From: Fimbriimonadaceae bacterium
GTDB lineage: Bacteria; Armatimonadota; UBA10988
Length of the DNA stretch: 64,000 nt
Direction of reading: 5' to 3'
NCBI GenBank assembly: GCA_020850355.1
Contig: JADZEX010000059.1
Coordinates: forward strand, 38,989 to 102,988
The notes beneath the pieces were generated by a model. That model was not told the origin of the DNA, did not search any database, and worked only from the letters and a program-made list of their open reading frames with translations. A program made the translations under genes and the position numbers. Shown piece by piece: positions 1 to 64,000 of this stretch. Numbering within the stretch: position 1 is the stretch's first letter; each line of letters opens with the position of its first letter.

Positions 1-298
1 GATTGCGCTTTGTGGTGGCCACGCCCGTCACCTCGCCCGGCTGTCGCCGGCCCTTCCCGTAGCTTGCGCCACTGCCCACCGCCGGTCGCCCAACCACCAG
101 CGGCCGACCCACTCGCTCGGCACCGAGACGGTAACATATCGCCGAAGCTGCCGTCAAGGCGCCAGGCCGGCGATCCCGCCGATGGTTGGAGCACTTCCCA
201 ACAGCCATCGTTTCGGCGGCCGCACCGGCCTGACCTCCCCTCTGCCGGCCGCGCCGAGCGGTCCGGGGGGTGAGGTTCGGCGGTTGCCGTTCAGCCCT
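1..298. other. Intergenic or edge region, no gene assigned
   Basis: I see no convincing gene here. The open frames are proline- and arginine-rich, have no recognisable domain and look like GC-driven chance frames. A short AT-rich island lies at 131-141. A TTGACG hexamer sits on the minus strand at 152-157, which could be part of a promoter for a gene left of the window, but no well-spaced -10 follows it. A small CTCGG/CCGAG inverted repeat lies at 116-127. Confidence 0.4.
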
Positions 299-1165
299 TC
301 AGCCCGCGGCGCGCTTCGCCAGTTCGCGCTCCAGGACCTGCTGCATCAGGGCCACCGGCGGGGCGCAGCCGGTCCAGCGTTGCAGGCTCAGGGCGCCCTG
401 GTGGACCAGCATCGGGACGCCGTTGAGGGTCTTCACGCCTTGCAGGGCGGCCTCCTGCAGCAGCCGGGTGCGGGCCGGGTTGTAGATGATGTCGACCACC
501 GCGCAGTGGCTGCGCAGGGCCGGCAGGCTGACCGGCTGGGCGTGGCTGTCGGGGTGCATCCCGACGGCGGTGGTGTTGACGATCAGCTCGGCGCCGGCCA
601 GCTCCGGGTCCAGCCGGTGCAGGTCGCTGGCATTGGCCACCCCGGGCGCCAGACCGTTCAGGAGGGCCGCCAGCTCCGCCGCCCGGGGGACCGTGCGGTT
701 GGCGATCAGGACCCGTTCGGCACCGGCTTTGACCAGCGCCACACCGACCGCGCGGGCGCTGCCGCCGGCGCCCAGCAGCACCACCCGCCGCCCCTCGACG
801 GTGATCCCCGCGGCCGCCAGGCCGGTCACGAAGCCGGGTCCGTCGGTGCTGTCCCCGACGATCTGGTCGCCGTCGAAGTGGACGGTGTTGACGGTGCCGG
901 TCAACTGTGCCTCGGCGGTGGCGACCGTGACCAGCGGCAGCAGGGCCTGCTTGTGGGGAATCGTCGCGTTGAGTCCGACCACGCCGGCGGCGCGCAGGCC
1001 GGCCAGCGCGGTCGGCAGGTCGGCCGGGGCGCTGTCGAAGGGCACGTAGACCCAGTCGAGCCCCAGCGCCGCCAGGGCCGCGTTCTGCATCGGTGGGCTG
1101 AAGCTGTGCCGCACCGGGTGGCCAATCACGCCGACGACCTGTGTCGTGCCCCAGATCTCGGTCAT
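299..1165 (-). CDS. aroE: Shikimate dehydrogenase (NADP+)
   Basis: This enzyme reduces 3-dehydroshikimate to shikimate with NADPH, step four of the cytoplasmic shikimate pathway to aromatic amino acids. The product is 288 aa, usual for AroE (about 270-290). Visible motifs are GHPVRHSFSP near the N-terminus (substrate-binding serines 21 and 23), NATIPHK with the catalytic-type Lys72, TDGPGF with Asp108, and the Rossmann loop GAGGSA at 132-137. I chose the ATG at 1165 because it overlaps the stop of the upstream gene as ATGA. A start six codons earlier is open but would run further into that gene. It is the last gene of mltG-yqeG-aroE; yqeG next to aroE is a familiar arrangement in several bacterial phyla. 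Confidence 0.93.
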   Translation of the reverse strand: MTEIWGTTQVVGVIGHPVRHSFSPPMQNAALAALGLDWVYVPFDSAPADLPTALAGLRAAGVVGLNATIPHKQALLPLVTVATAEAQLTGTVNTVHFDGDQIVGDSTDGPGFVTGLAAAGITVEGRRVVLLGAGGSARAVGVALVKAGAERVLIANRTVPRAAELAALLNGLAPGVANASDLHRLDPELAGAELIVNTTAVGMHPDSHAQPVSLPALRSHCAVVDIIYNPARTRLLQEAALQGVKTLNGVPMLVHQGALSLQRWTGCAPPVALMQQVLERELAKRAAG

Positions 1166-1665
1166 CCGGCGTGCTCCCGCCACCGCGCCAGCAGCCGCCG
1201 CTCCCAGGGTCGCACCAGCCGGTAGAGCACGAAGTCGTGGCGACTCAGGGGCTCGACATAGATGGTCTGCAGCCCGGCCAGATTGCCACCCAAGATGTCG
1301 GTGAGGACCTGGTCGCCGACCATCACGGCCTCGTCGGGGCGCAGGTCGAGCTGCCGCAAAGCGCGCCGGAAGCCCCCCCGGCAGGGCTTACGGGCGAGGC
1401 AGATCGACGGCACGTTGACCGGTTCCAGCATCCGGGCGATGCGCCGTGCATGTTGGCTGTTCGAGAGGATCGCCAGACAGATCCCGGCTGCCTGCAGCTC
1501 GCCGACCCAGGCCCGGACCTCCGGCGGCAGCTCGTAGCACTTGCGCGGCACGAGGGTGTTGTCGACATCCAGCAGCACGCCGCGGACGCCCAGCTCTGCC
1601 AGCAGCGCGGGAGTGATCTCGAAGATACTGCCGCAGAACCGGCCGGGCGCGAGGTATTGCCTCAT
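1162..1665 (-). CDS. yqeG: HAD-superfamily phosphatase, YqeG type (subclass IIIA)
   Basis: A 167-aa HAD hydrolase. The four HAD motifs are in order: LLDVDNTLV with nucleophile Asp33 and acid Asp35; the SNS triplet at 68-70; Lys93 in ARKP; and MVGDQVLTDILGG at 116-127 for Mg2+ binding. Length and motif set match the YqeG/GEP4 family (phosphatidylglycerophosphate phosphatase in mitochondria); the natural substrate of bacterial YqeG is not firmly established. Both ends are coupled by ATGA overlaps, with mltG upstream and aroE downstream, so translation is probably coupled across the operon. The frame stays open far upstream, but that stretch is antisense-like, arginine-rich sequence over mltG. 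Confidence 0.88.
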   Translation of the reverse strand: MRQYLAPGRFCGSIFEITPALLAELGVRGVLLDVDNTLVPRKCYELPPEVRAWVGELQAAGICLAILSNSQHARRIARMLEPVNVPSICLARKPCRGGFRRALRQLDLRPDEAVMVGDQVLTDILGGNLAGLQTIYVEPLSRHDFVLYRLVRPWERRLLARWREHAG

Positions 1666-2690
1666 GAGCCGCTCCGGGCGGCCTCGCCACGGGCCTTGTT
1701 GCGGGCGTGCTGGGCGGCGGTGCGGCTGAAGAGGTGGCGGCCGTCGGCGGTCAGCACGAAGAACAGATCGTCGTGACGGGCCGGCTGCAGGGCCGCCTGC
1801 AGGCTGGCCCGGCCGGGGCTGGCGATCGGGCCGGGCGGCAACCCGGCATGGCGGTAGGTGTTGTACGGCGAGTTGACCTCCAGGTCGCGGTAGAGCAGCC
1901 GCTGGCGGTGCTCGCCGAGCGCGAAGATCACCGTCGAGCAGAGCTCCAGCCGCATCCGGCGCGCCAGGCGGTTCTCGATCACGCCCGCGACCTTGGCCCG
2001 CTCGTCGGCCCGGCGGACCTCTTCTTCGACCAGCGAGGCCAGGATCACGACCTCGTGGCGACGACGGGCGGGCGCGCCGGCGGTGGTGAGCTCGCGCCAG
2101 ACGGCGACGAAGCGCTGCACCTGGGCGGCGATCAACTCCCGCGGGCCGGCATCGAGCGGCAGGCGGTAGGTGTCGGGGTAGAGGTAGCCTTCGAGCGTCG
2201 CCCCCGCGGGGAGACCCTCGATCTTGAAGCTGGCGGCCTCGCGGGTGGCCAGCCGCTGGTACTCGGCGGCGCTGCCGATGCCGGCGGCCTGACAGCGTCC
2301 GGCGGCCTCGGACAGCCAGAGCCCCTCGGGGATGGTCACCCGCAGGTCGGCCACCTGGCCGGCGCGGAGCTGGTCCAGCAGGCCATCCACCGGGGCGGCC
2401 GGACTGAGGCGGTACCAGCCGGCCTGGAGGCGCGTGTCGACACCGCGCTGACGGGCGCGGCGGAGGAAGGCCGGGGCGCTGCGAATCAGGCCGCGCTGCT
2501 GCAACTCGGCGGCGATCTGGGCCGGGGTCTGGCCGCTGCGCAACTCGTAGGCGACCAGCGGGCCCGGCCCGACCGGCTGCAGCGCCGCCTGGTACTGGCG
2601 GGCCTGCCAGGCCAGCCCGCCCGCTGCGGCCGCCCCGACCAGGAGCACTCCAGCCAGCCCGGCCCTCCAGCCACGTCGCGCCTTCGTCAA
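1662..2690 (-). CDS. mltG: Endolytic murein transglycosylase MltG (YceG-like)
   Basis: An inner-membrane enzyme that cuts nascent glycan strands and is thought to end peptidoglycan polymerisation. It is 342 aa: a short basic N-terminus, one transmembrane segment at about residues 9-28, then the periplasmic YceG domain. The family signature ILASLVEEEV places the catalytic glutamate at about Glu222, and the C-terminal VNSPYNTYRHAGLPPGPI block is diagnostic. The start is a TTG at 2688-2690 preceded by a strong GGAGG (2696-2700) with 5-nt spacing. It is the first gene of the operon and lies just below an extended -10 promoter. Divergent from the GlcF-like gene. Confidence 0.92.
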   Translation of the reverse strand: MTKARRGWRAGLAGVLLVGAAAAGGLAWQARQYQAALQPVGPGPLVAYELRSGQTPAQIAAELQQRGLIRSAPAFLRRARQRGVDTRLQAGWYRLSPAAPVDGLLDQLRAGQVADLRVTIPEGLWLSEAAGRCQAAGIGSAAEYQRLATREAASFKIEGLPAGATLEGYLYPDTYRLPLDAGPRELIAAQVQRFVAVWRELTTAGAPARRRHEVVILASLVEEEVRRADERAKVAGVIENRLARRMRLELCSTVIFALGEHRQRLLYRDLEVNSPYNTYRHAGLPPGPIASPGRASLQAALQPARHDDLFFVLTADGRHLFSRTAAQHARNKARGEAARSGS

Positions 2691-2707
2691 GCCGCCCTCC
2701 AGCCGGC

Positions 2708-2716
2708 ATTATAGCA
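2708..2716 (-). promoter_or_regulatory. Extended -10 promoter for mltG-yqeG-aroE
   Basis: The minus strand reads TGCTATAAT: a perfect TATAAT (2708-2713) with the upstream TGn of an extended -10. No good -35 lies 16-18 nt upstream. The predicted start near 2701 leaves a leader of about 10 nt that carries the Shine-Dalgarno sequence of the TTG-started mltG. Confidence 0.55.
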
Positions 2717-2782
2717 TGACCCCCGGCGGTGGCAGGGAACTGCTGGGCCGCGGCGAAGCGCGGGGTGACGGAGTGTGATTGG

Positions 2783-4099
2783 ATGTCCAGCGACACGGCG
2801 ACGCCGCAACGCGCCGGCCATTTTCTGCCGGGCGATGCCCCGCCGTACGGCGATATTCTGAACTGCATGCACTGCGGGCTGTGTCTGCCGACCTGTCCGA
2901 CCTACACCCTGACCGGGTCGGAGCGCAGCTCACCGCGGGGCCGCATTCAACTGATGCGCGGCGTGGCCGACGGCAAGCTGGAGCTGACTCCGACCTTCGC
3001 CCACGAGATGTTCTTCTGCCTCGGCTGCCTGGCCTGCGAGACGGCCTGCCCGGCCGGGGTCGACTACGGTGGGCTGCTGGAGGCCGCGCGCACCCAGGTG
3101 GTGCGGCATCGGCCGCCGCGTGGCGTCAAGGCGCTGGCCCAGAGGCTGGCCTTCGGGATGTTCGAAAACCTCGCCCTGCTGCGCCTGGTGGCGCTGGCGA
3201 TGCGCTGCTACCAGGCCAGCGGGCTGCGCGCCCTGGTCCACCGCACTGGTCTGCTGCGACTGCTCGGGCGGCTGGGCGAGATGGAAGGCCTGATGCCGAC
3301 CATCTCGGTGCGGCCGTCGAGCGCCACGGTGCCTGTCGAGACGGCGCCGGTCGGTCCGGAGCGCGAGCGCGTCGGGGTGCTGCTGGGCTGCGTGATGGAC
3401 GTCGCCGGGGCCGCCGAGAACGAAGCCACGGTGCGGCTGCTGGCGCGCCACGGCTGTCGCGTGATCGCGCCGCCACTGGGCTGTTGCGGCGCCCTGCACG
3501 CCCATGCCGGGGATTTGCCGCGGGCGCGGCGGATGGCCAAAGAGGTGATCGCCGCGTTCGAGGCGGCCCAGGTCGACTGCGTTGTCCTCAACTCTGCCGG
3601 CTGCGGCGCGGCGATGAAGGAGTACGGCCACTGGCTGCACGACGACCCAGTCTGGGCGGAGCGCGCGGCGGCCTTCGCGGCGCGGGTGCTGGACCTCACC
3701 GAGTTCCTGACCAGCCGGCCGCTGGCGCCGGGGGGCCGACCGTTGGGGTTGACGGTGACCTATCACGACGCCTGTCATCTGAACCACGCCCAGAAGGTCA
3801 ACAGCCCGCCGCGCAAGCTGCTGCAGGCGCTGCCCGGAGTGCGCCTGATCGAGCTGCCGGAGGCCGGTTGGTGTTGCGGCAGCGCGGGCATTTACAACAT
3901 CACGCACTTCCCCGAGGCGGTCGCGCTGCTCGACCGCAAGATGGCCAACATCGCGGCGACCGGGGCGGATCTGGTGGTGACCGGCAACCCCGGCTGCCTG
4001 GTGCAACTCCAATACGGCGTGCGCCGACACGGGTTGCGCTGCGAGGCAATCCACACCGCCACGCTGCTGGACCGCATCTACGGCGGCTCCGACGGTTGA
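2783..4099 (+). CDS. (Fe-S)-binding oxidoreductase subunit, GlcF-like (glycolate oxidase iron-sulfur subunit type)
   Basis: A 438-aa cytoplasmic electron-transfer subunit. It has two [4Fe-4S] ferredoxin motifs near the N-terminus (Cys28/31/34/38 and Cys79/82/85/89), each CxxCxxCxxxC followed by Pro or nearby Pro. Two C-terminal CCG (heterodisulfide-reductase-type) modules follow, seen as GCCGALHAHAG, YHDACHL, GWCCGSAG and GNPGC. This is the layout of GlcF in glycolate dehydrogenase, and of LutA/LldE and GlpC relatives; the ferredoxin-first order favours GlcF. No flavin subunit (GlcD/E) lies in the window, so the substrate is inferred only by family. I chose the ATG at 2783, 9 nt after GGAG; an upstream in-frame ATG at 2729 would add 18 non-conserved residues. 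Confidence 0.83.
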   Translation: MSSDTATPQRAGHFLPGDAPPYGDILNCMHCGLCLPTCPTYTLTGSERSSPRGRIQLMRGVADGKLELTPTFAHEMFFCLGCLACETACPAGVDYGGLLEAARTQVVRHRPPRGVKALAQRLAFGMFENLALLRLVALAMRCYQASGLRALVHRTGLLRLLGRLGEMEGLMPTISVRPSSATVPVETAPVGPERERVGVLLGCVMDVAGAAENEATVRLLARHGCRVIAPPLGCCGALHAHAGDLPRARRMAKEVIAAFEAAQVDCVVLNSAGCGAAMKEYGHWLHDDPVWAERAAAFAARVLDLTEFLTSRPLAPGGRPLGLTVTYHDACHLNHAQKVNSPPRKLLQALPGVRLIELPEAGWCCGSAGIYNITHFPEAVALLDRKMANIAATGADLVVTGNPGCLVQLQYGVRRHGLRCEAIHTATLLDRIYGGSDG

Positions 4100-4124
4100 C
4101 AGCGGGGTCAGGAAGCTCTAGGAT
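4096..4124 (+). promoter_or_regulatory. Sigma-70 promoter for the HEAT-ftsZ-HAD genes
   Basis: TTGACA at 4096-4101, a 17-nt spacer, then TAGGAT at 4119-4124. The -35 overlaps the TGA stop of the GlcF-like gene. The predicted start near 4131 gives a leader of about 27 nt containing GGAG before the ATG at 4158. Confidence 0.6.
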
Positions 4125-4157
4125 CGGTGGGCGGCTGGGCGCTGGAAGGAGCGGGCG

Positions 4158-5324
4158 ATGAGGCGGGCATGGCTGCTTTGGGCGGCGCTGCTGGCATTCC
4201 GTGGAGTGTCGGCGCAGGACAGCACAACGGCGCAACGGCTGGTCGAGCAGATCGTCAGCCAGCAGGCCCAGTTCTGGCCGGACGCACAGGTCACCCCGAA
4301 CAAGGCGCCGCTCTTCCGCGGCAACCTGCAGCCCGCGCGCGACGCGCTCGAGCAACTGGCCGCCCTCGGTGATCCAGCGATCCCGGCGCTCGCCAATCTG
4401 CTGCGCCACCCGCGGGCCCAGGCGCGCGCCAACGCAGCCGCTGGGCTCAGCAAAATCGGCGGCCCGGCGACCGCTGGCCCGCTGATCGGCGCCAGCACCG
4501 ACCCGGTCGCCGGAGTGCGTTACCAGGTTGCCCTGGCGCTTGGCTACAGCGGTTCGGCGCAGGCGCTCCAGGCGCTCAACACGCTGGCCGGTGACAAGAT
4601 CAACGAGGTCCGCTCGGCGGCCATCACGACCGGCGCCGTGCTGCGCGAGATCCTGATGGCCGAGGCCGCCGAGACGCCCGAGGCGCGGGTCGCCGAGCTG
4701 GTCAAGCTGGCGCCCAACGACGCGGCGGTGCGCCGCCTGGTGCGGCTCGGCGCGGCCGCTGTGCAGCCGCTGATCGCAGCGCTCAACAGCGACGACAAGG
4801 GTGTGGTGGCCGGCGCCGCCAAGGCGCTCGCGCTGATTGGTGATCCGGCTGGTTTGGAGCCGCTCTGGCAGAAGTACGAGGCGTCGCTGAAAGCGACGCC
4901 GCAAAGCACCTTCGCGCAGGCCTTGGCGGGGTACCGCCACGCGCAGGTCTTCGACTACCTGCTGAAGCTGCTCAACACGGTCGACCTGCCGGCCGACGCC
5001 GGGCCGGCGCCGTATGCGCTCTCGGAAGCGCAGTACTATGCCCTGGAGCGGCTGGCCAGCATCGACCACCCGCAGCGCGCCGCGGTCACCGCCGCGTTCC
5101 TGGAAAAGCTGCTGGCGAAGGGCGCCCACAAGGAAGTGATTCGCAACGCCGAGGCCGCGGTGAACCCGGTGGCGACGGCCTGTGAGGTGCTCGGCAAGGT
5201 CGGCGACAAGAGCGCACTGCCCCTGCTGGAGCGGGTGATCAGCGAGGCGCCAGCGCCCGAAAAGAGCATCGTGAAGCCGATCGCCCAGCGCGCCAAGGCG
5301 GCGATCGAGCAGCGCGGGGGATAG
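4158..5324 (+). CDS. Exported HEAT-repeat protein
   Basis: A 388-aa protein with a cleavable signal peptide (MRRAWLLWAALLAFRGVSA, cut after Ala-Gln). The mature part is mostly alanine- and leucine-rich helical repeats of HEAT/PBS-lyase type. Repeat cores include LGDPAIPALANLLRHP, VAGVRYQVALALGYSG and GDKSALPLLERVI, all with the D-P/P-L pattern of HEAT units. Such repeats form scaffolds that bind other proteins; there is no catalytic motif. The function is unknown. It is first in a plus-strand group with ftsZ (68 nt downstream) and a HAD phosphatase, and has its own promoter over the preceding stop codon. Location is probably periplasmic. Confidence 0.75.
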   Translation: MRRAWLLWAALLAFRGVSAQDSTTAQRLVEQIVSQQAQFWPDAQVTPNKAPLFRGNLQPARDALEQLAALGDPAIPALANLLRHPRAQARANAAAGLSKIGGPATAGPLIGASTDPVAGVRYQVALALGYSGSAQALQALNTLAGDKINEVRSAAITTGAVLREILMAEAAETPEARVAELVKLAPNDAAVRRLVRLGAAAVQPLIAALNSDDKGVVAGAAKALALIGDPAGLEPLWQKYEASLKATPQSTFAQALAGYRHAQVFDYLLKLLNTVDLPADAGPAPYALSEAQYYALERLASIDHPQRAAVTAAFLEKLLAKGAHKEVIRNAEAAVNPVATACEVLGKVGDKSALPLLERVISEAPAPEKSIVKPIAQRAKAAIEQRGG

Positions 5325-5392
5325 GGTCAGAACCACCGCCACGGCCCGATGTCGAAGGCTGTGGTGCGAATCCGCCGCGGATGAGGTGAGGC

Positions 5393-6544
5393 ATGCAAGG
5401 TCCGGTGATTCGGGTGCTGGGCGTCGGCAACGGTGGTTGCAACGCCGTGCAGCAAATCCTGCAGGCGGAAGTGGCCGGCGTCGAGTTGTTCGCGCTGGAT
5501 ACCGACGTCCGCAAGCTCAAGGACGTGCTGGTACCGAATCGGTTGACCCTCGGCAGCGACATCACCAATGGGCTCGGCACAGGCGGTGATCCGGCGCTGG
5601 GGGCTCGTGCGGCGGAGGCCTCGCAGCGCGACATCGAGCCCATCCTGAACGGCGCGCACATGGTCTTTGTGACCGCCGCGATGGGTGGCGGGACGGGCAC
5701 GGGGGCGGCCCCGGTGATTTGCCGGATGGCTAAAGAGCTGGGCGCGCTGACGGTGGCGATTTGCACCAAGCCGTTCCAGTTCGAGCGCAAGCTCCGCGCG
5801 CAGACCGCGCTGACCGGCATCGAGCAAATCGCCGCGACGGTCGACGCGTTCATCGTGATCGACAACCAGCGGCTGCTGGAGCAGGTCGACAAGCACACCA
5901 AGCTGACCGAAGCCTTCGCCTATGCCGACGACGTGCTGCGGCAGGCGGTGCAGGGGGTCTCCGACCTGATCACCATCCCCGGCACCATCAACGTCGACTT
6001 CGCCGATGTCTGCAGTGTGCTGAAGGATGCCGGTCCGGTGCTGATGGGCATGGGCGAGACCGCCGGCGACGCCTCGGCCGACGACATCGTCGCCAAGACG
6101 GTCGCCTCGCCGCTGCTGGAGAACGGCATCGTCGGCGCCACCAACATCCTACTGAACGTCGCGGTCGGCCCCGAGACCAGCCTCTGGCACGTCCACGACA
6201 TCGCCGACGCCGTGGCCCGAGCCACGCAGACCGAGGCGCCCAACGTGATTTTCGGCACGGTGGTCGACCCGTCCTTGGCGGGCAAGGTCAAGCTGACCCT
6301 GCTGGCTGCCAGCTTCGTCACGCCAACGGCCACCGCGCGGGCAGCCGATCCGTGGGGGCTGGCCCGGCCGCAGACCAGCGGTGGCCCGGCCACGGCCCCG
6401 CCCCGGCGGCCGGTGACCCTCGAGGCGCCGCCCGCGCCGCCGCCGGTGCCGCCACCACCGACCACCGCCACGCAGGTCTCCAGCGACGACCTCGATGTGC
6501 CGGCTTTCGTGCGGCGCAATCTCGACCGTCGCGGCCGCAGCTAG
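5393..6544 (+). CDS. ftsZ: Divergent FtsZ, tubulin-like cell-division GTPase
   Basis: A 383-aa FtsZ: the GTPase that polymerises into the division ring. The tubulin signature GGGTGTG is at 98-104, the synergy (T7) loop NVDFAD at 200-205, and the C-terminal conserved peptide DLDVPAF lies in the last 21 residues after a Pro-rich linker (about 330-362). Several usually invariant positions differ. The NTD-type motif is LDTD, and the VIPNDRLL segment reads VIDNQRLL at 155-162. The N-terminus has almost no extension before VIRVLGVGNGG. It does not sit in a dcw cluster (no ftsA, ftsQ or mur genes nearby). It is either the only, relocated FtsZ or a second paralogue; the intact C-terminal peptide favours a working division protein. 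RBS GAGGTGAGG lies before the ATG. Confidence 0.88.
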   Translation: MQGPVIRVLGVGNGGCNAVQQILQAEVAGVELFALDTDVRKLKDVLVPNRLTLGSDITNGLGTGGDPALGARAAEASQRDIEPILNGAHMVFVTAAMGGGTGTGAAPVICRMAKELGALTVAICTKPFQFERKLRAQTALTGIEQIAATVDAFIVIDNQRLLEQVDKHTKLTEAFAYADDVLRQAVQGVSDLITIPGTINVDFADVCSVLKDAGPVLMGMGETAGDASADDIVAKTVASPLLENGIVGATNILLNVAVGPETSLWHVHDIADAVARATQTEAPNVIFGTVVDPSLAGKVKLTLLAASFVTPTATARAADPWGLARPQTSGGPATAPPRRPVTLEAPPAPPPVPPPPTTATQVSSDDLDVPAFVRRNLDRRGRS

Positions 6545-6557
6545 GACCAGCCGCGCC

Positions 6558-7373
6558 ATGTCGTTACCGCAACTCGTCGCCCTCGACCTCGACGGCACGT
6601 TGCTGAACCGTGCCAAGCAGCTCACCCCGCGGACGACCGCCGCGATCCGGGAGCTGGAAGCCCGCGGCGTGATCTGCGTGCTGGCGTCCGGCCGGATGTA
6701 CCACCACTGCATGGAGCCCTACGTCACCCAGCTCGGGCTGCCGCATCCGGTGATCTGTTACAACGGCGCCGTGATCCTCGACCCCAGCAATGGGCAGATC
6801 CTCTCGGAGCAGGCGGTGCCCGCCGCGCTCTGGGCGCCGGTCGTCGAGTTCGCGGAGGCCACCGGGAGGACCTACAACCTCTACCTCGACGACCAGCTCT
6901 ACTGCCCGCGCGCGTCGCGATTCACCGAGCTGTACTGCGGCCGCACCAGTGCCCGGCCGGTCTTCCGCGAGGACCTCGCCGGCTGGGCCGCCGGGCGCGA
7001 CAGCACCAAGCTGATCCTGCTGGACGATCCCGCCCAGGTCGAGGAGCTGTACCGCCGCTGGCACGCCGAGCTGGGCGACCAGCTCTACGTGACCGTCAGC
7101 GATCCGGAGTACTTGGAGTTCATGAACCGCGGCGCCAACAAGGGCTGGGCGCTGCGCGAGTTGTGCCGGCGACTGGGCGTCGATCCGGCGAACACGGTGG
7201 CCTTCGGCGACGCTCGCAACGACATACCGCTGCTGCAGGCGGCCGGGACCAGCTACGCGATGGCCGACGCGCGGCCGGAGCTGCAGGCGGTGGCCGACCA
7301 TCTGGCGCCGAGCCATGACGACGACGGCGTGGCGCAGGTTATGGAGCGGTGGCTGGCGGCCAGCGGTCGCTGA
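6558..7373 (+). CDS. Cof-type HAD-IIB phosphatase
   Basis: A 271-aa cytoplasmic HAD hydrolase. Motif I is ALDLDGTLL with nucleophile Asp10 and Asp12, motif II is VLASGRM, and motifs III and IV are in NKGWALRELCRRLG and VAFGDARNDIPLLQAAG. The large C2 cap between motifs II and III and the final AMADARPELQAVADHLAPSHDDDGVAQVME are standard for the Cof/YidA family, which dephosphorylates sugar phosphates and similar small molecules. The specific substrate cannot be read from sequence. The gene begins 13 nt after ftsZ and is convergent, with only 3 nt between, to the kinase gene on the other strand. Confidence 0.87.
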   Translation: MSLPQLVALDLDGTLLNRAKQLTPRTTAAIRELEARGVICVLASGRMYHHCMEPYVTQLGLPHPVICYNGAVILDPSNGQILSEQAVPAALWAPVVEFAEATGRTYNLYLDDQLYCPRASRFTELYCGRTSARPVFREDLAGWAAGRDSTKLILLDDPAQVEELYRRWHAELGDQLYVTVSDPEYLEFMNRGANKGWALRELCRRLGVDPANTVAFGDARNDIPLLQAAGTSYAMADARPELQAVADHLAPSHDDDGVAQVMERWLAASGR

Positions 7374-7376
7374 GCG

Positions 7377-9137
7377 CTAGACCGCGCGCGCCGGCAGCTC
7401 GCCGAAGACGTTGAGCACCGTGGCGCCCTGCGCCGGTTGCCAGCGGTCGACGTCGGGGGCCAGGCCGGCCGGCTCGTAGTAGCGCTCGACCAGCGTCTGG
7501 CGCAGGCGGCTCTCGATCTCGTCGCCCTCCTGCGCCACCACCAGCACCACCCCGCCCCCGCCAGCGCCCATCAGCCCGGCCCCGAGCACCCCGTCGAGGG
7601 GCGTCACGAGGTCGACGATCTGGTCGAGTTGCCGGATGCTGGCGCCGTAGAACCCAGGCTGGCGGCGCAGTCGAGCAGCCTGGTACTCCGGCGTGCCTCG
7701 CTTCACCGCGGCCGCGGCCAACTGCCGGAGATGCGCGTCGCTGAGGCGTTGGTGGTGCCCGTCATAGGGCTGACAGTGTCCGGCAGCGTCGAAGGCGAAC
7801 AGCCGGTCGCCGTCGTGGGTGATGCTGGTCAACAGCCCGAACTCGGCCATCGCCTCGGGGGAGCCGTTGGCCAAGAGCTGGTCCTGCACCATCCCGCGGT
7901 CGGCGCGACCGATGCCGTAGAGCGCGGCGCCGCGGAGCGGGATCGATTCCGGCAGCTCCGCCAGGTCGGTGGTGTCGAAGAATGACTGCGCCAACTGCGC
8001 GAAGGCCTCGGGATAGCGCTGCTGCACGGCGCTCAGGGCACAATGCTCCGGTATCGCGAGCAACAGGTCATAGATTCGCGGCAGCGCGATGCGGCTGGTG
8101 TTGAAGTCCGCCAGCCAATGCGTCCCCGCGACGACCTCGCTGGCGATGTTCCAGGCGCGGTGGTGCTCCTCCAGGGCGCGTCGCATTTCGGCGTAGGCGA
8201 ACTTGTAGGCGAAGACGCCGCGGTTGAACATCCGCTTTTCGGCGCTGCTCTTCTCGGCGCGCATCCCCGAGTTGACGACCAGCACCTGGTAGCCACTGGG
8301 GAACTCGACGCTGCGCAGGTCGCGGAACTCCAGCGGCGGAATGAACTGAATGTTGGTGAGCTTGCCGCGCTCGCCGAGCAGCATCGCGGCCTGATCGCCG
8401 GAGCCGCCGCGCGTGCCGACGTACCACTCCGCCTCCCCCAGCAGCCGCACCAGCTCCTTGGGTTGCAGGCCCAAGTGGTAGATGGCGTTGGCGGCCAGTG
8501 CCGTGGCGACCACAATCGCGCTCGAGGAGCTCATCCCGGCGCCGTAGTGGATGTCGCCGGCGATCAGCATGTTCAGCCCGTGATCGACCTCACCGGGTCG
8601 TTCGTGCGCCATCCGCAGCAGCGCGCCTTTGATGTAGTTGAGTGTCCCCGTGCGCCCGGCGGGGCGGTTCTTGCGGTCCTTCAGCTCGCCGACCGCGGCC
8701 TTCACGTCCGGGGTGTCAATGTACTCGACCCACCCGGCCTCCCAGGCCTCGGGGGCCCGCGCCACTTCGCTGTCGAGATCGAAGCTGAGGCCGCTGGCGA
8801 ACTCGGGGGCGGCGTTGCTGACGTGGAACTGCTGGTCGTCGCGCCAGCCGACCACCAGCAGAATCTCCCGCGTGTGGCAGCCGTACAGCACGAAGCTGCC
8901 CTGGTGGTCGGAGTGCGGGTTGAACGACAGCCGACTCGGCGAGCGGCTGATCAGCACAGGGCCCGAGCCGTAATGCTCGCGGTAGGTCCCCAGCGCCTGC
9001 CGCAGTAGCCGACAGCGCTCGGTCCAAACCGCCGAGTCAGGTCCATAGAGGCGCTGCAGCAGCGTCCGGATGCCGTTGTCGAAGGGCGGCGTGAAGGCCT
9101 GCATCCACTCGTCGACCGGCATGAACAACGGCATCAT
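7377..9137 (-). CDS. GHMP-superfamily sugar kinase, galactokinase-like, extended
   Basis: A 586-aa kinase of the galactokinase/mevalonate-kinase superfamily, much longer than galactokinase (about 380-400 aa). An N-terminal galactokinase-type signature reads SPSRLSFNPHSDHQG (66-80, compare GRVNLIGEHTDY). The ATP-binding loop is GAGMSSSSA (199-207), and the C-terminal GHMP motif is GAGLMGAGGGGVV. About 200 extra residues lie in the second half. It probably phosphorylates a free sugar at C1; the sugar is unknown. It is translationally coupled (ATGA) to the sugar-1-phosphate nucleotidyltransferase just upstream, so the pair looks like a kinase plus pyrophosphorylase route to a nucleotide sugar. 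The start at 9137 rather than the open frame further up follows from this overlap; 9134 is also possible (double Met). Confidence 0.8.
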   Translation of the reverse strand: MMPLFMPVDEWMQAFTPPFDNGIRTLLQRLYGPDSAVWTERCRLLRQALGTYREHYGSGPVLISRSPSRLSFNPHSDHQGSFVLYGCHTREILLVVGWRDDQQFHVSNAAPEFASGLSFDLDSEVARAPEAWEAGWVEYIDTPDVKAAVGELKDRKNRPAGRTGTLNYIKGALLRMAHERPGEVDHGLNMLIAGDIHYGAGMSSSSAIVVATALAANAIYHLGLQPKELVRLLGEAEWYVGTRGGSGDQAAMLLGERGKLTNIQFIPPLEFRDLRSVEFPSGYQVLVVNSGMRAEKSSAEKRMFNRGVFAYKFAYAEMRRALEEHHRAWNIASEVVAGTHWLADFNTSRIALPRIYDLLLAIPEHCALSAVQQRYPEAFAQLAQSFFDTTDLAELPESIPLRGAALYGIGRADRGMVQDQLLANGSPEAMAEFGLLTSITHDGDRLFAFDAAGHCQPYDGHHQRLSDAHLRQLAAAAVKRGTPEYQAARLRRQPGFYGASIRQLDQIVDLVTPLDGVLGAGLMGAGGGGVVLVVAQEGDEIESRLRQTLVERYYEPAGLAPDVDRWQPAQGATVLNVFGELPARAV

Positions 9138-9997
9138 GGCGCGGCGATCTCCTGCCACTGCTCGACGGTGTCGATCCCCTTACCCTCCCGCGGATCGCTC
9201 AAGGCCATCGTCCGCACCACCTGGCCGTGGCGCAGATAGTGCTCCACCAGGTCGGTCACCAGCAGCTCGCCCTGCGCGTTGCGGTCGCTCAGTTCGGCGC
9301 ACCGCTGCCGCAGATCGGGCAACCGCCAGGCGTAGGTGGAGACGTTGACCTCGCGGATCGCCAGCAGTTGCTGCTGCGTGAAGTCGTGCGCCGACCCGTC
9401 GTACAGCAGCAACGTCGTCCCGCCGGGCAGCGCGTCGATCACGCGGCGTTCGAGGATCGCCAGCGCCTGGCGTTGCTCCTCGTCGCCGACGGCGACCACC
9501 CGGCCCTGGCGACTCGCCCGCACCTGCTCGGGCCCGCCCTCCAGCCAGCCGGTCAGAAAGAGCATCCCGCAGTCGCCCTGCGCGAAGCGCTGCCGGAACC
9601 GGGCGATGGTGCTCGCCGTCAGCAGCGGCTTGTCGCCGCAGAAGAAGTAGACCTCGGCCGCGGTGTCGAGCGGCACGGCCTGTAGGGCGCACTGCAGCGC
9701 ATGGCCGGTGCCGCGCGGCGGGTCCTGCTCGACGAAGTGCCGCCCCGGCGCCTCGCCGACGGTTTCGCGAACAAGGTCGGCGCGGTGCCCCACGACGACG
9801 TACTGTTCGTGGTCACCCAACCCCGCCGCGATGGCTTCGAGCACGCGCGCCAGGCAAGGTCGGCCGCCGACATCGGCGAGGACCTTCGGAGAGTCGTGCT
9901 TGAAGCGGGTGCCCTTCCCCGCAGCCGCAACAATCGCAATCCGCCGTGGTGCTGGCTCGCTCACGCTGCCGTCGCTTTCTGGAGCCGTGCGACTCAC
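9134..9997 (-). CDS. Sugar-1-phosphate nucleotidyltransferase (GlmU N-domain type)
   Basis: A 287-aa NTP transferase with the GlmU-like uridylyltransferase fold. It has the nucleotide-binding AAAGKGTRF (24-32) with SPKVL after it, GTGHA at 96-100, and FCGDKPLL for the metal-binding Asp. The C-terminal left-handed beta-helix acetyltransferase domain of true GlmU is missing, so this is a stand-alone pyrophosphorylase. The coupling with the GHMP kinase suggests that it activates the sugar-1-phosphate that enzyme makes. The GTG at 9997 is chosen because the predicted transcription start lies 19 nt upstream; a second GTG at 9964 is the alternative. Confidence 0.82.
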   Translation of the reverse strand: MSRTAPESDGSVSEPAPRRIAIVAAAGKGTRFKHDSPKVLADVGGRPCLARVLEAIAAGLGDHEQYVVVGHRADLVRETVGEAPGRHFVEQDPPRGTGHALQCALQAVPLDTAAEVYFFCGDKPLLTASTIARFRQRFAQGDCGMLFLTGWLEGGPEQVRASRQGRVVAVGDEEQRQALAILERRVIDALPGGTTLLLYDGSAHDFTQQQLLAIREVNVSTYAWRLPDLRQRCAELSDRNAQGELLVTDLVEHYLRHGQVVRTMALSDPREGKGIDTVEQWQEIAAP

Positions 9998-10022
9998 TCC
10001 ACCGGAGCCGCCCCTGAGCCAT

Positions 10023-10050
10023 ACCCTAGCGTGCCATCGGAGCGTGACAA
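10023..10050 (-). promoter_or_regulatory. Putative promoter for the nucleotidyltransferase-kinase pair
   Basis: Minus strand TTGTCA (10045-10050), a 16-nt spacer, TAGGGT (10023-10028). The -35 is good and the -10 mediocre. It lies in the 114-nt gap below the subtilase stop. Confidence 0.42.
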
Positions 10051-10111
10051 CGACAGGGCAGGCCGACGTTGCAGCGGGGTTACCGCGGCCCGTCGACCTG
10101 CCCGTTCGACT

Positions 10112-13100
10112 CTAGCGGATGGTGACCGTCCGCACGGCCCGCACCATCTCGCCCGCAGCGCTGCGCGCCAGCAACTGCACCTGGTAGGTCCCGCGCGGGA
10201 CCGGCCGGCCTTGCGCGTCGAGCCCGTCCCAGTTGAGCGCCACCACCCCACTGCCGGTGCGCGGCGCCGTCTCGACGATCACCCGACCCGCCAGGCTGGT
10301 CACGCGGAGCACCAGACTCGCCTCGCTGGAGACCGCCGCGCTGACCGCCAACCCCCGGCCGCGGCCGGGCTGCACGGACAGCGTGCCGATCTGCAGCGTG
10401 CTGCTGCCGCGCGGCACCACGGTCAGGTCAAAGAAGCGCTCGCCACTGCCCTGGAAGACGTAGGAGCTGCTGTTGTTGAGCAGCACCTGCTGCCCGGTGC
10501 TGAGGTCGAGCAGCCGCGCCCGGTAGCCATTGGGCAACTGCCGCGCCAGGAACGGCCAACTGAGGGTGACCGGCCCCTGCTGCGCCGCCGTGACGGCCAG
10601 CCGCCAGCGAGTCGCGGTGGTCACCGGCTGGCCTTGCCAGTCGGCGGCCGCGCGAGTCAGGTCGCTGGCGATGATCTCACAGCGCACCGGCCCGCTGCCC
10701 GACGGGGCCGCCGGCGGCGTGACGCTGCGCACGGCCTGCCGCAACGCCCCGACCACGGCCGTGCTGCTGCCCCCGTCGACGCTGGCCGTCAGCGCCAGGC
10801 CGAAGTTGGACGGCGAGACCGGCGCCGGCGCCTGCCGGGCCAGCCCGCTGTCGGGTCGGTAGACCACCCCGACACCGTCCCGCAGGGCCCTCCAGAAGTA
10901 GCCCTCGTAGACTTGCACCTGGGTCCGCATCCCGTCGGTCCCCGGCAGCACCGGATCGATCACCTGCTCGTAGTCGTGCCCGTTGTAGACCCAGCCGAAC
11001 GGGTCGATCAGCGCCCAGTTGTCGGGATCGGCGAGCGTGCCCTGCGAGACGCCGGCCAGGAAGACCTCGAAGTCGGCCAGCCGCCACTGCATGTTGCGCG
11101 ACTCGCGCGGGTTGCCCAACTGGTGGAAGCCCGCCGGCGAGGTCACCAGGCTGAACCCGTTGGCACCGCCGTCGTTGCCGGCCCGGGTGCCGGTCAGTTC
11201 GGCCACCCCGGCCGAGTTGGTGCGCAGGAAGAAGCCCTTGCCCGGCGCGATGTTGAACGCCGCGTTGGCGGCATCCGGCCGGAAGAACTCGTAGCGGGTC
11301 TGCCCCGCCACCAACCGCGCCACCTGCGGCGGGGTCGGCGTGACGTTGAAGTCGAGGATCGTCTGCCGGCTGTCAGCCGGGCTGATCGGGAAGCTGATCA
11401 GGTAGACCCCCGGCGTCGACAGCGACACGCTCATCACCTGCAGGAACTCGGCCGTGGCGGTGGCGGCGATCTGCTCCCCGTCCAGGGTGGCGCTGATGGC
11501 CACCGTGCCGGGGTTGTCCTTGGTCATCTGGAACCGCAGTTGGCCGGTCGAGTCGGTCGCCGCGGTCGGGTTGGTGATGTGCAGGCCCTCGGTCGGGGCG
11601 CCGAACACCTGCACGCGGCTGGCGGCGACCCCGGCGACCGGCTGGGCAGCGCTGTCGCGCACCGTCACGGTGACCGTGATCGGCGTCTGGCCATTGGCCG
11701 GAGCCGTCGGCCGCGAGAGCTGCAGCAGCGAGCTGCCGCCCTGGGCCTTGACGATGTAGTTGACGGTCACTTCGAGGCCCGGGCTGACCGTGAACTCGTG
11801 GACGCCTTCGGCTTCGAGCACCGGCGACCCCGAGCTGGCATCGGCGAACGACAACTGCGTGTCGACGTCGCAGTAGTCCTGGAACGAGCCGAAGAGGTCG
11901 ATCACCTGCACGTCGTTGCCCAGGTAGCGGCGCTTGACGGTGCTCACGCGGCTCCCGGAGTTGGTGCCGTTGAGGGTCGCCTTGACCCGCGCCTGGTGAT
12001 AGAAGTCGGCCACGATGGTGCGGTTCTGGGTGGTGATCGTCCCGGTCCGCGGGTTGGGCTGCCCATCGGCATCGGTGTCGGGTGCCAGCCAGCGCTGGTC
12101 GGTGCCCTGCGTCAGCGGCGCCGCCGGAATGCTGTACCCCGAGCCGGCATCGCAGAAGGCGGTGGCGGTCTGCGAGTTGGCGTTGACCGTCGCGCTCTGC
12201 CCGCCGGTGAGGATGCCGACCGGCACGAGGTTGGCGTCGTCGTAGGTCCCGCCGGCCTGTACCTGAACCTGGAAGGTCGCCCGCAACTGGTGGTAGTAGC
12301 TGGCGCTGAGGCTGGTCACGGTGGAGTTGACGGTGTAGGTCTGCTGCCCCTGCCGCCACCACCGCGCCGAGGTCGTCGAGCCGCTGCTGGTGTCGGGGAA
12401 GACCACGTCGCTGCCGTCGTCGCAGTAGATGGTCGCCGGGCTGCCGTCGTAGACGGCCTGCTGCCGGGTGATCCCGCGCAGGGTGTACTGCACCGCGGCG
12501 TAGTTCGAGCTGTCCAGCCGCCGGGCCCCGGTGACGGCCCCATTGGCGGTGTCGACGGTCACCTGCACCGGCAGACCGAGCAGCCGCTGCGCCTCCTGCA
12601 CCGCGGCGAAGGCGTTGACCTTGCCGTAGCCGTAGAGGTCGCTGTGCCCATTGCTGTCGTAGCCGCCGCCGGGCTGGTCGATCTGGTCGGCCGTCCGCTC
12701 CAACAGCGCCTGCACCTCGGTATAGGTCAAGGTCGGGTTGGCCGAAATGACCAGCGCGGTGACCCCCGAGGCCAGCGGGCAGGCCGAGGAGGTGCCGCCG
12801 AAGGTTGGCTCGTAGTTGCCGGCGTTGTAGCCCTGACCACCCATCCGGTCGGTGGTGGTGATCCCGGCCGTGCCAGCGATGATGTCGTTGGAGGGCGCCA
12901 CCAGGTCGAGCGCGGCGCCGTAGCTGCTGTAGGCCGAGCGGACCTCCTGGCTGTTGCTGGCACCAATCGCCATCACCCGCTGGTAGGTCTCCAGGCCGCG
13001 GCCGGCGATGTCGACGTTGTCGTTGCCCGAGGAGTACAGGAAGACACACCCGGCACCGAAGCGGCCGGTGTTGGTGCAGAGGTCGATCGCCTGGCGAATC

Positions 13101-14242
13101 GGGTCCGGCAGCGGCAGGTCGACGGTGTAACCCCAACTGTTGTTGAAGATGCTGACTCCGGCCTGGAGGCCAACGGTGTAGCCGGTGGCGACGTCATCGA
13201 AGGAGAAGCCGTTGTTGAAGTCCATCCGGATCGGGAAGATGCGGCAACCGGGCGCCGCCCCAGTGACGCCCAGGTTGTTGTCACCCGCGGCGGCGGCCAC
13301 GCCGCTGACCGCTGTACCATGCGCGTCGGCGGGATCCTTGTGCGAGCCGTCGTTGGTGCCGGTCGAAGTGTCATACCCCCGCATCAGCTTGTTGCCGACA
13401 TCGAGGTCCTCGTGGTTCGGATCGACGCCGTCGTCCATCACGCCGATCACCAAGAAGCCGCTGCCACGCTCCAGGTCCCAGGCCTCGGCGGCGTCCACGT
13501 CGGCGTCGGCGAGGGTGTTGGGGTAGGTGCCGTCACTGTTGAGGTGCCACTGGTCGGGCGCGTACAGGGGGTCGTTGGGCGTGTAGAACAACTGACCCAG
13601 CGGCGCTCGTCCGCGGGGCCGGGGCGGCGGAGCGTGACGCACCGCCCCACCCACCAGGTTCGGCGTCGCCATCCGGGCGTGCGCCACTTCGACCAACTGC
13701 CGGGCCACGGTCATCGGGTTGTGGGTCTCGGGATCGACCACCCGGACGAGATAGCCGGTCGGCGCATAGTCGCCCAGCGGCCGGACGAACTCGAGGCCGT
13801 AGTCGGCGGTCAGGGCCTGCCGCTCGGTGAGGCTGAGCGCGCGCCCAAAGTCCAGCAGGATTTCGGCGGTCAGGGCGATCGGCGCCGCCGGCGCGCCGAA
13901 CGACGGCAGCACGGCGATCACGCCCGAGACGGCTCGAACCTCTTGCGCCAGGGTGTCCAGCGCGGCCCGCGAGCGGCTCACCGCCGGGCGTACCAGCACC
14001 ATCTGGTGTTGCGGCAGCACGGCCAGGCGAGTGGCCGCATGGTTGACGCCCGCCTGCTGCAAGCCTTGCGGCAGGGCCGCCGTGGCGGCGGCCGAGCCGG
14101 TCAGGGCAACCACTGCGGCGTCGCAACGTGGCAGACTGACGATCTGCCCATTGGCGTAGAACTGCAGGTCCTGCGCCCCGGCTGCGCTGACTGCCAAAGC
14201 CACCCAGAAGAGCGGTGCCCGCCGTCCGATCCACGCGCGCAT
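10112..14242 (-). CDS. Secreted S8 subtilisin-like serine protease with Ig-like and FlgD-like C-terminal domains
   Basis: A 1376-aa exported protease. The signal peptide is at 1-23 (ending VSAAGA). The S8 catalytic triad is Asp270 (VMDDGVD), His308 (DAHGT) and Ser485 (GGTSSACP). After the protease there are repeated beta-rich stretches, including an invasin/Big-type segment (PANGQTPITVTVTVRDSAAQ). The end is a FlgD-Ig-like domain (WDGLDAQGRPVPRGTYQVQLLA), a module often found at the very C-terminus of large exported proteins of diderm bacteria and thought to help sorting or anchoring. The start ATG 14242 has GGGAGG upstream; the frame is open 16 codons further but without an RBS. It has its own promoter and a leader of about 143 nt. 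Substrates are unknown; probably cell-surface or extracellular. Confidence 0.9.
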   Translation of the reverse strand: MRAWIGRRAPLFWVALAVSAAGAQDLQFYANGQIVSLPRCDAAVVALTGSAAATAALPQGLQQAGVNHAATRLAVLPQHQMVLVRPAVSRSRAALDTLAQEVRAVSGVIAVLPSFGAPAAPIALTAEILLDFGRALSLTERQALTADYGLEFVRPLGDYAPTGYLVRVVDPETHNPMTVARQLVEVAHARMATPNLVGGAVRHAPPPRPRGRAPLGQLFYTPNDPLYAPDQWHLNSDGTYPNTLADADVDAAEAWDLERGSGFLVIGVMDDGVDPNHEDLDVGNKLMRGYDTSTGTNDGSHKDPADAHGTAVSGVAAAAGDNNLGVTGAAPGCRIFPIRMDFNNGFSFDDVATGYTVGLQAGVSIFNNSWGYTVDLPLPDPIRQAIDLCTNTGRFGAGCVFLYSSGNDNVDIAGRGLETYQRVMAIGASNSQEVRSAYSSYGAALDLVAPSNDIIAGTAGITTTDRMGGQGYNAGNYEPTFGGTSSACPLASGVTALVISANPTLTYTEVQALLERTADQIDQPGGGYDSNGHSDLYGYGKVNAFAAVQEAQRLLGLPVQVTVDTANGAVTGARRLDSSNYAAVQYTLRGITRQQAVYDGSPATIYCDDGSDVVFPDTSSGSTTSARWWRQGQQTYTVNSTVTSLSASYYHQLRATFQVQVQAGGTYDDANLVPVGILTGGQSATVNANSQTATAFCDAGSGYSIPAAPLTQGTDQRWLAPDTDADGQPNPRTGTITTQNRTIVADFYHQARVKATLNGTNSGSRVSTVKRRYLGNDVQVIDLFGSFQDYCDVDTQLSFADASSGSPVLEAEGVHEFTVSPGLEVTVNYIVKAQGGSSLLQLSRPTAPANGQTPITVTVTVRDSAAQPVAGVAASRVQVFGAPTEGLHITNPTAATDSTGQLRFQMTKDNPGTVAISATLDGEQIAATATAEFLQVMSVSLSTPGVYLISFPISPADSRQTILDFNVTPTPPQVARLVAGQTRYEFFRPDAANAAFNIAPGKGFFLRTNSAGVAELTGTRAGNDGGANGFSLVTSPAGFHQLGNPRESRNMQWRLADFEVFLAGVSQGTLADPDNWALIDPFGWVYNGHDYEQVIDPVLPGTDGMRTQVQVYEGYFWRALRDGVGVVYRPDSGLARQAPAPVSPSNFGLALTASVDGGSSTAVVGALRQAVRSVTPPAAPSGSGPVRCEIIASDLTRAAADWQGQPVTTATRWRLAVTAAQQGPVTLSWPFLARQLPNGYRARLLDLSTGQQVLLNNSSSYVFQGSGERFFDLTVVPRGSSTLQIGTLSVQPGRGRGLAVSAAVSSEASLVLRVTSLAGRVIVETAPRTGSGVVALNWDGLDAQGRPVPRGTYQVQLLARSAAGEMVRAVRTVTIR

Positions 14243-14333
14243 GTTCACCCTCCCGCTCGGCCCCTCGGCAGGGCCGGGCAAGGTATCCATCTCAGGGCGT
14301 GTTCGCTGCCGCGGCGCCGGTCCCTGCCGGTCT

Positions 14334-14352
14334 CAGACGCGGGCAACGTCTG
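14334..14352 (-). repeat. Hairpin in the subtilase leader
   Basis: CAGACG and CGTCTG form a perfect 6-bp stem around a 7-nt loop; GCCGG and CCGGC flank it and can extend the stem across a 3-nt bulge. It lies inside the predicted 5' leader of the subtilase gene. I could not match it to a known riboswitch. Confidence 0.4.
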
Positions 14353-14391
14353 CCGGCGAGCGCAAGCTGCGCCCGACTCCGACGCCGCATC

Positions 14392-14421
14392 ATCATAACA
14401 CGCGCCAAGAACCGCCGTCAA
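14392..14421 (-). promoter_or_regulatory. Sigma-70 promoter for the subtilase gene
   Basis: Minus strand TTGACG (14416-14421), an 18-nt spacer, TATGAT (14392-14397). It starts just after the stop codon of the HD-GYP gene and predicts transcription from about 14385. Confidence 0.62.
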
Positions 14422-14423
14422 CG

Positions 14424-16577
14424 TCAGGCGCCGGGGCGGCTCGCTTCTTGGACAGGCGCGGAGCCCGGCGGTTGTGCCGGATCGTCAGCCGGCATCAGCC
14501 CGCGTATCGGCGCGATCCGGCCGGCGTCGTAGGCGGCCAGGAAGGCGTCCACGGCGGCCGGGTGCCACTGCGACCCGGCGCCCTCGCGCAACCGCCGCAG
14601 GGCCTCCTGGTCGGCCAGGCCGCGGCGGTAGGGCCGGTCGCTGGTCATCGCGTCGTAGGCGTCGGCCACCGCCAGCACCGTCGCCTGGGTCGGAATCTCG
14701 TCGCCCGCCTTGCGGTCCGGGTAGCCCTGGCCGTCGTACCGCTCGTGGTGCCAGCGAATCCCCGGCAGCACGGCGTGCAGCCGCTTGACTGGCGCGATGA
14801 TCCGCGCGCCATGCAGCGGATGCTGCTGCATCACGGCCCGCTCCTCGGCCGTCAGCGGCCCCGGCTTGCAGAGAATCGCCTCCGGAATGCCGATCTTGCC
14901 GACGTCGTGCATCAGCGCCGCGACCCGCAGCAGGTCGAGGTCGGCCGGCGCCAGCCGCAGCTCGCGAGCCGTCTCGAGAGCCAGCAAGGTCACCCGGTGG
15001 CTATGCCCGGCGGTGTACCGGTCTTTCGCGTCGACCGCCTTGGCGAGGGTCCCGACGGTGCTCAGGAAGAGGTCCTGCAGGTCACCAAACAGGCGCGTGT
15101 TGAGAATCGCCACAGCGGCGTGGTTGGCCAGGGCCGAGAGCAGGTCCAGGTCGCGGTCGCCAAACACCCCGGGGCCAGTCTTGTTGGCGATGTTGAGCAC
15201 CCCGATCACCCGGCCGTGGACCCGCAACGGGACACACAGCGCGTCGCGGACACCGCTCCGGGCTTCCTCCAGGTCGGCCGCGTCGACCAGCCGGAGCGGC
15301 TCCCCCGACAGCGCCACCAGCCCCGCGATGCCCTCGCCGAGTCGAACGCGGGTCGCTGCGACGACCTCCTCGCTGAGCCCCCGCGCGGTCTCGATGCGCA
15401 GCTCGGTGCGCTCTTCATCGAGCAGCATCAGCGACCCGCGCTCGGCCGCCATCAGGGCCATCGCCTGACCCAGAATCTCGTTCAGCACATCGCGGCTGTC
15501 GACGGTCACCAGCGCCCGGCTGACTTCGAACAGGGCGGTCAGCTCGCCGGTGCTGCGACTCAGGTCGCGGGCCTGCTCGTGCAGGCTATTGCGCAGCCAG
15601 GCCGTCTCCCAGGCCAGCCCGGCCTGCTGCCCAAACTCCCCGAGCGCCTCCCGCTCGGTGCGGTCGATGGCCAGGTCGGGCAGGCTGCTGAGCAGGGTCA
15701 GCCGGCCGATCAGGCGGTGCTCCTCACCGACCAGCGGGACCACCAGGTTGGTCCCGTCAAGGTCCAACGAGCGGGTGGTGATCACCGCTGGCGGTCCGGC
15801 CGCGCCGCCCAGCTCGTCGGGCTCCACCGCCTGCGGCAACCGCGCCGGCGGCCGGCCGCCGCGGCTCCGCGAGCCCCACGGTTCGAGGGTGTCCCCCGCC
15901 GCGTTGAGCAGCGCCAGGGTGACGCTCTGCACCGCCGGCAGCGCCTGCGCGGTGTCCAGCACCAGATCGGCCAGCGCCGTCAGCGGCAAGGGCCGCCGCA
16001 AGGCCCCCGCGATGGTGCTGGTGGCTCGCTCGTGGTGCAGCAGGCGGGCCATCCGGCGGTCGCGCTCCTGCCGTTCGGCCGCGTCCCGCGCCAGGGTCCC
16101 GACGACCAGCCCCCCGGCGACGATCGTCGCGGCCAGGCCGATCAGCTCGTAAGGCGCCGCGCGGCCCGGCGTCTGGACCGTCAGGAAGGTCGCCGCGACG
16201 AGGCAGGCGAGGGCCACCAGCAGGACCGTGTCCTCGCGCAGCAGCAGCCCTGCGTCAAGCACCGGCAGCACCAGCAGGTAACGCAGCGGGCTGTTGATGC
16301 CGGGGCCGTGCAACAGGATCAGGCAGGTCGCCAGGACGATGTCGCCGACCAGCCGCAGCCGGCGGGCCTGGTCGGTGGAGTGGGCGGTCAGCCCGGCCAG
16401 CAGGCTCAGCGTGACGTAGCCCAGCCCGACCCCCAGCAGGCCGTTGACAGCCGGCTCGGGCGCTGCCAGGGCGACGATCAGCAGCGCGGCCAGCAGGACT
16501 AGCGCCCGCGCCACCTGCCAGCCGGGCGCGCTGTAGGGCGAGGACCAGGTCACGGGCAGCCCGGCGGTAGCATCCAC
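14424..16577 (-). CDS. Membrane-anchored GAF and HD-GYP protein, predicted c-di-GMP phosphodiesterase
   Basis: 717 aa. Several hydrophobic segments occupy residues 22-165. They are followed by a weak GAF-like domain (about 190-330), a clear GAF domain (about 345-495) and a C-terminal HD-GYP domain. The HD pair is at 557-558 (ALMHDVGKIGIP) and the defining HHERYDGQGYP at 610-620, so the metal site and GYP motif look intact. HD-GYP proteins hydrolyse c-di-GMP to pGpG or GMP. The start is uncertain: the GTG at 16577 gives a 10-nt gap after the sigma-GGDEF stop, and a GTG at 16553 also fits. It is the last gene of the pil operon; the next gene has its own promoter. Its position makes it the likely eraser of the signal sensed by the upstream fusion protein. 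Confidence 0.88.
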   Translation of the reverse strand: MDATAGLPVTWSSPYSAPGWQVARALVLLAALLIVALAAPEPAVNGLLGVGLGYVTLSLLAGLTAHSTDQARRLRLVGDIVLATCLILLHGPGINSPLRYLLVLPVLDAGLLLREDTVLLVALACLVAATFLTVQTPGRAAPYELIGLAATIVAGGLVVGTLARDAAERQERDRRMARLLHHERATSTIAGALRRPLPLTALADLVLDTAQALPAVQSVTLALLNAAGDTLEPWGSRSRGGRPPARLPQAVEPDELGGAAGPPAVITTRSLDLDGTNLVVPLVGEEHRLIGRLTLLSSLPDLAIDRTEREALGEFGQQAGLAWETAWLRNSLHEQARDLSRSTGELTALFEVSRALVTVDSRDVLNEILGQAMALMAAERGSLMLLDEERTELRIETARGLSEEVVAATRVRLGEGIAGLVALSGEPLRLVDAADLEEARSGVRDALCVPLRVHGRVIGVLNIANKTGPGVFGDRDLDLLSALANHAAVAILNTRLFGDLQDLFLSTVGTLAKAVDAKDRYTAGHSHRVTLLALETARELRLAPADLDLLRVAALMHDVGKIGIPEAILCKPGPLTAEERAVMQQHPLHGARIIAPVKRLHAVLPGIRWHHERYDGQGYPDRKAGDEIPTQATVLAVADAYDAMTSDRPYRRGLADQEALRRLREGAGSQWHPAAVDAFLAAYDAGRIAPIRGLMPADDPAQPPGSAPVQEASRPGA

Positions 16578-16587
16578 GGGCGGTGCC

Positions 16588-17937
16588 CTAATCGTCCGGC
16601 GGCGTTTCGGGCCACACCACCAGCCCGTCGGCGCCGCCGCCCTCGAGCGCCTGCCGCAAGGCCACGTCGGCACCGTTGAGCAGTTCGTCGGGAGTGTTGC
16701 CACCGGCCGGCCAGAGGGCCATGCCGCAGGCCACCTGGAGCGCCTGCCCGGCGGCCTCGCGCAGCAGCGGCAAGGCCCGGAAGTGCTCCTGAATGCGGCG
16801 ACAGAGCACCGTCGCCTGGGCCCCGGTTTGCGGCAGCAGCAGCAGGAAGCGGCTGTCGTCGTAGCGCCCGACGCGGTCGATCCGGCGGGAGCATTCGACC
16901 AGCACGTCGGCCAGCAGGCAGAGCACGCGGTCGCCGTCGGGCTCGCCGTACTGCGTGACGTACCCGCCCAGGTGCTGCACCGCCAGCAGACAGACGCTCA
17001 GTTGGTGGCCGTACCGCCGGCTGCGGCTGAACTCCTCGTCGAGCCGTTCGAGCAGGTAGTGGCGGCTGAACAGCCCGGTCAGCTCGTCCTTGATGGTCTC
17101 CTCTTCGACCCGCCGCACGTAATGCTGCAGTTGGCCCTCGATGCTGCGGAGCTGGCGGCGCATCTCCTTGCGCTCTTCGACCAGCAGTTGGTCCTTCAAC
17201 TCCTTCAGCGCCCGCCGCAGGATGTGCGAGACGTGGCTGATGCTGTAGCCCAGTTTGCGGGCGATCTCGGTCTTCGAGAGGTCGTTGAAGAAGAAGTCGT
17301 AGACCACCTGGCGCTCGACCGAGCGCAGCCGGTCCATCGCCTCTTCGAGCGCCAGCCGGTCGACGATCGGCACCTCGCCGCCTTCTTCGGCCAGCGCCCG
17401 CACCTTGTCGCGGTCGGCCGGCGCCAGGCCGCTCTCCTGCTCCTCGCCGGCGGGCTGCTCCAGCGAGCTGACGCGGAACACGTCGCGCGCCCGCACCGCC
17501 TCGGCGATCTGGGCGTCGGGCAGGCTCAGCTCCTCGGCGATCTCCTCGACCGTCGGCTCGCGGCCGAGGCTTTGGTGCAGCCGGTTGATGGCCTTGTTGA
17601 TCTTCTGGTTCAGATCGTGCAGCCAGCCCGGCTCGCGGATCAGCTTGCCCTTGTCCCGCAGATAGTGCTGAATCGCGCCCTGCACGGCGTGTGAGGCGTA
17701 GGTCGTGAACTTCACGCCGCGGCGCGGGTCGAACATCTCGACGGCGTTGATCAGCCCGATGTACCCCTCCTGGGCGATGTCGTCGACCGGCTCGCCGGTG
17801 AAGCGGTAGCGCGCCGCGAGGTGCTCGACGAGGTCCATGCAGGAGAGCACGATCTCATCGCGCACCGCCGTTTCACGGGTGCGGGCGTATTCCAGTAGCA
17901 GTGGCGCCAGGGGGTCGTCTGAGCGTGAAGGGATCAC
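16588..17937 (-). CDS. Sigma-70 family (group 3-like) sigma factor fused to a degenerate GGDEF domain
   Basis: 449 aa in two halves. Residues about 30-250 are an alternative sigma factor of the SigB/SigF/FliA kind. Region 2 (VDDIAQEGYIGLINAVEMFD, 51-70), region 3 (about 105-160, with LGREPTVEEIAEEL) and region 4 (about 195-250, HTH KTEIARKLGYSISHVSHILR) are all present. A charged helical linker (252-282) leads to a GGDEF-fold domain that starts with DELTGLFSRHYLLERL. The catalytic GGDEF is replaced by DDSRF (360-364), so cyclase activity is unlikely. The allosteric I-site RxxD is kept as RRID (351-354), exactly 5 residues (RVGRY) before that pentad, as in c-di-GMP-binding cyclases. I infer a c-di-GMP-sensing sigma factor. 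The gene is 27 nt after pilQ and 10 nt before the HD-GYP gene. Start GTG 17937. Confidence 0.9.
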   Translation of the reverse strand: MIPSRSDDPLAPLLLEYARTRETAVRDEIVLSCMDLVEHLAARYRFTGEPVDDIAQEGYIGLINAVEMFDPRRGVKFTTYASHAVQGAIQHYLRDKGKLIREPGWLHDLNQKINKAINRLHQSLGREPTVEEIAEELSLPDAQIAEAVRARDVFRVSSLEQPAGEEQESGLAPADRDKVRALAEEGGEVPIVDRLALEEAMDRLRSVERQVVYDFFFNDLSKTEIARKLGYSISHVSHILRRALKELKDQLLVEERKEMRRQLRSIEGQLQHYVRRVEEETIKDELTGLFSRHYLLERLDEEFSRSRRYGHQLSVCLLAVQHLGGYVTQYGEPDGDRVLCLLADVLVECSRRIDRVGRYDDSRFLLLLPQTGAQATVLCRRIQEHFRALPLLREAAGQALQVACGMALWPAGGNTPDELLNGADVALRQALEGGGADGLVVWPETPPDD

Positions 17938-17964
17938 CAGCGCTGTCTCGCTCCCGGCTCTAAT

Positions 17965-20481
17965 CTAACGCACCGCCGCGGCGGTTGGTGCGACCGGCGC
18001 GGGCGGCGGCACCAGGCGCACCTGCAAGAGCACCAGCAGCTCGCGGGCCGGCTGCTCGGCCGGTCGGGCCGACGCCGGGTCGGCGAGCAGCCCGCTGAGC
18101 AGCAGCACCTGGCCGTCGGGCACGCGGGCGCTGGTCTCGGCCTCGCGCGTGGCCACCGCGCCGCCGGCCGCGGGCTGGCTGTACTCGGGTCGCAGCCGAC
18201 AGAGCACCGTGCCGTCGCCCGGCACCTGACAGTGCAGTTCGAGCGCCACGCCGATCCGTTCGATCTCGCGACTCGCCTGCGGCTGACCGGCGACCAGCAG
18301 CAGACTCGGCACGCCCTGGCGCTGACCCACCAGGAAGCGCAGCGAGCCGCCATCGAAGCAGCGCAGGACCGGCCGGGAGAGCACCCGACTGGGCTCGTCC
18401 CCGGCGATCAGCAGCGCCGCCTGGGCCAGGTCGAGGTCGGCCCGGAGCAGGCTCTGCGGGCCGGCCGGGCCGCCGGTGCGGTCAAGCCCGAGGCGCTGCG
18501 CGACCCACGGCGTGACCTCCGCAAAGAGCGCCTGCACCTCGACCTCGGGCGGCGCCAGGTCGATCTGCGCCAACAGCGTCAGGGCCCGCTCGACCGCCGC
18601 CGGGGCGCCACTGAGGATCAGCCGGGGAGTCGTCCCGAGCCGTTCGGCGGGCGGCTCGGCCGGCCCGTCGGCGCTCTTCGGCGCGCCCTCGGGCGCGGCC
18701 GGGCCGAGCTGCGGGGCGACCCGCTCGCCGGCACCGGGGGTGCGTTGCGACTGGTAGTCGACCAGCTTCAGTTCGGGCACGGCCCCGTGGAGCACCCGCA
18801 GCAAGTCGGCCGGGCGGGCGTAGCGGACGGCGTAGACCGCGGTCTGTGCCGGCTCGTCGGCCTGGGTCAGCGCGGCCAGCACGGCCTTCACCTGGTCGGC
18901 GCGGCCGCTGATTGTGAAGACCCCCTCGCTGACGGTGGCGCTGACGGCACTGCCGCCGGCGGCGATCAGCCGCTCGGCCGCGGCCACACTGAGCGTGCCC
19001 GGACGCCAGGTGCGGGAGATGCTGACAGCCTCCCCGGCGGCCGACTTCTCCTCCCGCTCCCGGCGCCGCGTGGCGGCATCCTGCAGTTGTTTCACCAACT
19101 CCCGCAGCGAGCGGACCTTGTCCTCCTTGCCACGCAGGTAGCAGAGTGTGCCCTCGGCCTCGGTGTAGACGATGTCGAGGGTGACCCCGGCGCGGGTCGC
19201 CAGGTCGGTGATCTTCTCGGGCGGCACCAGCGGCACCCAGATCGCCTCTTCGACGTCCTTCAGCGGCTCGCGGTCCAGCTCTTCGAGCTTCCGTCGACCG
19301 CGGTAGACATCGCTCCGCGTGCCGCGCAGGGTGAGGCTGCCGGCGTCCTGGTCGGTGACCACCGTGAGCTGCGGGTAGAACGCCCGCAGGGCCTCCTGCG
19401 CTTCGGGCAGGCTGAGGTTCTTCAGAAACACCGTCGCCTCGTCCTGCTGCGCCGAGGGCGGCGTGATCACGTGCCCTTCGCCACTCGGCGGCAGCGCGGC
19501 GATCCAGCGCCGGGCGCGCCCGACGTCTTTGAGGGCCCCGCTGACCGGCAGCGGGCCATCCTCGGGAATGCTCTCGAGCACGCGCCGCAGCCGCAGGTCT
19601 GGGAACTGGGCATTGACGTAACGCCAGAGGTCGGCGACCTGCCAGTTCGGCGGCAGGGGCAGATCCTCGTCGACCCGCCGCTCGCCCAGGTCGGACTCGG
19701 CGCCGACCAGGTAGATGTTGCCGGGCAGCCGGGTCCAGACCAGCTTCCAGGCCTCCCACAAGGCGTCCAGCGCCTCGGTCAGGGTGACCTGCTTCAGCTT
19801 CAGCGAATAGCTGCCGGCGACTCCCGGCTGCAGCATGATGTTGGCGCCGGTCTGCTCAACCAGGGCCCCGATGATCACCCGAATGTCGGTATCCACGAAC
19901 TCCGCGGTGATCTTCGCCTCGTGCGCCGGCCCGGCTGGTTTGTCGGGCCCGGCCGGCTCGGCGGGGGGCGGCTCGACCTCAATCACCACCTGCTTGCGCG
20001 ACGGCAGGGCATAGGCCCGGCAGCGGGCCGGGGTGTTGAGCCGCACCCGCAGCACCGTGTCGACACCGTCACGCCCGATGGAAACCTCGGCCACGGCGTC
20101 GCGGGCGACCCGGATGGTGCGGGCCAGCTTCGGCGCGGGGGTCGTCGCCGGGATCGTCACGGCGAAGGTCGCCTGACCCTCGAAAGCGGTCTCGACGCTG
20201 CGCTTCGGCCAGCTCAAAGTGGCGGTGAGGCGCAGGAAGTCGGCCCCTTCGGGCTGCCCGACGGTGACCTGCAGCAGTTGCGCGTCGCGCTCCGGGAAGG
20301 CCGCTGGTGGCGGCGCGTCGCCGGCCGGGGCCGCCTCGCCGGCCGCCGCCTCGTCTGCGCTGGCCGGCGGGTCGGCGTCGGCCGGCGGTGCCAGCGGCGG
20401 CATCGCCTGGTCGTCTTGCGCCCGCAGCGGCGCAGCGCCGCCTGCCAGCAGCAACAGCAGTAGCCAGCGTGTCCAGTTCAT
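17965..20481 (-). CDS. pilQ: Type IV pilus secretin PilQ
   Basis: An 838-aa outer-membrane secretin, the pore through which the type IV pilus leaves the cell. The signal peptide ends near Ala21 (APLRAQ). An AMIN-like domain follows (about 50-170; binds peptidoglycan), then an STN-like domain (about 195-260; AEFVDTDIRVIIGALVEQTG). N-domain repeats come next, and the C-terminal secretin core has IERIGVALELHCQV, the TREAETSARVPDGQ block and the LLLSGLL strand. The fold and size fit PilQ. It is fifth in the operon and starts inside the end of pilP (ATGA, 20478-20481). Confidence 0.9.
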   Translation of the reverse strand: MNWTRWLLLLLLAGGAAPLRAQDDQAMPPLAPPADADPPASADEAAAGEAAPAGDAPPPAAFPERDAQLLQVTVGQPEGADFLRLTATLSWPKRSVETAFEGQATFAVTIPATTPAPKLARTIRVARDAVAEVSIGRDGVDTVLRVRLNTPARCRAYALPSRKQVVIEVEPPPAEPAGPDKPAGPAHEAKITAEFVDTDIRVIIGALVEQTGANIMLQPGVAGSYSLKLKQVTLTEALDALWEAWKLVWTRLPGNIYLVGAESDLGERRVDEDLPLPPNWQVADLWRYVNAQFPDLRLRRVLESIPEDGPLPVSGALKDVGRARRWIAALPPSGEGHVITPPSAQQDEATVFLKNLSLPEAQEALRAFYPQLTVVTDQDAGSLTLRGTRSDVYRGRRKLEELDREPLKDVEEAIWVPLVPPEKITDLATRAGVTLDIVYTEAEGTLCYLRGKEDKVRSLRELVKQLQDAATRRREREEKSAAGEAVSISRTWRPGTLSVAAAERLIAAGGSAVSATVSEGVFTISGRADQVKAVLAALTQADEPAQTAVYAVRYARPADLLRVLHGAVPELKLVDYQSQRTPGAGERVAPQLGPAAPEGAPKSADGPAEPPAERLGTTPRLILSGAPAAVERALTLLAQIDLAPPEVEVQALFAEVTPWVAQRLGLDRTGGPAGPQSLLRADLDLAQAALLIAGDEPSRVLSRPVLRCFDGGSLRFLVGQRQGVPSLLLVAGQPQASREIERIGVALELHCQVPGDGTVLCRLRPEYSQPAAGGAVATREAETSARVPDGQVLLLSGLLADPASARPAEQPARELLVLLQVRLVPPPAPVAPTAAAVR

Positions 20482-21398
20482 GGGGCAGTATCCAAGCCGG
20501 GAGGTGGATCAAACGGCAGCGCGCCCGGGGCCGCCGGACGGGTCGGGCCAGCGCGCCGGCCCGGCGGCCGGTTGGGTCGCGGCGCGGTGGCGGCGGGGCC
20601 GTCGTTTTCGGAATCGGCCGCGGGCGGCTGGTTGGTCCCGGCGGCCGGGGCCGTGCTGCGGCGCAGGGGCACCCGCCAGCGGTGGCCGTCGCGCAGCAGC
20701 AGCACCGCCTCGTCGAGCACCGCCTCCAGGCGGTAGTCGCCGATCAGTTGGCCGACCCGCACGGTGCGGTCACCCTCGCGAGTCCGGAACAGCGCCGCGG
20801 AGCGCGCCGGGTCCTGGTTGCGGATCACCCCGACCGGTTGCAGCGCCGCCTCGTCGAGCGCCGGCGGATCGCCAAACGCGGGCGGATCGGCCGGGTCGAA
20901 GGCCCGCAGCTCGGCGACGCTCGGGCCGGCCGGCCGGCGGGCTGGCTCCGCCGCTGGCCGGCTGCCCTCCCCACCACGTCGCCGCGGCCGCGGCCGGTCG
21001 GTGGTGCTGGGCGCGGGCGGGGCAGGTTCGTCGGGAGCCGGCGGGGCCGGTTCGTCCGGCGCTGGCGGACCCGGCGCCTCACCGCCGGGCGCCACCGGGG
21101 CCGGGATGATCGGTCCGGGCGCCGCCCCGTCGGAGCTGGCCGGCGGCTCGTCGCCGGCTGCCTCGGGAGTCGCGCCGCCGGGCGGCAGGAAAGGATCCCG
21201 GTCGGGCTGCGGACTGGTCTCGTCGAAACCGCCGTCGGTCGGCCCGCTGGCGATGGCGGCGGGCGGGCTCACCAGCTTCGCCACCGGCCGCTGCAGCCGA
21301 CTCGCCGCGACCCACAGGCCGGCCCACAGCAGCAGCAGCAAGAGGCCGCCGAGGACCGCCTGCCGCAACCGGGTCGCCGGACTCGGCGTGCTGCTCAT
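20478..21398 (-). CDS. pilP: PilP-like pilus assembly protein, proline-rich
   Basis: 306 aa. An N-terminal transmembrane anchor (about 14-32) precedes a very long Pro/Ala/Glu-rich spacer (about 60-170) with repeated DEPAPPAP units. A small beta domain follows (about 186-245: QPVGVIRNQDP through VLLLRDGHRWRVPL) that resembles the PilP/GspC beta domain linking PilO to the secretin. There is no lipobox, unlike classic PilP lipoproteins, so the protein is anchored by its helix. Gene order (between pilO and pilQ, both overlaps 4 nt) supports the assignment more than sequence similarity does. A second Pro-rich tail ends the protein. Confidence 0.72.
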   Translation of the reverse strand: MSSTPSPATRLRQAVLGGLLLLLLWAGLWVAASRLQRPVAKLVSPPAAIASGPTDGGFDETSPQPDRDPFLPPGGATPEAAGDEPPASSDGAAPGPIIPAPVAPGGEAPGPPAPDEPAPPAPDEPAPPAPSTTDRPRPRRRGGEGSRPAAEPARRPAGPSVAELRAFDPADPPAFGDPPALDEAALQPVGVIRNQDPARSAALFRTREGDRTVRVGQLIGDYRLEAVLDEAVLLLRDGHRWRVPLRRSTAPAAGTNQPPAADSENDGPAATAPRPNRPPGRRAGPTRPAAPGALPFDPPPGLDTAP

Positions 21399-22450
21399 CG
21401 GCCGCCTCCTGCCGCCGGCGGCCGGCCCGTCGAACGGCGCGCGCGCCGTTCGGCGTCCTGCCAGGGCCGCCCCATCCGCGGTGGCGCCTGTCCCGCCGAC
21501 CGCGGCAAGCGCTCGTCAGCCGGCGGCGCGCCCGCGGTCGGTCCCGGCGGCTCAGGCGCGGGTTCGTCTCCCGGCGGCTGCGGCGCCGGCTCATCGGCCG
21601 GCGGCTGAGGCGCGGGTTCGTCTCCCGGCGGCTCGGGCGCGGGTTCGTCTCCCGGCGGCTGCGGCGCAGGCTCGTCGGCCGGCGGCTCAGGCGTGGGTTC
21701 GGCACTCGGTGGGGCGGGGGCGGCGACGGGCGGACTGGCGGGTGCGGGTGGGACCACCGCCCGGAAGCCGGGGCTGCTGGGACGGCGGCGTTCGTACTGC
21801 CAGATCCGCGCCGTCAGCACCGAAGGCGGCGCGGGGGCAGTCGGGTCGGGAATGCCGGGCGCCTCGTAGGCCACCAGCCCCAGCTCGGCGAGCACCTCGC
21901 CCGTCGCGCTGCCGGCGACCGGGGTGATCGTCAGGCGCCGCACGGCCAGCAGCTTCGGGGCGCTCTGGAAGGCTTCCAGCAACTGGCCGAGTCCGGCGTA
22001 ACGGCCCTTCAGCGTGACCGTCACCAGCCGCCGCCCCGGCGCGCTGGCCTCCCCGCGGCTGGCGGGCGGCGTGCCCCCGCTGGCCAGCAGCCGCGCCGTC
22101 TCGCCCGCGTCGGGGACCACGCCGACCAGCGCCAGCTCGGCGCCGCTCGCCAGGTCGGCGAGCTGGGTCACCAGCGTCGGCACGTAGAGCCGCGCCGAGG
22201 TGGCCACCTCCAAGCCGGCCAGGTCGCTGCGCAGTTGCGCCGACCGCCGCCGCGCCGCGGGCAACTCGCGGACCAGGGCCCGCTCGGCGGCCAGCTCGCG
22301 AAGCTGGTAGCGCAGCTCGGGGATCACCTGCTGGTACTGCCGCCACGGCCGCGCCGCGGCGCCCAGCATCAGGGTGCCCCAGACGACCCACCCGGCGACA
22401 TAGCAGAGCAGCGTGGCGGTGGGACTCAGCCGGTCCAGCCAACGCTTCAT
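21395..22450 (-). CDS. pilO: PilO-like pilus assembly protein with proline-rich repeat tail
   Basis: 351 aa. A transmembrane helix (about 13-33) is followed by a coiled-coil-prone segment (YQLRELAAERALVRELPAAR) and a ferredoxin-like PilO domain (LVTVTLKGRYAGLGQLLEAF, PKLLAVRRLTITPV). The last ~120 residues are an unusual Pro-rich tail with five tandem 9-residue units. In known systems PilO pairs with PilN and PilP in the alignment complex between inner-membrane motor and secretin. The ATG at 22450 overlaps the pilN stop (ATGA); the frame extends upstream only as arginine-rich shadow of pilN. Confidence 0.8.
   Translation of the reverse strand: MKRWLDRLSPTATLLCYVAGWVVWGTLMLGAAARPWRQYQQVIPELRYQLRELAAERALVRELPAARRRSAQLRSDLAGLEVATSARLYVPTLVTQLADLASGAELALVGVVPDAGETARLLASGGTPPASRGEASAPGRRLVTVTLKGRYAGLGQLLEAFQSAPKLLAVRRLTITPVAGSATGEVLAELGLVAYEAPGIPDPTAPAPPSVLTARIWQYERRRPSSPGFRAVVPPAPASPPVAAPAPPSAEPTPEPPADEPAPQPPGDEPAPEPPGDEPAPQPPADEPAPQPPGDEPAPEPPGPTAGAPPADERLPRSAGQAPPRMGRPWQDAERRARRSTGRPPAAGGGR
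21542..21676 (-). repeat. Five tandem 27-nt repeats encoding DEPAPxPPx in PilO
   Basis: Five consecutive 27-nt units encode DEPAPQPPG, DEPAPEPPG and DEPAPQPPA variants. The copies differ at silent and Glu/Gln positions but keep strict length, so copy number could change by slippage without breaking the frame. Such Pro-rich arms usually form extended spacers across the periplasm. Confidence 0.85.
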
Positions 22451-23037
22451 CGCGGGTCTCCCGCGAAGTCGCGCAGCGGCCGCCGGACCAGGCCGGTCAC
22501 GGTGAACTCGAGCGGCCCGGCCCCGCTGGCGGCGTCGGCCGGGCGGCTGCGCTGCAGCACCGCGACCCCGCACCAGGGCGACTGATTCAGCCGCTGGACC
22601 AGCTCGCCAATCGCCTGCTGACGCTCCGCGCGGCCTTCCAAGCGGAGCACCTGCCGCCCGTCGTCGCCGACGGCCTCGACCTCCAGCCGGGTCAGCCAGA
22701 GCCCCTCGGGCAGCCGGTCGCGCAGCTCGTGGAGCAGGTCCCGCCATTGCGCGTTGTTGCCATGCACGCCCATCGCCCGCCGCCGCGGTTCGGCGAGGTC
22801 GCGCAACTCGGTCTGCAGGCGGCGGGTCTCGGCCGCCTGGTCGGCGATCCGCCCGCGGTCCAGGCGGGCCTGCAGCAGCCGCCAGGCCCCGACCGAGGCG
22901 GCCCGCTCCAGCAGCAGCGGCACGAGGGTCAGCAGCAGCAACACAACCACATTGGCGCGGCGCAGCCCGGCGGCCAGCCGCCAGGCCCGGCGGCGGGCCG
23001 CGTACCGTTCGGCGATGAAGTTGGCCTGGCTTGGCAT
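22447..23037 (-). CDS. pilN: PilN-like fimbrial assembly protein
   Basis: 196 aa. A short cytoplasmic N-terminus (MPSQANFIAERY, comparable to the conserved PilN segment that binds PilM) is followed by a transmembrane helix (about 29-48), a coiled-coil stretch and a small periplasmic domain (EGLWLTRLEVEAVGDDGRQVLRLEGRAE). This is the PilN/Fimbrial-assembly family layout. The PilM-binding motif usually reads INLLP; here it is NFIAE, which is divergent. The start ATG overlaps the pilM stop by one base (TGATG). Confidence 0.82.
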   Translation of the reverse strand: MPSQANFIAERYAARRRAWRLAAGLRRANVVVLLLLTLVPLLLERAASVGAWRLLQARLDRGRIADQAAETRRLQTELRDLAEPRRRAMGVHGNNAQWRDLLHELRDRLPEGLWLTRLEVEAVGDDGRQVLRLEGRAERQQAIGELVQRLNQSPWCGVAVLQRSRPADAASGAGPLEFTVTGLVRRPLRDFAGDPR

Positions 23038-24110
23038 CAGCTTGCCACCACCGCTTCTCGCAGGGCCAGCCCCAGGCAGTTGACGAACGCCGGCCCCAAC
23101 GCCGTGACCGCCGGCGGCAGCGCCGCGCGGCTCTCGGCGGCCACCTCAGCAAACGGCTCCAAGCGCTCCACCGGCCAACCCAGGCGCGCGGCCAGCACCT
23201 CCGGCAGGCCGGCCAACTGGGCCCCGCCGCCGTGCAGCAGAACCTGCGCTGGCGGGCCCTCGGCCGCGCCGCGGAGACCCTCGACCAGCGCCTGCAACCA
23301 CTCTTCCAGGGCCGCGGCGCACGGCTCGTCGAAGGCCGCCTCGGCCTCGGTCAGACAGCCCAACTGCTGTTCCTTGTACGCCAGCGCCTCCGCCGTGGTG
23401 CACTCGGCCGCCTGCGCCAGGCGCGCCGTCAGCGCCGCGCCGCCGGTCGGCAGCACGGTCGCCCGCTGCACCTCACCGGCAACCACCCACCTGGCGGTGC
23501 AGTGGCCCTCACCACAGTCGACCAGCAGCAGCTCCTGCTGTTGCCAGGACTCGTCCTCGGCGCTGGCCAGCAGGAACAGCGGCGCGTGGGGCAGGGCCTC
23601 GATCACAATCGGGTCGAGGCGGGCGGCGAGCAGCGCGCCGGTGAGGTCGTCGACCAGTTGCTGCGGCGCCGCGGTGACCAGCAGGTCGAGCGCCCCATCG
23701 AGCGCATTCGGCGCGGGCGCGAGGCGCCAGTCGACGGCGTGGGCGCCACTCCAGGGGGCCGGTTCACCAACCACCGCGGCGGCCGCGGCGGCGGGCAGCG
23801 CGGACGCTGGGAGCGCCGGCAGGTGGACGCTGCCGAGGGCGAGGAAGGGCGCCCCAATCGCACTGACGGCGCGCGCGTCGGGGAGGCCCAGCTCGTGCAG
23901 CAACTGCCGCAGACAGTCGCCCAGGGCGTCGCGCGCGGCGAGCCGGCCACGGGGATCGAACAGCCCGGCGGGAGTCGCGGTGCGGGCGAGCCCGACCACC
24001 GTCGGGGCGGCGGTGCGCGGGTCGAGCCAACTGACTTTGATGCTATGTCGCCCGACGTCCACGCCGACAAGCGGCAGGCCGCCGAGGTGGCCGCGGCGCG
24101 CACGGGCCAT
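23037..24110 (-). CDS. pilM: PilM-like actin-fold pilus assembly protein
   Basis: 357 aa, cytoplasmic. It is an actin/FtsA-like ATPase fold: phosphate-1 motif VGVDVGRHSIKVSW near the N-terminus, LLVDCGEGHCTARW as phosphate-2, and VLLHGGGAQLAGL as the adenosine motif. PilM docks on the PilN N-terminus at the inner face of the membrane. The start ATG 24110 is chosen over an upstream TTG at 24149 because the operon promoter places transcription start at about 24148, and GGGGAGG lies ~10 nt before the ATG. It is the first gene of the pilMNOPQ / sigma-GGDEF / HD-GYP operon. Confidence 0.85.
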   Translation of the reverse strand: MARARRGHLGGLPLVGVDVGRHSIKVSWLDPRTAAPTVVGLARTATPAGLFDPRGRLAARDALGDCLRQLLHELGLPDARAVSAIGAPFLALGSVHLPALPASALPAAAAAAVVGEPAPWSGAHAVDWRLAPAPNALDGALDLLVTAAPQQLVDDLTGALLAARLDPIVIEALPHAPLFLLASAEDESWQQQELLLVDCGEGHCTARWVVAGEVQRATVLPTGGAALTARLAQAAECTTAEALAYKEQQLGCLTEAEAAFDEPCAAALEEWLQALVEGLRGAAEGPPAQVLLHGGGAQLAGLPEVLAARLGWPVERLEPFAEVAAESRAALPPAVTALGPAFVNCLGLALREAVVAS

Positions 24111-24154
24111 GGCTCTCGCCGCCTCCCCGTCACGAGTGTGGTATACCAAAGGCC

Positions 24155-24183
24155 AGTATACACGGCGCCGACCGCCGGGTCAA
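24155..24183 (-). promoter_or_regulatory. Sigma-70 promoter of the pil operon
   Basis: Minus strand TTGACC (24178-24183), a 17-nt spacer, TATACT (24155-24160). Predicted start near 24148 gives a 38-nt leader to pilM. This is the only good promoter I find for the seven-gene, 9.7-kb unit. Confidence 0.7.
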
Positions 24184-24203
24184 CGCGCCGCCAGTGCGTG
24201 CGA

Positions 24204-24223
24204 GGCGCTTCGCAAGCGCCTTT
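24204..24223 (+). repeat. Hairpin plus short T run in the leader of the 24235 gene
   Basis: GGCGCTT and AAGCGCC form a perfect 7-bp stem around CGC, followed by TTT on the plus strand. It lies just before the Shine-Dalgarno (GAGG) of the next gene. It could be a weak terminator or attenuator, or a chance palindrome. Confidence 0.4.
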
Positions 24224-24234
24224 GTGAGGTTCCG

Positions 24235-25005
24235 ATGAGGCTCGCCGGAGGACTGCTGCTGGCCCTCGCGACCACCCTGGCAGCCGGCCCCGGCGGTGGC
24301 CCGGAGGACCCTGCGCGGTGGGGAGTGGCGGTCCCGCCGGCCGCCTGGTACGGTCTGCCGAGCAGCCTTGGCAGCCGCTTCGCCGAGCATCTGGGGCGTG
24401 GTCTGCAACGCCGCGGCGAGGTGCTGCAGGTGCGCGACGCCCGCGAGCTGGCGCAGCTCCTGGCGGCCGCCGAACCGGCAGCCGCCGAACTCGCGCGACG
24501 GGCCCTGGCCGGCGACTTGACCGCCGAGACCGCCGCCGCGGCCCGGGCGGTGCTGCGCTGCAACCACCTCGTCGCCAGCGGCATCGACCCCAGCGGGCGG
24601 CTGGCGGTGATCGAGCTGTGGGAACTGCGCACGCCGTGGCGGCTGAGCCGCGGCGCGGCCGAGGCCGCCGGGCCGGCCGAGCTGCTGCCGCGCGCCGACA
24701 CCGCGGCCGCGCAGCTCTGGGAGCGCTGGCCTTACGAGGGCTGGCTCGAGCCGTTCAACGGCAGCTACCTGCGCGGGGACCGCTTCAGCGTCGACCTGGG
24801 CCACCGTCACGGCCTGCAGCCGGGCGGCGGGCTGCTCCTGCTGGCCGATCTGGAGCGCGACGAACAGGGCGCCTGGCGGCACCCGGTGGCGCTCGGGCGG
24901 CTGCTCGACCGCGGCACGCGCCGCTCCGAGGGGCAGCTTGAAGCCATCTGGCCGGGCGCCGACCCGGCCACCGCCCGGGTCGCGGTCAGCGCGCCGGCCC
25001 GGTAG
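24235..25005 (+). CDS. Exported protein of unknown function
   Basis: 256 aa with a signal peptide (MRLAGGLLLALATTLAAG). The mature part is alanine- and leucine-rich and soluble. It has the general look of an envelope assembly protein (a helical domain, then ARAVLRCNHLVASGIDPSGRLAVIELWELRTP, a pattern reminiscent of CsgG/TolB-N-type beta domains that report activity in the periplasm), but I cannot name a family. The C-terminal LERDEQGAWRHPVALGRLLDR segment looks like a small beta domain. The RBS GAGG is 6 nt before the ATG. It is divergent from the pil operon with only 124 nt between, so a pilus or surface role is a possibility, not more. Confidence 0.55.
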   Translation: MRLAGGLLLALATTLAAGPGGGPEDPARWGVAVPPAAWYGLPSSLGSRFAEHLGRGLQRRGEVLQVRDARELAQLLAAAEPAAAELARRALAGDLTAETAAAARAVLRCNHLVASGIDPSGRLAVIELWELRTPWRLSRGAAEAAGPAELLPRADTAAAQLWERWPYEGWLEPFNGSYLRGDRFSVDLGHRHGLQPGGGLLLLADLERDEQGAWRHPVALGRLLDRGTRRSEGQLEAIWPGADPATARVAVSAPAR

Positions 25006-25065
25006 CGCCGCGCGGCGCCTGAAACTCTGGCCGGCGTCGCGCTGTAGAGAAGCCTGGAGCCCTGG

Positions 25066-26181
25066 ATGGAACGGCCCACACCTCTCCTGCTGCCGGCCGC
25101 GGCGGCGGCGGCGCTGGCGATCCTCGGGGGGCAGTTGCTGCCCGGCTCAACCACGCCGCGGGAGCTGTTGCAGGCGGGCACCGCGCTGCTGCAGGCCCTC
25201 TCCTACGGCTGCGGCGTGCTGCTGGTACGGGAGCTGGCCCTGCGCTGGCAACGCGGCTGGGGCGGCATCGGGCTGCTCGGACTGGCCGCCGGGCTGGCTC
25301 ACGAGGGGCTGCTGGCGAAGAGCCTGTTCACTCCCGACTGGCCCGAGATTGGCCGGATCGCCGCGGTTGGGCGGTTCCTGGAGGTCAACTGGCTGTGGGG
25401 CAGCGGCGTGCTGCTGTTGCACCTGGTCAACGCCGTGGTCCTGCCGCTGCTGACGGTCGAGCTGATCTGGCCCGAGACCCGGCACCGGCGGCTGGTCGAC
25501 GACGCTGTGCTGCAGCTCCTGGGCGGCGGGTTGGCGACTGCCGTCTTGTTCGGCGCTTTGACGACCACCGCCCGCCCGGACCGCTTCGCCTACGCCGGCG
25601 GCGCCCTGGCAACGCTCGCCGTGGTCGTCCTGGCGCGGCGGGTGAGCTGGCCGGTGCCAGCGCGGTCGCGCCGCCGGGGGCCGTTCCGGGTCGGGCTGCA
25701 GGCCTTCGCCGCGGTCGGCGGCTGGTACCTCTGGCTGCTGCTGCTGCCCGACCTGAAGCAGCCCCTGCTGTTCACCCTGGCGCTGACCCTGGCGGCGCTG
25801 TTGGCGGTGCTCCGGCGGCTTCGCGAGACAGTCGCCAGCGGCTGGAGCGACCGCCATAGCCTGGCGGCGGTCAGCGGCGTGGCGCTGTTCTATGTGGGGC
25901 TGCTGCCGCAGCAGGCCGCCGACCCGGGCCGCGCTGACGATCCCAGCGGGCAGGTGCTGCTGGCGCTGGCGACCGTCGCCGGACTGCTGGCGCTACGGCG
26001 CCGAATCGTCCGGCGTGAGCGACAGGCCGGCGGCGCGGGCGGCCCGGCGCGCGGCGACCAGGGTGCCGAGCCCGACGGGCAGGGCGATCACCAGCGGCGC
26101 CAGCAGACCGCTGACGACATCGCAGGCGGGATCCCGCCGCAGCCAGCCGAGGCCGGCGAGTCCGCCGGCCAGCAGCCCTAG
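25066..26181 (+). CDS. Polytopic membrane protein of unknown function, with an antisense-overlapping tail
   Basis: 371 aa. About eight to ten hydrophobic segments fill residues 8-315, with no recognisable transporter or enzyme motif. The hydrophobic part ends near LLALRRRIVRRERQ. The final ~55 residues are Gly/Gln/Asp-rich and lie antisense to the 3' end of the convergent gene (25993-27009), a 189-nt overlap. The tail has the composition of a shadow frame. Either the true stop was lost by a frameshift near 26000, or the tail is a late extension. Neighbours give no functional hint. Confidence 0.55.
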   Translation: MERPTPLLLPAAAAAALAILGGQLLPGSTTPRELLQAGTALLQALSYGCGVLLVRELALRWQRGWGGIGLLGLAAGLAHEGLLAKSLFTPDWPEIGRIAAVGRFLEVNWLWGSGVLLLHLVNAVVLPLLTVELIWPETRHRRLVDDAVLQLLGGGLATAVLFGALTTTARPDRFAYAGGALATLAVVVLARRVSWPVPARSRRRGPFRVGLQAFAAVGGWYLWLLLLPDLKQPLLFTLALTLAALLAVLRRLRETVASGWSDRHSLAAVSGVALFYVGLLPQQAADPGRADDPSGQVLLALATVAGLLALRRRIVRRERQAGGAGGPARGDQGAEPDGQGDHQRRQQTADDIAGGIPPQPAEAGESAGQQP

Positions 26182-27009
26182 GGCCAGCAACAGGCCGACC
26201 AGCTCGCCCTCACCGCTACGCGCGCGGAGGGCGGCGCGGTGCAGCAGCCGGGCGTCCTGCCCGAGCCCCGTCAGCAGCACCAGCAGCAGCGGGGCGCAGA
26301 CCAGCCAGCCCCACCAGCGCAGGCTGCCGAACGCGCCGAGCGTGACGCGCAGCGCCTGGCGGGCCGGCCGGTCGATCGGCACCGCGACCCACTCGCCCGC
26401 CTCCCAGACGTACTGCTGATTGCGCCGCGCCAAGGCCTCGTTGCCGCAGACCAGCCGCTCTTGCGGGTCGCGCGCCAGCGTCGGCGGTGCCGGCTGGTCG
26501 CGCAGTGCGAGGTGCAGTTGGGGCGTCGCCCCGGCGACCTCCCAGAGATAAGAGTCCCAGGTCGCGGGCGGCAGCAGGCGGTAGGGCCGTAGCGCCAGCA
26601 GCAACTGCCGCCGGCCGTCGCCAGCCGGGTCCGGGTAGTGGACCTCCCAGGTGAAGTCGAGCTTGGCGGCTTCGACGCCCTGGTTGGCCAGCACGCCGCG
26701 CAGTCGCTCGACCTGCGCCGTGACCTGCGCCCGGCGGACCAGGCCGCCGTCCCACAGGCGGTACCAGCCTGGCGGGCTCTGCCCGACGTCGACCACGGCG
26801 GCCCGGGTCAGCTCGCCGACCGCCGCCCCACCGGGCTTGCCGTGGATCGGCGCCGGGCCGGCCAGCGGGGTGATCAACAGCAGGGCCCGCTGCGAGTCGG
26901 CCAGCAGCGGTCGCGGCCGCTGCGCGACGGCCGCCAGCGCGGCGATGCAGAGCATCACGGTCCAGGGCACCGCCAGCATCAAGCCGGTTTCCAGGCGGTT
27001 GCCCCGCAC
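25993..27009 (-). CDS. Membrane protein of unknown function with periplasmic loop
   Basis: 338 aa. One N-terminal transmembrane helix (about 10-29) is followed by a soluble segment of ~190 residues and three to four C-terminal transmembrane helices (about 232-320). The soluble part starts with an SH3-like look (IHGKPGGAAVGELTRAAVVDVGQSPPGWYRLWDGGLVRRAQV), which resembles a bacterial SH3 domain such as those that bind cell wall. I do not recognise the family. It follows the sigma-54-like gene by 1 nt on the same strand, so they are probably co-transcribed. The 3' end overlaps the convergent gene by 189 nt. Confidence 0.6.
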   Translation of the reverse strand: MRGNRLETGLMLAVPWTVMLCIAALAAVAQRPRPLLADSQRALLLITPLAGPAPIHGKPGGAAVGELTRAAVVDVGQSPPGWYRLWDGGLVRRAQVTAQVERLRGVLANQGVEAAKLDFTWEVHYPDPAGDGRRQLLLALRPYRLLPPATWDSYLWEVAGATPQLHLALRDQPAPPTLARDPQERLVCGNEALARRNQQYVWEAGEWVAVPIDRPARQALRVTLGAFGSLRWWGWLVCAPLLLVLLTGLGQDARLLHRAALRARSGEGELVGLLLALGLLAGGLAGLGWLRRDPACDVVSGLLAPLVIALPVGLGTLVAARRAARAAGLSLTPDDSAP

Positions 27010-27010
27010 C

Positions 27011-28333
27011 TCAGTCGTCGCCTGCGGAGTCGTCGCCGACGGGTCCGCTGCCGAGGCCGTCGCGCTGGAACTTCAGCCGGTGGTAGGCCACCGTCCGCCG
27101 CGAGATCTGCGTGCCGTAATCGCTTTCCAGGATCCGGCGCAACTCGTTGTCGGTCAGTTGGGGATGCCGCTCGACCAGCCGGCGGACCACGGCGGTCTTC
27201 TTCTGGAAGAGGAACTTCAGCTCGATCATGCCGTACGGCGAGTCGATGAACTTGTCGCGCAGCAGCCGACAGATGGTCGCCTCGTCCTCCCCCAGCTCGC
27301 GCGCCATGTCGGCCTGCGCCACCGGCTTCAGAGCGTACACATCGCCGGTCAGGAAGTAGCGGTACTGGTAGCTGCAGATCGCCATCACCAGCCGGCAGAG
27401 CAGGGTCTTACGCTGGTTGATCCACTGCAGCTCGAGCAGCAGTTGCTCGGCCTCGCCGCTGTTGTCGAGCGACGCGATGCGACTGATGGCGTTCGGGCTG
27501 GTGCGGTAGCGCTCGGCGTAGACACTGTCGTCGTTGAACTGAATCGCGACGGCCCGGGCGCTGTCGGTGAGCAGCACGTTGGCGACCGCTTCGAGACTTT
27601 CGTTGGCCTGCCCGGTCGGTCGGGTCGAGGCCTCGGAGGTGCCGCCACCGGTCACGAAGGTGTCGACGATGTGCAGCCGGCCGAGGGCATCGAGGATCTC
27701 GTCAACCTCGGCCAGCGGCGCGCGGTAGCGCTCAGCGAGCACCGCCGCGACCTCTTCGCCCTGCATGAAGTCCTGCACGAAGGCCTGCTCGCTGAGGCCG
27801 TAGCTCTCGACGAACTCGCGCATCAGCACGATGTTGTCGGTCACGTCGACATCGGCCCGCGAGGGGATCAGCTCGACGTAGTCGGGCTCGTCGGTGGAGT
27901 AGCTGCCATACCCGTCGGTGCCGTAATGGTCGCTGGTGACGCGCTGGTAGTACTCGACCATCTTGCGCAGCCGGTCGGGCGGCGCGCCGTACTTCTCGGC
28001 CAGGCGCGGGATCCGCTCCATCGCCGCGCGGTCCAGAAAGTCGCGCTCCCAGTCGTCGTGGCGAGTCACCCGGAACTGCCGCAGGAACTGCATCAACTGC
28101 ACGTCCATGTACTCTTCGTACTTGTCGCGCGGCACCCGCCCACGGCTCTTGACGCGCTTCACCGCCCCCGACTCGACCAGCGTCCGGAAAGCCCGGGAGT
28201 CCTCAACCTGGTGGACATACGCCCGGAACTCGTCCTCTGGACGGTCGAGCAGGTCAATCAACTGGCGCGGCGGCCGCCGAATCGTCAGTTCGGCCTTCGG
28301 CTGCACCGTGACCCGGACCTCCGGACGACGCAT
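27011..28333 (-). CDS. Divergent sigma-54 (RpoN)-like factor
   Basis: 440 aa. The C-terminal half follows the RpoN order. A core-binding/HTH block at 309-375 reads TLLCRLVMAICSYQYRYF, then KPVAQADMARELGEDEATICRLLRDKFIDSPYGMIELKFLF. An RpoN-box-like SRRTVAYHRL follows at 411-420 (consensus ARRTVAKYRE). The N-terminus has only a vague region-I-like stretch (RRPPRQLIDLLDRPEDEFRAYV) without the Gln-rich character of true sigma-54, and the middle is novel. It may be a sigma-54 paralogue with changed promoter or activator needs. No bEBP activator is in the window. The start at 28333 has GGAGGAG 6 nt upstream and fits the promoter; an earlier frame start would fall in the -35. Confidence 0.72.
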   Translation of the reverse strand: MRRPEVRVTVQPKAELTIRRPPRQLIDLLDRPEDEFRAYVHQVEDSRAFRTLVESGAVKRVKSRGRVPRDKYEEYMDVQLMQFLRQFRVTRHDDWERDFLDRAAMERIPRLAEKYGAPPDRLRKMVEYYQRVTSDHYGTDGYGSYSTDEPDYVELIPSRADVDVTDNIVLMREFVESYGLSEQAFVQDFMQGEEVAAVLAERYRAPLAEVDEILDALGRLHIVDTFVTGGGTSEASTRPTGQANESLEAVANVLLTDSARAVAIQFNDDSVYAERYRTSPNAISRIASLDNSGEAEQLLLELQWINQRKTLLCRLVMAICSYQYRYFLTGDVYALKPVAQADMARELGEDEATICRLLRDKFIDSPYGMIELKFLFQKKTAVVRRLVERHPQLTDNELRRILESDYGTQISRRTVAYHRLKFQRDGLGSGPVGDDSAGDD

Positions 28334-28383
28334 CAGCAGCTCCTCCAAGGGGGTTGGCAGTACCGTTGCAAGCGGTCGCTGGC

Positions 28384-28411
28384 ATGATAGCACCGGGCGA
28401 CGGGCTGTCAA
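28384..28411 (-). promoter_or_regulatory. Sigma-70 promoter for the sigma-54-like gene
   Basis: Minus strand TTGACA (28406-28411), a 16-nt spacer, TATCAT (28384-28389). Predicted start is about 28377, giving a 44-nt leader. Confidence 0.68.
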
Positions 28412-28432
28412 CCTCGCGACGTCCCGCCCAGG

Positions 28433-29761
28433 CTATTTCTTGACCTCGGTGTCAAGAATCCCTCCCGCCGTGGGGTCCCAACTCGGCGGGTGGGCGATCA
28501 CCGGCAGCAGCGCGGCCGCGGCGACCAGCCAGATCCAGGGCAGCGCGCGGCTGACGCCACGGCTCGCGCGGTCGGGCCAGCCGGAGCTGCAACCCCAGGC
28601 CAGCGGCAGCAGCAGGGCCGGCAGGAACGGCACGATGTAGCGGCCCGCGTAGAGCGGGATGTTGCCGTCCTGGTGCAGGAACTGCAGCAGATAGAGCCCG
28701 ACGGTCAACAGCAGCGTCAGCAGCGCCTGCCGCACCAGAGCCCGCTGCAGCGCCGGTGGATCGGTGCGGCGCCAGCCGCGCAGGCCAACCCAGCCGGCCA
28801 CGGCGACCAGCCAGCAGAGCAGGTAGCCGATCATCAGCGGCGTGTACCACGGCATCAGCAGCCAGAGCGGTGCCAGGCTGGTCGGCAGCCAGTAGAGCAA
28901 CGCCACGCCGAGGCCACTGATGAACAGCAACGGCGCCGTGTCGTCGGCGACGACGGTGCCCCAGTGCAGGATGAACGGCCGCGCATCGACGCGCGGCAGC
29001 CAGAGTCCGTAGAGCTGCTGGTTGCGCCACAGCCAGGGTAGCAGGGCCAGCAATGGCAGCACCAGCAGCAGGGCCACCTCGCCCGGCCGCCGGGTCTGGC
29101 GCCACCAGAGCGGCAGCGCGAGCAGCAAGTAGATCGCCAGCGTGACCTTGATCAGCAGGCCGGCGGTCAGGGCGAGGGCCAGGTAGAGGGTGTCGCGGCG
29201 GGTGGGCGGATGCTCCAGGCTGCGCCACAGGCGCCAGGCCAGGATCATCCCGACGGCGAAGGCGGGACCGTCGTTGCTGACCACCGCGCAGAGGTAGATC
29301 GGCCCCGGCAACAGCACCGCGGCGGGCAGCGCCGCCGCCAGACCGGCTGTTGCGAGGCGCAAGTCGGCGGTCAGCCGGACCAGCGCCCAGAGCGCCAGCC
29401 AACCCCACAGCAGACCCAGCCAGCGCAGCGCGCCGGGCGGCAGCCCGAGCGCCTCGACGACGCTCCCCCAGAGGGCGTAGGCGAGGTAGGCCAGTGGCGG
29501 ATGCTGGGCCTGCCGGGCGAGCGGGCCGGTGAGCCCCGTCGGGACGCTGACCCAGGCGGTCGGCAACCCCGCGGCATCGCGCACGACCTGCGGCAGCGCT
29601 GGCAGCACCGGCAGCCGGTGCTGCCGTTGCAGCGCCTCGACATAAACCCGGTGCTCCGCCTCGTCCGGCCCCTGCCCCGCCGGGGCGACGCTGGCGTAAG
29701 CCAGTTGCAGCACGGCGAAGGCCGCGGCGTAGCCCAGCCACCGCCGCCGCTCGGGGCTCAC
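28433..29761 (-). CDS. Polytopic membrane protein, GT39/DUF2142-like
   Basis: 442 aa with about ten transmembrane helices. The first loop holds GPDEAEHRVYVEALQRQHRLPV and a later QHPPLAYLAYALWG, the acidic-loop pattern of polyprenyl-phosphate-dependent mannosyl/arabinosyltransferase-like proteins (GT39/GT83 clan and DUF2142). VVSNDGPAFAVGMIL is also typical. Probably an envelope glycosyltransferase using a lipid-linked sugar; donor and acceptor unknown. The GTG start overlaps the rel stop (GTGA), so it is co-translated with rel, downstream of a GT2 glycosyltransferase gene. The gene ends 22 nt before the next -35 element. Confidence 0.72.
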   Translation of the reverse strand: MSPERRRWLGYAAAFAVLQLAYASVAPAGQGPDEAEHRVYVEALQRQHRLPVLPALPQVVRDAAGLPTAWVSVPTGLTGPLARQAQHPPLAYLAYALWGSVVEALGLPPGALRWLGLLWGWLALWALVRLTADLRLATAGLAAALPAAVLLPGPIYLCAVVSNDGPAFAVGMILAWRLWRSLEHPPTRRDTLYLALALTAGLLIKVTLAIYLLLALPLWWRQTRRPGEVALLLVLPLLALLPWLWRNQQLYGLWLPRVDARPFILHWGTVVADDTAPLLFISGLGVALLYWLPTSLAPLWLLMPWYTPLMIGYLLCWLVAVAGWVGLRGWRRTDPPALQRALVRQALLTLLLTVGLYLLQFLHQDGNIPLYAGRYIVPFLPALLLPLAWGCSSGWPDRASRGVSRALPWIWLVAAAALLPVIAHPPSWDPTAGGILDTEVKK

Positions 29762-32319
29762 GTGCGGGCCTTCCGCGAGCGGTCGCGGGACGGCTTGCGG
29801 GCGCTCTTTTCCACGTCGTAATAGACCTGCCCGCGGACGCTCACCTTGACCACTCCCAGCGCCGGTAGCCGCCGCATGAGCTGCTCGAGCTGCGAGCGAT
29901 CATTCAGCTCCAGGCTCAGCTTCATGGTCGCGCGGTGATCTGTGCCAGCCTTGTTGAGCTTCGGCGAGATGGTGTTGATCCGCAAGATGTTGATGCCGAC
30001 GTCGCTGAGCATCTTGGTGAGGTCGGCCAGCAGCCCGATGCGGTCGTCGGCGCGCAACTCGATCGGCAGATCGTAGAGCAGGTGCTCGGTCTGGTCCCAG
30101 TCCAACGGCATCACGCGGTCCGGCTCGTTGGCTTGGAGGTGGCGCAGATTGCCGCAGTCGGCGCGGTGGATGGTGATTCCGGTGGTCCGGGTGACGTACC
30201 CCACGATCGGGTCGCCCGGCAGCGGCAGGCAGCACTGGCTGCGCCGCATCGCCAGGCCGCGCAGGCCCTGCACGCTGGCCGCAGCGGCGCTCGACGGCGG
30301 GCCCGGCACACCGCTCGGCGCCGGCGGCGGCACCGTGCGGCGTCCGGCGGCGGTCTCGGCCTCCTCCAGATCGGCGACCATCTGCTTGACGACGCCCTCG
30401 GCCGCAATCACGCGGTCGCCGACGGCGGTCAGCAGGTCGATGTCGGTCTGGTAGTTGCGCCGCCGGGCGATCCGGGTCAACAGGTCTTCGACCGGCTCCT
30501 CGCGGGCCCGCCGGCGGTAGGTCGCCGGCAGCTCCCGATCCCGGCGGTAGAGGTCGTTGAGGTCGACCTTGGCGCGAGACGCCTCGCCCTCGAGCAGCCG
30601 CTGCCCCTCCTCGGCCAAGGACTCGCGTTCCTTGTGCCGGAAGTACTGCCGGATGCGATTCCGCGCGGTGGTCGTCCGCACGACCTTCAGCCAGTCGCGC
30701 GACGGGCCAGTGTTGGCGCGCCGTAAGACCTCGACCTGCTCGCCGTTCTGCAGCACGTAATCCAGCGGTACCATCCGCCGGTTGACCCGCGCGCCGATCG
30801 TGGTGTGCCCGACGGCGGTGTGGATGCGGTAGGCAAAGTCGATCACCGTGGCGCCCTTCGGTAGATCGATGATCTCGCCCTTCGGGGTGAAGACGAAGAC
30901 ATCCTCTTCGAACAGGCTACCCTCGACCGCCTCCAACCAGTCCTGCTCGTCGTCTTGCGGATCGCCGGCCCCCGGCAGGCCGACCGGCTCGCTGGCGCGG
31001 GCCGCCTCGAAGAGCCGCCGCAGGGCGGTCAGCTTGTTGGCGAAGCCCTCATCGATCACCCCGTCTTCTTTGTACCGCCAATGCGCCGCGACCCCGTACT
31101 CGGCCTGGCGGTGCATGTCGGCGGTGCGGATCTGCACCTCCATCGGACCATGCCCCGGCACAATCACTTTGGTGTGCAGCGAGCTGTAGCCGTTCGGCTT
31201 GCGGTTCGAGATGTAGTCGGCGAAGTGCTCGGGCTGGTGCGGCCACAGGCTGTGGACCACGTAGAGCGCCTTGTAGCAGCTCCACGGCGAGTCGGTGATG
31301 ATCCGGATCGCTTCGAGGTCATAGATCTCGTCGAACACGATCCCCTGCCGGCGCATCTTGCTCCAAATGCTGTAGAGATGCTTCGGCCGGCCGTACACAT
31401 CCGCCTGGACCTGCTCGGCGGTCAGCTTGTCACGGATCTGCCGGCAGGCCGACTCGATCTCGCTCATCCGCTCGTCGCGACTCTTGGCGACGCGGCGCTC
31501 GATCTCGGCGTAGGCGTCGGGGTCGAGGTAACGGAAGACGAGGTCCTCCATCTCCCACTTAATCCGCCAGATCCCCAGCCGGTCGGCGAGCTTGCAGTAG
31601 ATCACCTCGGTCTCGCGGGCGATCTTGAGCTGCTTTGGCCGCCGCTTGGCGTACAGGGTCTGCATGTTGTGCAGGCGGTCGGCCAGCTTGATCACCAGGA
31701 CCCGGGGGTCTTTGGCCGCGGCGACCACCATCCGGCGGAGATTCTCGGCCTGCAGCCGGCGGCGGAGCTCCTCGTTCTTGTCGGCCCGACCTTCCGCCTC
31801 GCCCGGCCGGCGGGTGCCCTGCAGCTCGTAGAAACGCACCTCGCTGAGGCGGGTGACGCCATCGACCAGATCGCTGATGGTCTGGCCAAACTCCTCGTGG
31901 AGATGCTGCCCGACCTCTTCCTTGACCCGCTCGACGACATGCTCGAGGCTCTGAATGCGCTTCGAGAGCTCCGCCGCGCGGCGGCGGTCGGCCGCGCTGG
32001 CGCCTTCCTCGGCCTCACCCATCTCGCGCTGCAGTCGCTTGATCTCGCGTTCTTCGTCCTGGGCGCAGTCCTCGACGGTGTCGTGCAGCAGGCACGCCGC
32101 CAGGGCATGTTCATCGGACTCGATGTCGGCCAGGATGTGGGCCGCCTGCAAAGGGTGCACGATGTAGGGCTCGCCACTTTGGCGCAGTTGGCCGTCGTGG
32201 ACGCCGTAGGCGAACTCGTAGGCCCGCCGCACCAGGTTGGTGTCCGCCTCGGCGCGGTACCCGTGCAGCCGGTCGAGCAGTTCCTGCAGGACCGCATCGA
32301 TCTCGTGCTTCGTGTGCAT
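29758..32319 (-). CDS. rel: Rel/SpoT-family (p)ppGpp synthetase/hydrolase with an insertion in the HD domain
   Basis: 853 aa. Order: HD hydrolase (HD at 79-80, LLHDTVED); synthetase (GRPKHLYSIWSKM, FDEIYDLEAIRII, GYSSLHTKV); TGS (VFVFTPKGEIIDLPKGATVIDFAY); a zinc-finger/helical region; and a C-terminal ACT (LLADLTKMLSDVGINILRI). All parts for a long, ribosome-associated stringent-response enzyme are present, and the HDxxED motif suggests hydrolase activity is kept. Oddity: between HDTVED (79-84) and the FGQTISDLVDGVTRL block there is an extra charged, coiled-coil-like insert of about 45 residues (about 88-138). The start ATG 32319 is preferred over the adjacent GTG. It sits between two glycosyltransferase-type genes. 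Confidence 0.93.
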   Translation of the reverse strand: MHTKHEIDAVLQELLDRLHGYRAEADTNLVRRAYEFAYGVHDGQLRQSGEPYIVHPLQAAHILADIESDEHALAACLLHDTVEDCAQDEEREIKRLQREMGEAEEGASAADRRRAAELSKRIQSLEHVVERVKEEVGQHLHEEFGQTISDLVDGVTRLSEVRFYELQGTRRPGEAEGRADKNEELRRRLQAENLRRMVVAAAKDPRVLVIKLADRLHNMQTLYAKRRPKQLKIARETEVIYCKLADRLGIWRIKWEMEDLVFRYLDPDAYAEIERRVAKSRDERMSEIESACRQIRDKLTAEQVQADVYGRPKHLYSIWSKMRRQGIVFDEIYDLEAIRIITDSPWSCYKALYVVHSLWPHQPEHFADYISNRKPNGYSSLHTKVIVPGHGPMEVQIRTADMHRQAEYGVAAHWRYKEDGVIDEGFANKLTALRRLFEAARASEPVGLPGAGDPQDDEQDWLEAVEGSLFEEDVFVFTPKGEIIDLPKGATVIDFAYRIHTAVGHTTIGARVNRRMVPLDYVLQNGEQVEVLRRANTGPSRDWLKVVRTTTARNRIRQYFRHKERESLAEEGQRLLEGEASRAKVDLNDLYRRDRELPATYRRRAREEPVEDLLTRIARRRNYQTDIDLLTAVGDRVIAAEGVVKQMVADLEEAETAAGRRTVPPPAPSGVPGPPSSAAAASVQGLRGLAMRRSQCCLPLPGDPIVGYVTRTTGITIHRADCGNLRHLQANEPDRVMPLDWDQTEHLLYDLPIELRADDRIGLLADLTKMLSDVGINILRINTISPKLNKAGTDHRATMKLSLELNDRSQLEQLMRRLPALGVVKVSVRGQVYYDVEKSARKPSRDRSRKART

Positions 32320-32338
32320 CACTCTGCCACCACAGCGC

Positions 32339-33184
32339 TTAGGGCCGCCGCTTGAGACGCCAGTTCACCCCCAACAGACGCAATGTCACCCACGGCAGGG
32401 CCAGCGCCGCCAACAGCGCGCCGTGATGCTTGCCGACATACCGCAGCATGCTGCGGTGGTGCTCCCAGACCATCGCCAGCGGCCGCGCGTCGCTGCTCCG
32501 TCCGATCAGATGCGTCACCACCGCCGTGGGATAGTAGACGACGCGCCAGCCCGCCGAGGTCGCTCGACGACACCAGTCGATGTCCTCACAGTACATGTAG
32601 AACCGCTCGTCGAGCAGCCCGATCTGTTGGAGGGTGGCGCGGCGCACCCAGAGACAGGCGCCCGAGAGCCAGTCCACCGCGCGCGGCGCGGCATGGTCCC
32701 AGTCTTGCATCAGGTACGCGCGGGCCCAGCGATTGCGCGGAAACCAGCGCTCCAAGATGGTGCTCCGAAAGAGCAGCGCGCCGAGAGTCGGGAATTGCCG
32801 GCAACTGGCCTGCAGCGAGCCATCGCCGTTGAGCAGCCGGGGGCCGAGCAGGCCGACCTCAGGATGCGCCGCGGCGTACTCGGTCAACGCCGTCAGAGCG
32901 CCCGGGTGGACCACGCAATCGGGGTTCAGCAGCAGCACGTCGCCAGCCGGGAGGGTCCGCAGCGCCAGGTTGTTACCGTACGCGAAGCCCCCGTTGCGCG
33001 GCGCGACGCGCACCTGGACCGCGGGAAAGCAGCGCCGCACCATCGTCACCGAGCCGTCACGGCTGCCGTTGTCGACCACCACCACGTCGAACTGCAGCGC
33101 CGCGCGTGCGGCCTCCAACGAAGCCAGGCAGCGGCGCAGGTCCTCGCGGGTGTTCCAGTTGACAATGACAACCGTCAGGTCCAC
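32339..33184 (-). CDS. GT2-family glycosyltransferase (rhamnosyltransferase-like)
   Basis: 281 aa, a GT-A fold transferase: VVIVNWNTREDLRRCLASL and VVVDNGSRDGS for nucleotide binding, LLLNPDCVV as the DXD-type metal motif, and GGFAYGNNLALR. The GACLWVRRATLQQIGLLDERFYMYCEDIDWCRR block contains the ED(x)D-type acceptor/base region of the WbbL/RfbF subgroup that adds rhamnose or similar sugars to cell-surface polymers. No transmembrane domain. The GTG start has GAGG just upstream. It lies 19 nt before rel. Confidence 0.87.
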   Translation of the reverse strand: MDLTVVIVNWNTREDLRRCLASLEAARAALQFDVVVVDNGSRDGSVTMVRRCFPAVQVRVAPRNGGFAYGNNLALRTLPAGDVLLLNPDCVVHPGALTALTEYAAAHPEVGLLGPRLLNGDGSLQASCRQFPTLGALLFRSTILERWFPRNRWARAYLMQDWDHAAPRAVDWLSGACLWVRRATLQQIGLLDERFYMYCEDIDWCRRATSAGWRVVYYPTAVVTHLIGRSSDARPLAMVWEHHRSMLRYVGKHHGALLAALALPWVTLRLLGVNWRLKRRP

Positions 33185-33239
33185 GGCACCTCGACATGGG
33201 GCAGGCCGCCGGCAGGCGGGAGGGCAGCGATAGCCCTAC

Positions 33240-33268
33240 AGTCTGCCGGCGGCCAAGGGCCATGTCAA
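33240..33268 (-). promoter_or_regulatory. Weak putative promoter for GT2-rel
   Basis: Minus strand TTGACA (33263-33268) overlaps the stop of the upstream oxidoreductase gene. A 17-nt spacer leads to CAGACT (33240-33245), a poor -10. Confidence 0.35.
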
Positions 33269-34425
33269 CCGCGGCACCACTCCGGCGCCGGCGGAATGTC
33301 GAGCGGCTGCCCGCCCTGGCGCAACGACTCGGCCGCGATGCAGCCGACGGCGACGCTGTTGCGACCAGCGAGCGGCGTCGCCAGCGGCTCCTTGCCGTCC
33401 AGCACCATGTCGAGGAAGTCCTCGGCGATCACCGGGTCGGCCCCGCCGTGGGTGCCGTGAGCGCGCTTGATCTCGTAGGTCCGGTCGGCCAGCTCGCGCC
33501 AGGTGCCGGACCGCCGGGTCTGCACCCACACTCTGTTCTCCGGCTCGCTGTTCTCGAGGCGGCCTTCGGTGCCGATGAAGACGTAGTTGCGGTGGTAGTC
33601 GGGGGTGAAGTGGCACTGCAGGTAGCTGGCCAGAATGCCGCCCTCGAGCTGCATCAAGACCATGTTGTTGTCCTCGACATCAACTTCCTGCCGGAAGGCG
33701 CAGCGCTCGTGGCCGGGCCACGCGGTCTGCACGTCGGGGCAGTCGCGGCGGCGGTCGCAGGAGGGGCACTCCAGGTCGTTCGGCTGCTCGCCGCCGTAGT
33801 AGCTGAGCGCCCCGAAGGCCGTCACGCGCTGCGTGTAGGCTCCGCTCAGCCAGTGGATCATGTCGATGTCGTGGGAGCCTTTCTGCAGCAGCAGCGAGGT
33901 GGCCTGGCGCTGCGTGGCGTGCCAGTCGTGGTAGTAGAAGTGGCCCCCGTGGCCGACGAAGTGGCGCACCCAGACGGCCTTCAACTGCCCGATCACCCCG
34001 GATTCGAGGATCTCCTTCATCACCCGGAAGATGTTCATGTAGCGCATGTTGAAGCCGACCATCAGCCGTTGGCCGTGGGCCCGCCAGGTGTTCAGGATGC
34101 GGTCACAGCCTGGCACGGTGATTGCCAGGGGTTTCTCGCAGAAGACGTGCTTGCCCGCCTCGAGCGCGGCGACGGCGTGCTCCTCGTGACAGAAGTCGGG
34201 CGAACAGACCGCGATGGCGTCGATGTCCGGCCGCTCCAGCAGACGGCGGTAGTCGGTGCTGACGAAGGCGTCCGGCAGGTCCTCGCTGAACTTCTTGAGG
34301 AACCCCTCGTTGACATCGGCCCCGCCCACCAGCAACGAGCGCCCGCCCGCCTGTGGCTGCTGCCACTGCCGCGCCAGCCCGCCGCGGCCACTGACCCCAA
34401 TCACGCCGACCCGTAGCTTGTCCAC
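33265..34425 (-). CDS. Gfo/Idh/MocA-family NAD(P)-dependent oxidoreductase with Cys-rich insert
   Basis: 386 aa. N-terminal Rossmann domain (VGVIGVSGRGG; SPDFCHEEHAVAALEAGKHVFCEKP with the EKP lysine) and C-terminal alpha/beta substrate domain (QKGSHDIDMIHWLSGA). Such enzymes oxidise or epimerise sugars, inositols or glycosides. Unusual is a Cys-rich insert in the second half, CPSCDRRRDCPD followed by a further Cys in HERCAF, which could bind a metal such as zinc. Substrate not known; the carbohydrate-degrading neighbourhood suggests a sugar. GTG start with GGGAG 7 nt upstream. The gene follows the DUF6785-like membrane gene by 70 nt. Confidence 0.85.
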   Translation of the reverse strand: MDKLRVGVIGVSGRGGLARQWQQPQAGGRSLLVGGADVNEGFLKKFSEDLPDAFVSTDYRRLLERPDIDAIAVCSPDFCHEEHAVAALEAGKHVFCEKPLAITVPGCDRILNTWRAHGQRLMVGFNMRYMNIFRVMKEILESGVIGQLKAVWVRHFVGHGGHFYYHDWHATQRQATSLLLQKGSHDIDMIHWLSGAYTQRVTAFGALSYYGGEQPNDLECPSCDRRRDCPDVQTAWPGHERCAFRQEVDVEDNNMVLMQLEGGILASYLQCHFTPDYHRNYVFIGTEGRLENSEPENRVWVQTRRSGTWRELADRTYEIKRAHGTHGGADPVIAEDFLDMVLDGKEPLATPLAGRNSVAVGCIAAESLRQGGQPLDIPPAPEWCRG

Positions 34426-34495
34426 GCTTCAGCTCCCGTCTGGCCTCGACGTGATGCAACGTTCTCGCCGAGCCGGCCGATCCGTCCGCTCGCGC

Positions 34496-36409
34496 TCAGT
34501 GCGGGAAGCTGAGATATTGCTGCGTCCCGGTGATCGTGCCGTAGACCGCCCACAGCAGCGGGACGACGTAGTCGCCCAGAATCAGGCCCAGGAAGAACGG
34601 CAGCAGCCGCCGGTAGAGCTTCATGCCGCCGAACCGCAAGGCCGCTGACTTGAGGGCCCAGGCGATCAGGAAGGGCAGCCAGAGGTAGTCCATCGACTGC
34701 GTGCAGGCCAGCGCATAGCCGACCGGATGCAGCGGCCACCAGAGCAGGTGGGTCCGGGCCGCCACCAGCGCGGCGAAGGCCAGCCCGCCAAAGACCACGC
34801 CGCCCGGCGCGTAGGCTCCCGGCAGGTTGCCCTTCAGTTGGTTGGCCAGCATGTCGAACGGCTGCCGCCCGACCTGCGCCGGCCAGCGCCGAGTCAGGGC
34901 GCTGTCGACGCCGTACTGGAAGTAGACATGCAGATGCGCCCAGAGTCCGGCGGCAATGCCCAGCAACAGCGCCAGGCAGAGGCCCCACAGCAACGGATGG
35001 CGCCGGCCGCCGTCGTCGGGTGACAGCCGCATGCTCTGCAGGAACTGCGGCAGCACAGCGTCGCGAAAGTCGAGGTCGAGCGGCATCAGGTTGGCGAAGA
35101 CGGTCGCCTGCCGCGGATTCAGCATCGGCGCGCCGGGGGCCCGCAGCAGCACCGTGTGCGGGGTGATCCCCGGCGCGAAGGTCCAGCCGGAGCCGGTCTC
35201 ACTGACGATCCGGGCGCACCCGATGCTGTAGGCCAGGTAGAGTAGCAGCCAGACCACGGTCAGCCCACTGGGCAGGCCCAGCAGGCCGACCAGCCAGGTA
35301 ACCACCGCCCCGGCCAGCAGCAGCGCCAGCAGCAGGTTGCGGCTGGCCGGCTGCCCGGGCCGCAGCGCGGCGGCGAAGTCGTGCCGCGAACGCCAGACGG
35401 CCAGCACCGCCAGTCCCAGGAACGCGCCGACGCCCTGTTCCAGCCAAAACGGAAAGACCGCCGTCTTGAGTGGCCCATCGGCCAGTCCGCTGGTCACCGC
35501 CAGCAGGCTGATCAGCTTGGTGATCAGGTACCAGGCCCAGGCACTGAAGGCCACGTCGAGGGTCAGCAGGAAGCCGATCCCGATCATGAAGGGGTAGAAG
35601 CTCAGCACGAACGGCTTCAGCGCGCTCAACTCGCGCGAGCTCCAGGCGGCGTCGATCCGCAGCCCGCCAACTGGCTTGACGAGAATCTCGGGGACCGCCG
35701 GAATCAGGAAGTGCAGGCCGTTGACACAGTCGATGAAGGCGGCGAGGCCGAACCCGACCCACAGCAGGCGGTTGCTCCAGAACGCCGGCGCCCCGCCGTC
35801 GCGGCTCATCTCCAGCGGCAGGTAGGTCAGCGGGAAGGTCAACCGCTCGCGACTCACCCATTGCTCGCGCAGCAACTGCGCCAGGCCCAGGGCCATCACC
35901 GCCAACAGGGCCATCAGGACTGTCCAGAACAGGAACGGCTTGGCGACGGCCTGCCAGTTGGCGGCGCTGTAGAGCGTCGAGTGGCCGCGATAGAGTGCGT
36001 TGATCACGTCCGGGTCGGCGATCTTGAACGCTGCGGGGATCAGCTCCTGGAAGTCGGCGAAGCGATTCTCGGCGGTCGCGTAGTAGGTTGCCGAGCCCAG
36101 CGAGGGGACCACGAACTGGCACCAGCCGATCCCACCGACGGCGGTCGCGACGCATTGCATCGCGTAGACCAGTAGCAGGTCGTGTTGGGACAGGCCCCAG
36201 CGCAGCCGCAGTCGGCGCAGCAGCAGGTTCAGCAGGGTCAGCCCACAGAGCACGAAGATCGGCCCGCGGAGCAGCGAGGTCTGGGTCCAGAGGGTCGCCT
36301 GCGCGACGATGTAGGTGTAGACCCCGAACAGCGTGGTCGGCGGGATCAGCAGGGCGCCCAGCAGCAGGCCGCGCCAGGGGAACCGCCCAGTCTCGTCAAC
36401 CGCGGCCAT
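34496..36409 (-). CDS. DUF6785/DUF6784-like multi-pass membrane protein
   Basis: 637 aa with about 14 hydrophobic helices. The sequence style (GVYTYIVAQATLWTQTSLLRGPIFVLC, HDLLLVYAMQCVATAVGGIGWCQFVVPSLG, WVSRERLTFPLTYLPLEM) is that of the DUF6785/DUF6784 proteins common in Planctomycetota and Armatimonadota. They are distantly like OPT-type oligopeptide transporters, but their transport role is unproven. It is first of a minus-strand pair with the Gfo/Idh gene, so it may import the compound that enzyme acts on. RBS GAGG 7 nt before ATG. The promoter region carries a perfect inverted repeat around the putative -10. Confidence 0.78.
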   Translation of the reverse strand: MAAVDETGRFPWRGLLLGALLIPPTTLFGVYTYIVAQATLWTQTSLLRGPIFVLCGLTLLNLLLRRLRLRWGLSQHDLLLVYAMQCVATAVGGIGWCQFVVPSLGSATYYATAENRFADFQELIPAAFKIADPDVINALYRGHSTLYSAANWQAVAKPFLFWTVLMALLAVMALGLAQLLREQWVSRERLTFPLTYLPLEMSRDGGAPAFWSNRLLWVGFGLAAFIDCVNGLHFLIPAVPEILVKPVGGLRIDAAWSSRELSALKPFVLSFYPFMIGIGFLLTLDVAFSAWAWYLITKLISLLAVTSGLADGPLKTAVFPFWLEQGVGAFLGLAVLAVWRSRHDFAAALRPGQPASRNLLLALLLAGAVVTWLVGLLGLPSGLTVVWLLLYLAYSIGCARIVSETGSGWTFAPGITPHTVLLRAPGAPMLNPRQATVFANLMPLDLDFRDAVLPQFLQSMRLSPDDGGRRHPLLWGLCLALLLGIAAGLWAHLHVYFQYGVDSALTRRWPAQVGRQPFDMLANQLKGNLPGAYAPGGVVFGGLAFAALVAARTHLLWWPLHPVGYALACTQSMDYLWLPFLIAWALKSAALRFGGMKLYRRLLPFFLGLILGDYVVPLLWAVYGTITGTQQYLSFPH

Positions 36410-36419
36410 CGAAGCACCT

Positions 36420-36439
36420 CGTCGGCAGTGTAGCCGACG
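36420..36439 (-). promoter_or_regulatory. 7-bp inverted repeat framing a putative -10: operator-like
   Basis: CGTCGGC and GCCGACG form a perfect 7-bp inverted repeat with a 6-nt centre. On the minus strand the centre is TACACT, a 4/6 match to a -10, with a weak TTGCAC -35 at 36451-36456 (18-nt spacer). A dimeric repressor at this site would block the promoter of the DUF6785-like gene. Confidence 0.45.
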
Positions 36440-36475
36440 ATCCGGCCCGCGTGCAAGCGTGCCGCTGGCCGCCCC

Positions 36476-36503
36476 TTGCCGCCGCGGCGCACCATGCTAA
36501 GCT
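36476..36503 (+). promoter_or_regulatory. Putative promoter for lipA
   Basis: TTGCCG at 36476-36481, a 16-nt spacer, and TAAGCT at 36498-36503 preceded by TGC (extended -10). Both hexamers are imperfect. Predicted start is close to 36510, 12 nt before the ATG. Confidence 0.38.
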
Positions 36504-36521
36504 AGGGCCCAGGTGCATCCG

Positions 36522-37481
36522 ATGGCAGTAACGCGACGACCTGAGTGGCTGAAGATGCCATTCCCCGCCGGTGAGCATTACCAGGACCTCAAGACGCTGG
36601 TCGCCGACCTGCAGCTCCACACCGTCTGCGAAGCGGCCCGCTGCCCGAACATCGGCGAGTGCTGGAACCAGCGCACCGCCACCTTCATGCTGCTCGGCAA
36701 CGTCTGCACCCGCGCCTGCGGCTTCTGCAACATCGCCACCGGGCGGCCCGAACCGGTCGACGCGGGCGAGCCGGAGCGCGTCGCGCGGGCCATCGCGTAC
36801 CTCAAGCTGCAGTACGCCGTGCTCACCTCGGTCAACCGCGACGATCTGCCCGACGGTGGCGCGCACATCTTCGCGGCCACCCTCCGCGCGATCCACGACC
36901 GCCTGCCCGACTGCCGCGTCGAGGTGCTGATCCCCGACTTCAAGGGCGACCCCGACGCGCTGGCCGCCGTGCTGGCGGCGGCGCCGGCAGTGCTCAACCA
37001 CAACGTCGAGACCGTCCGGCGGCTTGGAGCGGTGGTCCACCCGCAGGCGAAGTACGACCGCACCCTGGAGCTGTTCCGGCGCGCCGCGCGGCTGGCGCCG
37101 GAGATTCCGCTGAAGTCTGGCTACATGGTCGGCCACGGCGAGACCTTCGACGAATGCGTCGAGTTGATGCAGGACCTCTGCGCCGCCGGGGTGCGGATCC
37201 TGACCGTCGGGCAGTACCTCCGGCCCAGCCAGCAGCACCTGCCGGTCGAGCGGTACTGGACGCCGGCTGAGTTCGCCGACCTGCGCGAGCGCGGCCTGGC
37301 CATCGGTTTCGACCACGTCGAGGCGGGCGCGCTGGTCCGGAGCAGCTACCACGCCCGCGAGCAGGAAGCCGCGGCGCACGGCCAGGCGCCCCATGAACTC
37401 GGCGCGCCCCGCCCGCTGCGCGCGATTCCCGCCGACCGCAGCCTGATCACCCTGCCTGTGCTGCAAGACGAACCGAGCTGA
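36522..37481 (+). CDS. lipA: Lipoyl synthase (radical SAM)
   Basis: 319 aa. It inserts two sulfurs into octanoyl groups on carrier proteins to make lipoate. It has both LipA clusters: the auxiliary N-terminal CEAARCPNIGECW motif (CxxxxCxxxxxC) and the radical-SAM CTRACGFC (CxxxCxxC). The RSSYHA near the C-terminus supplies the conserved serine ligand. Also LTSVNRDDLPDGGA, ETV and GHGET. ATG 36522 chosen (AGGTG 7 nt upstream); a GTG three codons earlier is possible. No lipB or lipoate-using dehydrogenase is nearby, so it stands as a single metabolic gene in front of two glycosidase genes. Confidence 0.95.
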   Translation: MAVTRRPEWLKMPFPAGEHYQDLKTLVADLQLHTVCEAARCPNIGECWNQRTATFMLLGNVCTRACGFCNIATGRPEPVDAGEPERVARAIAYLKLQYAVLTSVNRDDLPDGGAHIFAATLRAIHDRLPDCRVEVLIPDFKGDPDALAAVLAAAPAVLNHNVETVRRLGAVVHPQAKYDRTLELFRRAARLAPEIPLKSGYMVGHGETFDECVELMQDLCAAGVRILTVGQYLRPSQQHLPVERYWTPAEFADLRERGLAIGFDHVEAGALVRSSYHAREQEAAAHGQAPHELGAPRPLRAIPADRSLITLPVLQDEPS

Positions 37482-37546
37482 AGTCGGCGCGGCGCAGGAG
37501 CCCGCCCCCCGCCGCCGTAACCACCGGCGCCGGAGGCTGCTGGACC

Positions 37547-40042
37547 ATGGCTGGCTCGTCGCTCCACCTGATCTGCAACGCACACCTGGATCCCGTCTGG
37601 CAGTGGGAGTGGGAGGAGGGCGCCGCGGAGGCGATTGCCACCTTCCGCTGCGCCGCCGACCTCTGCGAGGAGTTCGACGAGTTCGTCTTCTGCCACAACG
37701 AGGCCATCCTCTACGAGTGGGTCGAGGAGTACGAGCCGGCGCTGTTCGCCCGGATCCAGCGCCTGGTGGCAGCCGGCCGCTGGCAGATTCTGGGCGGCTG
37801 GTTCCTGCAGCCCGACTGCAACATGCCCTGCGGCGAGTCCTTCGTGCGCCAGGCGCTCTGCGGGCGGCGCTACTTCGCGGCCAAGTTCGGGGTCCGCCCG
37901 ACCACCGCCGTCAACTTCGACCCGTTCGGCCACACCCGCGGCCTGGTGCAGATCCTGGCGAAGTGCGGCTACGACTCGTACGTCTTCTGCCGCCCCTCGC
38001 CCGGCCAGTGTGCGCTGCCGGCGGAGCGCTTCAGGTGGGTCGGCTACGACGGCTCGACGGTCCTGGCGCAGCGCTGCGGCTCCTACAACTCGCCGCTCGG
38101 ACAGGCGCGCCAGAAGGTCGAACACCACCTGGCCCAGCCGGCCGCACCGGCCATTGACCTGGTCTTGTGGGGCGTTGGCAACCACGGCGGGGGACCCTCG
38201 CGCGAGGACCTGCAGGCGCTGCGTGAGCTGATCGCCAGCCGCCCGGAGGCGGCGATCCGGCACTCCACGTTGGAGCAGTTCTGGGCCGCGGTGCGCGCCG
38301 GGCAACCGCGGCTGCCGCGCCACGAGGGCGACATCAACCCGTTTGCCGTCGGCTGCTACACCTCGCAGGTCCGCCTGAAGCAGAAGCACCGGCTCTTGGA
38401 GAACGAGCTCTATGCCCTCGAGAAGATGGCCTGCGCGGCCTGGGTGCAGGGCCGCCTGGAGTACCCTGCGGCGGAGCTGGCGGCGGCGCAGCACGACCTG
38501 CTGACCAGCCAGTTCCACGACATCCTGCCCGGATCGTCGGTGCAGCCGGTCGAAGAGACCTCGCTGCGGCTGCTCGACCACGGGCTGGAGGAGGTCTCGC
38601 GCGCCAAGGCGCGGGCCTTCTTCGCGCTGGCAGCCGGCCAGCCGGCAGCCAACCCGGGCGAGATTCCGATTCTGGTCTACAACCCGCACCCCTTCGTGGT
38701 GCGCACGACCGTCGAGTGCGAGTTCCAGCTCGCCGACCAGAACTGGACCGAGACCTTCACCGATGTCACGGTCTGTCAGGGCCGCCGCCGCTTGCCGACG
38801 CAGGTGGAGCAGGAGCTGGGCAACATCCCGCTCGACTGGCGCAAGCGGGTCGCCTTCCAGGCCGACCTGCAGCCCTCGCAGATCAACCGTTTCGACTGCC
38901 GGCTGCAACGGCTGCCGCAGCGACCAGCTCGCCAGGCGCTGCCGGCCGGCGCGACGCACCACGAGTTCGCCAACGGCGACCTGGCGGTGCGCCTGAACCT
39001 CGCCACAGGGCTGCTCGACGGGCTGGCGGTCGGCGGGGTCGAGTACCTCCGCGGGCCCGCCGCGCAGGCCCTGGTGCTGGCCGACAGCGAGGACTCCTGG
39101 GGCATGCGCGAGCGGCGTTACGACCAGGTGGTGGGGCAGTTTGAGCTGCTCTCGCCGGCGGTCAGTGCCCGGCTGGCCGGCGTCCAGGCGGCCGCCCTGC
39201 CAGCAGTGCGGGTGGTCGAAGACGGCCCGGTGCGGTTGGTGGTCGAGGCGGCTCTGGGGTATGGCCGCTCCGCGCTGATCCTGCGTTACCTGCTGCCCCG
39301 CCGGGGGACCGAGGTCGGCCTCGAGGCGCGGGTCCAGTGGGCCGAGCAGGACCGGCTGCTGAAGCTGGCGTTCCCGCTGGCTGGCGAGTTGGCCCGCTAC
39401 TGCGGCCAGGTCGCTTACGGGGTCGGCGAGCTGCCCACCAATGGCGACGAGGCGGTGGCGCAGCGCTGGGTCGCGGCGGTGGCGGCCGACGGGCGGGCGG
39501 TGACCGTGATCAACGACGGCGTCTACGGCTCGGACTGCTCCGCGGCCGGTCTGCGGCTGACGCTGCTGCGGTCGCCCGCCTACACCGGCCACCCGATCGG
39601 CGAGCGCAGCATCGTGCCGCAAGATCGCTTCACCGCGCGGATCGACCAGGGCGAACGGCTCTTCCGCTGCTGGCTCAACGCCGGCCCGGCCGCCCAACGC
39701 CTGGCGCGGATTGACCGGGAGGCGGCGGTCCGCAACGAAACACCGGTCGCGCTGTCGTTCCACCCCTCCGGCGCCGGCGAGGCGCCGTTGCCGCTGGTGG
39801 TGCTGCGCGACGGCGTCACCCAACTCAGCGCGCTGAAGCGCTCGGAGGACGGCCAGGCCTTGATCGTGCGGCTCTTCGAGCCGACCGGCCGGGCCCGCAG
39901 CACGACTCTCGAACTGCCCGCCCTGGGGCTGACCCAGCCGGTGCGGCTGGGCCGCTTCGAGGTCAAGACCTTACGGGTGGACCTGGCGACACGCAGCGTG
40001 GTCGAGACCAATCTGTTGGAGGAGGTTGCCCCCAGCGGCTGA
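37547..40042 (+). CDS. GH38-family alpha-mannosidase
   Basis: 831 aa, no signal peptide, so probably cytoplasmic. N-terminal GH38 catalytic domain: NAHLDPVWQWEWEEG (zinc His and Asp) at the start and TAVNFDPFGHTRGLVQIL, where Asp in NFDPFGH is the likely nucleophile. LLTSQFHDILPGSS gives the second metal-binding site. The mid-domain and C-terminal beta-sandwich follow the standard GH38 layout (HHEFANGDLAVRLNLATGLLDGL; GRSALILRYLLPRRGTEVGLEARV). It would remove alpha-mannose (or similar alpha-linked sugar) from imported oligosaccharides. RBS GGAGG lies ~10 nt upstream. Followed by a DUF5722-type hydrolase 68 nt on. Confidence 0.9.
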   Translation: MAGSSLHLICNAHLDPVWQWEWEEGAAEAIATFRCAADLCEEFDEFVFCHNEAILYEWVEEYEPALFARIQRLVAAGRWQILGGWFLQPDCNMPCGESFVRQALCGRRYFAAKFGVRPTTAVNFDPFGHTRGLVQILAKCGYDSYVFCRPSPGQCALPAERFRWVGYDGSTVLAQRCGSYNSPLGQARQKVEHHLAQPAAPAIDLVLWGVGNHGGGPSREDLQALRELIASRPEAAIRHSTLEQFWAAVRAGQPRLPRHEGDINPFAVGCYTSQVRLKQKHRLLENELYALEKMACAAWVQGRLEYPAAELAAAQHDLLTSQFHDILPGSSVQPVEETSLRLLDHGLEEVSRAKARAFFALAAGQPAANPGEIPILVYNPHPFVVRTTVECEFQLADQNWTETFTDVTVCQGRRRLPTQVEQELGNIPLDWRKRVAFQADLQPSQINRFDCRLQRLPQRPARQALPAGATHHEFANGDLAVRLNLATGLLDGLAVGGVEYLRGPAAQALVLADSEDSWGMRERRYDQVVGQFELLSPAVSARLAGVQAAALPAVRVVEDGPVRLVVEAALGYGRSALILRYLLPRRGTEVGLEARVQWAEQDRLLKLAFPLAGELARYCGQVAYGVGELPTNGDEAVAQRWVAAVAADGRAVTVINDGVYGSDCSAAGLRLTLLRSPAYTGHPIGERSIVPQDRFTARIDQGERLFRCWLNAGPAAQRLARIDREAAVRNETPVALSFHPSGAGEAPLPLVVLRDGVTQLSALKRSEDGQALIVRLFEPTGRARSTTLELPALGLTQPVRLGRFEVKTLRVDLATRSVVETNLLEEVAPSG

Positions 40043-40110
40043 CCGCCGGGCGGGGCAGGATTCCGCGCCGCCGCGGCGGCCGGTGTGGCACGGTGGGAGG
40101 CCTGGGAACG

Positions 40111-42189
40111 ATGAGCAGTGCCTGGTGGGTCCTGTCGGGTGTCCTGACGCTGGCGGCCGAGCCGCCGGCCGTGCCGTTGCAGTTGGTCACCGCCAACTGC
40201 CACGACCTGGAGCTGGAGCCGCTGCCGGGCGGCGGCTGGAGCATCCGCACCACCGGCGCGGATCCCTACGTCTTCACGGCGCCGGTCGATCAGGTGGTCG
40301 ATATTGCGGTGCAGGTGCTGGCGTTCGACTACTTCAGCACCACCGGCACGGACGCCTTCCAGGCCTTCGTCCACCCGCCCCTGGCCGAAGCCAGCAGCGT
40401 CAAGGGGCCGGGGCTGGCGCGCAGCGAGGGCTGGTCGAGCCATGCGCTGGACTTGGCGCCGCTGCTCGGCAACCGCGCGGCGCCGGTCGGTGGGCTGCGC
40501 CTCGACTTCGGCAACGCCGCCGGCAAGACCCTGCAACTGCGCAACCTGCGGCTGCGGGCGCCGAATCAGCGCGAGCGCGAACTGGCCGCCACGGCAGCGG
40601 CCCGCCGACAGCGGCTGGTGGTGCTGGACCGCTTCCTGAACGACTACCAGGCCCGCACCTGGCCGTGTCGCCTGACGCGGGTGGCCGTTGGCGCCGAGAC
40701 GATCACCGTGAGCGGCCAGCTCGGCGCCAGGCGCGCGGTGAGGTTGGTCGAGGCGCCGCTGTCGCAGGACCTCGACCTGGGTCTGCCGTGGGCCAGCCAG
40801 CAACCGGTCCAACCGGCCGCCGACGGCACGTTCGAGATCACCGTGCCGCGCCGGATCGCCGACCGCGACCGGCTGCTGTCGCGCTGGGCCCTGGTCGCCG
40901 CCGCCAACGACGAACTGCTGGCCGCCGCCCGCTACGCCGAGTCGGTCGCCCCGCGCTGGGACTTGCCGGCGCCGCAGCCGCGGGGGCGCAAAGGTCTGGG
41001 CGGCTTCCACCTGGCGCATCCGACCAGCGACCTGACCGATCTGGGGATCGGCTACGCCACGGTCAACCTGGTGCTGAACGGCGTGTTCAGCACCACGCCC
41101 GCCCCAGGCTGGAGCCCCTTCACGTACGCCGGCCAGACCTGGTACGTCCACGACGAGCAGGTCCAGCGCTTCGACGAGACCTTCCGCACGCTGGCCGAGC
41201 ACGGCGTGATCGTCTCGCTGATCGTGCTGCTGGGGCAGCCGGGCAACAGCCCGGCGGGCAGCTACAGCCGCCTGGTGGCCCACCCGGCCGCCGACCCGGC
41301 CGGCATCTTCGTGATGCCAGATGTCACGAGCGCCGCGGGCCTCACGGCTTACGCCGCCGGTCTCGACTACCTGGCCCGCCGCTACAGCGACCCGCAGGCC
41401 GGGCACGGACGGATCCACCACTGGATCTTGCACAACGAGGTCAATGCTGGCTGGGTCTGGACCAACGCCGGCGAGCAGAGCGCCGCGGTCTATCTGGAGT
41501 GGTACCAGCGCTCGCTGCGCACCGCCTGGCTGATCGCCCGGCAGTACGACCCGCACGCGCGGGTCTACATCTCGCTGGAACACCATTGGACGATGCGCCA
41601 GGATCCCCGCTCGCACCCCGGCCGCGAGTTGCTGACGCGACTGGTTCGCACGGGTCAGGTCGAAGGTGATTTCGAGTGGGGAGTCGCCTTCCATCCGTAC
41701 CCCCAGAACCTCTTCGAGCCGCGGGTCTGGGAGGACAACCAGGTGACCTTCGACTTCGAGACCCCGAAGATCACCTTCCGCAACCTGGAAGTCCTGGACG
41801 CCTGGGCCCGCCAGCCGGCCCAGGCCTACCGCGGCCGCCCACGGTCGGTGCATCTCAGCGAGCAGGGGCTCAACAGCCGCGACTACAGCGCCGCGGCGCT
41901 GCGGGACCAGGCCGCCGGGATGGCCTACACCTGGGCCAAGCTGGCGCCGCTGTCGACCATCGAGGCGTTCCAGTACCACAACTGGGTCGACAATCGCCAC
42001 GAGGGCGGCCTGCGGATCGGGCTCCGGCGCTTCCCCGACGATGCCGACGAGCCGCTCGGCCGGAAGCCGATCTGGTATGTCTACCAGGCGCTCGACACCC
42101 CCCAGCAGGCGGCGGTGACAGCGCCCTACCTACCTGTCGTGGGGCTCACCTCGTGGGACCAGGCGGTCTACCGCGGCGCGCTGCCCTAA
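40111..42189 (+). CDS. DUF5722-type exported glycoside-hydrolase-like protein
   Basis: 692 aa with a short signal peptide (SSAWWVLSGVLTLAAE). An N-terminal beta-sandwich-like domain precedes a TIM-barrel-like region with HHWILHNEVNAGW (a likely catalytic acid Glu in a clan-A-like NE motif) and SVHLSEQGLNS (a Glu that could be the nucleophile). The overall style matches the DUF5722 family, which I place in a glycosidase-like superfamily by motif only. The substrate is unknown. The ATG at 40111 is used because the signal peptide starts there; a GTG six codons upstream is open. Nearest downstream neighbour, convergent, is the sialidase-like gene. Confidence 0.78.
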   Translation: MSSAWWVLSGVLTLAAEPPAVPLQLVTANCHDLELEPLPGGGWSIRTTGADPYVFTAPVDQVVDIAVQVLAFDYFSTTGTDAFQAFVHPPLAEASSVKGPGLARSEGWSSHALDLAPLLGNRAAPVGGLRLDFGNAAGKTLQLRNLRLRAPNQRERELAATAAARRQRLVVLDRFLNDYQARTWPCRLTRVAVGAETITVSGQLGARRAVRLVEAPLSQDLDLGLPWASQQPVQPAADGTFEITVPRRIADRDRLLSRWALVAAANDELLAAARYAESVAPRWDLPAPQPRGRKGLGGFHLAHPTSDLTDLGIGYATVNLVLNGVFSTTPAPGWSPFTYAGQTWYVHDEQVQRFDETFRTLAEHGVIVSLIVLLGQPGNSPAGSYSRLVAHPAADPAGIFVMPDVTSAAGLTAYAAGLDYLARRYSDPQAGHGRIHHWILHNEVNAGWVWTNAGEQSAAVYLEWYQRSLRTAWLIARQYDPHARVYISLEHHWTMRQDPRSHPGRELLTRLVRTGQVEGDFEWGVAFHPYPQNLFEPRVWEDNQVTFDFETPKITFRNLEVLDAWARQPAQAYRGRPRSVHLSEQGLNSRDYSAAALRDQAAGMAYTWAKLAPLSTIEAFQYHNWVDNRHEGGLRIGLRRFPDDADEPLGRKPIWYVYQALDTPQQAAVTAPYLPVVGLTSWDQAVYRGALP

Positions 42190-42213
42190 CGTCGGGAGCG
42201 CCGTCGCGGGCGC

Positions 42214-43487
42214 CTACTTGAACCACCCGTCGCCGATCACCTTGCCGATCAGGAAGTGCTTCCAGTCGGGGATCCAGAGCACCGTGCGCCCGTCGACCAC
42301 TGTCAGGCTGGTGTAGAAGGCGTTGCCGGCGGATCGTCGTCGATGTTGTCGTACTGCATGAACTCGACGGTCGAGCCCGTCAGCCGGGACTGCCCGGCCG
42401 GCGCGGTGGCCGGGTCGATCGCGCCATGGCGGGTCAGGCCAACCAGGTACTTGCCGCCGGCGCCCAGCCGCAGCGGCCACTGCCAGATGCACCAGCTCGG
42501 CGGCTTGTCGACGGGGTCGCGGTTGGTCCGTGGCAGGGGCACCACCCGCGGCTGCGACCAGGTCTCGCCGTCATCGTCGGAGTACTTGCCGACCATGATG
42601 CCGTGGTGCAACGGGTCGTTGGAGATGCGCTGGTTCCAGAGCAGGTAGATCCGGCCGGACTTGGAGACCAGCGGCTGCTGCCAGCTCGCGATGGGCTGCG
42701 GGTTCACGTAGTTCGGTGACCCCGCCAGGATCAGCGGCGCGCTCCAGGTGCGACCGCGGTCACGGCTGCGCGCGAAGCAGATGTGCTGGTCGACCTCGCC
42801 CTCCGCGGTGGCCTGGGTCCAGGCCGCGAAGAGCGTGCCGTCGGGCTTGTCGAAGACCTGGAAGTGGTCGTTGTAGCGGTCGCCGACGATCTCGCGGCGC
42901 TGCTGCGGGACGAACACCACGTAGTCGGGCTGCAACGTCAGCAGGTTCTCGCGCACGTGACGCCCAACCGCCTCCTCCCGCGCGGCGCGGGCCAGCAGTT
43001 CCTGGAACGGCGACGGCTCGATCTGCCCGGCGGCGACCACGGTCCAGCGGTGGAACTCCAGCACCTCACCCACCTGCACCTGCTTGCGGTAGAGCGCCAC
43101 CCGGTCGGCCGGCGATTGGCCGAACAACTGGTGCCGACCCGCCGCTGCCACCTCTTCAAAACCCGCGGCCAGCAGTCGCGCCGCTTGGCCGTGGCCCGCG
43201 GCGGTCTCCGGGGCGGCGGTCAGCACCTGCAGCCAGCCAGCGCGGATCACCTCGGCTCGCCAGCTCGCCTCGATCTCGTGCCGCACAAACGCCAGGCCGG
43301 TCAGCTCGGCCGGAAACGCCTCGAAGGTGTAGGGGCGATTGGTGAAGATCGGCTCGCCCGGCCGGATCACCGCCACGGCCCCGGCGTCGCGCAGACGCAG
43401 CGTGGCCGCCGTGGCCTCGCCTGGGGCAGCGGTTGCGGCAGGCCAGGTGACGGACAACAGGACGGCGGCCGAAGTGATCGGATTCAT
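42214..43487 (-). CDS. Sialidase/BNR-repeat-like exported protein, frameshifted near its 3' end
   Basis: A signal peptide (PITSAAVLLSVTWPAATA) and a beta-propeller of sialidase type with two clear Asp boxes (SRDRGRTW and SDDDGETW). The main frame encodes 394 aa and stops at 42303 after NIDDDPPATPSTPA. A second frame continues without a break in homology style as NAFYTSLTVVDGRTVLWIP and GKVIGDGWFK to 42214. Inserting one G in the CCGCCGGCAAC tract (42326-42332) joins them into about 424 aa. So either the gene has a one-base deletion (true or assembly error) or it uses a shift. Sialidase folds also occur in other glycosidases and lyases, so true sialic acid activity is not claimed. Confidence 0.78.
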
Positions 43488-43652
43488 GGTGGGGTGGTCA
43501 TCCGGCGCTCACCGGCTCCGCGCTGGCCGGCGGCGTCCGGCAGCCTGGCGCGGCGGGCCGGATGCCGTCAAGCCCATGGGAGGCTGCTCAGGGCGCGGCT
43601 GGCAGGCCCTCGATCCGCTCGACGCGCAGACCCGCCGGCTGGCCCATCCTGC

Positions 43653-45104
43653 TCACGGCCGGGCCGCCGCGGCCCGGAAGGCGCTGTCGTCGGTCTCCTC
43701 CAACCAAGCCGCGAAGAGCTGCCGCAGTCGGGCCAGGGCCTCGCGGTGGGCCGGGTCACCACTGAGGTCGTGGACACACCACGGGTCGGCCGCCAGATCG
43801 AACAGCTCCTCGGCTGGTGCTGCGGTCTCCCACTGCCGCAGCAGCCGGTAAGCCTCCGGGAACTCCTCGCGGGCGTCCAAGGTCGCGCGGTAGGCCAGGT
43901 TGCCCCACGGCTGGGCGTCGCGCCCGTCGGCCGGAAGCAGGTGCGGCGCGGTCGGATTGGCCCGTCGGATGTAGTGGTACCGCCCATCGGTGGCGCCACG
44001 GCCCTGGTAGGCGGCGGCGCCGCGCCCGAAGTGGACCTCGCCGACCACCAGGTCGTGCCCACTGGCCCCCGGTCGGCCTTCCAGCAAAGGCCGCAGACTG
44101 CGGCCATGCACTGGCCGCGGCAACGCGGTGGCGGTGTAGTCGAGCACCGTCGGGAAGAGGTCGGTCAGACTCACCGGCGCGGTCTGCCAGGCGCCGGCCT
44201 GGACCCCAGGGCCGGCCACGATCAGGGGCACCCGCAGGCCACCGGCGTACTCGGTGTACTTGCCGCGCTGCCAGGCCGGGCCGTTGTCGCCGGCGTAGAT
44301 CACCAGGGTCTCGTCACTCCGCCCAGATCGTTGTAGCGCTGCCAGCACCGCGCCCACGCCATCGTCGCAGGCTCGCACCGCGGTCAGGTACTCGGCCCAG
44401 TCGCGCCGCACGATGGGCGTGTCCGGCAGGAACGATGGCAAGTCGCCACCCGCCGGATCGACGATTGGTCGGCCGGCGCGGTTGATGTGGAGGCCAAACG
44501 GCCGATGCGGCGCCGGGATGTTGAGGTCCAAGAAGAACGGGCGCGCGCCGGCTTCGCGCACGACCTGCTCGACCTGCGCGGCGCCGTTGCCGGGCGGCCA
44601 GGTCTCGAAGGGGTACTTGCAGTGCGGGGCCAGGTGGAACTTCTGCGCCACCGCGGTGTGGTAGCCCTGTTGCCGCAGCAGCTCCGGCAAGGTGGGCACC
44701 TCCGGCGGCACGCTGAAGGCCGCGTTGTGGGCCCGCTGGGCCGGCGTCCAGCTCTCCGGCGGCTGCGGCGTCAAAGCCTCGTGGACGTTGCTGGTGGTAC
44801 CGTGCGCGTGCGGGTAGAGGCCCGTCAAGATCGACGTGCGCGACGGCGAGCAGGACGGGAAGGCGCAGCAGGCGTGGCCGAACGAGGTGCCCGCGGCCGC
44901 CAGCGCGTCGAGGTGTGGGGTAGCCAACCCGCGCGTGCCGTAACAGCCGAGCTGCGGACCATGGTCGTCGCCGAGGATCAGCAGCACGTTGGGCCGGCGG
45001 GCGCCCGGCGCGGCCCCGCCGAGGCGGGCCAGGCAGGCGGCGGCGGCACCCAGCAGGAGCTGCCGGCGCGACGGCCCGGGGGACGTGCGGCGTGGCTCAC
45101 CCAT
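43653..45104 (-). CDS. Tat-exported sulfatase (formylglycine type)
   Basis: 483 aa. The N-terminus has a twin-arginine signal (SRRQLLLGAAAACLA). The sulfatase core starts with NVLLILGDDHGPQLGCYG (metal Asp pair), then CSPSRTSILTG, the Cys-type formylglycine motif (CxPxR), and GDNGPA with metal residues. Oxygen-dependent FGE or an AtsB-like radical SAM enzyme would be needed to mature it; none is in the window. It would remove sulfate esters from sulfated glycans in the periplasm. The start at 45104 is chosen because the Tat signal begins there; earlier codons overlap the upstream gene. It forms a row with the Gfo/Idh and sialidase-like genes. Confidence 0.9.
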   Translation of the reverse strand: MGEPRRTSPGPSRRQLLLGAAAACLARLGGAAPGARRPNVLLILGDDHGPQLGCYGTRGLATPHLDALAAAGTSFGHACCAFPSCSPSRTSILTGLYPHAHGTTSNVHEALTPQPPESWTPAQRAHNAAFSVPPEVPTLPELLRQQGYHTAVAQKFHLAPHCKYPFETWPPGNGAAQVEQVVREAGARPFFLDLNIPAPHRPFGLHINRAGRPIVDPAGGDLPSFLPDTPIVRRDWAEYLTAVRACDDGVGAVLAALQRSGRSDETLVIYAGDNGPAWQRGKYTEYAGGLRVPLIVAGPGVQAGAWQTAPVSLTDLFPTVLDYTATALPRPVHGRSLRPLLEGRPGASGHDLVVGEVHFGRGAAAYQGRGATDGRYHYIRRANPTAPHLLPADGRDAQPWGNLAYRATLDAREEFPEAYRLLRQWETAAPAEELFDLAADPWCVHDLSGDPAHREALARLRQLFAAWLEETDDSAFRAAAARP

Positions 45105-45123
45105 CGGTCTGGGTACTCCCTCC

Positions 45124-46128
45124 TCAGCCGCCCGCGCACTCTGGCAGGGCCACCAGCCGCCCGCTCGCGGCGCTCTCATAGGCGGCCAGCACAAACTCCA
45201 AGTTCAGCCGCGCGGCGTGGCCGTCGGAGCGGTTGGCGCAGCCGGTCGTGAGGCAGTCGTGGAAGTGCTGCAGCTCCAGGTCGTAGGTCGACGTGCGGTC
45301 CAGCTCATACTCGGTCCGGCCGCCGGGCAGTCCGTCGCTGACTACCTCGACGCGACCATGCCAAGCGTTGAGGTGGCCCGCGGTGCCGTAGACGCTGAAC
45401 ATCGGCGCACGCCCGTGGCGGGTCGATGCAGCGATCGTCAGCACCCCCAGCACCTCGTCGGCGAAACGCGCCGTGACCACCGCGGTGTCCTCGCCCGCGT
45501 AGCAGTCGCGGCTCCGACGGGTCAGCGCGCTGACCTCCCGCGGGCGGCCGAGCAGGTGCAGCAGCAGGTCGACATAGTGGATTCCCCCGTCGATCAGCGC
45601 GCCGCCCTGGCCGCCCATGGCGCCCGCGGCGAAGCGCCAGCCGGTCTGCAGATAGCCCCCGCCCTGCCACCAGGCCATCACCGTATGGACCACCTGGACC
45701 TGCCCGATCAGCCCCTCGTCGAGCAGCCGGCGGGTCAGCGGCACAGCGGGCTCGAAGCGGCACTGCTCGGCAATCAGCAGCAGGCGACCGCTGGCGGCGG
45801 ACGCCGCCAGCATCGCGTCGGCATCGGCCAAGGTCGTCGCGATGGGCTTCTCACAGACCACCTCGAGGCCCTGCTCGAAGGCGGCCAAGGTGACGGAGCG
45901 ATGGAGGTGATGCGGCAGGCAGATGTCGACCGCCTGCACCGCGGGGTCGGCCAGCAGCTCGTCGGGGGTCCGGTAGGCCTGCGCCGCACCCGCCGCGGCG
46001 GCGGCCTGCGCGGCCTTCGCCGGGTCGAGGTCAGCCACCGCCACGACCTTCGCGCCAGCGCGCTGCCAACCGTGCAGGTGCCGCTCGAAGACCATCCCAC
46101 AACCGATCACACCGACCCGCAAGGCCAC
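45124..46128 (-). CDS. Gfo/Idh/MocA-family oxidoreductase
   Basis: 334 aa. Rossmann N-terminus VGVIGCGMVFERHLHGW, then DICLPHHLHRSVTLAAFEQGLEVVCEKPIATT with the EKP lysine, and a C-terminal domain with GGALIDGGIHYVDLLLHLLG (Asp/His active-site pair). Typical size and layout for sugar or inositol dehydrogenases of this family, NAD(P)-dependent and cytoplasmic. It lacks the Cys-rich insert of the second family member at 33265. The GTG start has GGAG 7 nt upstream. Lies between the CHAD gene and the sulfatase gene, 19 nt before the latter. Confidence 0.88.
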   Translation of the reverse strand: MALRVGVIGCGMVFERHLHGWQRAGAKVVAVADLDPAKAAQAAAAAGAAQAYRTPDELLADPAVQAVDICLPHHLHRSVTLAAFEQGLEVVCEKPIATTLADADAMLAASAASGRLLLIAEQCRFEPAVPLTRRLLDEGLIGQVQVVHTVMAWWQGGGYLQTGWRFAAGAMGGQGGALIDGGIHYVDLLLHLLGRPREVSALTRRSRDCYAGEDTAVVTARFADEVLGVLTIAASTRHGRAPMFSVYGTAGHLNAWHGRVEVVSDGLPGGRTEYELDRTSTYDLELQHFHDCLTTGCANRSDGHAARLNLEFVLAAYESAASGRLVALPECAGG

Positions 46129-46171
46129 CGTGCTGCTCCGTGGCAGCAGTGTAGCACCTCGGCGGCGGCGG

Positions 46172-47074
46172 TCAGTCGAGGGCGTCGCTAATCAGGCGGG
46201 CGAAGGTAGCTTCGCCGTCGGCGTTGAAGTAGGGCAAGAACCGCTCGTACTCGCTCCGGCGGAGCTCCCGGACGCGGCTCAGCAGCGGCTCAACCTCGGC
46301 GCTGCGGCCGAGCTTCTGAGCCTGCTTGCTCAACCGCACCAAGAGCACATCGAAGTCGTGCAGGTCACCAAGCACGCCGTGCAGCTCGACGACGCGGCGG
46401 AAGGCCTGCTGCAGCTTCTTGCCGAAGATCCCCAGGAACGGCTCCATGGCGTACCGCAGGTGCTTGTTGACGACCCGCACGGCGTGCAGCCCCTCGGTGT
46501 CCTCTTCGTCTTCGACCCGCGCCATGCGGCACAGCACGCGACCCAGGCGCGAGCTGATCTCGGTCCGCGCAAAGCGCCGGCAGGTCATCCCGGCGACGGG
46601 ATGCCTGGCCGTGTGGCGGCCCTCGTCGATCAGCTTGCGCAGCCGCGCCTCGAAGGTCTCGGCGGCCAACTGCTGCAGCAGCGTGGTGAGCGTCTGCTGG
46701 TGCTCGCTGCGGCTGGTCTCGGCGACCGCCTGCAGGGCCGGCACCAGATCGGGTGCGACACTGCCCAGGTCAGCCAGCCGGATCAGGAAGACGTCGTCGT
46801 CGCGGACGCTGCCCAGCCGGTCGTTGAGTTGCTCGATCAGCTCGAGTCCCGCATTGAAGTCGAGGCGGTGATAGGCCGGCCGGAAGAGCCGCATCCGCTC
46901 GCGGAGCTTCTTGGCGCGGACCCGCATTTCGTGGATCCCGGCCTCGACCTCGCCAGCCAGGGCGGCGGGCAAGCAGGCGAAGCAGTCGCCGACGGCCTGC
47001 TCCAGGATCGCCGCCGCGGCGCGTCGGACGCGCGTGCGGGGAGTCAGTTCGAACTTCACTCTGCTGCTGACCAT
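46172..47074 (-). CDS. CHAD-domain protein
   Basis: 300 aa of helical CHAD domain(s). Signature stretches IHEMRVRAKKLRERMRLFRP (first half) and LHAVRVVNKHLRYAMEPFL (second half) carry the histidines and clustered Arg/Lys that bind polyphosphate in characterised members. The GSVRDDDVFLIRL and LGDLHDFDVLLVRL pairs are also typical. CHAD proteins associate with polyphosphate granules or adenylate-type (CYTH) enzymes; no CYTH or ppk gene is here. ATG 47074 is assumed; the RBS is weak and upstream codons are low-complexity. Confidence 0.82.
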   Translation of the reverse strand: MVSSRVKFELTPRTRVRRAAAAILEQAVGDCFACLPAALAGEVEAGIHEMRVRAKKLRERMRLFRPAYHRLDFNAGLELIEQLNDRLGSVRDDDVFLIRLADLGSVAPDLVPALQAVAETSRSEHQQTLTTLLQQLAAETFEARLRKLIDEGRHTARHPVAGMTCRRFARTEISSRLGRVLCRMARVEDEEDTEGLHAVRVVNKHLRYAMEPFLGIFGKKLQQAFRRVVELHGVLGDLHDFDVLLVRLSKQAQKLGRSAEVEPLLSRVRELRRSEYERFLPYFNADGEATFARLISDALD

Positions 47075-47255
47075 GCTGCCGGCCCGCTGTTCTGGTGCCG
47101 CGTTGTTTCGCGCTCCCGGCCGGCCCGACCGGGGCGCGCCGCCCTGACCAGATCGTAACACGCGCAGCGGCCGGCGGAATGGCCTGTCGAGCGTCTTTCG
47201 CAACAGTGGCGTCAGCGCGCTCTCACCAAATCCTCACATCTGGGCAATCGACCGG

Positions 47256-48584
47256 CTAATCGGTGACGTGCAGCAGCAGGGCCTTGCGGCCGGCCGCGCG
47301 GGTGTAGGCGGCGGCGGCCTGCGGTGTTGGCAGCAGCTCGACCCGGATCTGCTGCACCTCCAGCCAGGCCGCGGCCTCGGGCGTCAGCGTGAGCTGTTCG
47401 CAGTGGCCGCTGCCGATCACCAGCACCGCCGGCCGGCCGCGGCCAAGGTACTCGACCTCGGCCTGACTGACCCGGTGGGCGCTGCCGGTGATGCTGCGGC
47501 TGAGCTTCTTCTTGCGCTTCTTGACCTCGCCATCGGGCCGGATCACGATGTCGTTCTCGTAGCGAATCCCATCGACCGTGACCAGCCCGAACTCGGTCGC
47601 CGAGACATTCGGGTAGGCGGTGTCGGTGACCATCACGCCCCGCGCCAGGGCCACCGCGCCCAGCAAGACCGCGTCGTCACCCAGCTCCGAGCGCAGCAAC
47701 CGGATCGGCTGCCCATTGCCCGGCGCGACGTGCTGCTGGACGGTCGCCTCGATCCGCGGCTGCAGATAGTCGCCGCAGGCTTCCATCACGCCGCCGCCGA
47801 GCACGATGGCCTCGGGGTCGACCAGGTGGATCACCGTGACGCAGCCGAGACCGAGCAGGGCGGCGACCTGGTCCATGACCTCCGTGACGACCGCGTCGCC
47901 CGCGGCCAGGGCCTTGCGGAGGGCGCCAGACTTGAGGCGGTCGTCGTCGCCGTCGAGCTTGCCGGCCAGGACGCACTCCCGCCCGGCGGCCAAAGCAGCG
48001 CGGACCTGCCGCTCGATGCCGAGCCGGCTGGCGTAATACTCGAACTCGCCCCCGCCCTCGTCACCGCGCAGGGCGGCGAAGGCGTCGACAATGATGTGAC
48101 CGACTTCGGCGCCGAGGCAGTGGTCGCCGAGGATCACCTTGCCATCGATCACTAGTCCCCCGCCGATGCCGGTGCCGACGAACATGCCGAAGACGTTCTG
48201 GTAATCACGGGCCGCGCCGAAGGCCTTCTCGCCGAGGGTCCCGACGTTGACGTCGTTGCCGACAGCGGCCGGCACGCCGAAGGCGGCGGTGACCAGATCG
48301 GCCACCGGCACGCCGGTCAGCGGACAGTTCGGCGCCCAGATGCAGTTGCCGGCCGGGCCGACCACGCCGGGCACCCCGAGGCCGATGGCGTCGATCTCGC
48401 CGGGCCCGACGTTGCTCAGGCGAATCGCCTCGCGAATGCCGTAGACGACGGCTTCCATCAGCTCGTCCGAGGTGCTGGCGGGCGTCTCGTACTTGGCCCG
48501 CGCCAGGACGGCCCCGGCTTCGTCCACGACGGCCGCCAGAATCTTGGTTCCGCCGACATCCACGCCGACCGTATAGCCTGCCAT
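47256..48584 (-). CDS. ROK-family sugar kinase fused to a Mth938-like domain
   Basis: 442 aa. Residues 1-318 are a ROK kinase: ATP loop VGVDVGGTKILAAVVD, catalytic GNDVN (Asp111), VGTGIGGG and LGAEVGH (Glu160, His163 region). The CxCGxxGC zinc motif of most glucokinases is absent: the site reads RGDEGGGEFEYYASR, so the sugar loop is stabilised otherwise. Residues about 325-442 are a separate domain: FGLVTVDGIRYENDIVIRPDGEVKKRKKK and VLVIGSGHCEQLTLTPEAAAWL match the Mth938-like (DUF498/NDUFAF3) family, whose function is unclear. The fusion suggests that a sugar-phosphate or carrier signal is coupled to the kinase. Strong promoter upstream. Confidence 0.83.
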   Translation of the reverse strand: MAGYTVGVDVGGTKILAAVVDEAGAVLARAKYETPASTSDELMEAVVYGIREAIRLSNVGPGEIDAIGLGVPGVVGPAGNCIWAPNCPLTGVPVADLVTAAFGVPAAVGNDVNVGTLGEKAFGAARDYQNVFGMFVGTGIGGGLVIDGKVILGDHCLGAEVGHIIVDAFAALRGDEGGGEFEYYASRLGIERQVRAALAAGRECVLAGKLDGDDDRLKSGALRKALAAGDAVVTEVMDQVAALLGLGCVTVIHLVDPEAIVLGGGVMEACGDYLQPRIEATVQQHVAPGNGQPIRLLRSELGDDAVLLGAVALARGVMVTDTAYPNVSATEFGLVTVDGIRYENDIVIRPDGEVKKRKKKLSRSITGSAHRVSQAEVEYLGRGRPAVLVIGSGHCEQLTLTPEAAAWLEVQQIRVELLPTPQAAAAYTRAAGRKALLLHVTD

Positions 48585-48613
48585 CGGTGCTGCTCTCCGT
48601 GCCCGCAGGGCCG

Positions 48614-48643
48614 ATTATAGGCCGCTCGCAGAGCGCCTGTCAA
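48614..48643 (-). promoter_or_regulatory. Perfect-consensus sigma-70 promoter for the ROK gene
   Basis: Minus strand TTGACA (48638-48643), an 18-nt spacer and TATAAT (48614-48619). Both hexamers are perfect, so strong expression is expected. Predicted start near 48607 gives a 22-nt leader. Confidence 0.78.
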
Positions 48644-48667
48644 CGCGCCGGCAGGCCGCCTGTATCC

Positions 48668-48696
48668 TTGACGCAGAGCGCTGCGGGGCGTAGACT
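48668..48696 (+). promoter_or_regulatory. Sigma-70 promoter for the amidohydrolase group
   Basis: Plus strand TTGACG (48668-48673), a 17-nt spacer and TAGACT (48691-48696). Divergent from the ROK promoter with about 25 nt between the -35 boxes, so a single regulator could affect both. Confidence 0.62.
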
Positions 48697-48762
48697 GCCC
48701 ACGGTATGGCCAGGCCTTGCGGGATTGCCCGGCGCCGGCCGCACCCAGGATCTGCCAGGCTC

Positions 48763-49596
48763 GTGAGCTACATCGACTTCCACACCCATATCGGGCCGCT
48801 GTGGTACGGGCGGGAGCCGTTGAGCCCCGCCGAGATGATCGCCTGGATGGACGAGCACGAGGTGGCGCAGGCCGTCTTCCTGGCCCTCGAATCGCCGGAG
48901 GGGGCGAGCTACTACATCACCTCGAAGACCGTCCTGGAGATCTGCGCGCAGTACCCCGACCGCCTGATCCCGTTCGCGGTGATCGACCCGCGGATGGCGA
49001 TGCCGGCCGAAAGTGCCTACCGCAGCCTGCTGCTGGAGTACTTCGAGCGGGGCGCCCGCGGGGTCGGCGAGGTCAAGGTCGGCCTGCCCATCGACGACCC
49101 GCAGTTGCAGCGGATCTACGCCGTCTGCGACGAGTTCGAGCAGTGCTGCCTGCTCCACCTCGACGGCCAGCGGTGCGTCGATGACACCCGCTTGAGCGGG
49201 CTGGAGCGGATGCTGCAGACCTATCCGCGGTGCCGCTTCATCGGCCACGCCCCCGGCTTCTGGAACGCCATCTCGGGCGACTTCCGCGACGAGGACAAGA
49301 CCGGCTACCCGCGCGGTCCGGTGACGCCCGGCGGGGCCGTCGAACGGCTGCTGCGCGACTATCCGAACCTCTACGGCGACCTCTCGGCGGGTTCGGGACA
49401 CAACGCGATCATGCGCGATGTCGAACACGGCCGGGGCTTCCTCACCCGCTGTGCCGACAAGGTGCTCTTTGCGACGGACTATCTGATGAAGAACCAGGAC
49501 GTGCCGCAGTTTGACATGATGGCCGCCCTGCAACTGCCGCCGGCAGTCCACGAGGCCATTGCCGCGGGCAATGCCCGGCGGCTGCTCGGGCTCTAG
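48763..49596 (+). CDS. Amidohydrolase-2 family metal-dependent hydrolase
   Basis: 277 aa. Begins almost at the metal motif: DFHTHIG (HxH), followed by RFIGHAPGFW with a metal His and a late VLFATDYL with the conserved Asp. This is the amidohydrolase/TIM-barrel family that includes decarboxylases and lactonases; the substrate is unknown. I chose the GTG at 48763, because the family begins at the HxH and the promoter predicts transcription from 48703. An ATG at 48706 would be nearly leaderless and adds a basic tail without similarity. First gene of a plus-strand row leading to nucleotide-sugar genes. Confidence 0.8.
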   Translation: MSYIDFHTHIGPLWYGREPLSPAEMIAWMDEHEVAQAVFLALESPEGASYYITSKTVLEICAQYPDRLIPFAVIDPRMAMPAESAYRSLLLEYFERGARGVGEVKVGLPIDDPQLQRIYAVCDEFEQCCLLHLDGQRCVDDTRLSGLERMLQTYPRCRFIGHAPGFWNAISGDFRDEDKTGYPRGPVTPGGAVERLLRDYPNLYGDLSAGSGHNAIMRDVEHGRGFLTRCADKVLFATDYLMKNQDVPQFDMMAALQLPPAVHEAIAAGNARRLLGL

Positions 49597-49641
49597 GCGA
49601 CGCGGTCCAGTCTTGGTCGGGGTTGGTTCAGGAGACTACTG

Positions 49642-50619
49642 TTGAAGGTTCTCGTGACGGGCGGCGCCGGGTTCATCGGGTCGCATCTCCTGGAGCGCCT
49701 GCTGGATCGCGGCGATGAGGTCTGCGTGCTCGACAACCTGGCGACGGGCGCCTACCAGAACATCGCCCGCTTCCAGGGCCACCCCCGCTTGCGCCTGCTG
49801 GTGACCGACATCACCGATGAGCGCACTGTCGAGCGCGAAGTAAGCTGGGCCGACGAAGTCTACCACCTGGCCGCCGCGGTCGGCGTGCGACTGATCGTCG
49901 ACGAGCCGGTCAAGACCATTGAGACCAATATCCTCGGCAGCCATGTGGTGCTCAGTCTCTGCGCCAAGTACCACCGCCATGTGCTGCTGGCCTCCACCAG
50001 TGAGGTCTATGGCAAGACCGATGCGGTGCCCTTCCGGGAGGAAGCGGCCTCGGTGATCGGCCCGACCGACAAGAGCCGCTGGGCCTACGCCTGCTCCAAG
50101 ATGATGGACGAGTTTCTGGCACTCGCCTACCAGCACGAGCGCGGCCTGCCGGTGGTGATCGTGCGGCTCTTCAACACCGTCGGCCCGCGCCAACGGGGAC
50201 GCTACGGGATGGTGCTGCCGCGCTTCGTGCAGCAGGCCCTGGCCGGCGAGCCGCTGTTGGTTCACGGCACCGGCGAGCAGACCCGCTGCTTCGGCTACGT
50301 CGGTGACGTGGTCGACGGGATGCTCAAGCTGATGGCCGAGCCGGCCGCGATCGGCGAGGTGGTCAACCTGGGCAACGACCAGGAAGTCAGCATCGCGCAG
50401 TTGGCGCGGCGCGTCTGCGAGCTCACCGGGAGCAGCTCCGAACTGCGCAGGATTCCGTACGAAGAGGCGTTCGCCGTCGGCTTCGAGGACATGCTCCGCC
50501 GGGTTCCCTGTCTCGACAAGGCGCGACGCCTGGTCGGTTACCAGCCGCAAGTCGACCTTGACGGCATCATCAGCCGCGTCATCGAATACTATCGGGGACA
50601 CCCCGAGGCGCCGCGCTGA
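49642..50619 (+). CDS. SDR-family nucleotide-sugar epimerase/dehydratase or decarboxylase
   Basis: 325 aa extended SDR. Cofactor loop VTGGAGFIGSHL, catalytic YACSK (Tyr and Lys), conserved LFNTVGPRQ and GVRLIVDEPVKTIETNILGS. This set fits UDP-glucuronate decarboxylase (UDP-xylose synthase) or UDP-glucose 4-epimerase; the family alone does not decide. It supplies nucleotide sugar for surface glycans in the cytoplasm, consistent with the WecA-type gene 25 nt downstream. The start is a TTG at 49642, with AGGAG 7 nt upstream; no ATG or GTG fits. Confidence 0.86.
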   Translation: MKVLVTGGAGFIGSHLLERLLDRGDEVCVLDNLATGAYQNIARFQGHPRLRLLVTDITDERTVEREVSWADEVYHLAAAVGVRLIVDEPVKTIETNILGSHVVLSLCAKYHRHVLLASTSEVYGKTDAVPFREEAASVIGPTDKSRWAYACSKMMDEFLALAYQHERGLPVVIVRLFNTVGPRQRGRYGMVLPRFVQQALAGEPLLVHGTGEQTRCFGYVGDVVDGMLKLMAEPAAIGEVVNLGNDQEVSIAQLARRVCELTGSSSELRRIPYEEAFAVGFEDMLRRVPCLDKARRLVGYQPQVDLDGIISRVIEYYRGHPEAPR

Positions 50620-50644
50620 TCGGCGAGAGAGCTCAGGGACAACC

Positions 50645-52441
50645 TTGGCGAGAATCCTGGTCGTCGCGCTTGGGGCGTGGCTGGGGGCGCTGGCGCTGAC
50701 GCCGCTCGTTCGCCGCTGGGCGGTCCACCACAACTATGTTTGCCACCCGCGGGCCGACCGCTGGAGCACCCGGCCGGTGGCCCTGCTGGGTGGCGTCGGC
50801 ATCGTCGCAGCGTTCCTGGTCGGGGCGCTGCCGGCGTTACCCGAGCTGAGCTCCCGCGAGTTGGCGCTGATCGGCCTCAGCCTGGTGATGTTCGTGGTCG
50901 GCGTGATCGACGACCGGCTGCACCTCAAGCCCCACACCAAACTGCTGGCGCAACTGATTGCGGCGGTCGGGCTGGTCGAGTCGGGCTTCCGCTTCGGCCT
51001 GCCCGACTCCTGGTACCTCGCCGACAAGGCGCTCAGCCTGCTCTGGGTGGTCGGCATCAGCAACGCGCTGAACCTGCTCGACAACATGGATGGCCTGTGC
51101 GCCGGCATCGCCGCCATCGCCGCGGGGTTTCTGGTGCTGCTGGAGTACCAGACCCACTACTCCGCCGCGCTGCTGGCGGCGGCCGTGGCCGGCGCCTGTC
51201 TCGGCTATCTGCGCTACAACCAGCACCCGGCCAGCATCTTCATGGGCGACGGCGGGTCGCTGTTCCTAGGTTTCTTCCTCGGTGGCGCCGTGCTCCTGGG
51301 GCCGGGGCCGGGCACCGGTCGCAGCCTGCTCAGCGTGCTGGCCCTGCCGGCCCTGCTGTTGCTGGCACCGCTGCTCGACACGATGCTGGTGACCATTGCT
51401 CGCAAGTGGGCGCGGCGGCCGATCAGCCAGGGCGGGCGCGACCATACCAGCCATCGCCTGGTGGCGATTGGTCTCAGCGAGCCGCAGGCCGTGCGGCTGT
51501 TGTACGTGCTGGGGACCGCCGGTGGGCTGTCGGCGCTGGCGGTCAGTTGGCTCGACTGGTATGTCTCGACGCTGCTGCTGCCGCTGCTGCTGTTCGGCGT
51601 CGGCCTGCTCGGCTGCTATCTCGGCCGAGTCCGCGTCTACGACGACGGCGCCAGCCTCAGTGACCTGCTCGACAGCACCCCACTGCCGTTGATCGCGCAG
51701 CACCGCTACCGCCGGCGGCTGGTCGAGGTGCTGATCGACACGGCGGCTATCGTGGCGGCGTTCTACATCGCCAACGCGCTGCGCTACGAGGACAGCCTGG
51801 CGCTGCTGCCGCACTGGACGGCCTTCCTGACGGCGCTGCCGGTGGTGATCGTGGCGCACCTGGTGGCCTACTTCGTGGTTGGCGTCTACCGCGGCATGTG
51901 GCGCTATACCAGCGTCAGCGACCTGCCCCGCTTCGCCTGCGCGGTGGCCCTCGGCCTGCTGCTAACCATCGCCTGGCTGGCCCTGACGGGACGGCTCGAA
52001 CTGCTGGGTGAGGGCGTGCTGGGGATCAACGCGATGGCGCAACTGGGCTTCCTGGCAAGCACGCGTGTTTCGGTCAAGCTGCTGCGCGACCACATCCTGG
52101 CGGCGCGGCCGGGCGGCGACGCGCAGCGGGTGCTGCTGGTCGGGATCGGCGAAGAGGCCGAGATCGGCCTGCGCTGCTTACGGCGAGACCGCGCGCTGTA
52201 CCTGCTGGGCGCGGTCTGCGAAGACACCGCGGCGATCGGCCTGCGGCTGCTCGACACGCCGGTCCTCGGCACCAGCGCCGATGTCGACGACCTGCTGCGC
52301 AGCTTGGGCGTGCAGCAGGTGGTCTTGCTAGACACCAACTACCCGGCCGACGGCTGGCGGCAGATCCAGGAAGCCTGCGCGGTCCACAGCGTGCAGACGC
52401 GGGTCGTGAAGGTCCAGATCGAGCCCGCCGTCGCCAACTGA
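50645..52441 (+). CDS. WecA/MraY-type polyprenyl-phosphate sugar-phosphate transferase fused to a CapD-like membrane and Rossmann domain
   Basis: 598 aa. N-terminal part (1-340) is a polytopic transferase: DDRLHLKPHTK (89-99), NALNLLDNMDGL (140-151), FMGDGGSLFLGF (199-210) and GGRDHTSHRL (263-272), all WecA-like. It should transfer a sugar-1-phosphate to undecaprenyl phosphate. The C-terminal part (about 355-598) has four further transmembrane helices (YFVVGVYRGMWRYTSVSDL) and a Rossmann-like VLLVGIGEEAEIGLRCL, the N-terminal half of CapD/WbpM proteins, but without the SDR catalytic domain. The fusion is uncommon. The start TTG 50645 has AGGGA just upstream. Confidence 0.83.
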   Translation: MARILVVALGAWLGALALTPLVRRWAVHHNYVCHPRADRWSTRPVALLGGVGIVAAFLVGALPALPELSSRELALIGLSLVMFVVGVIDDRLHLKPHTKLLAQLIAAVGLVESGFRFGLPDSWYLADKALSLLWVVGISNALNLLDNMDGLCAGIAAIAAGFLVLLEYQTHYSAALLAAAVAGACLGYLRYNQHPASIFMGDGGSLFLGFFLGGAVLLGPGPGTGRSLLSVLALPALLLLAPLLDTMLVTIARKWARRPISQGGRDHTSHRLVAIGLSEPQAVRLLYVLGTAGGLSALAVSWLDWYVSTLLLPLLLFGVGLLGCYLGRVRVYDDGASLSDLLDSTPLPLIAQHRYRRRLVEVLIDTAAIVAAFYIANALRYEDSLALLPHWTAFLTALPVVIVAHLVAYFVVGVYRGMWRYTSVSDLPRFACAVALGLLLTIAWLALTGRLELLGEGVLGINAMAQLGFLASTRVSVKLLRDHILAARPGGDAQRVLLVGIGEEAEIGLRCLRRDRALYLLGAVCEDTAAIGLRLLDTPVLGTSADVDDLLRSLGVQQVVLLDTNYPADGWRQIQEACAVHSVQTRVVKVQIEPAVAN

Positions 52442-52497
52442 CCGGCCGCCGGTCGGCCCCGCCCGGCGATCGCGCGGGGCCGGCTCAGGAGAACGCG

Positions 52498-54276
52498 GTG
52501 CCCGTCCTGCTGAGCGTCGATCCCCCCCTCTTGCGGCTGTCGGACGCGGATCCCATCGCTCGCTTCGCCGCCGCGGAGCTGGTGCGCTACACCGTCGCGG
52601 CGGGCGGCCCGCCGGTCACGGCGGTGGTGGTCGACGCGCTCAGCGCGCCACCGCTGCCAGCCGACTGCGGCTGGGAAGTGCAGCTCGCGCCGCTGCGGCT
52701 GCAGGCGACCGACTCCCGCCGGCTGCTGGCCGCGGTCTACCACTACCTGGCAGCTTGCGGCTGGCGCTGGTACCTGCCCGGGCCGCTCGGCGAAGCTTTC
52801 CGGCCGGCCCTCAACCCACCGCCCGAGCGGCTGCGCGAACCAGCCGGCGCCGCCGAACGGGTGCTGGTCGACCGGGCCGTCAACCAGGGCCAGCCGGCCT
52901 GGATCAGCGAACTGCGGATGGCCGTGGACTGGATGGCCAAGCGGGGCTTCACGACGCTGGCGCTGGAGTCCGAGGAGCTGCAACCGGCGCGTTGGCAGGG
53001 CTTGACCGCCGAACTCGCGCGCCGCGGGCTGCGGTTCGAAGTCGGTGGCGATGTGGTCCCCCTGCTGTTGGCCGCGACGCACCGGCCCGAGCGCCAGTCG
53101 CTCCGACACGAGCGCGGACGCGAGCGTGCCCGGCGGCTGGAAGTGGCCGATGCCCTGACGGTCTCCGCGCTTCCTGAGACGGTCCGGCAGACCATCGCCG
53201 AGCTCAGCCCGGCGGTCGCCCTGCGGTTGGTGGAGCCTGGCGAGCTGCCGCTGGCCAGCGCCGACGAGCCCTCACCGCAGACCGGACGCCGCCTCACCGC
53301 AGTCGCCCGCGCCGCCACCCTGGGCCTCGACCGCACCCAGCGCCTGGTGGTCTGGAGCCCCGTCTCCGACGCCCGCCGCGGGTTCTCGGCGCCGGACCTG
53401 GCGTGCCTCGTGATCGGCCTCGACCGGCGCGATCTGACGCTGCCTGTCGGCAGCAGTGCCGATCCCCGCAACGCCGCACTGCCGGCGACCATCGCCGCCG
53501 CCCTGGACCGCCCGGGCGGCGCCGAGGTGGCGCTGCCACACGCCGACCCGGTGCTGCTGGGCGACTTGACTGGTCCCCTGGTGCAGTCCATCGCCGCCGA
53601 CCTGGAGGCGCTCCGCGCCCTGGGCGTGCAGCGCTACAGCCTGCCGTGCCGCGGGGCCCTGAGCTGGTGGCTCTACCCCCTCAACCTGCACCTCGTGGCC
53701 AGTCTGTTGGACGACTCCAGCGCCACGGTGGAGGCGGTTCTGGACGATTGGTGTCACGGTCTGTTCGGTGCGGCCGCCGCCGCGATGCGCCGTTACTACG
53801 GCGCGTACGAGGCCGCGATGGCCCCGCTGTGGCGATTGGCCGCGCCGCAGCAAGACCCGGGCGTGGCGGCCTGGCGGCGCGGCGGGGCGGCTGGCGAGGC
53901 GGTGCAGGCCGCCGTGCTGGCCGGCATCGAGCAGCTCCCAGCAGTGGCTGAACAGCTCCGCCTGGCCAGCGCCACGGCCAGCGATCCGCTGGTCGCCGCG
54001 CGCCTGGAGCGCGAACGGCAGCGCTTCGAGCTGAATCACCTGCACTGCCAGCTCCGCCTGCTGTGGGTGCAGTCCCGCCTCGGCCACCCCACCCTGGCGC
54101 TGCACGCCGCCGCGCGCGAGTTGGTGTCGCAGATCCACGAACGGCTCCGCCGGCTGCACGCGGCGACCTGTGGCGCCGCGTTGCAGGAGGAGTACACGGC
54201 GGTCTTGCAGAGCCTGGCGCACTGGTGTGGCTACCGCGAGCCGCTGGACGCCACCCCGGCCGTCAGCGATGCTTGA
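52498..54276 (+). CDS. DUF4838-like protein, possible glycoside-hydrolase fold
   Basis: 592 aa without an obvious signal peptide. An N-terminal segment (AAELVRYTVAAGG, then DSRRLLAAVYHYLAACGWRWYLPGPLGEAF) resembles the entry domain of GH20/GH67/DUF4838 proteins, where GlcNAc- or glucuronate-acting enzymes share the GCRWYxPG signature. The barrel region is divergent and I do not see a certain catalytic pair. Starts at GTG 52498 with GGAG 7 nt upstream. Its 3' end overlaps the RsbW-like gene on the other strand by 14 nt (54263-54276). Substrate unknown. Confidence 0.6.
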   Translation: MPVLLSVDPPLLRLSDADPIARFAAAELVRYTVAAGGPPVTAVVVDALSAPPLPADCGWEVQLAPLRLQATDSRRLLAAVYHYLAACGWRWYLPGPLGEAFRPALNPPPERLREPAGAAERVLVDRAVNQGQPAWISELRMAVDWMAKRGFTTLALESEELQPARWQGLTAELARRGLRFEVGGDVVPLLLAATHRPERQSLRHERGRERARRLEVADALTVSALPETVRQTIAELSPAVALRLVEPGELPLASADEPSPQTGRRLTAVARAATLGLDRTQRLVVWSPVSDARRGFSAPDLACLVIGLDRRDLTLPVGSSADPRNAALPATIAAALDRPGGAEVALPHADPVLLGDLTGPLVQSIAADLEALRALGVQRYSLPCRGALSWWLYPLNLHLVASLLDDSSATVEAVLDDWCHGLFGAAAAAMRRYYGAYEAAMAPLWRLAAPQQDPGVAAWRRGGAAGEAVQAAVLAGIEQLPAVAEQLRLASATASDPLVAARLERERQRFELNHLHCQLRLLWVQSRLGHPTLALHAAARELVSQIHERLRRLHAATCGAALQEEYTAVLQSLAHWCGYREPLDATPAVSDA

Positions 54277-54670
54277 CGAAGGTCAGCTCGCGCCCCTGGT
54301 CGTGCCAGACCGCGTCGTCGGTCAACTGCCGGATGATGGCAATCCCCCGCCCCCGTGGCTGGTCGCGCGCGTCGTCCAGGCGGCGGAAGGTGTCCTCGAC
54401 ATCGAAACCCGGCCCGTCGTTGCGCACCGTCACGCGCAACCCCTCGCGGAGCGGTTCGATGGTCACCTCGACCGACTTGCTGGAGTCCTCGCTGTGCCCA
54501 TGCACGATGGCGTTGGAGACGGCCTCATGGACGCACAGCACGACATCGGCGGCGGCTTCGGGGCCCAGGCCGTGGTCCAGCGCGTACTGCTCCACCTGCC
54601 CTCGTAGCCCGGCCAGGGCGTCCAGCCGGCTTGGCACGCGGAGCGTGGTGCCGTCGGCACCCGCGGGCAT
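54263..54670 (-). CDS. RsbW-like anti-sigma / HATPase regulatory kinase
   Basis: 135 aa. A compact GHKL ATPase: N box HEAVSNAIVHGH, G1 box DGPGFD and G2-like GRGIAIIRQL. This is the RsbW/SpoIIAB/AtoS-like anti-sigma factor family, which binds SigB/SigF-type sigma factors and phosphorylates an antagonist (STAS) protein. No STAS or partner phosphatase gene is adjacent. It begins 2 nt after RNase G, in a unit with larB-larC-rng. A possible client in this window is the group 3-like sigma domain at 16588-17937, but nothing in the sequence proves that. Confidence 0.75.
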   Translation of the reverse strand: MPAGADGTTLRVPSRLDALAGLRGQVEQYALDHGLGPEAAADVVLCVHEAVSNAIVHGHSEDSSKSVEVTIEPLREGLRVTVRNDGPGFDVEDTFRRLDDARDQPRGRGIAIIRQLTDDAVWHDQGRELTFVKHR

Positions 54671-54672
54671 CG

Positions 54673-56355
54673 CTATTTCTTCCCCGTCGGCAAGAACTCC
54701 GCAAAGGCCAACCAGCGCTCGACGCCAGCGACCCGGATCTGGGCCCCGCGTTGCTGCACCCGGGCCCCGTCGGGCAGCCCGATCATCATGCCGTCGATGA
54801 TCGCGACGAGGTGGTTCGTCTCGCTCTCGAAGCAGTCCCGCGGTAGGATCTTGATCAGCTCGTCGGCTTGCACCCAGCCGATCCGCCCCTCGATGTCCTC
54901 GCGGCTGCCACCGGAGATGTAGAGCTGGTCGCGGCCACCGTCGTGAACGCGGACGTAGACCGGAGCGCCGAGCTTGTCTTCCAGCGACTGCGCGGTCTCG
55001 CCGCCCGGACCGACCAGCAGGTCGGCGACTTCGGCCTGGCACTCCACCAGGAACGCCTCGTGCCGCTTCTGGTAGGCCAGCTCGCGGACCTGGTTCTCGG
55101 CCTGGATGGCGATCGTGATCGGCGACAGGATGTAGCCCCGTCCGCGGCAAGAGCCGCAGACTTCGCTGATCTCGTGGGCCAGGCTCTCGCCGGTTCGCTT
55201 GCGAGTGATCTCGACCAGCGCCAGCGGCGAGATGTGGACAATCTTGGTGCGCGCGCGGTCGCGTTCGAGGGCCTTTTCCAGCTCGTGGTAGACCTTGATG
55301 CGGTCGCGGGTGCGGTCCATGTCGATGAAGTCGACGATGATGATGCCGCCGATGTCGCGGAGCCGCATCTGCCGGGCAATCTCGTCGGCCGCCTCCAGGT
55401 TGGTCGTCAAGATGGTGTCGCTGAGCCCCTTCGAGCCCACGAAACGCCCGGTGTTGACGTCGACCACGGTCAGCGCTTCGGTCTCGTCGATCGTCAGGTT
55501 GCCGCCCGATTTGAGCATCACGTTGCGCTGCAGCGCGGTGTCGAGGTCGCGCTCGATTCCATACAACACGAACAGCGGCTCGGGGCTCTGGTGCAACTCG
55601 ACGCGGGCGCACATGCTCTTGTCGAGCCGCCCCATGATCTCCTGGATGTAGTCGTAGTCGGCCTGACTATCGACGACCAGCTTCTCGACGTCGGCCGTGA
55701 AGAAGTCGCGGCAGACCCGGTAGACCATCGAGAAGTCCTGATGCAGCAGCGCCGGAGCGTGCGTCTTGCGGGCCTTCTCAGCGATCTTGTCGTACAACTC
55801 GACGAGGTACTCGATGTCCTGCCGAATCTCGTCCTCGGTGGCGCCCTCGGCTTCGGTGCGCATGATCAGCGCCCGGTCGGCGGGCTGGTACTTCTCGCCG
55901 AGCCGGCGCAGCCGGTTGCGCTCGCTGCTGTCAGGGATCCGCCGCGAGACGCCGATGTGGCGGCTCTCCGGACCGATCATCACGACGAAGCGCCCCGGCA
56001 GGCTGAGCTTGCTGGTGGCGCGGGGGCCCTTCGTGCCGACCGCCGCCCGCTCGACCTGCACGACGACTTCCTGCCCCCGCCGGAGCAGTTCGCTGATCGA
56101 GCGCTGCTTGCTCCGCTGGGCCCGACTCTCGCCGGGCAGCACGACGTTGTCGACGTACAGGAAGGCGTTCTTCGGCAGCCCAATATCGACAAACGCCGCG
56201 TCCATGCCGGGCAGCACGTTCTCGACCCGGCCCTTGTAGACGTTGCCGATGATCTTGCTGCCGCGCTCGGCGTAGAAGTCCTGCAAAGCGCCATCTTCGA
56301 GAATCGCCATGCGGGTCTCGAAGATGCCGGAACTGATCAGAATCTGCCGCGACAT
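54673..56355 (-). CDS. rng: RNase E/G-family endoribonuclease
   Basis: 560 aa. S1 domain (GNVYKGRVENVLPGMDAAFVDIG) at the N-terminus, then the DNase-I-like catalytic domain with metal Asp residues in VVDVNTGRFVG and IIIVDFIDMDR, and a Zn-link CGSCRGRG. Rather than ending there like RNase G (about 490 aa), it carries an extra C-terminal ~130 residues, smaller than the RNase E scaffold. It processes rRNA and decays mRNA in the cytoplasm. The ATG at 56355 follows the larC stop by 18 nt, with AAAGGCG as RBS. Confidence 0.92.
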   Translation of the reverse strand: MSRQILISSGIFETRMAILEDGALQDFYAERGSKIIGNVYKGRVENVLPGMDAAFVDIGLPKNAFLYVDNVVLPGESRAQRSKQRSISELLRRGQEVVVQVERAAVGTKGPRATSKLSLPGRFVVMIGPESRHIGVSRRIPDSSERNRLRRLGEKYQPADRALIMRTEAEGATEDEIRQDIEYLVELYDKIAEKARKTHAPALLHQDFSMVYRVCRDFFTADVEKLVVDSQADYDYIQEIMGRLDKSMCARVELHQSPEPLFVLYGIERDLDTALQRNVMLKSGGNLTIDETEALTVVDVNTGRFVGSKGLSDTILTTNLEAADEIARQMRLRDIGGIIIVDFIDMDRTRDRIKVYHELEKALERDRARTKIVHISPLALVEITRKRTGESLAHEISEVCGSCRGRGYILSPITIAIQAENQVRELAYQKRHEAFLVECQAEVADLLVGPGGETAQSLEDKLGAPVYVRVHDGGRDQLYISGGSREDIEGRIGWVQADELIKILPRDCFESETNHLVAIIDGMMIGLPDGARVQQRGAQIRVAGVERWLAFAEFLPTGKK

Positions 56356-56373
56356 GAATCGGTTCGCCTTTGT

Positions 56374-57558
56374 CTAGTGTGGCGCCTCGGCGTCGGAGTC
56401 GACCAGTCGGCGGGCCGCCTCAGCGGCCGCCGCGTAAACCGCTGGCAAGGCGGCCCCGGCGGCGTCGGCAGCCTGACGACAGGACTCGTACTCCGGCGCG
56501 ATGTTCAAGACGCGCCCAGCGCGTCGACCTATCTTAACACGGACCGGGCCGAATGACGTCGACACCTCGTGCCACTCGCGCGCCAGACAGTCGCGTTGGA
56601 CCGTAAACCAGCGCACCCCGAGGGTCGTCGTCTCGGTCAAGATCACCGTCGTTACCGCCTCGCGGCGCGGCGGGTCGCAGACCACCCGCAGCAGCACCCC
56701 GGGCCGGCCCTTCTTCATCTGCACTGGCTGCAGCGTGACGTCCAGCCCGCCAGCGGCGAAGAGCCGCTCGACGGCGCGCTCGTACCACTCTGGATTCATA
56801 TCGTCCAGGTTGGCCTCGATCACCACCGCCGCCGCTGGTTGCGGCGCCGTTTCGCCGAGCGTCAGCCGCAGCACGTTCGGGATCCCGAAGTCCTTGCTGC
56901 CGGCCCCGTAGCCGCTCCGCCCCCAGGTCATCGCCGGCAGCGTCCACTGCTCGCAGAGCGTCGTCAGAATCGCCGCACCGGTCGGCGTCAGGGTCTCGCC
57001 GGCCACGTCCAACGGCCGGGTCGGCACGCCTTCCAGCAGCCGCACCACCGCCGGCGGCGGCACCGGCAGCCGGCCGTGGGCGCAATCGACCCAGCCGTGC
57101 GACACCGGCAGCGGCCCGCAAGCGACCCGCTCAATCTCCAACAGATGCAGCCCCAGACAGGCGCCCACGACATCGACAATCGCGTCCACCGCGCCGACTT
57201 CGTGGAAATGCACGCGCTCGATGGTCGTGTTGTGGACCGCCGCCTCGGCCGCTGCCAGCCGCTCGAAGACCGCCTTCGCGCGCTCCGCGACGATCGGCGG
57301 CAGGTCGCCCGCCGCAATGATGTCAACGACGTGCCGCACATGCCGGTGCGGCTGCGGGGCGTCGTCCAGCAGCACCTTGGCGCGGGTCGCGGCGATGCCG
57401 TGCACCGTGACCTGCTCGACCTCGAGCCGCCACCCCGGCACGCCCAACCGCTGCAAGCCATCGCGCAGGGCCTGCTCGGGCAGCCCGGCCGCCAGCAGCG
57501 CGCCGAGGATCATGTCGCCAGAGGCACCCGCCGCGGGGTCGAACCAGGCCCACTGCAT
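56374..57558 (-). CDS. larC: LarC, nickel insertase for the nickel-pincer nucleotide cofactor
   Basis: 394 aa. LarC inserts nickel (CTP-dependent) into the pincer cofactor of LarA-type racemases. Visible are FDPAAGASGDMILGALLAAG, ERVHFHEVGAVDAIVDVVGA (His/Glu-rich metal region) and EANLDDMNPEWYERAVERLFAAGGLDVTLQPVQMKKGRPG. In Lactobacillus LarC is made by programmed frameshifting of larC1/larC2; here it is one uninterrupted frame. The ATG overlaps the larB stop by one base (TGATG), which is the basis for choosing 57558. No larA or larE is in the window. Confidence 0.9.
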   Translation of the reverse strand: MQWAWFDPAAGASGDMILGALLAAGLPEQALRDGLQRLGVPGWRLEVEQVTVHGIAATRAKVLLDDAPQPHRHVRHVVDIIAAGDLPPIVAERAKAVFERLAAAEAAVHNTTIERVHFHEVGAVDAIVDVVGACLGLHLLEIERVACGPLPVSHGWVDCAHGRLPVPPPAVVRLLEGVPTRPLDVAGETLTPTGAAILTTLCEQWTLPAMTWGRSGYGAGSKDFGIPNVLRLTLGETAPQPAAAVVIEANLDDMNPEWYERAVERLFAAGGLDVTLQPVQMKKGRPGVLLRVVCDPPRREAVTTVILTETTTLGVRWFTVQRDCLAREWHEVSTSFGPVRVKIGRRAGRVLNIAPEYESCRQAADAAGAALPAVYAAAAEAARRLVDSDAEAPH

Positions 57559-58328
57559 CACGCCGCCCCCTTCGCCTGGGCCACCTGCCAGTTGATCTGG
57601 TGCGCGCAGTAGCCGCCGCCAAAACCGTTGTCGATGTTCACGACGCTGACCCCGGAGGCGCAGGAGTTGAGCATTGCCAGCAGCGGCGCCAGGCCGCCGA
57701 AGTGCGCACCGTAGCCGACACTGGTCGGTACGGCGATCACCGGACAGGCCACCAGGCCCCCGACGACGCTCGGCAGGGCGCCCTCCATGCCGGCCACCAC
57801 CACCACGGCGTGGGCCTGCTGCAGGGCCTCGGCGTAACCCAGCAGGCGGTGCAGCCCGGCCACCCCGACATCGTAGATCCGTTCGACCCGCGAGCCCATC
57901 GTGCTGGCGGTGACCGCCGCCTCTTCGGCCACCGGCAGATCGCTGGTGCCGGCACAGACCACCGCCACCAGGCCGGCGCTGCGCGGCTCGGCGGCCGGCA
58001 CCACCCAACAGCGGGCGGTCGCCAGGTACTCGCCAGGCAACCCCTCGGCACTCAGCCGCGCCGCCGTTGCCGCACTCATCCGCGTCGCCAGCACGCAGCG
58101 CTGCCGCTCCAGCATCGCCTGCACGATCGCCACAATCTGGTCGTCGGTCTTGCCCGCGCAGTAGACCACCTCGGGGAACCCGGTCCGCAAGTCGCGGTGG
58201 GTGTCGATGTGGGCGAAGCCGCCGACCTGGGTGATCGGCCAGCGCCGGAGTTGCTCCAACGCGGCGGCGGTGTCAAGCGCGCCGTCGGCGACGGCTTCCA
58301 AGAGACGACGGAGCTGGGGTTCATCCAT
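57558..58328 (-). CDS. larB: LarB, pyridinium-3,5-biscarboxylic acid mononucleotide synthase
   Basis: 256 aa. LarB carboxylates nicotinic acid adenine dinucleotide in the first step of nickel-pincer cofactor synthesis. It has the PurE-like core: AVVCAGTSDLPVAEEAAVTA, then VVVVAGMEGALPSVVGGLVACPVIAVPTSVGYG, and the conserved N-terminal TGFPEVVYCAGKT. Size is standard. ATG 58328 with AGGGA 8 nt upstream; the frame extends upstream into the tRNA terminator region without similarity. A GATGGCC/GGCCATC hairpin (58342-58360) lies directly before its RBS. Confidence 0.9.
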   Translation of the reverse strand: MDEPQLRRLLEAVADGALDTAAALEQLRRWPITQVGGFAHIDTHRDLRTGFPEVVYCAGKTDDQIVAIVQAMLERQRCVLATRMSAATAARLSAEGLPGEYLATARCWVVPAAEPRSAGLVAVVCAGTSDLPVAEEAAVTASTMGSRVERIYDVGVAGLHRLLGYAEALQQAHAVVVVAGMEGALPSVVGGLVACPVIAVPTSVGYGAHFGGLAPLLAMLNSCASGVSVVNIDNGFGGGYCAHQINWQVAQAKGAA

Positions 58329-58374
58329 CGCAGCGTTCCCTGATGGCCCCGCCGGCCATCGGGCAGTCGACAGC

Positions 58375-58406
58375 AAAACGACGGCCGGCACTCGCCGAGC
58401 CGTCGT
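58375..58406 (-). terminator. Rho-independent terminator after tRNA-Cys
   Basis: On the minus strand ACGACGGC pairs with GCCGTCGT (8 bp), extended by an inner CGGC/GCCG stem, and is followed by TTTT then G. It lies 4 nt past the tRNA-Cys 3' end. Confidence 0.75.
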
Positions 58407-58410
58407 CAGA

Positions 58411-58481
58411 GGTGGCACCCAGATTCGAACTGGGGGATAAAGGCTTTGCAGGCCTCTGCCTTACCACTTGGCTATGCCACC
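58411..58481 (-). tRNA. tRNA-Cys (GCA)
   Basis: 71 nt. Full cloverleaf: acceptor GGTGGCA pairs with TGCCACC; the anticodon loop CTGCAAA has anticodon GCA; T-arm with TTCGAAT. CCA is not encoded. Followed by the terminator; preceded by tRNA-Gly 4 nt upstream. Confidence 0.95.
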
Positions 58482-58485
58482 GGAA

Positions 58486-58557
58486 GCGGGAGACGAGGCT
58501 CGAACTCGCGACCCTCAGCTTGGGAAGCTGATGCTCTACCAACTGAGCTACTCCCGC
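58486..58557 (-). tRNA. tRNA-Gly (CCC)
   Basis: 72 nt. Acceptor GCGGGAG pairs with CTCCCGC; anticodon loop TTCCCAA gives anticodon CCC; T-arm TTCGAGC. CCA is not encoded. Reads GGG codons, which are common in this GC-rich genome. Confidence 0.95.
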
Positions 58558-58571
58558 GTTGGTATCCCGCG

Positions 58572-58600
58572 ATTATGGCAAGCCCGGCGGAGCTTGTCAA
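58572..58600 (-). promoter_or_regulatory. Promoter of the tRNA-Gly/tRNA-Cys unit
   Basis: Minus strand TTGACA (58595-58600), a 17-nt spacer, CATAAT (58572-58577). Start near 58565 is 8 nt ahead of the tRNA-Gly. Confidence 0.75.
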
Positions 58601-58634
58601 GCGGGATTCGGCGGTCGAACAGCGGCCAGGGCCA

Positions 58635-58663
58635 TTGCCCTGACTCCCTCGCCCTGCTAGGAT
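58635..58663 (+). promoter_or_regulatory. Sigma-70 promoter for hisD-hisB
   Basis: TTGCCC (58635-58640), a 17-nt spacer and TAGGAT (58658-58663), the same -10 as at 4119. Predicted start near 58670; hisD ATG is 14 nt on. Confidence 0.55.
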
Positions 58664-58683
58664 CGGCCGCGGGAGTGTTGACG

Positions 58684-59967
58684 ATGCGCATTCTGGACAA
58701 CGCGACGGCACCGGAGGCCGTGCGCGCGCTGCTGGCGCGGGATGTCTTTGCCGGCACCGGCGAGCACGCGCAGCAGGCGGCGGCGATTGTGCAGGATGTG
58801 CGCGAGCGTGGCGACGCAGCGGTGCTGGAGTACACCCGGCGCTTCGACTGCGCCGACTTTCGGGCCGACCAGATGCGGGTGGCACCGGCCGCGATCAAGG
58901 CCGCGCGCAACGCCGTGCCGCCGGCGTTTCTGAATGCCGTGGCGGTTGCCGTCGGCAACCTGACCGATTTCCACCGGCGGCAGGTGCGGCAGGACTGGTT
59001 TGCGCCGCGGCCGGGCGGCGGCTGGGTGGGGCAGCGCTTCACGCCGGTGCAGGCGGTCGGGGCGTACGTGCCGGGCGGCCAGGCGGTGCTGCCGTCGACG
59101 CTGCTGCACGTCTGTGTGCCGGCGCAGGTGGCGGGGGTCGAACGGCTGGCGGTCTGTTGCCCGCCACGGGCCGACGGGTGCGGTGAGCCGCATCTGTTGG
59201 CGGCCGCGGCGATCATCGGGATCGACGAGATCTACCTGATCGGCGGCGCCCAGGCGATTGCTGCACTGGCCTACGGCACCGCCACCGTGCCGCGGGTCGA
59301 CCTGGTGGCCGGGCCGGGCAACCCGTGGGTCAACCACGCCAAACGCCTGGTCTTTGGAGTCGTCGGCATCGACTCCCTGGCCGGCCCCAGCGAGATTCTG
59401 GTGATCGCCGACGACAGCGCCGACCCGCGCCAGATCGCGGCCGATCTGTTGTCGCAGGCCGAGCACAGCGCCGACGCCCGGGCGATCTTGCTGACACCTT
59501 CGCGCGCGCTGGCGACGGCCGTGGCGGCTGAGGTCGAGCTGCAGTTGACCGCGCTCGACAGCCCGACCGCCCGGCAGGCCCTCGAAGCGGTCGGCGGCAT
59601 TGTGCTCACCGCCGACCTGGATGAAGCGTGCGCCCTGGCCAGTCTCTGCGCTCCGGAGCACCTCGAGATTCTGGTGCCCGAGCCGTCGCGCCTGCTCGGT
59701 CGCGTGCGCCACGCCGGCGCGGTGTTCCTCGGCGAGCACTCGCCGGAGCCGCTCGGCGACTACGTCGCCGGCCCGTCGCACGTCTTGCCGACCGGCGGCA
59801 CGGCGCGCTTCGCCTCGCCCTTGGGGGTCGACACGTTCGTCAAGAAGAGCAGCCTGGTCTGTTACGAGCGCGAGAGCCTCGCCAACGAGGCGCCAGCGAT
59901 TCTGACCTTGGCCCGTGCGGAGGGCCTCGAAGCCCATGCCCGCAGCATCGAGGCGCGACTCGACTGA
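58684..59967 (+). CDS. hisD: Histidinol dehydrogenase
   Basis: 427 aa, the zinc enzyme for the last two oxidations of histidine synthesis (histidinol to histidine). Motifs: [63 protein letters not shown] (zinc His), and [18 protein letters not shown]. Length is standard. ATG 58684 with GGGAG 8 nt upstream. The frame is open upstream through the tRNA genes, which cannot be coding there. Heads a two-gene his unit. Confidence 0.95.
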
Positions 59968-59983
59968 GCGCCGGGAGAACCAC

Positions 59984-60571
59984 ATGGCTCGCGAAGCCAG
60001 CCTGCAACGCAAGACCGCCGAGACCGAGATCAGCCTGCACATCAGCCTGGACGGGACCGGCACAGCCGACCTGCAGACCGGGGTCGGGTTCTTGGATCAC
60101 ATGCTGACGCTGTTCGCGAAGCACGGTCTGTTCGACCTCAGCGTACGCTGCACCGGCGACACCCAGATCGATGACCACCACTCGGTCGAGGACATCGGCA
60201 TCGTGCTCGGCCAGGCCCTGCGGCAGGCCGTCGGCGACAAGCGCAGCATCGTGCGCTACGGCAGCTTCACCTGCCCGATGGACGAAGCCCTGGTGGCGGC
60301 CGACCTGGATCTGTCCGGGCGACCGTACCTCGCCTACGGGCTCGAGTTGGACGGCAAGATCGGCAGCTTCGACGCCGAGCTGGTGCGGGAGTTCATGCAG
60401 GCTCTGACCAACAACCTGCAGTGCAACCTGCACCTGCGACAGCTCGCCGGCGGCAACCGCCACCACGTCGCGGAGGCGGCCTTCAAGGCCACCGCGCGGG
60501 CGCTGGATGTGGCCACCAGCATCGACCCGCGGGTCCACGGCGTACCGTCGACCAAAGGCAGCCTGGAGTAG
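59984..60571 (+). CDS. hisB: Imidazoleglycerol-phosphate dehydratase
   Basis: 195 aa, monofunctional IGPD (no histidinol-phosphatase domain). It dehydrates imidazole-glycerol phosphate in histidine synthesis. The two metal-binding His motifs are visible: [14 protein letters not shown] with [14 protein letters not shown], and [29 protein letters not shown] 59984 (GGGAGAACCAC before it), 16 nt after hisD. Convergent to the next minus-strand gene with 11 nt between and no terminator visible. Confidence 0.95.
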
Positions 60572-60582
60572 CGCGCTGGCCG

Positions 60583-61164
60583 TTAGGGCGGGTCGGGCAG
60601 GCCGAGGTGGCAGCTCGGGGCCGGACCTAGCCGGGCCAACAGCTCGGGCAGCGGGCCGAGTTCGACGCGCGCCCCGACGCCATGCTCGCCAAGCGCCCGG
60701 AGCGGCAGCTCCAGCGCCAGCGGCTCACCGCGCTCACCAGCCTCCAGCACCAGCCGCACGACCTGCCCGGCCAGCGCCCCAGTGGGGCCCTGCACGTAGA
60801 GCGCCAGGCAGCCGGCGGACTCCTCGGCCAGACTGACCTGCCACCCGGCGCCGGCGCTGACGGTGTGCCGAAACGGCCGGGCCACCGTGCTGGCGAAGGC
60901 TGCGGCGCTGGCCGGCAGGCGCAGCGGCAGATGGAGCCAGCGGCCGGGCGGCGCGGCCGCCCCGGCAAACCAGGCGGCGGCCTGCTGGCAGGCCGCCGGG
61001 TCCAACAACAGCCGCTCCTCGAACGCGGCGGCCGCCGCGGCCGGCCACTCGCCGTGCTGCCAGGCCGCCAGCTCCGTAGCCGCGGGCCCCTCGCCGGGCG
61101 CCGTTCGCGCCAGGTGCTCGCGGAGCGCGGCGAGCCAACGCGGGTCGGGTGGCTCGTGTGACAT
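60583..61164 (-). CDS. Small protein of unknown function downstream of the ECF-like sigma gene
   Basis: 193 aa, no transmembrane segment. The N-terminus (HEPPDPRWLAALREHLARTAPGEGPAATELAAWQHGEWPAAAAAAFEERLLLDPAACQQAAAWF) looks like the start of an anti-sigma (zinc-finger/RsrA-type) domain: a helical leader ending in a Cys, but lacking a second Cys pair. The rest is a beta-rich stretch. Position directly after an ECF-like sigma gene (TGATG overlap) is the best reason to think it could be an anti-sigma factor. I do not recognise the family. Confidence 0.5.
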   Translation of the reverse strand: MSHEPPDPRWLAALREHLARTAPGEGPAATELAAWQHGEWPAAAAAAFEERLLLDPAACQQAAAWFAGAAAPPGRWLHLPLRLPASAAAFASTVARPFRHTVSAGAGWQVSLAEESAGCLALYVQGPTGALAGQVVRLVLEAGERGEPLALELPLRALGEHGVGARVELGPLPELLARLGPAPSCHLGLPDPP

Positions 61165-61961
61165 CAGGTGCTCCGTGGCGGCTGGTACGGCTCCGCCAGG
61201 GCCGGGAACAGCCGCGCAAAGGCCGCGGCCAGCTCACGCCGGGCGCGGGCCCGGTCGCGGGTACACTGGTACGGTGGAATCCCCAGCGCCGCGGCGGCCT
61301 GCTGGTTCTCGAGGCCGGCCAGGTCGACCCAGGCGAAGGCCAGCAGGCAGCGCCGGATGCGCGCCGGGTCGCTGGCGTCGGCCAGCAGCAAGCGGACGCA
61401 GGCCGCGTAGCGCTCCCAGACATCGCCCAGTTGCTCATCCTCCCACCGCCGCAGCGCGGCTGCGGCGGTGTCCTCGCCCGGATCGGCCGGCTCGCGGCAT
61501 TCGTCCAGCGGCTCGGCGGCGGTCGCCCGGCCATCCAACTGACTGCGCAAGTAGTTGTTGGCCACCCGCGCCCACCAACGTTCGAAGCCGCCCTGCTGCG
61601 GACGCCAGCGGTCGAGGCGTTCGAAAAGGTGCAACCGCAGCTCGGCCAGCAGGTCTGGCAAGCAGCGGCCCCGTGCCTCCATCGCGCGGCGGTAACCGCT
61701 GACAATGTAACGCGTCGGGCGCTCCTCCAGCACCTCCCAGAGCTGCACGAAGACCTCGCCCGCGGCGACGCCCCAGTCCGCCGCCGTCACGGTGGCCCCC
61801 GTCGCCAAGGCGGCCGACTGCCGGCCACGGCAGTCCAGCACCCGCTGCGCCAAGCTCTCCAGTTCGCTTTGCACGGCCGCCTGCTCCCGCGCGGATCCCG
61901 CCACGATGCCCCGCCCAGCGAGGATCTCTAACGGTTCCGCCGCCGGTTCTTGCAGCGCCAT
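61164..61961 (-). CDS. ECF-like sigma-70 factor, divergent
   Basis: 265 aa. A region-2-like helix (LLAELRLHLFERLDRWRPQQGGFERWWARVANNYLRSQL) and a region-4-like HTH (LENQQAAAALGIPPYQCTRDRARARREL) in the order and spacing of ECF sigma factors. The front ~95 residues are extra and the linker is long. The DNA-binding helix is unusual (YQCTRDRARARREL). Could also be a sigma-like protein of changed function. Begins 1 nt after the membrane beta-propeller gene, so the three genes (propeller, sigma, small protein) form one unit. Confidence 0.65.
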   Translation of the reverse strand: MALQEPAAEPLEILAGRGIVAGSAREQAAVQSELESLAQRVLDCRGRQSAALATGATVTAADWGVAAGEVFVQLWEVLEERPTRYIVSGYRRAMEARGRCLPDLLAELRLHLFERLDRWRPQQGGFERWWARVANNYLRSQLDGRATAAEPLDECREPADPGEDTAAAALRRWEDEQLGDVWERYAACVRLLLADASDPARIRRCLLAFAWVDLAGLENQQAAAALGIPPYQCTRDRARARRELAAAFARLFPALAEPYQPPRST

Positions 61962-61962
61962 T

Positions 61963-64000
61963 TCAGCGCGCCACCGGCGACCACGCCGGGGTGATGTCGG
62001 AGGCCGAGTCGCTGGTCAGGCGGCGCAGCCCGCGGCCATCGGCGCCAACCGCCCAGAGGTCGGACTGCTGACCACTGATGTCGCGCGTGAACACGATCTG
62101 GCGCCCGTCCGGCGACCAGGCGGCCTGGTGGTCCATCCCGTCGGTCGCCAGCAGCCGCCGCGTGCCGTAGCCGTCGGTGCGGTAGACCCACAGCTCCGTC
62201 CCAATCGTCAGCACCAGCGAGTTGCCGTCCGGCGCCCAGGCCGGCTCGGAGACGTGCTGGCCGAAGCCAACGGTGGGCACGGGCACACGCCGCTCGCTGC
62301 CGAGCGCACCGTCCCGGTCCAGCAGGTAACACTCCCAGTAGAGTTGCTCGCCGGCGGGCGTGGCGACGAAGCGGCGGAACGACTGGAACACCAGCACCCC
62401 GCCGCGCGGGGCGAAGCGCGGGGACTCGTCCTGGGTGGGGTGGCTGATCAGCCGCCGCGCCGGGCCGCCGCTGGCGCGCATCAGGTAGATGTCGTAGCGG
62501 GTCTTCCAGGGCCCGCTCACCTTCGGGTCGGTGCGGATCAGCGCCAGCCTGGCCGGGTCGGTCGGCAGATAGGCGCGGCCGCTCTGGAAGGCGATCCACT
62601 GCCCGTCCGGCGACCACGAAGGGTTGCCGTCGTAGGCCGGCGAGTCGGTCAGCCGCCGGGCGTGGCGGCCGTGCCGGTCGATCACCCAGACGTTCGGGTC
62701 GTGCCCCCCTTCGCTGCGCGTGAAGGCGATCTTCTGCCCGTCCGGCGACCAGCAGGGGCTCAGCTCCGGGGCCGGATCCGTGGTCAGCCGGCGCAGGCGG
62801 CCGCCCTGGGCGTCGGCCAGCCAGAGATCGTAGTTACCCGGCGCGTTGCCGCGGTCGGAGGCGAACACCAGGCGGTAGCTGGAGCGCAGCCGGAAGTCGG
62901 CCGGCAGGCCCGCCCAGCCCTGCCACCAGCCGGCCAGAAACAGCAGCGTGGCGGTCAGCAGCCAGCGGCTGCGGCGTTGGGCGGCTCGCCGGCGCGACCA
63001 GCGCGCGGCCTCCCGCACGGTCGCCGCGCCGTGCAACACCAGCGGCCGGCGCCCCTCGGCCACGGCGTCTGTCAGCACCCGGCTGTCGGCGGCCAGCACC
63101 GCCCGCTCGATCCCCACCGCGCTGGCGGCGTCGAGCTTCGCGGCCTCGTGCTCGACCGGCTGTAACCGGCCGTCGCCCACCTGCGCCACTATCAGGCAGT
63201 GCGGATCGGGTCGCCAGCGCCCGGTCAACGCCCGACAACCGACCGCCGCGGCGGCGCCCAGCGAGGTGCCGGCCAGCCGCTCGGTCTCGGCCCCGCCCCG
63301 CGGCGCCAACGACCAGCCCAACCCGCCAGAGATCGACTGTCGAGCCTCCTCCAGCGTCGCCGTGAGTTCGTCGGCCAGCGGCATCAGCGCCAGCTCGGGA
63401 TGCACCAGCAGACCGCTCGCCGCCGGCAGCCGTTGCAGCAGCAGGTCGCAAATCAGCGCTCCGCCGGCCGGCTGCCAGGCCGCCACCGGCAGGCTCACCC
63501 ACGGCCCCACGGCGGGCGTCGCGGGCTGGGCCAGGTGGCACTGCACCCAGTACCAGGCCAGCGGCCACTCGCGCGGCGGCAGCAGCCGCCCGACCCGGCT
63601 GGCGACCGGTCCTGCGGCCGGCCAGACGCTGGGCACCGCCGCCTGCGGGTGCAACACCGCGCCCGCCGCCTGCGCCCAGCGCAGCCCCGCGGCGGCCTCC
63701 TCGCGGCGCAACGCCAAGGCCACCCCTGTCGTTGCCACCAGGCCCCGGGCGTGGTCGATCAGCCGCCCGGCCGGCGCCGCATCGCCGTGCGACAACTCTC
63801 CCCAGGCGGCCACCGCCCGCCGCACCGGCGGTGGCGCCAGCGCGGCTTCGAGCGCTTCGAGCGCCTCCCAGTCGCCGGCCACGAGCGCGTCGTCGACCGC
63901 CTGTTGCAGCATCCTCCGCCGCGGCGCCAGCCCCACCAGCCAGCCCCAGAGGTGCCCCTCCCCCGCCGCGATCCGGCCCAGCACGTCCAGCAACTCGGCG
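61963..64000 (-). CDS. Membrane protein with Lon-S16-like domain and TolB-type beta-propeller (5' end outside window)
   Basis: At least 676 residues; the reading frame reaches the window edge, so the start is probably outside. Residues (counted from the first in-window Met, 63993) about 218-330 look like a Lon-protease S16 domain: AGTSLGAAAAVGCRALTGR (Ser244 in the place of the catalytic Ser) and LQPVEHEAAKLDAASAVGIERAVL. The catalytic-Lys position of Lon reads Ala; the next Lys (286) is kept. A single transmembrane helix (about 344-360) follows, then at least six PD40/TolB propeller blades (SPCWSPDGQKIAFTRS, NPSWSPDGQWIAFQSG, QAAWSPDGRQIVFTRD). The propeller should lie outside the membrane and the S16-like part inside, suggesting signalling across the membrane to the sigma factor behind it. 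Confidence 0.68.
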   Translation of the reverse strand, partial: AELLDVLGRIAAGEGHLWGWLVGLAPRRRMLQQAVDDALVAGDWEALEALEAALAPPPVRRAVAAWGELSHGDAAPAGRLIDHARGLVATTGVALALRREEAAAGLRWAQAAGAVLHPQAAVPSVWPAAGPVASRVGRLLPPREWPLAWYWVQCHLAQPATPAVGPWVSLPVAAWQPAGGALICDLLLQRLPAASGLLVHPELALMPLADELTATLEEARQSISGGLGWSLAPRGGAETERLAGTSLGAAAAVGCRALTGRWRPDPHCLIVAQVGDGRLQPVEHEAAKLDAASAVGIERAVLAADSRVLTDAVAEGRRPLVLHGAATVREAARWSRRRAAQRRSRWLLTATLLFLAGWWQGWAGLPADFRLRSSYRLVFASDRGNAPGNYDLWLADAQGGRLRRLTTDPAPELSPCWSPDGQKIAFTRSEGGHDPNVWVIDRHGRHARRLTDSPAYDGNPSWSPDGQWIAFQSGRAYLPTDPARLALIRTDPKVSGPWKTRYDIYLMRASGGPARRLISHPTQDESPRFAPRGGVLVFQSFRRFVATPAGEQLYWECYLLDRDGALGSERRVPVPTVGFGQHVSEPAWAPDGNSLVLTIGTELWVYRTDGYGTRRLLATDGMDHQAAWSPDGRQIVFTRDISGQQSDLWAVGADGRGLRRLTSDSASDITPAWSPVAR

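What the first reader, a model, noticed from the sequence alone, without database searches (positions are those of the whole stretch)
16588..17937. A sigma factor with a built-in c-di-GMP sensor: sigma-70 fused to a degenerate GGDEF domain that keeps its I-site
Seen: the cyclase pentad reads DDSRF (360-364), but RRID (351-354) lies exactly 5 residues before it, as in I-sites of PleD-type cyclases, and the preceding RY is also kept. Seen: sigma regions 2, 3 and 4 are complete. Known: in Streptomyces a separate anti-sigma, RsiG, ties WhiG to c-di-GMP, so a link between group 3 sigma factors and c-di-GMP exists but needs a second protein there. Inference: here one polypeptide does both jobs, with the former cyclase domain acting as the receptor and changing sigma activity when c-di-GMP is bound.
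Basis: partly seen in the sequence, partly recalled or inferred. Interest (0 to 1): 0.95.

Follow-up and report, generated by a model that had tools for sequence, protein, structure and literature searches.

The report
Sigma factor carrying built-in c-di-GMP sensor
This gene encodes a protein that starts RNA synthesis at chosen genes (a sigma factor) fused to a former c-di-GMP-making domain that has lost its catalytic site but kept, in more than 200 aligned relatives, the residues that grip c-di-GMP in related enzymes, so it is predicted to switch genes, likely pilus genes, directly in response to that signal.

Summary
Confirmed and strengthened. The 449-aa ORF (17937-16588, minus strand) is a SigB/F-like sigma factor (regions 2-4) joined to a C-terminal GGDEF domain. 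The cyclase site is gone, but the full PleD-type I-site (R305, R351, D354, R381 here) is present in 237 of 237 aligned homologues, GG[DE]EF in 0 of 237. In an overlapping genus-spread panel 92 of 97 rows keep all four. In 32 canonical GGDEFs the catalytic residues are invariant but only 24 keep all four. By match span at least 180 of 291 genomes of the phylum (named relatives: Armatimonadota) carry the fusion; among 36 genomes without a canonical-strength GGDEF only one was seen. PilC lies just upstream on the same strand in 66 of 93 loci; in the window the neighbours are pilus genes and an HD-GYP gene. Both AlphaFold models run one helix from sigma4 into the GGDEF stalk. Against: a few family members lack the GGDEF, and RxxD alone is also invariant in active cyclases. 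c-di-GMP binding, sign of regulation and targets are inferred. My ten paper searches listed no description.

The parts
16588..17937 (-). sigma-GGDEF fusion gene, 449 aa, GTG start
17647..17844 (-). sigma region 2 (residues 32-97)
   Evidence: Pfam PF04542
17425..17610 (-). sigma region 3 (residues 110-171)
   Evidence: Pfam PF04539
17194..17340 (-). sigma region 4 (residues 200-248)
   Evidence: Pfam PF04545
17098..17241 (-). continuous predicted helix (residues 233-280) from the last sigma4 helix into the GGDEF stalk
   Evidence: AlphaFold2 model, (pLDDT 71-97 in its 10-residue blocks); same helix in a 36%-identical homologue (232-277)
16636..17091 (-). degenerate GGDEF domain (residues 283-434)
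17023..17025 (-). I-site residue R305 (PleD R313, given by the partner subunit in PleD)
16876..16887 (-). I-site RRID, residues 351-354 (PleD R359, D362)
16846..16860 (-). degenerate cyclase pentad DDSRF, residues 360-364
16795..16797 (-). I-site residue R381 (PleD R390)
17965..20481 (-). secretin (pilQ-like) gene immediately upstream; 27-base gap to the sigma-GGDEF gene
   Evidence: Pfam Secretin and Secretin_N; gap
20478..24149 (-). pilM (23037-24149), pilN (22447-23037), unassigned gene in the pilO position (21395-22450, no Pfam hit) and pilP-like gene (20478-21398, T2SSC below cut-off)
14424..16577 (-). GAF/HD-GYP gene downstream (one candidate start GTG 16577; the longest ORF reaches 16703); motifs HDVGK and HHERYDGQGYP present
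   Evidence: Pfam HD_5, GAF; candidate starts; motifs

Best explanation
The protein is a complete SigB/F-like sigma factor whose last helix is predicted to run directly into a catalytically dead GGDEF domain, and that domain likely works as an on-board c-di-GMP receptor that turns the sigma factor's activity up or down. Shown by sequence: the fusion, the loss of the cyclase site, and the complete, conserved I-site. Predicted: the GGDEF fold and one unbroken helix from the last (DNA-reading) helix of sigma4 into the GGDEF stalk. Inferred: two molecules pair through the stalk; a c-di-GMP dimer is gripped by R351/D354/R381 of one GGDEF and R305 of the other, as in product-inhibited PleD. That crosslink would fix the stalk and hold sigma4 (and perhaps sigma2) away from core RNA polymerase, so high c-di-GMP would keep the sigma factor off. 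I favour inhibition over activation by only about 55:45; the confidence given is for the receptor role, not for the sign. The target genes are inferred to include type IV pilus genes, beside which the gene usually lies; the HD-GYP protein encoded next to it in the window would lower c-di-GMP and release the sigma factor.
For: I-site: 237 of 237 aligned homologues RRDR, 0 of 237 GG[DE]EF, 0 of 237 with D327+K332+N335+acidic 370. Genus-spread panel of 97 rows (partly the same proteins): R305 96, R351 97, D354 96 (one gap), R381 94; 92 rows keep all four; no GG[DE]EF. The I-site columns rank 1, 2, 3 and 6 (tied with 5) of 165 GGDEF columns by entropy, although the domain as a whole (mean 2.61 bits) is far more variable than sigma2 (1.18) or sigma4 (1.27). 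Control: of 35 GGDEF loci, 32 have a canonical pentad; these keep D327, K332, N335 and D344 in 32 of 32 but all four I-site residues in only 24 of 32. Structure. Predicted c-di-GMP makers are present: 5 domains with GGEEF and intact catalytic residues in the same genome; 7 HD_5 (HD-GYP-type) domains. Co-occurrence: of 36 genomes without a GGDEF at E <= 1e-38 only one (G057, 64% complete) showed the fusion at E <= 1e-40, against at least 179 of 255 with one. Pilus linkage: PilC-like ORF with midpoint within 2 kb upstream, same strand, in 66 of 93 loci (T2SSF confirmed by Pfam on the two tested). Literature precedent: PopA and CdgI bind c-di-GMP with a degenerate A-site and an intact I-site (PMC12564702 and PMC5635695, passages); RmdB's GGDEF domain binds sigma-WhiG (PMC13232838, abstract); OrbS has a C-terminal iron sensor that blocks core binding (PMC9023288, abstract).
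Against: No binding, dimerisation or transcription data. RxxD itself is also invariant in active cyclases of the phylum (32 of 32), so part of its conservation could be general to the fold. R381 is replaced in 3 and R305 in 1 of 97 panel rows. AlphaFold pTM is 0.50 and 0.45, so the placing of the domains is not determined, and stalk confidence falls to 67-71 near residue 275. Stalk length is 35-37 residues in 105 of 117 rows of A1 but runs from 22 to 37 among the eight commonest lengths of the panel, where another heptad phase scores higher, so coiled-coil pairing is not secure. Some members of the family lack the domain: P0071 and P0089 (56-58% identical) end after sigma4 and nest among the fusions in a tree, and L194 (G063) does so too. 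The pilus link is by neighbourhood only; 27 of 93 loci lack the adjacent PilC; a SigB-type promoter search in the window found none.
Confidence: 0.7

Rival explanations
1. The domain is a c-di-GMP receptor as above (this case shares the 0.7), but binding activates the sigma factor, for example by releasing an auto-inhibited form, giving negative feedback with the neighbouring HD-GYP enzyme.
For: Same I-site evidence; nothing in the sequence fixes the sign.
Against: Two precedents act the other way: c-di-GMP arms RsiG to hold WhiG (PMC8325347, passages) and the OrbS on-board sensor inhibits core binding (PMC9023288, abstract).
Confidence: 0.32
2. The domain is only a dimerisation or docking module for another GGDEF protein or a pilus protein, and the I-site residues are kept for folding or for the protein contact.
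For: RxxD is also invariant in active GGDEFs; a GGDEF domain can bind a sigma factor directly (RmdB-WhiG, PMC13232838 abstract).
Against: Degenerate GGDEFs of Campylobacter species without active cyclases also have degenerate I-sites (PMC9239204 passage), so the fold does not need them; here R305 and R381 are kept too, more completely than in active cyclases.
Confidence: 0.15
3. The pocket binds a different nucleotide (for example (p)ppGpp, c-di-AMP or GTP).
For: PDB entries 9g85 and 9g86 hold PleD with c-di-GMP and (p)ppGpp (titles); a RelA/SpoT-like gene lies in the window (29758-32322).
Against: The conserved set is the PleD c-di-GMP I-site (PMC7288161 and PMC12943098 passages); most GTP-site residues are lost.
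Confidence: 0.08
4. The protein is still a diguanylate cyclase, as some database names have it.
For: Names such as 'diguanylate cyclase' on P0003 and P0148.
Against: No GG[DE]EF in 237 homologues; D327, K332, N335 and E370 are not kept.
Confidence: 0.02

Closest known systems
RsiG-WhiG c-di-GMP switch (Streptomyces, Rubrobacter)
   Same: A sigma factor of the FliA/WhiG kind placed under c-di-GMP control.
   Different: There a separate anti-sigma coiled coil carries E(X)3S(X)2R(X)3Q(X)3D motifs (PMC8325347 passages); here the receptor is in the sigma polypeptide and is a GGDEF I-site; that motif is absent from all 238 alignment rows scanned.
ECF41 and OrbS: sigma factors with a C-terminal regulatory part
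   Same: Sigma factor regulated by its own C-terminal part (PMC3426412 abstract; PMC9023288 abstract).
   Different: Those are ECF sigmas with other C-terminal parts (a fused regulatory domain in ECF41; an iron-sensing cysteine motif in OrbS); here a SigB/F-like sigma with region 3 and a GGDEF domain.
PopA (Caulobacter) and CdgI (E. coli): dead GGDEF with live I-site
   Same: Degenerate A-site with intact I-site, binding c-di-GMP (PMC12564702 and PMC5635695 passages).
   Different: PopA is a response regulator that localises and directs protein degradation, CdgI has unknown function; neither is fused to a sigma factor.
PleD and WspR (active, product-inhibited cyclases)
   Same: Same GGDEF fold; PleD has the same four I-site residues.
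   Different: Catalytically active; the I-site is for feedback inhibition.

Membership tests
SigB/SigF/SigG-type sigma-70 factors | Sigma regions 2, 3 and 4 above Pfam cut-offs | tested here: met
SigB/SigF/SigG-type sigma-70 factors | Score above the curated cut-off of TIGR02980 (SigBFG) | tested here: not met
   187.6 bits against 234.35: best-matching subfamily, but outside its curated bounds; so called SigB/F-like, not a SigB/F/G member
Diguanylate cyclase | GG[DE]EF and metal/transition-state residues (PleD D327, K332, N335, E370) | tested here: not met
   A319, G324, V327, S362 and DDSRF here; 0 of 237 homologues
I-site c-di-GMP effector with degenerate GGDEF (PopA/CdgI kind) | Dead A-site with RxxD plus R390 and R313 equivalents | tested here: met
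I-site c-di-GMP effector with degenerate GGDEF (PopA/CdgI kind) | Measured c-di-GMP binding | not testable with these tools
   needs a binding assay
RsiG-type anti-sigma / c-di-GMP switch | E(X)3S(X)2R(X)3[QH](X)3D motif in the protein | tested here: not met
   0 of 238 rows
Sigma factor with fused C-terminal regulator (ECF41/OrbS kind) | C-terminal extension that controls sigma activity | tested here: inconclusive
   extension present and conserved; its effect on activity not measured

The most novel reading that the evidence does not exclude
A phylum-wide class of one-component sigma factors: the promoter-reading subunit of RNA polymerase is itself the c-di-GMP receptor, built by fusing a SigB/F-like sigma to a cyclase that lost its active site and kept its feedback pocket, and wired into the type IV pilus gene clusters of Armatimonadota with no anti-sigma between signal and polymerase.
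Probability: 0.62. Interest if true: 0.92.

Novelty: new variant of a known kind. Interest (0 to 1): 0.85.

Why it matters
If true, c-di-GMP can act on RNA polymerase with no intermediary: the second messenger binds the sigma subunit itself. That would add a further way (beside transcription factors and RsiG-type anti-sigmas) of linking c-di-GMP to transcription, suggest how a large, little-studied phylum ties pilus genes to the signal, and give a single-polypeptide system in which the effect of c-di-GMP on a sigma factor can be tested directly.

Tried and rejected
Still an active cyclase: rejected, catalytic residues lost. RsiG-like motif within the protein: none in 238 rows. Domain loss in orthologues of genomes without cyclases: I first took the sigma-only hits in G221, G063, G015 and G220 for this. 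In a FastTree tree of the sigma part (33 of the 97 panel rows used) those of G221, G015, G220 and the second one of G063 fall with the own genome's SigB-like paralogue (L005), so they are other sigmas; the first one of G063 (L194) falls inside the fusion clade and is a sigma-only member, but that assembly is 63% complete. So I use only the absence of the fusion, not domain loss. SigB-type promoter GTTT-N13-18-GGGTA (consensus recalled) in the window: 0 matches, 0.15 expected, so no regulon evidence. Conserved neighbours: the window's own pilus neighbours are not general; matches to its pilM/N/O/P/Q lie upstream on the same strand in 6 of 93 loci, several of them weak, and same-strand HD-GYP matches downstream in 4 of 93. 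Coiled-coil heptad: supported in A1 (0.53 against 0.30 hydrophobic) but weak in the panel (0.42 against 0.34, another phase higher). A scan of genome contigs gave only 3 loci. I did not search other phyla, so restriction to Armatimonadota is not shown; hits whose shown name gives a taxon were Armatimonadota or Fimbriimonadaceae, except one named only 'bacterium'.

Rows left out before counts: of 120 proteins listed, alignment A1 leaves out P0002 (the window's own copy), P0024 (GGDEF frame lost, by my reading), P0071 and P0089 (sigma only). A4 uses all 120 listed plus the query. The panel (96 loci) was taken from the 150 listed, best-scoring places, so it leans to the better matches. Own genome: 8 GGDEF matches, 7 compared; the partial one, L048, dropped out. 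Control: 35 loci, 3 without a canonical pentad (L169 GGEEL, L046, L047) set aside. Neighbourhood: 93 loci, one per genus, the window not counted; 5 hold under 1.2 kb upstream. Fusion count: 149 of 150 listed places extend past residue 370 (G214 stops at 286), of the 52 other genomes, 31 do, 2 (G023, G151) end at 320 and 333, and 19 match the sigma part only, so 202 at E <= 1e-40 overstates the fusion and I quote 180. The 36 genomes without GGDEF at E <= 1e-38 are 20 listed and 16 that I inferred by subtracting handles; only 13 of the 36 were also looked at with a laxer cut-off.

Full report
Observation. The ORF at 17937-16588 on the minus strand encodes 449 aa. Pfam places sigma regions 2, 3 and 4 and a GGDEF domain in one protein. 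The closest NCBIfam model is SigB/SigF/SigG, below its cut-off.

Family. A protein search returned 396 relatives at E <= 1e-3; of the 120 listed, all but three (P0024, P0071, P0089) bear the sigma and GGDEF domains by precomputed Pfam. A second search from a distant member (L110) returned 1600 at E <= 1e-3, and the 120 listed bear both; in both searches only the roughly 8000 candidates sharing most words were scored. Source names vary between 'diguanylate cyclase', 'sigma-70 family', 'sigma-B factor' and 'FliA'; none of the names shown mentions both functions. Where a taxon is shown it is Armatimonadota (including Fimbriimonadaceae), apart from one 'bacterium'. Among 291 genomes of the phylum, 202 match at E <= 1e-40. 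By match span past residue 370, 149 of the 150 places listed there and 31 of the other 52 genomes carry the fusion: at least 180. The window's own genome has one clear copy.

I-site against active site. Alignment with PleD (letters matched to PDB chains) gives R305=R313, R351=R359, D354=D362 and R381=R390, the four I-site residues as listed in PMC7288161 and PMC12943098 (passages read). In A1 (117 rows) and A4 (121 rows), 237 distinct ids in all, every row has all four; none has GG[DE]EF; none has the D327/K332/N335/acidic-370 set. The pentad takes 96 different forms in A1 and 54 in A4. A separately fetched panel of 96 loci plus the query (94 genera; some of the same proteins) gives 92 of 97 with all four; the exceptions are one row with a gap (L014, where the frame is lost), three with R381 replaced and one with R305 replaced. 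By entropy the four columns rank 1, 2, 3 and 6 (tied with 5) of 165. Two members of a divergent lineage (G002, G001: L250, L252) matched only over the sigma part, but their C-termini, read by eye, still show the equivalents of R305 and an RxxD (RAVD, RGVD), L250 also the R381 equivalent, with the pentad region unrecognisable.

Control and its limit. Of 35 GGDEF loci from the own genome and relatives, 32 have a canonical pentad. In these the catalytic residues are invariant, R359 and D362 too (32 of 32), R390 29, R313 27, all four 24. So RxxD alone is weak evidence; the strong point is that the whole I-site is held at least as tightly in a domain that no longer has a catalytic constraint. That degenerate GGDEFs can lose the I-site is reported for Campylobacter species without active cyclases (PMC9239204 passage).

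Results against. Some family members have no GGDEF domain: P0071 and P0089 and L194 of G063 nest among the fusions in a tree of the sigma part. In one search, 19 of 52 genomes matched by the sigma part only; some of these are other sigmas, some (L250, L252) have a very divergent C-terminus, and the rest were not resolved. Three panel rows lack R381.

Neighbourhood. In the window the order on the minus strand is pilM, pilN, an unassigned gene in the pilO position, a pilP-like gene, the secretin, sigma-GGDEF (27-base gap) and a GAF/HD-GYP gene (10 bases after, if it starts at 16577). The own genome's PilC-like (T2SSF) gene nearest to it lies on the same contig about 20 kb downstream, outside the window. 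Elsewhere in the phylum a PilC-like ORF is just upstream on the same strand (midpoints within 2 kb) in 66 of 93 loci (63 of 88 with at least 1.2 kb held); 73 of 93 have some pilus-assembly match in the held flank. Two PilC-like and three PilB/T-like ORFs were checked with Pfam: T2SSF in both, T2SSE in all three, and two of the three carry MshEN, a domain I recall as c-di-GMP-binding in MshE. A regulatory link to pili is therefore likely but inferred from position.

Signal present. The own genome has five GGEEF domains with intact catalytic residues, no EAL match, seven HD_5 domains and one PilZ. In the phylum, 255 of 291 genomes have a GGDEF at E <= 1e-38. Matches to the query at 1e-40 occur in 199 of these and in 3 of the 36 others (Fisher p 2.6e-16, not corrected for kinship). 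Of those 3, G221 and G063 match the sigma part only and G057, a 64%-complete assembly, has the fusion.

Mechanism. I commit to a receptor role with c-di-GMP crosslinking two GGDEF domains and holding sigma4 away from polymerase. Shown: sequence facts. Predicted: fold and helix. Inferred: binding, pairing, sign, targets. Precedents: PopA and CdgI for I-site effectors, RmdB for a GGDEF domain touching WhiG, OrbS for an on-board inhibitor, ECF41 for a fused regulator.

Literature. Ten searches of the held open-access library: none of the titles or abstract beginnings listed describes a sigma-GGDEF fusion. Of six exact phrases only 'sigma factor fused to' occurs, in two papers whose titles concern other matters (not opened). 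The library lacks most subscription papers, and the lists were capped. Papers were seen as search listings, abstracts or passages only, as marked.

Noticed in passing
L149:2382-3338 + (own genome C19 about 205816-206289): A second degenerate GGDEF in the same genome: receiver domain plus GGDEF with pentad STSGF and all four I-site residues (PopA-like layout), between a histidine kinase gene and a sigma-54 activator gene.
   Followed up: partly
L064:8741-10570 - and L050:8779-10515 -: PilB-like motor ATPases upstream of sigma-GGDEF carry an MshEN domain, so the pilus motor may also respond to c-di-GMP.
   Followed up: partly
proteins P0071 and P0089: Relatives (56-58% identical) that stop after sigma4 and nest among the fusions: natural sigma-only versions, useful as controls.
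   Followed up: partly
L250:1324-2793 + and L252:2-1222 -: Sigma factors of a divergent lineage with a C-terminus far more degenerate than the window's, in which an RxxD and the R305 equivalent can still be read by eye.
   Followed up: partly
residues D284, E302, R298, P369, P410 of the fusion: Other near-invariant GGDEF positions in the family; E302 and R298 lie on the helix that bears R305 and may belong to the ligand or dimer site.
   Followed up: no
window 10112-14290 -: Large predicted subtilase with Big_1 and FlgD_ig domains directly downstream of the HD-GYP gene.
   Followed up: no
window 27011-28411 - and 29758-32322 -: A protein with a sigma-54 DNA-binding domain and a RelA/SpoT-like gene lie a few kilobases upstream of the pilus cluster.
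   Followed up: no
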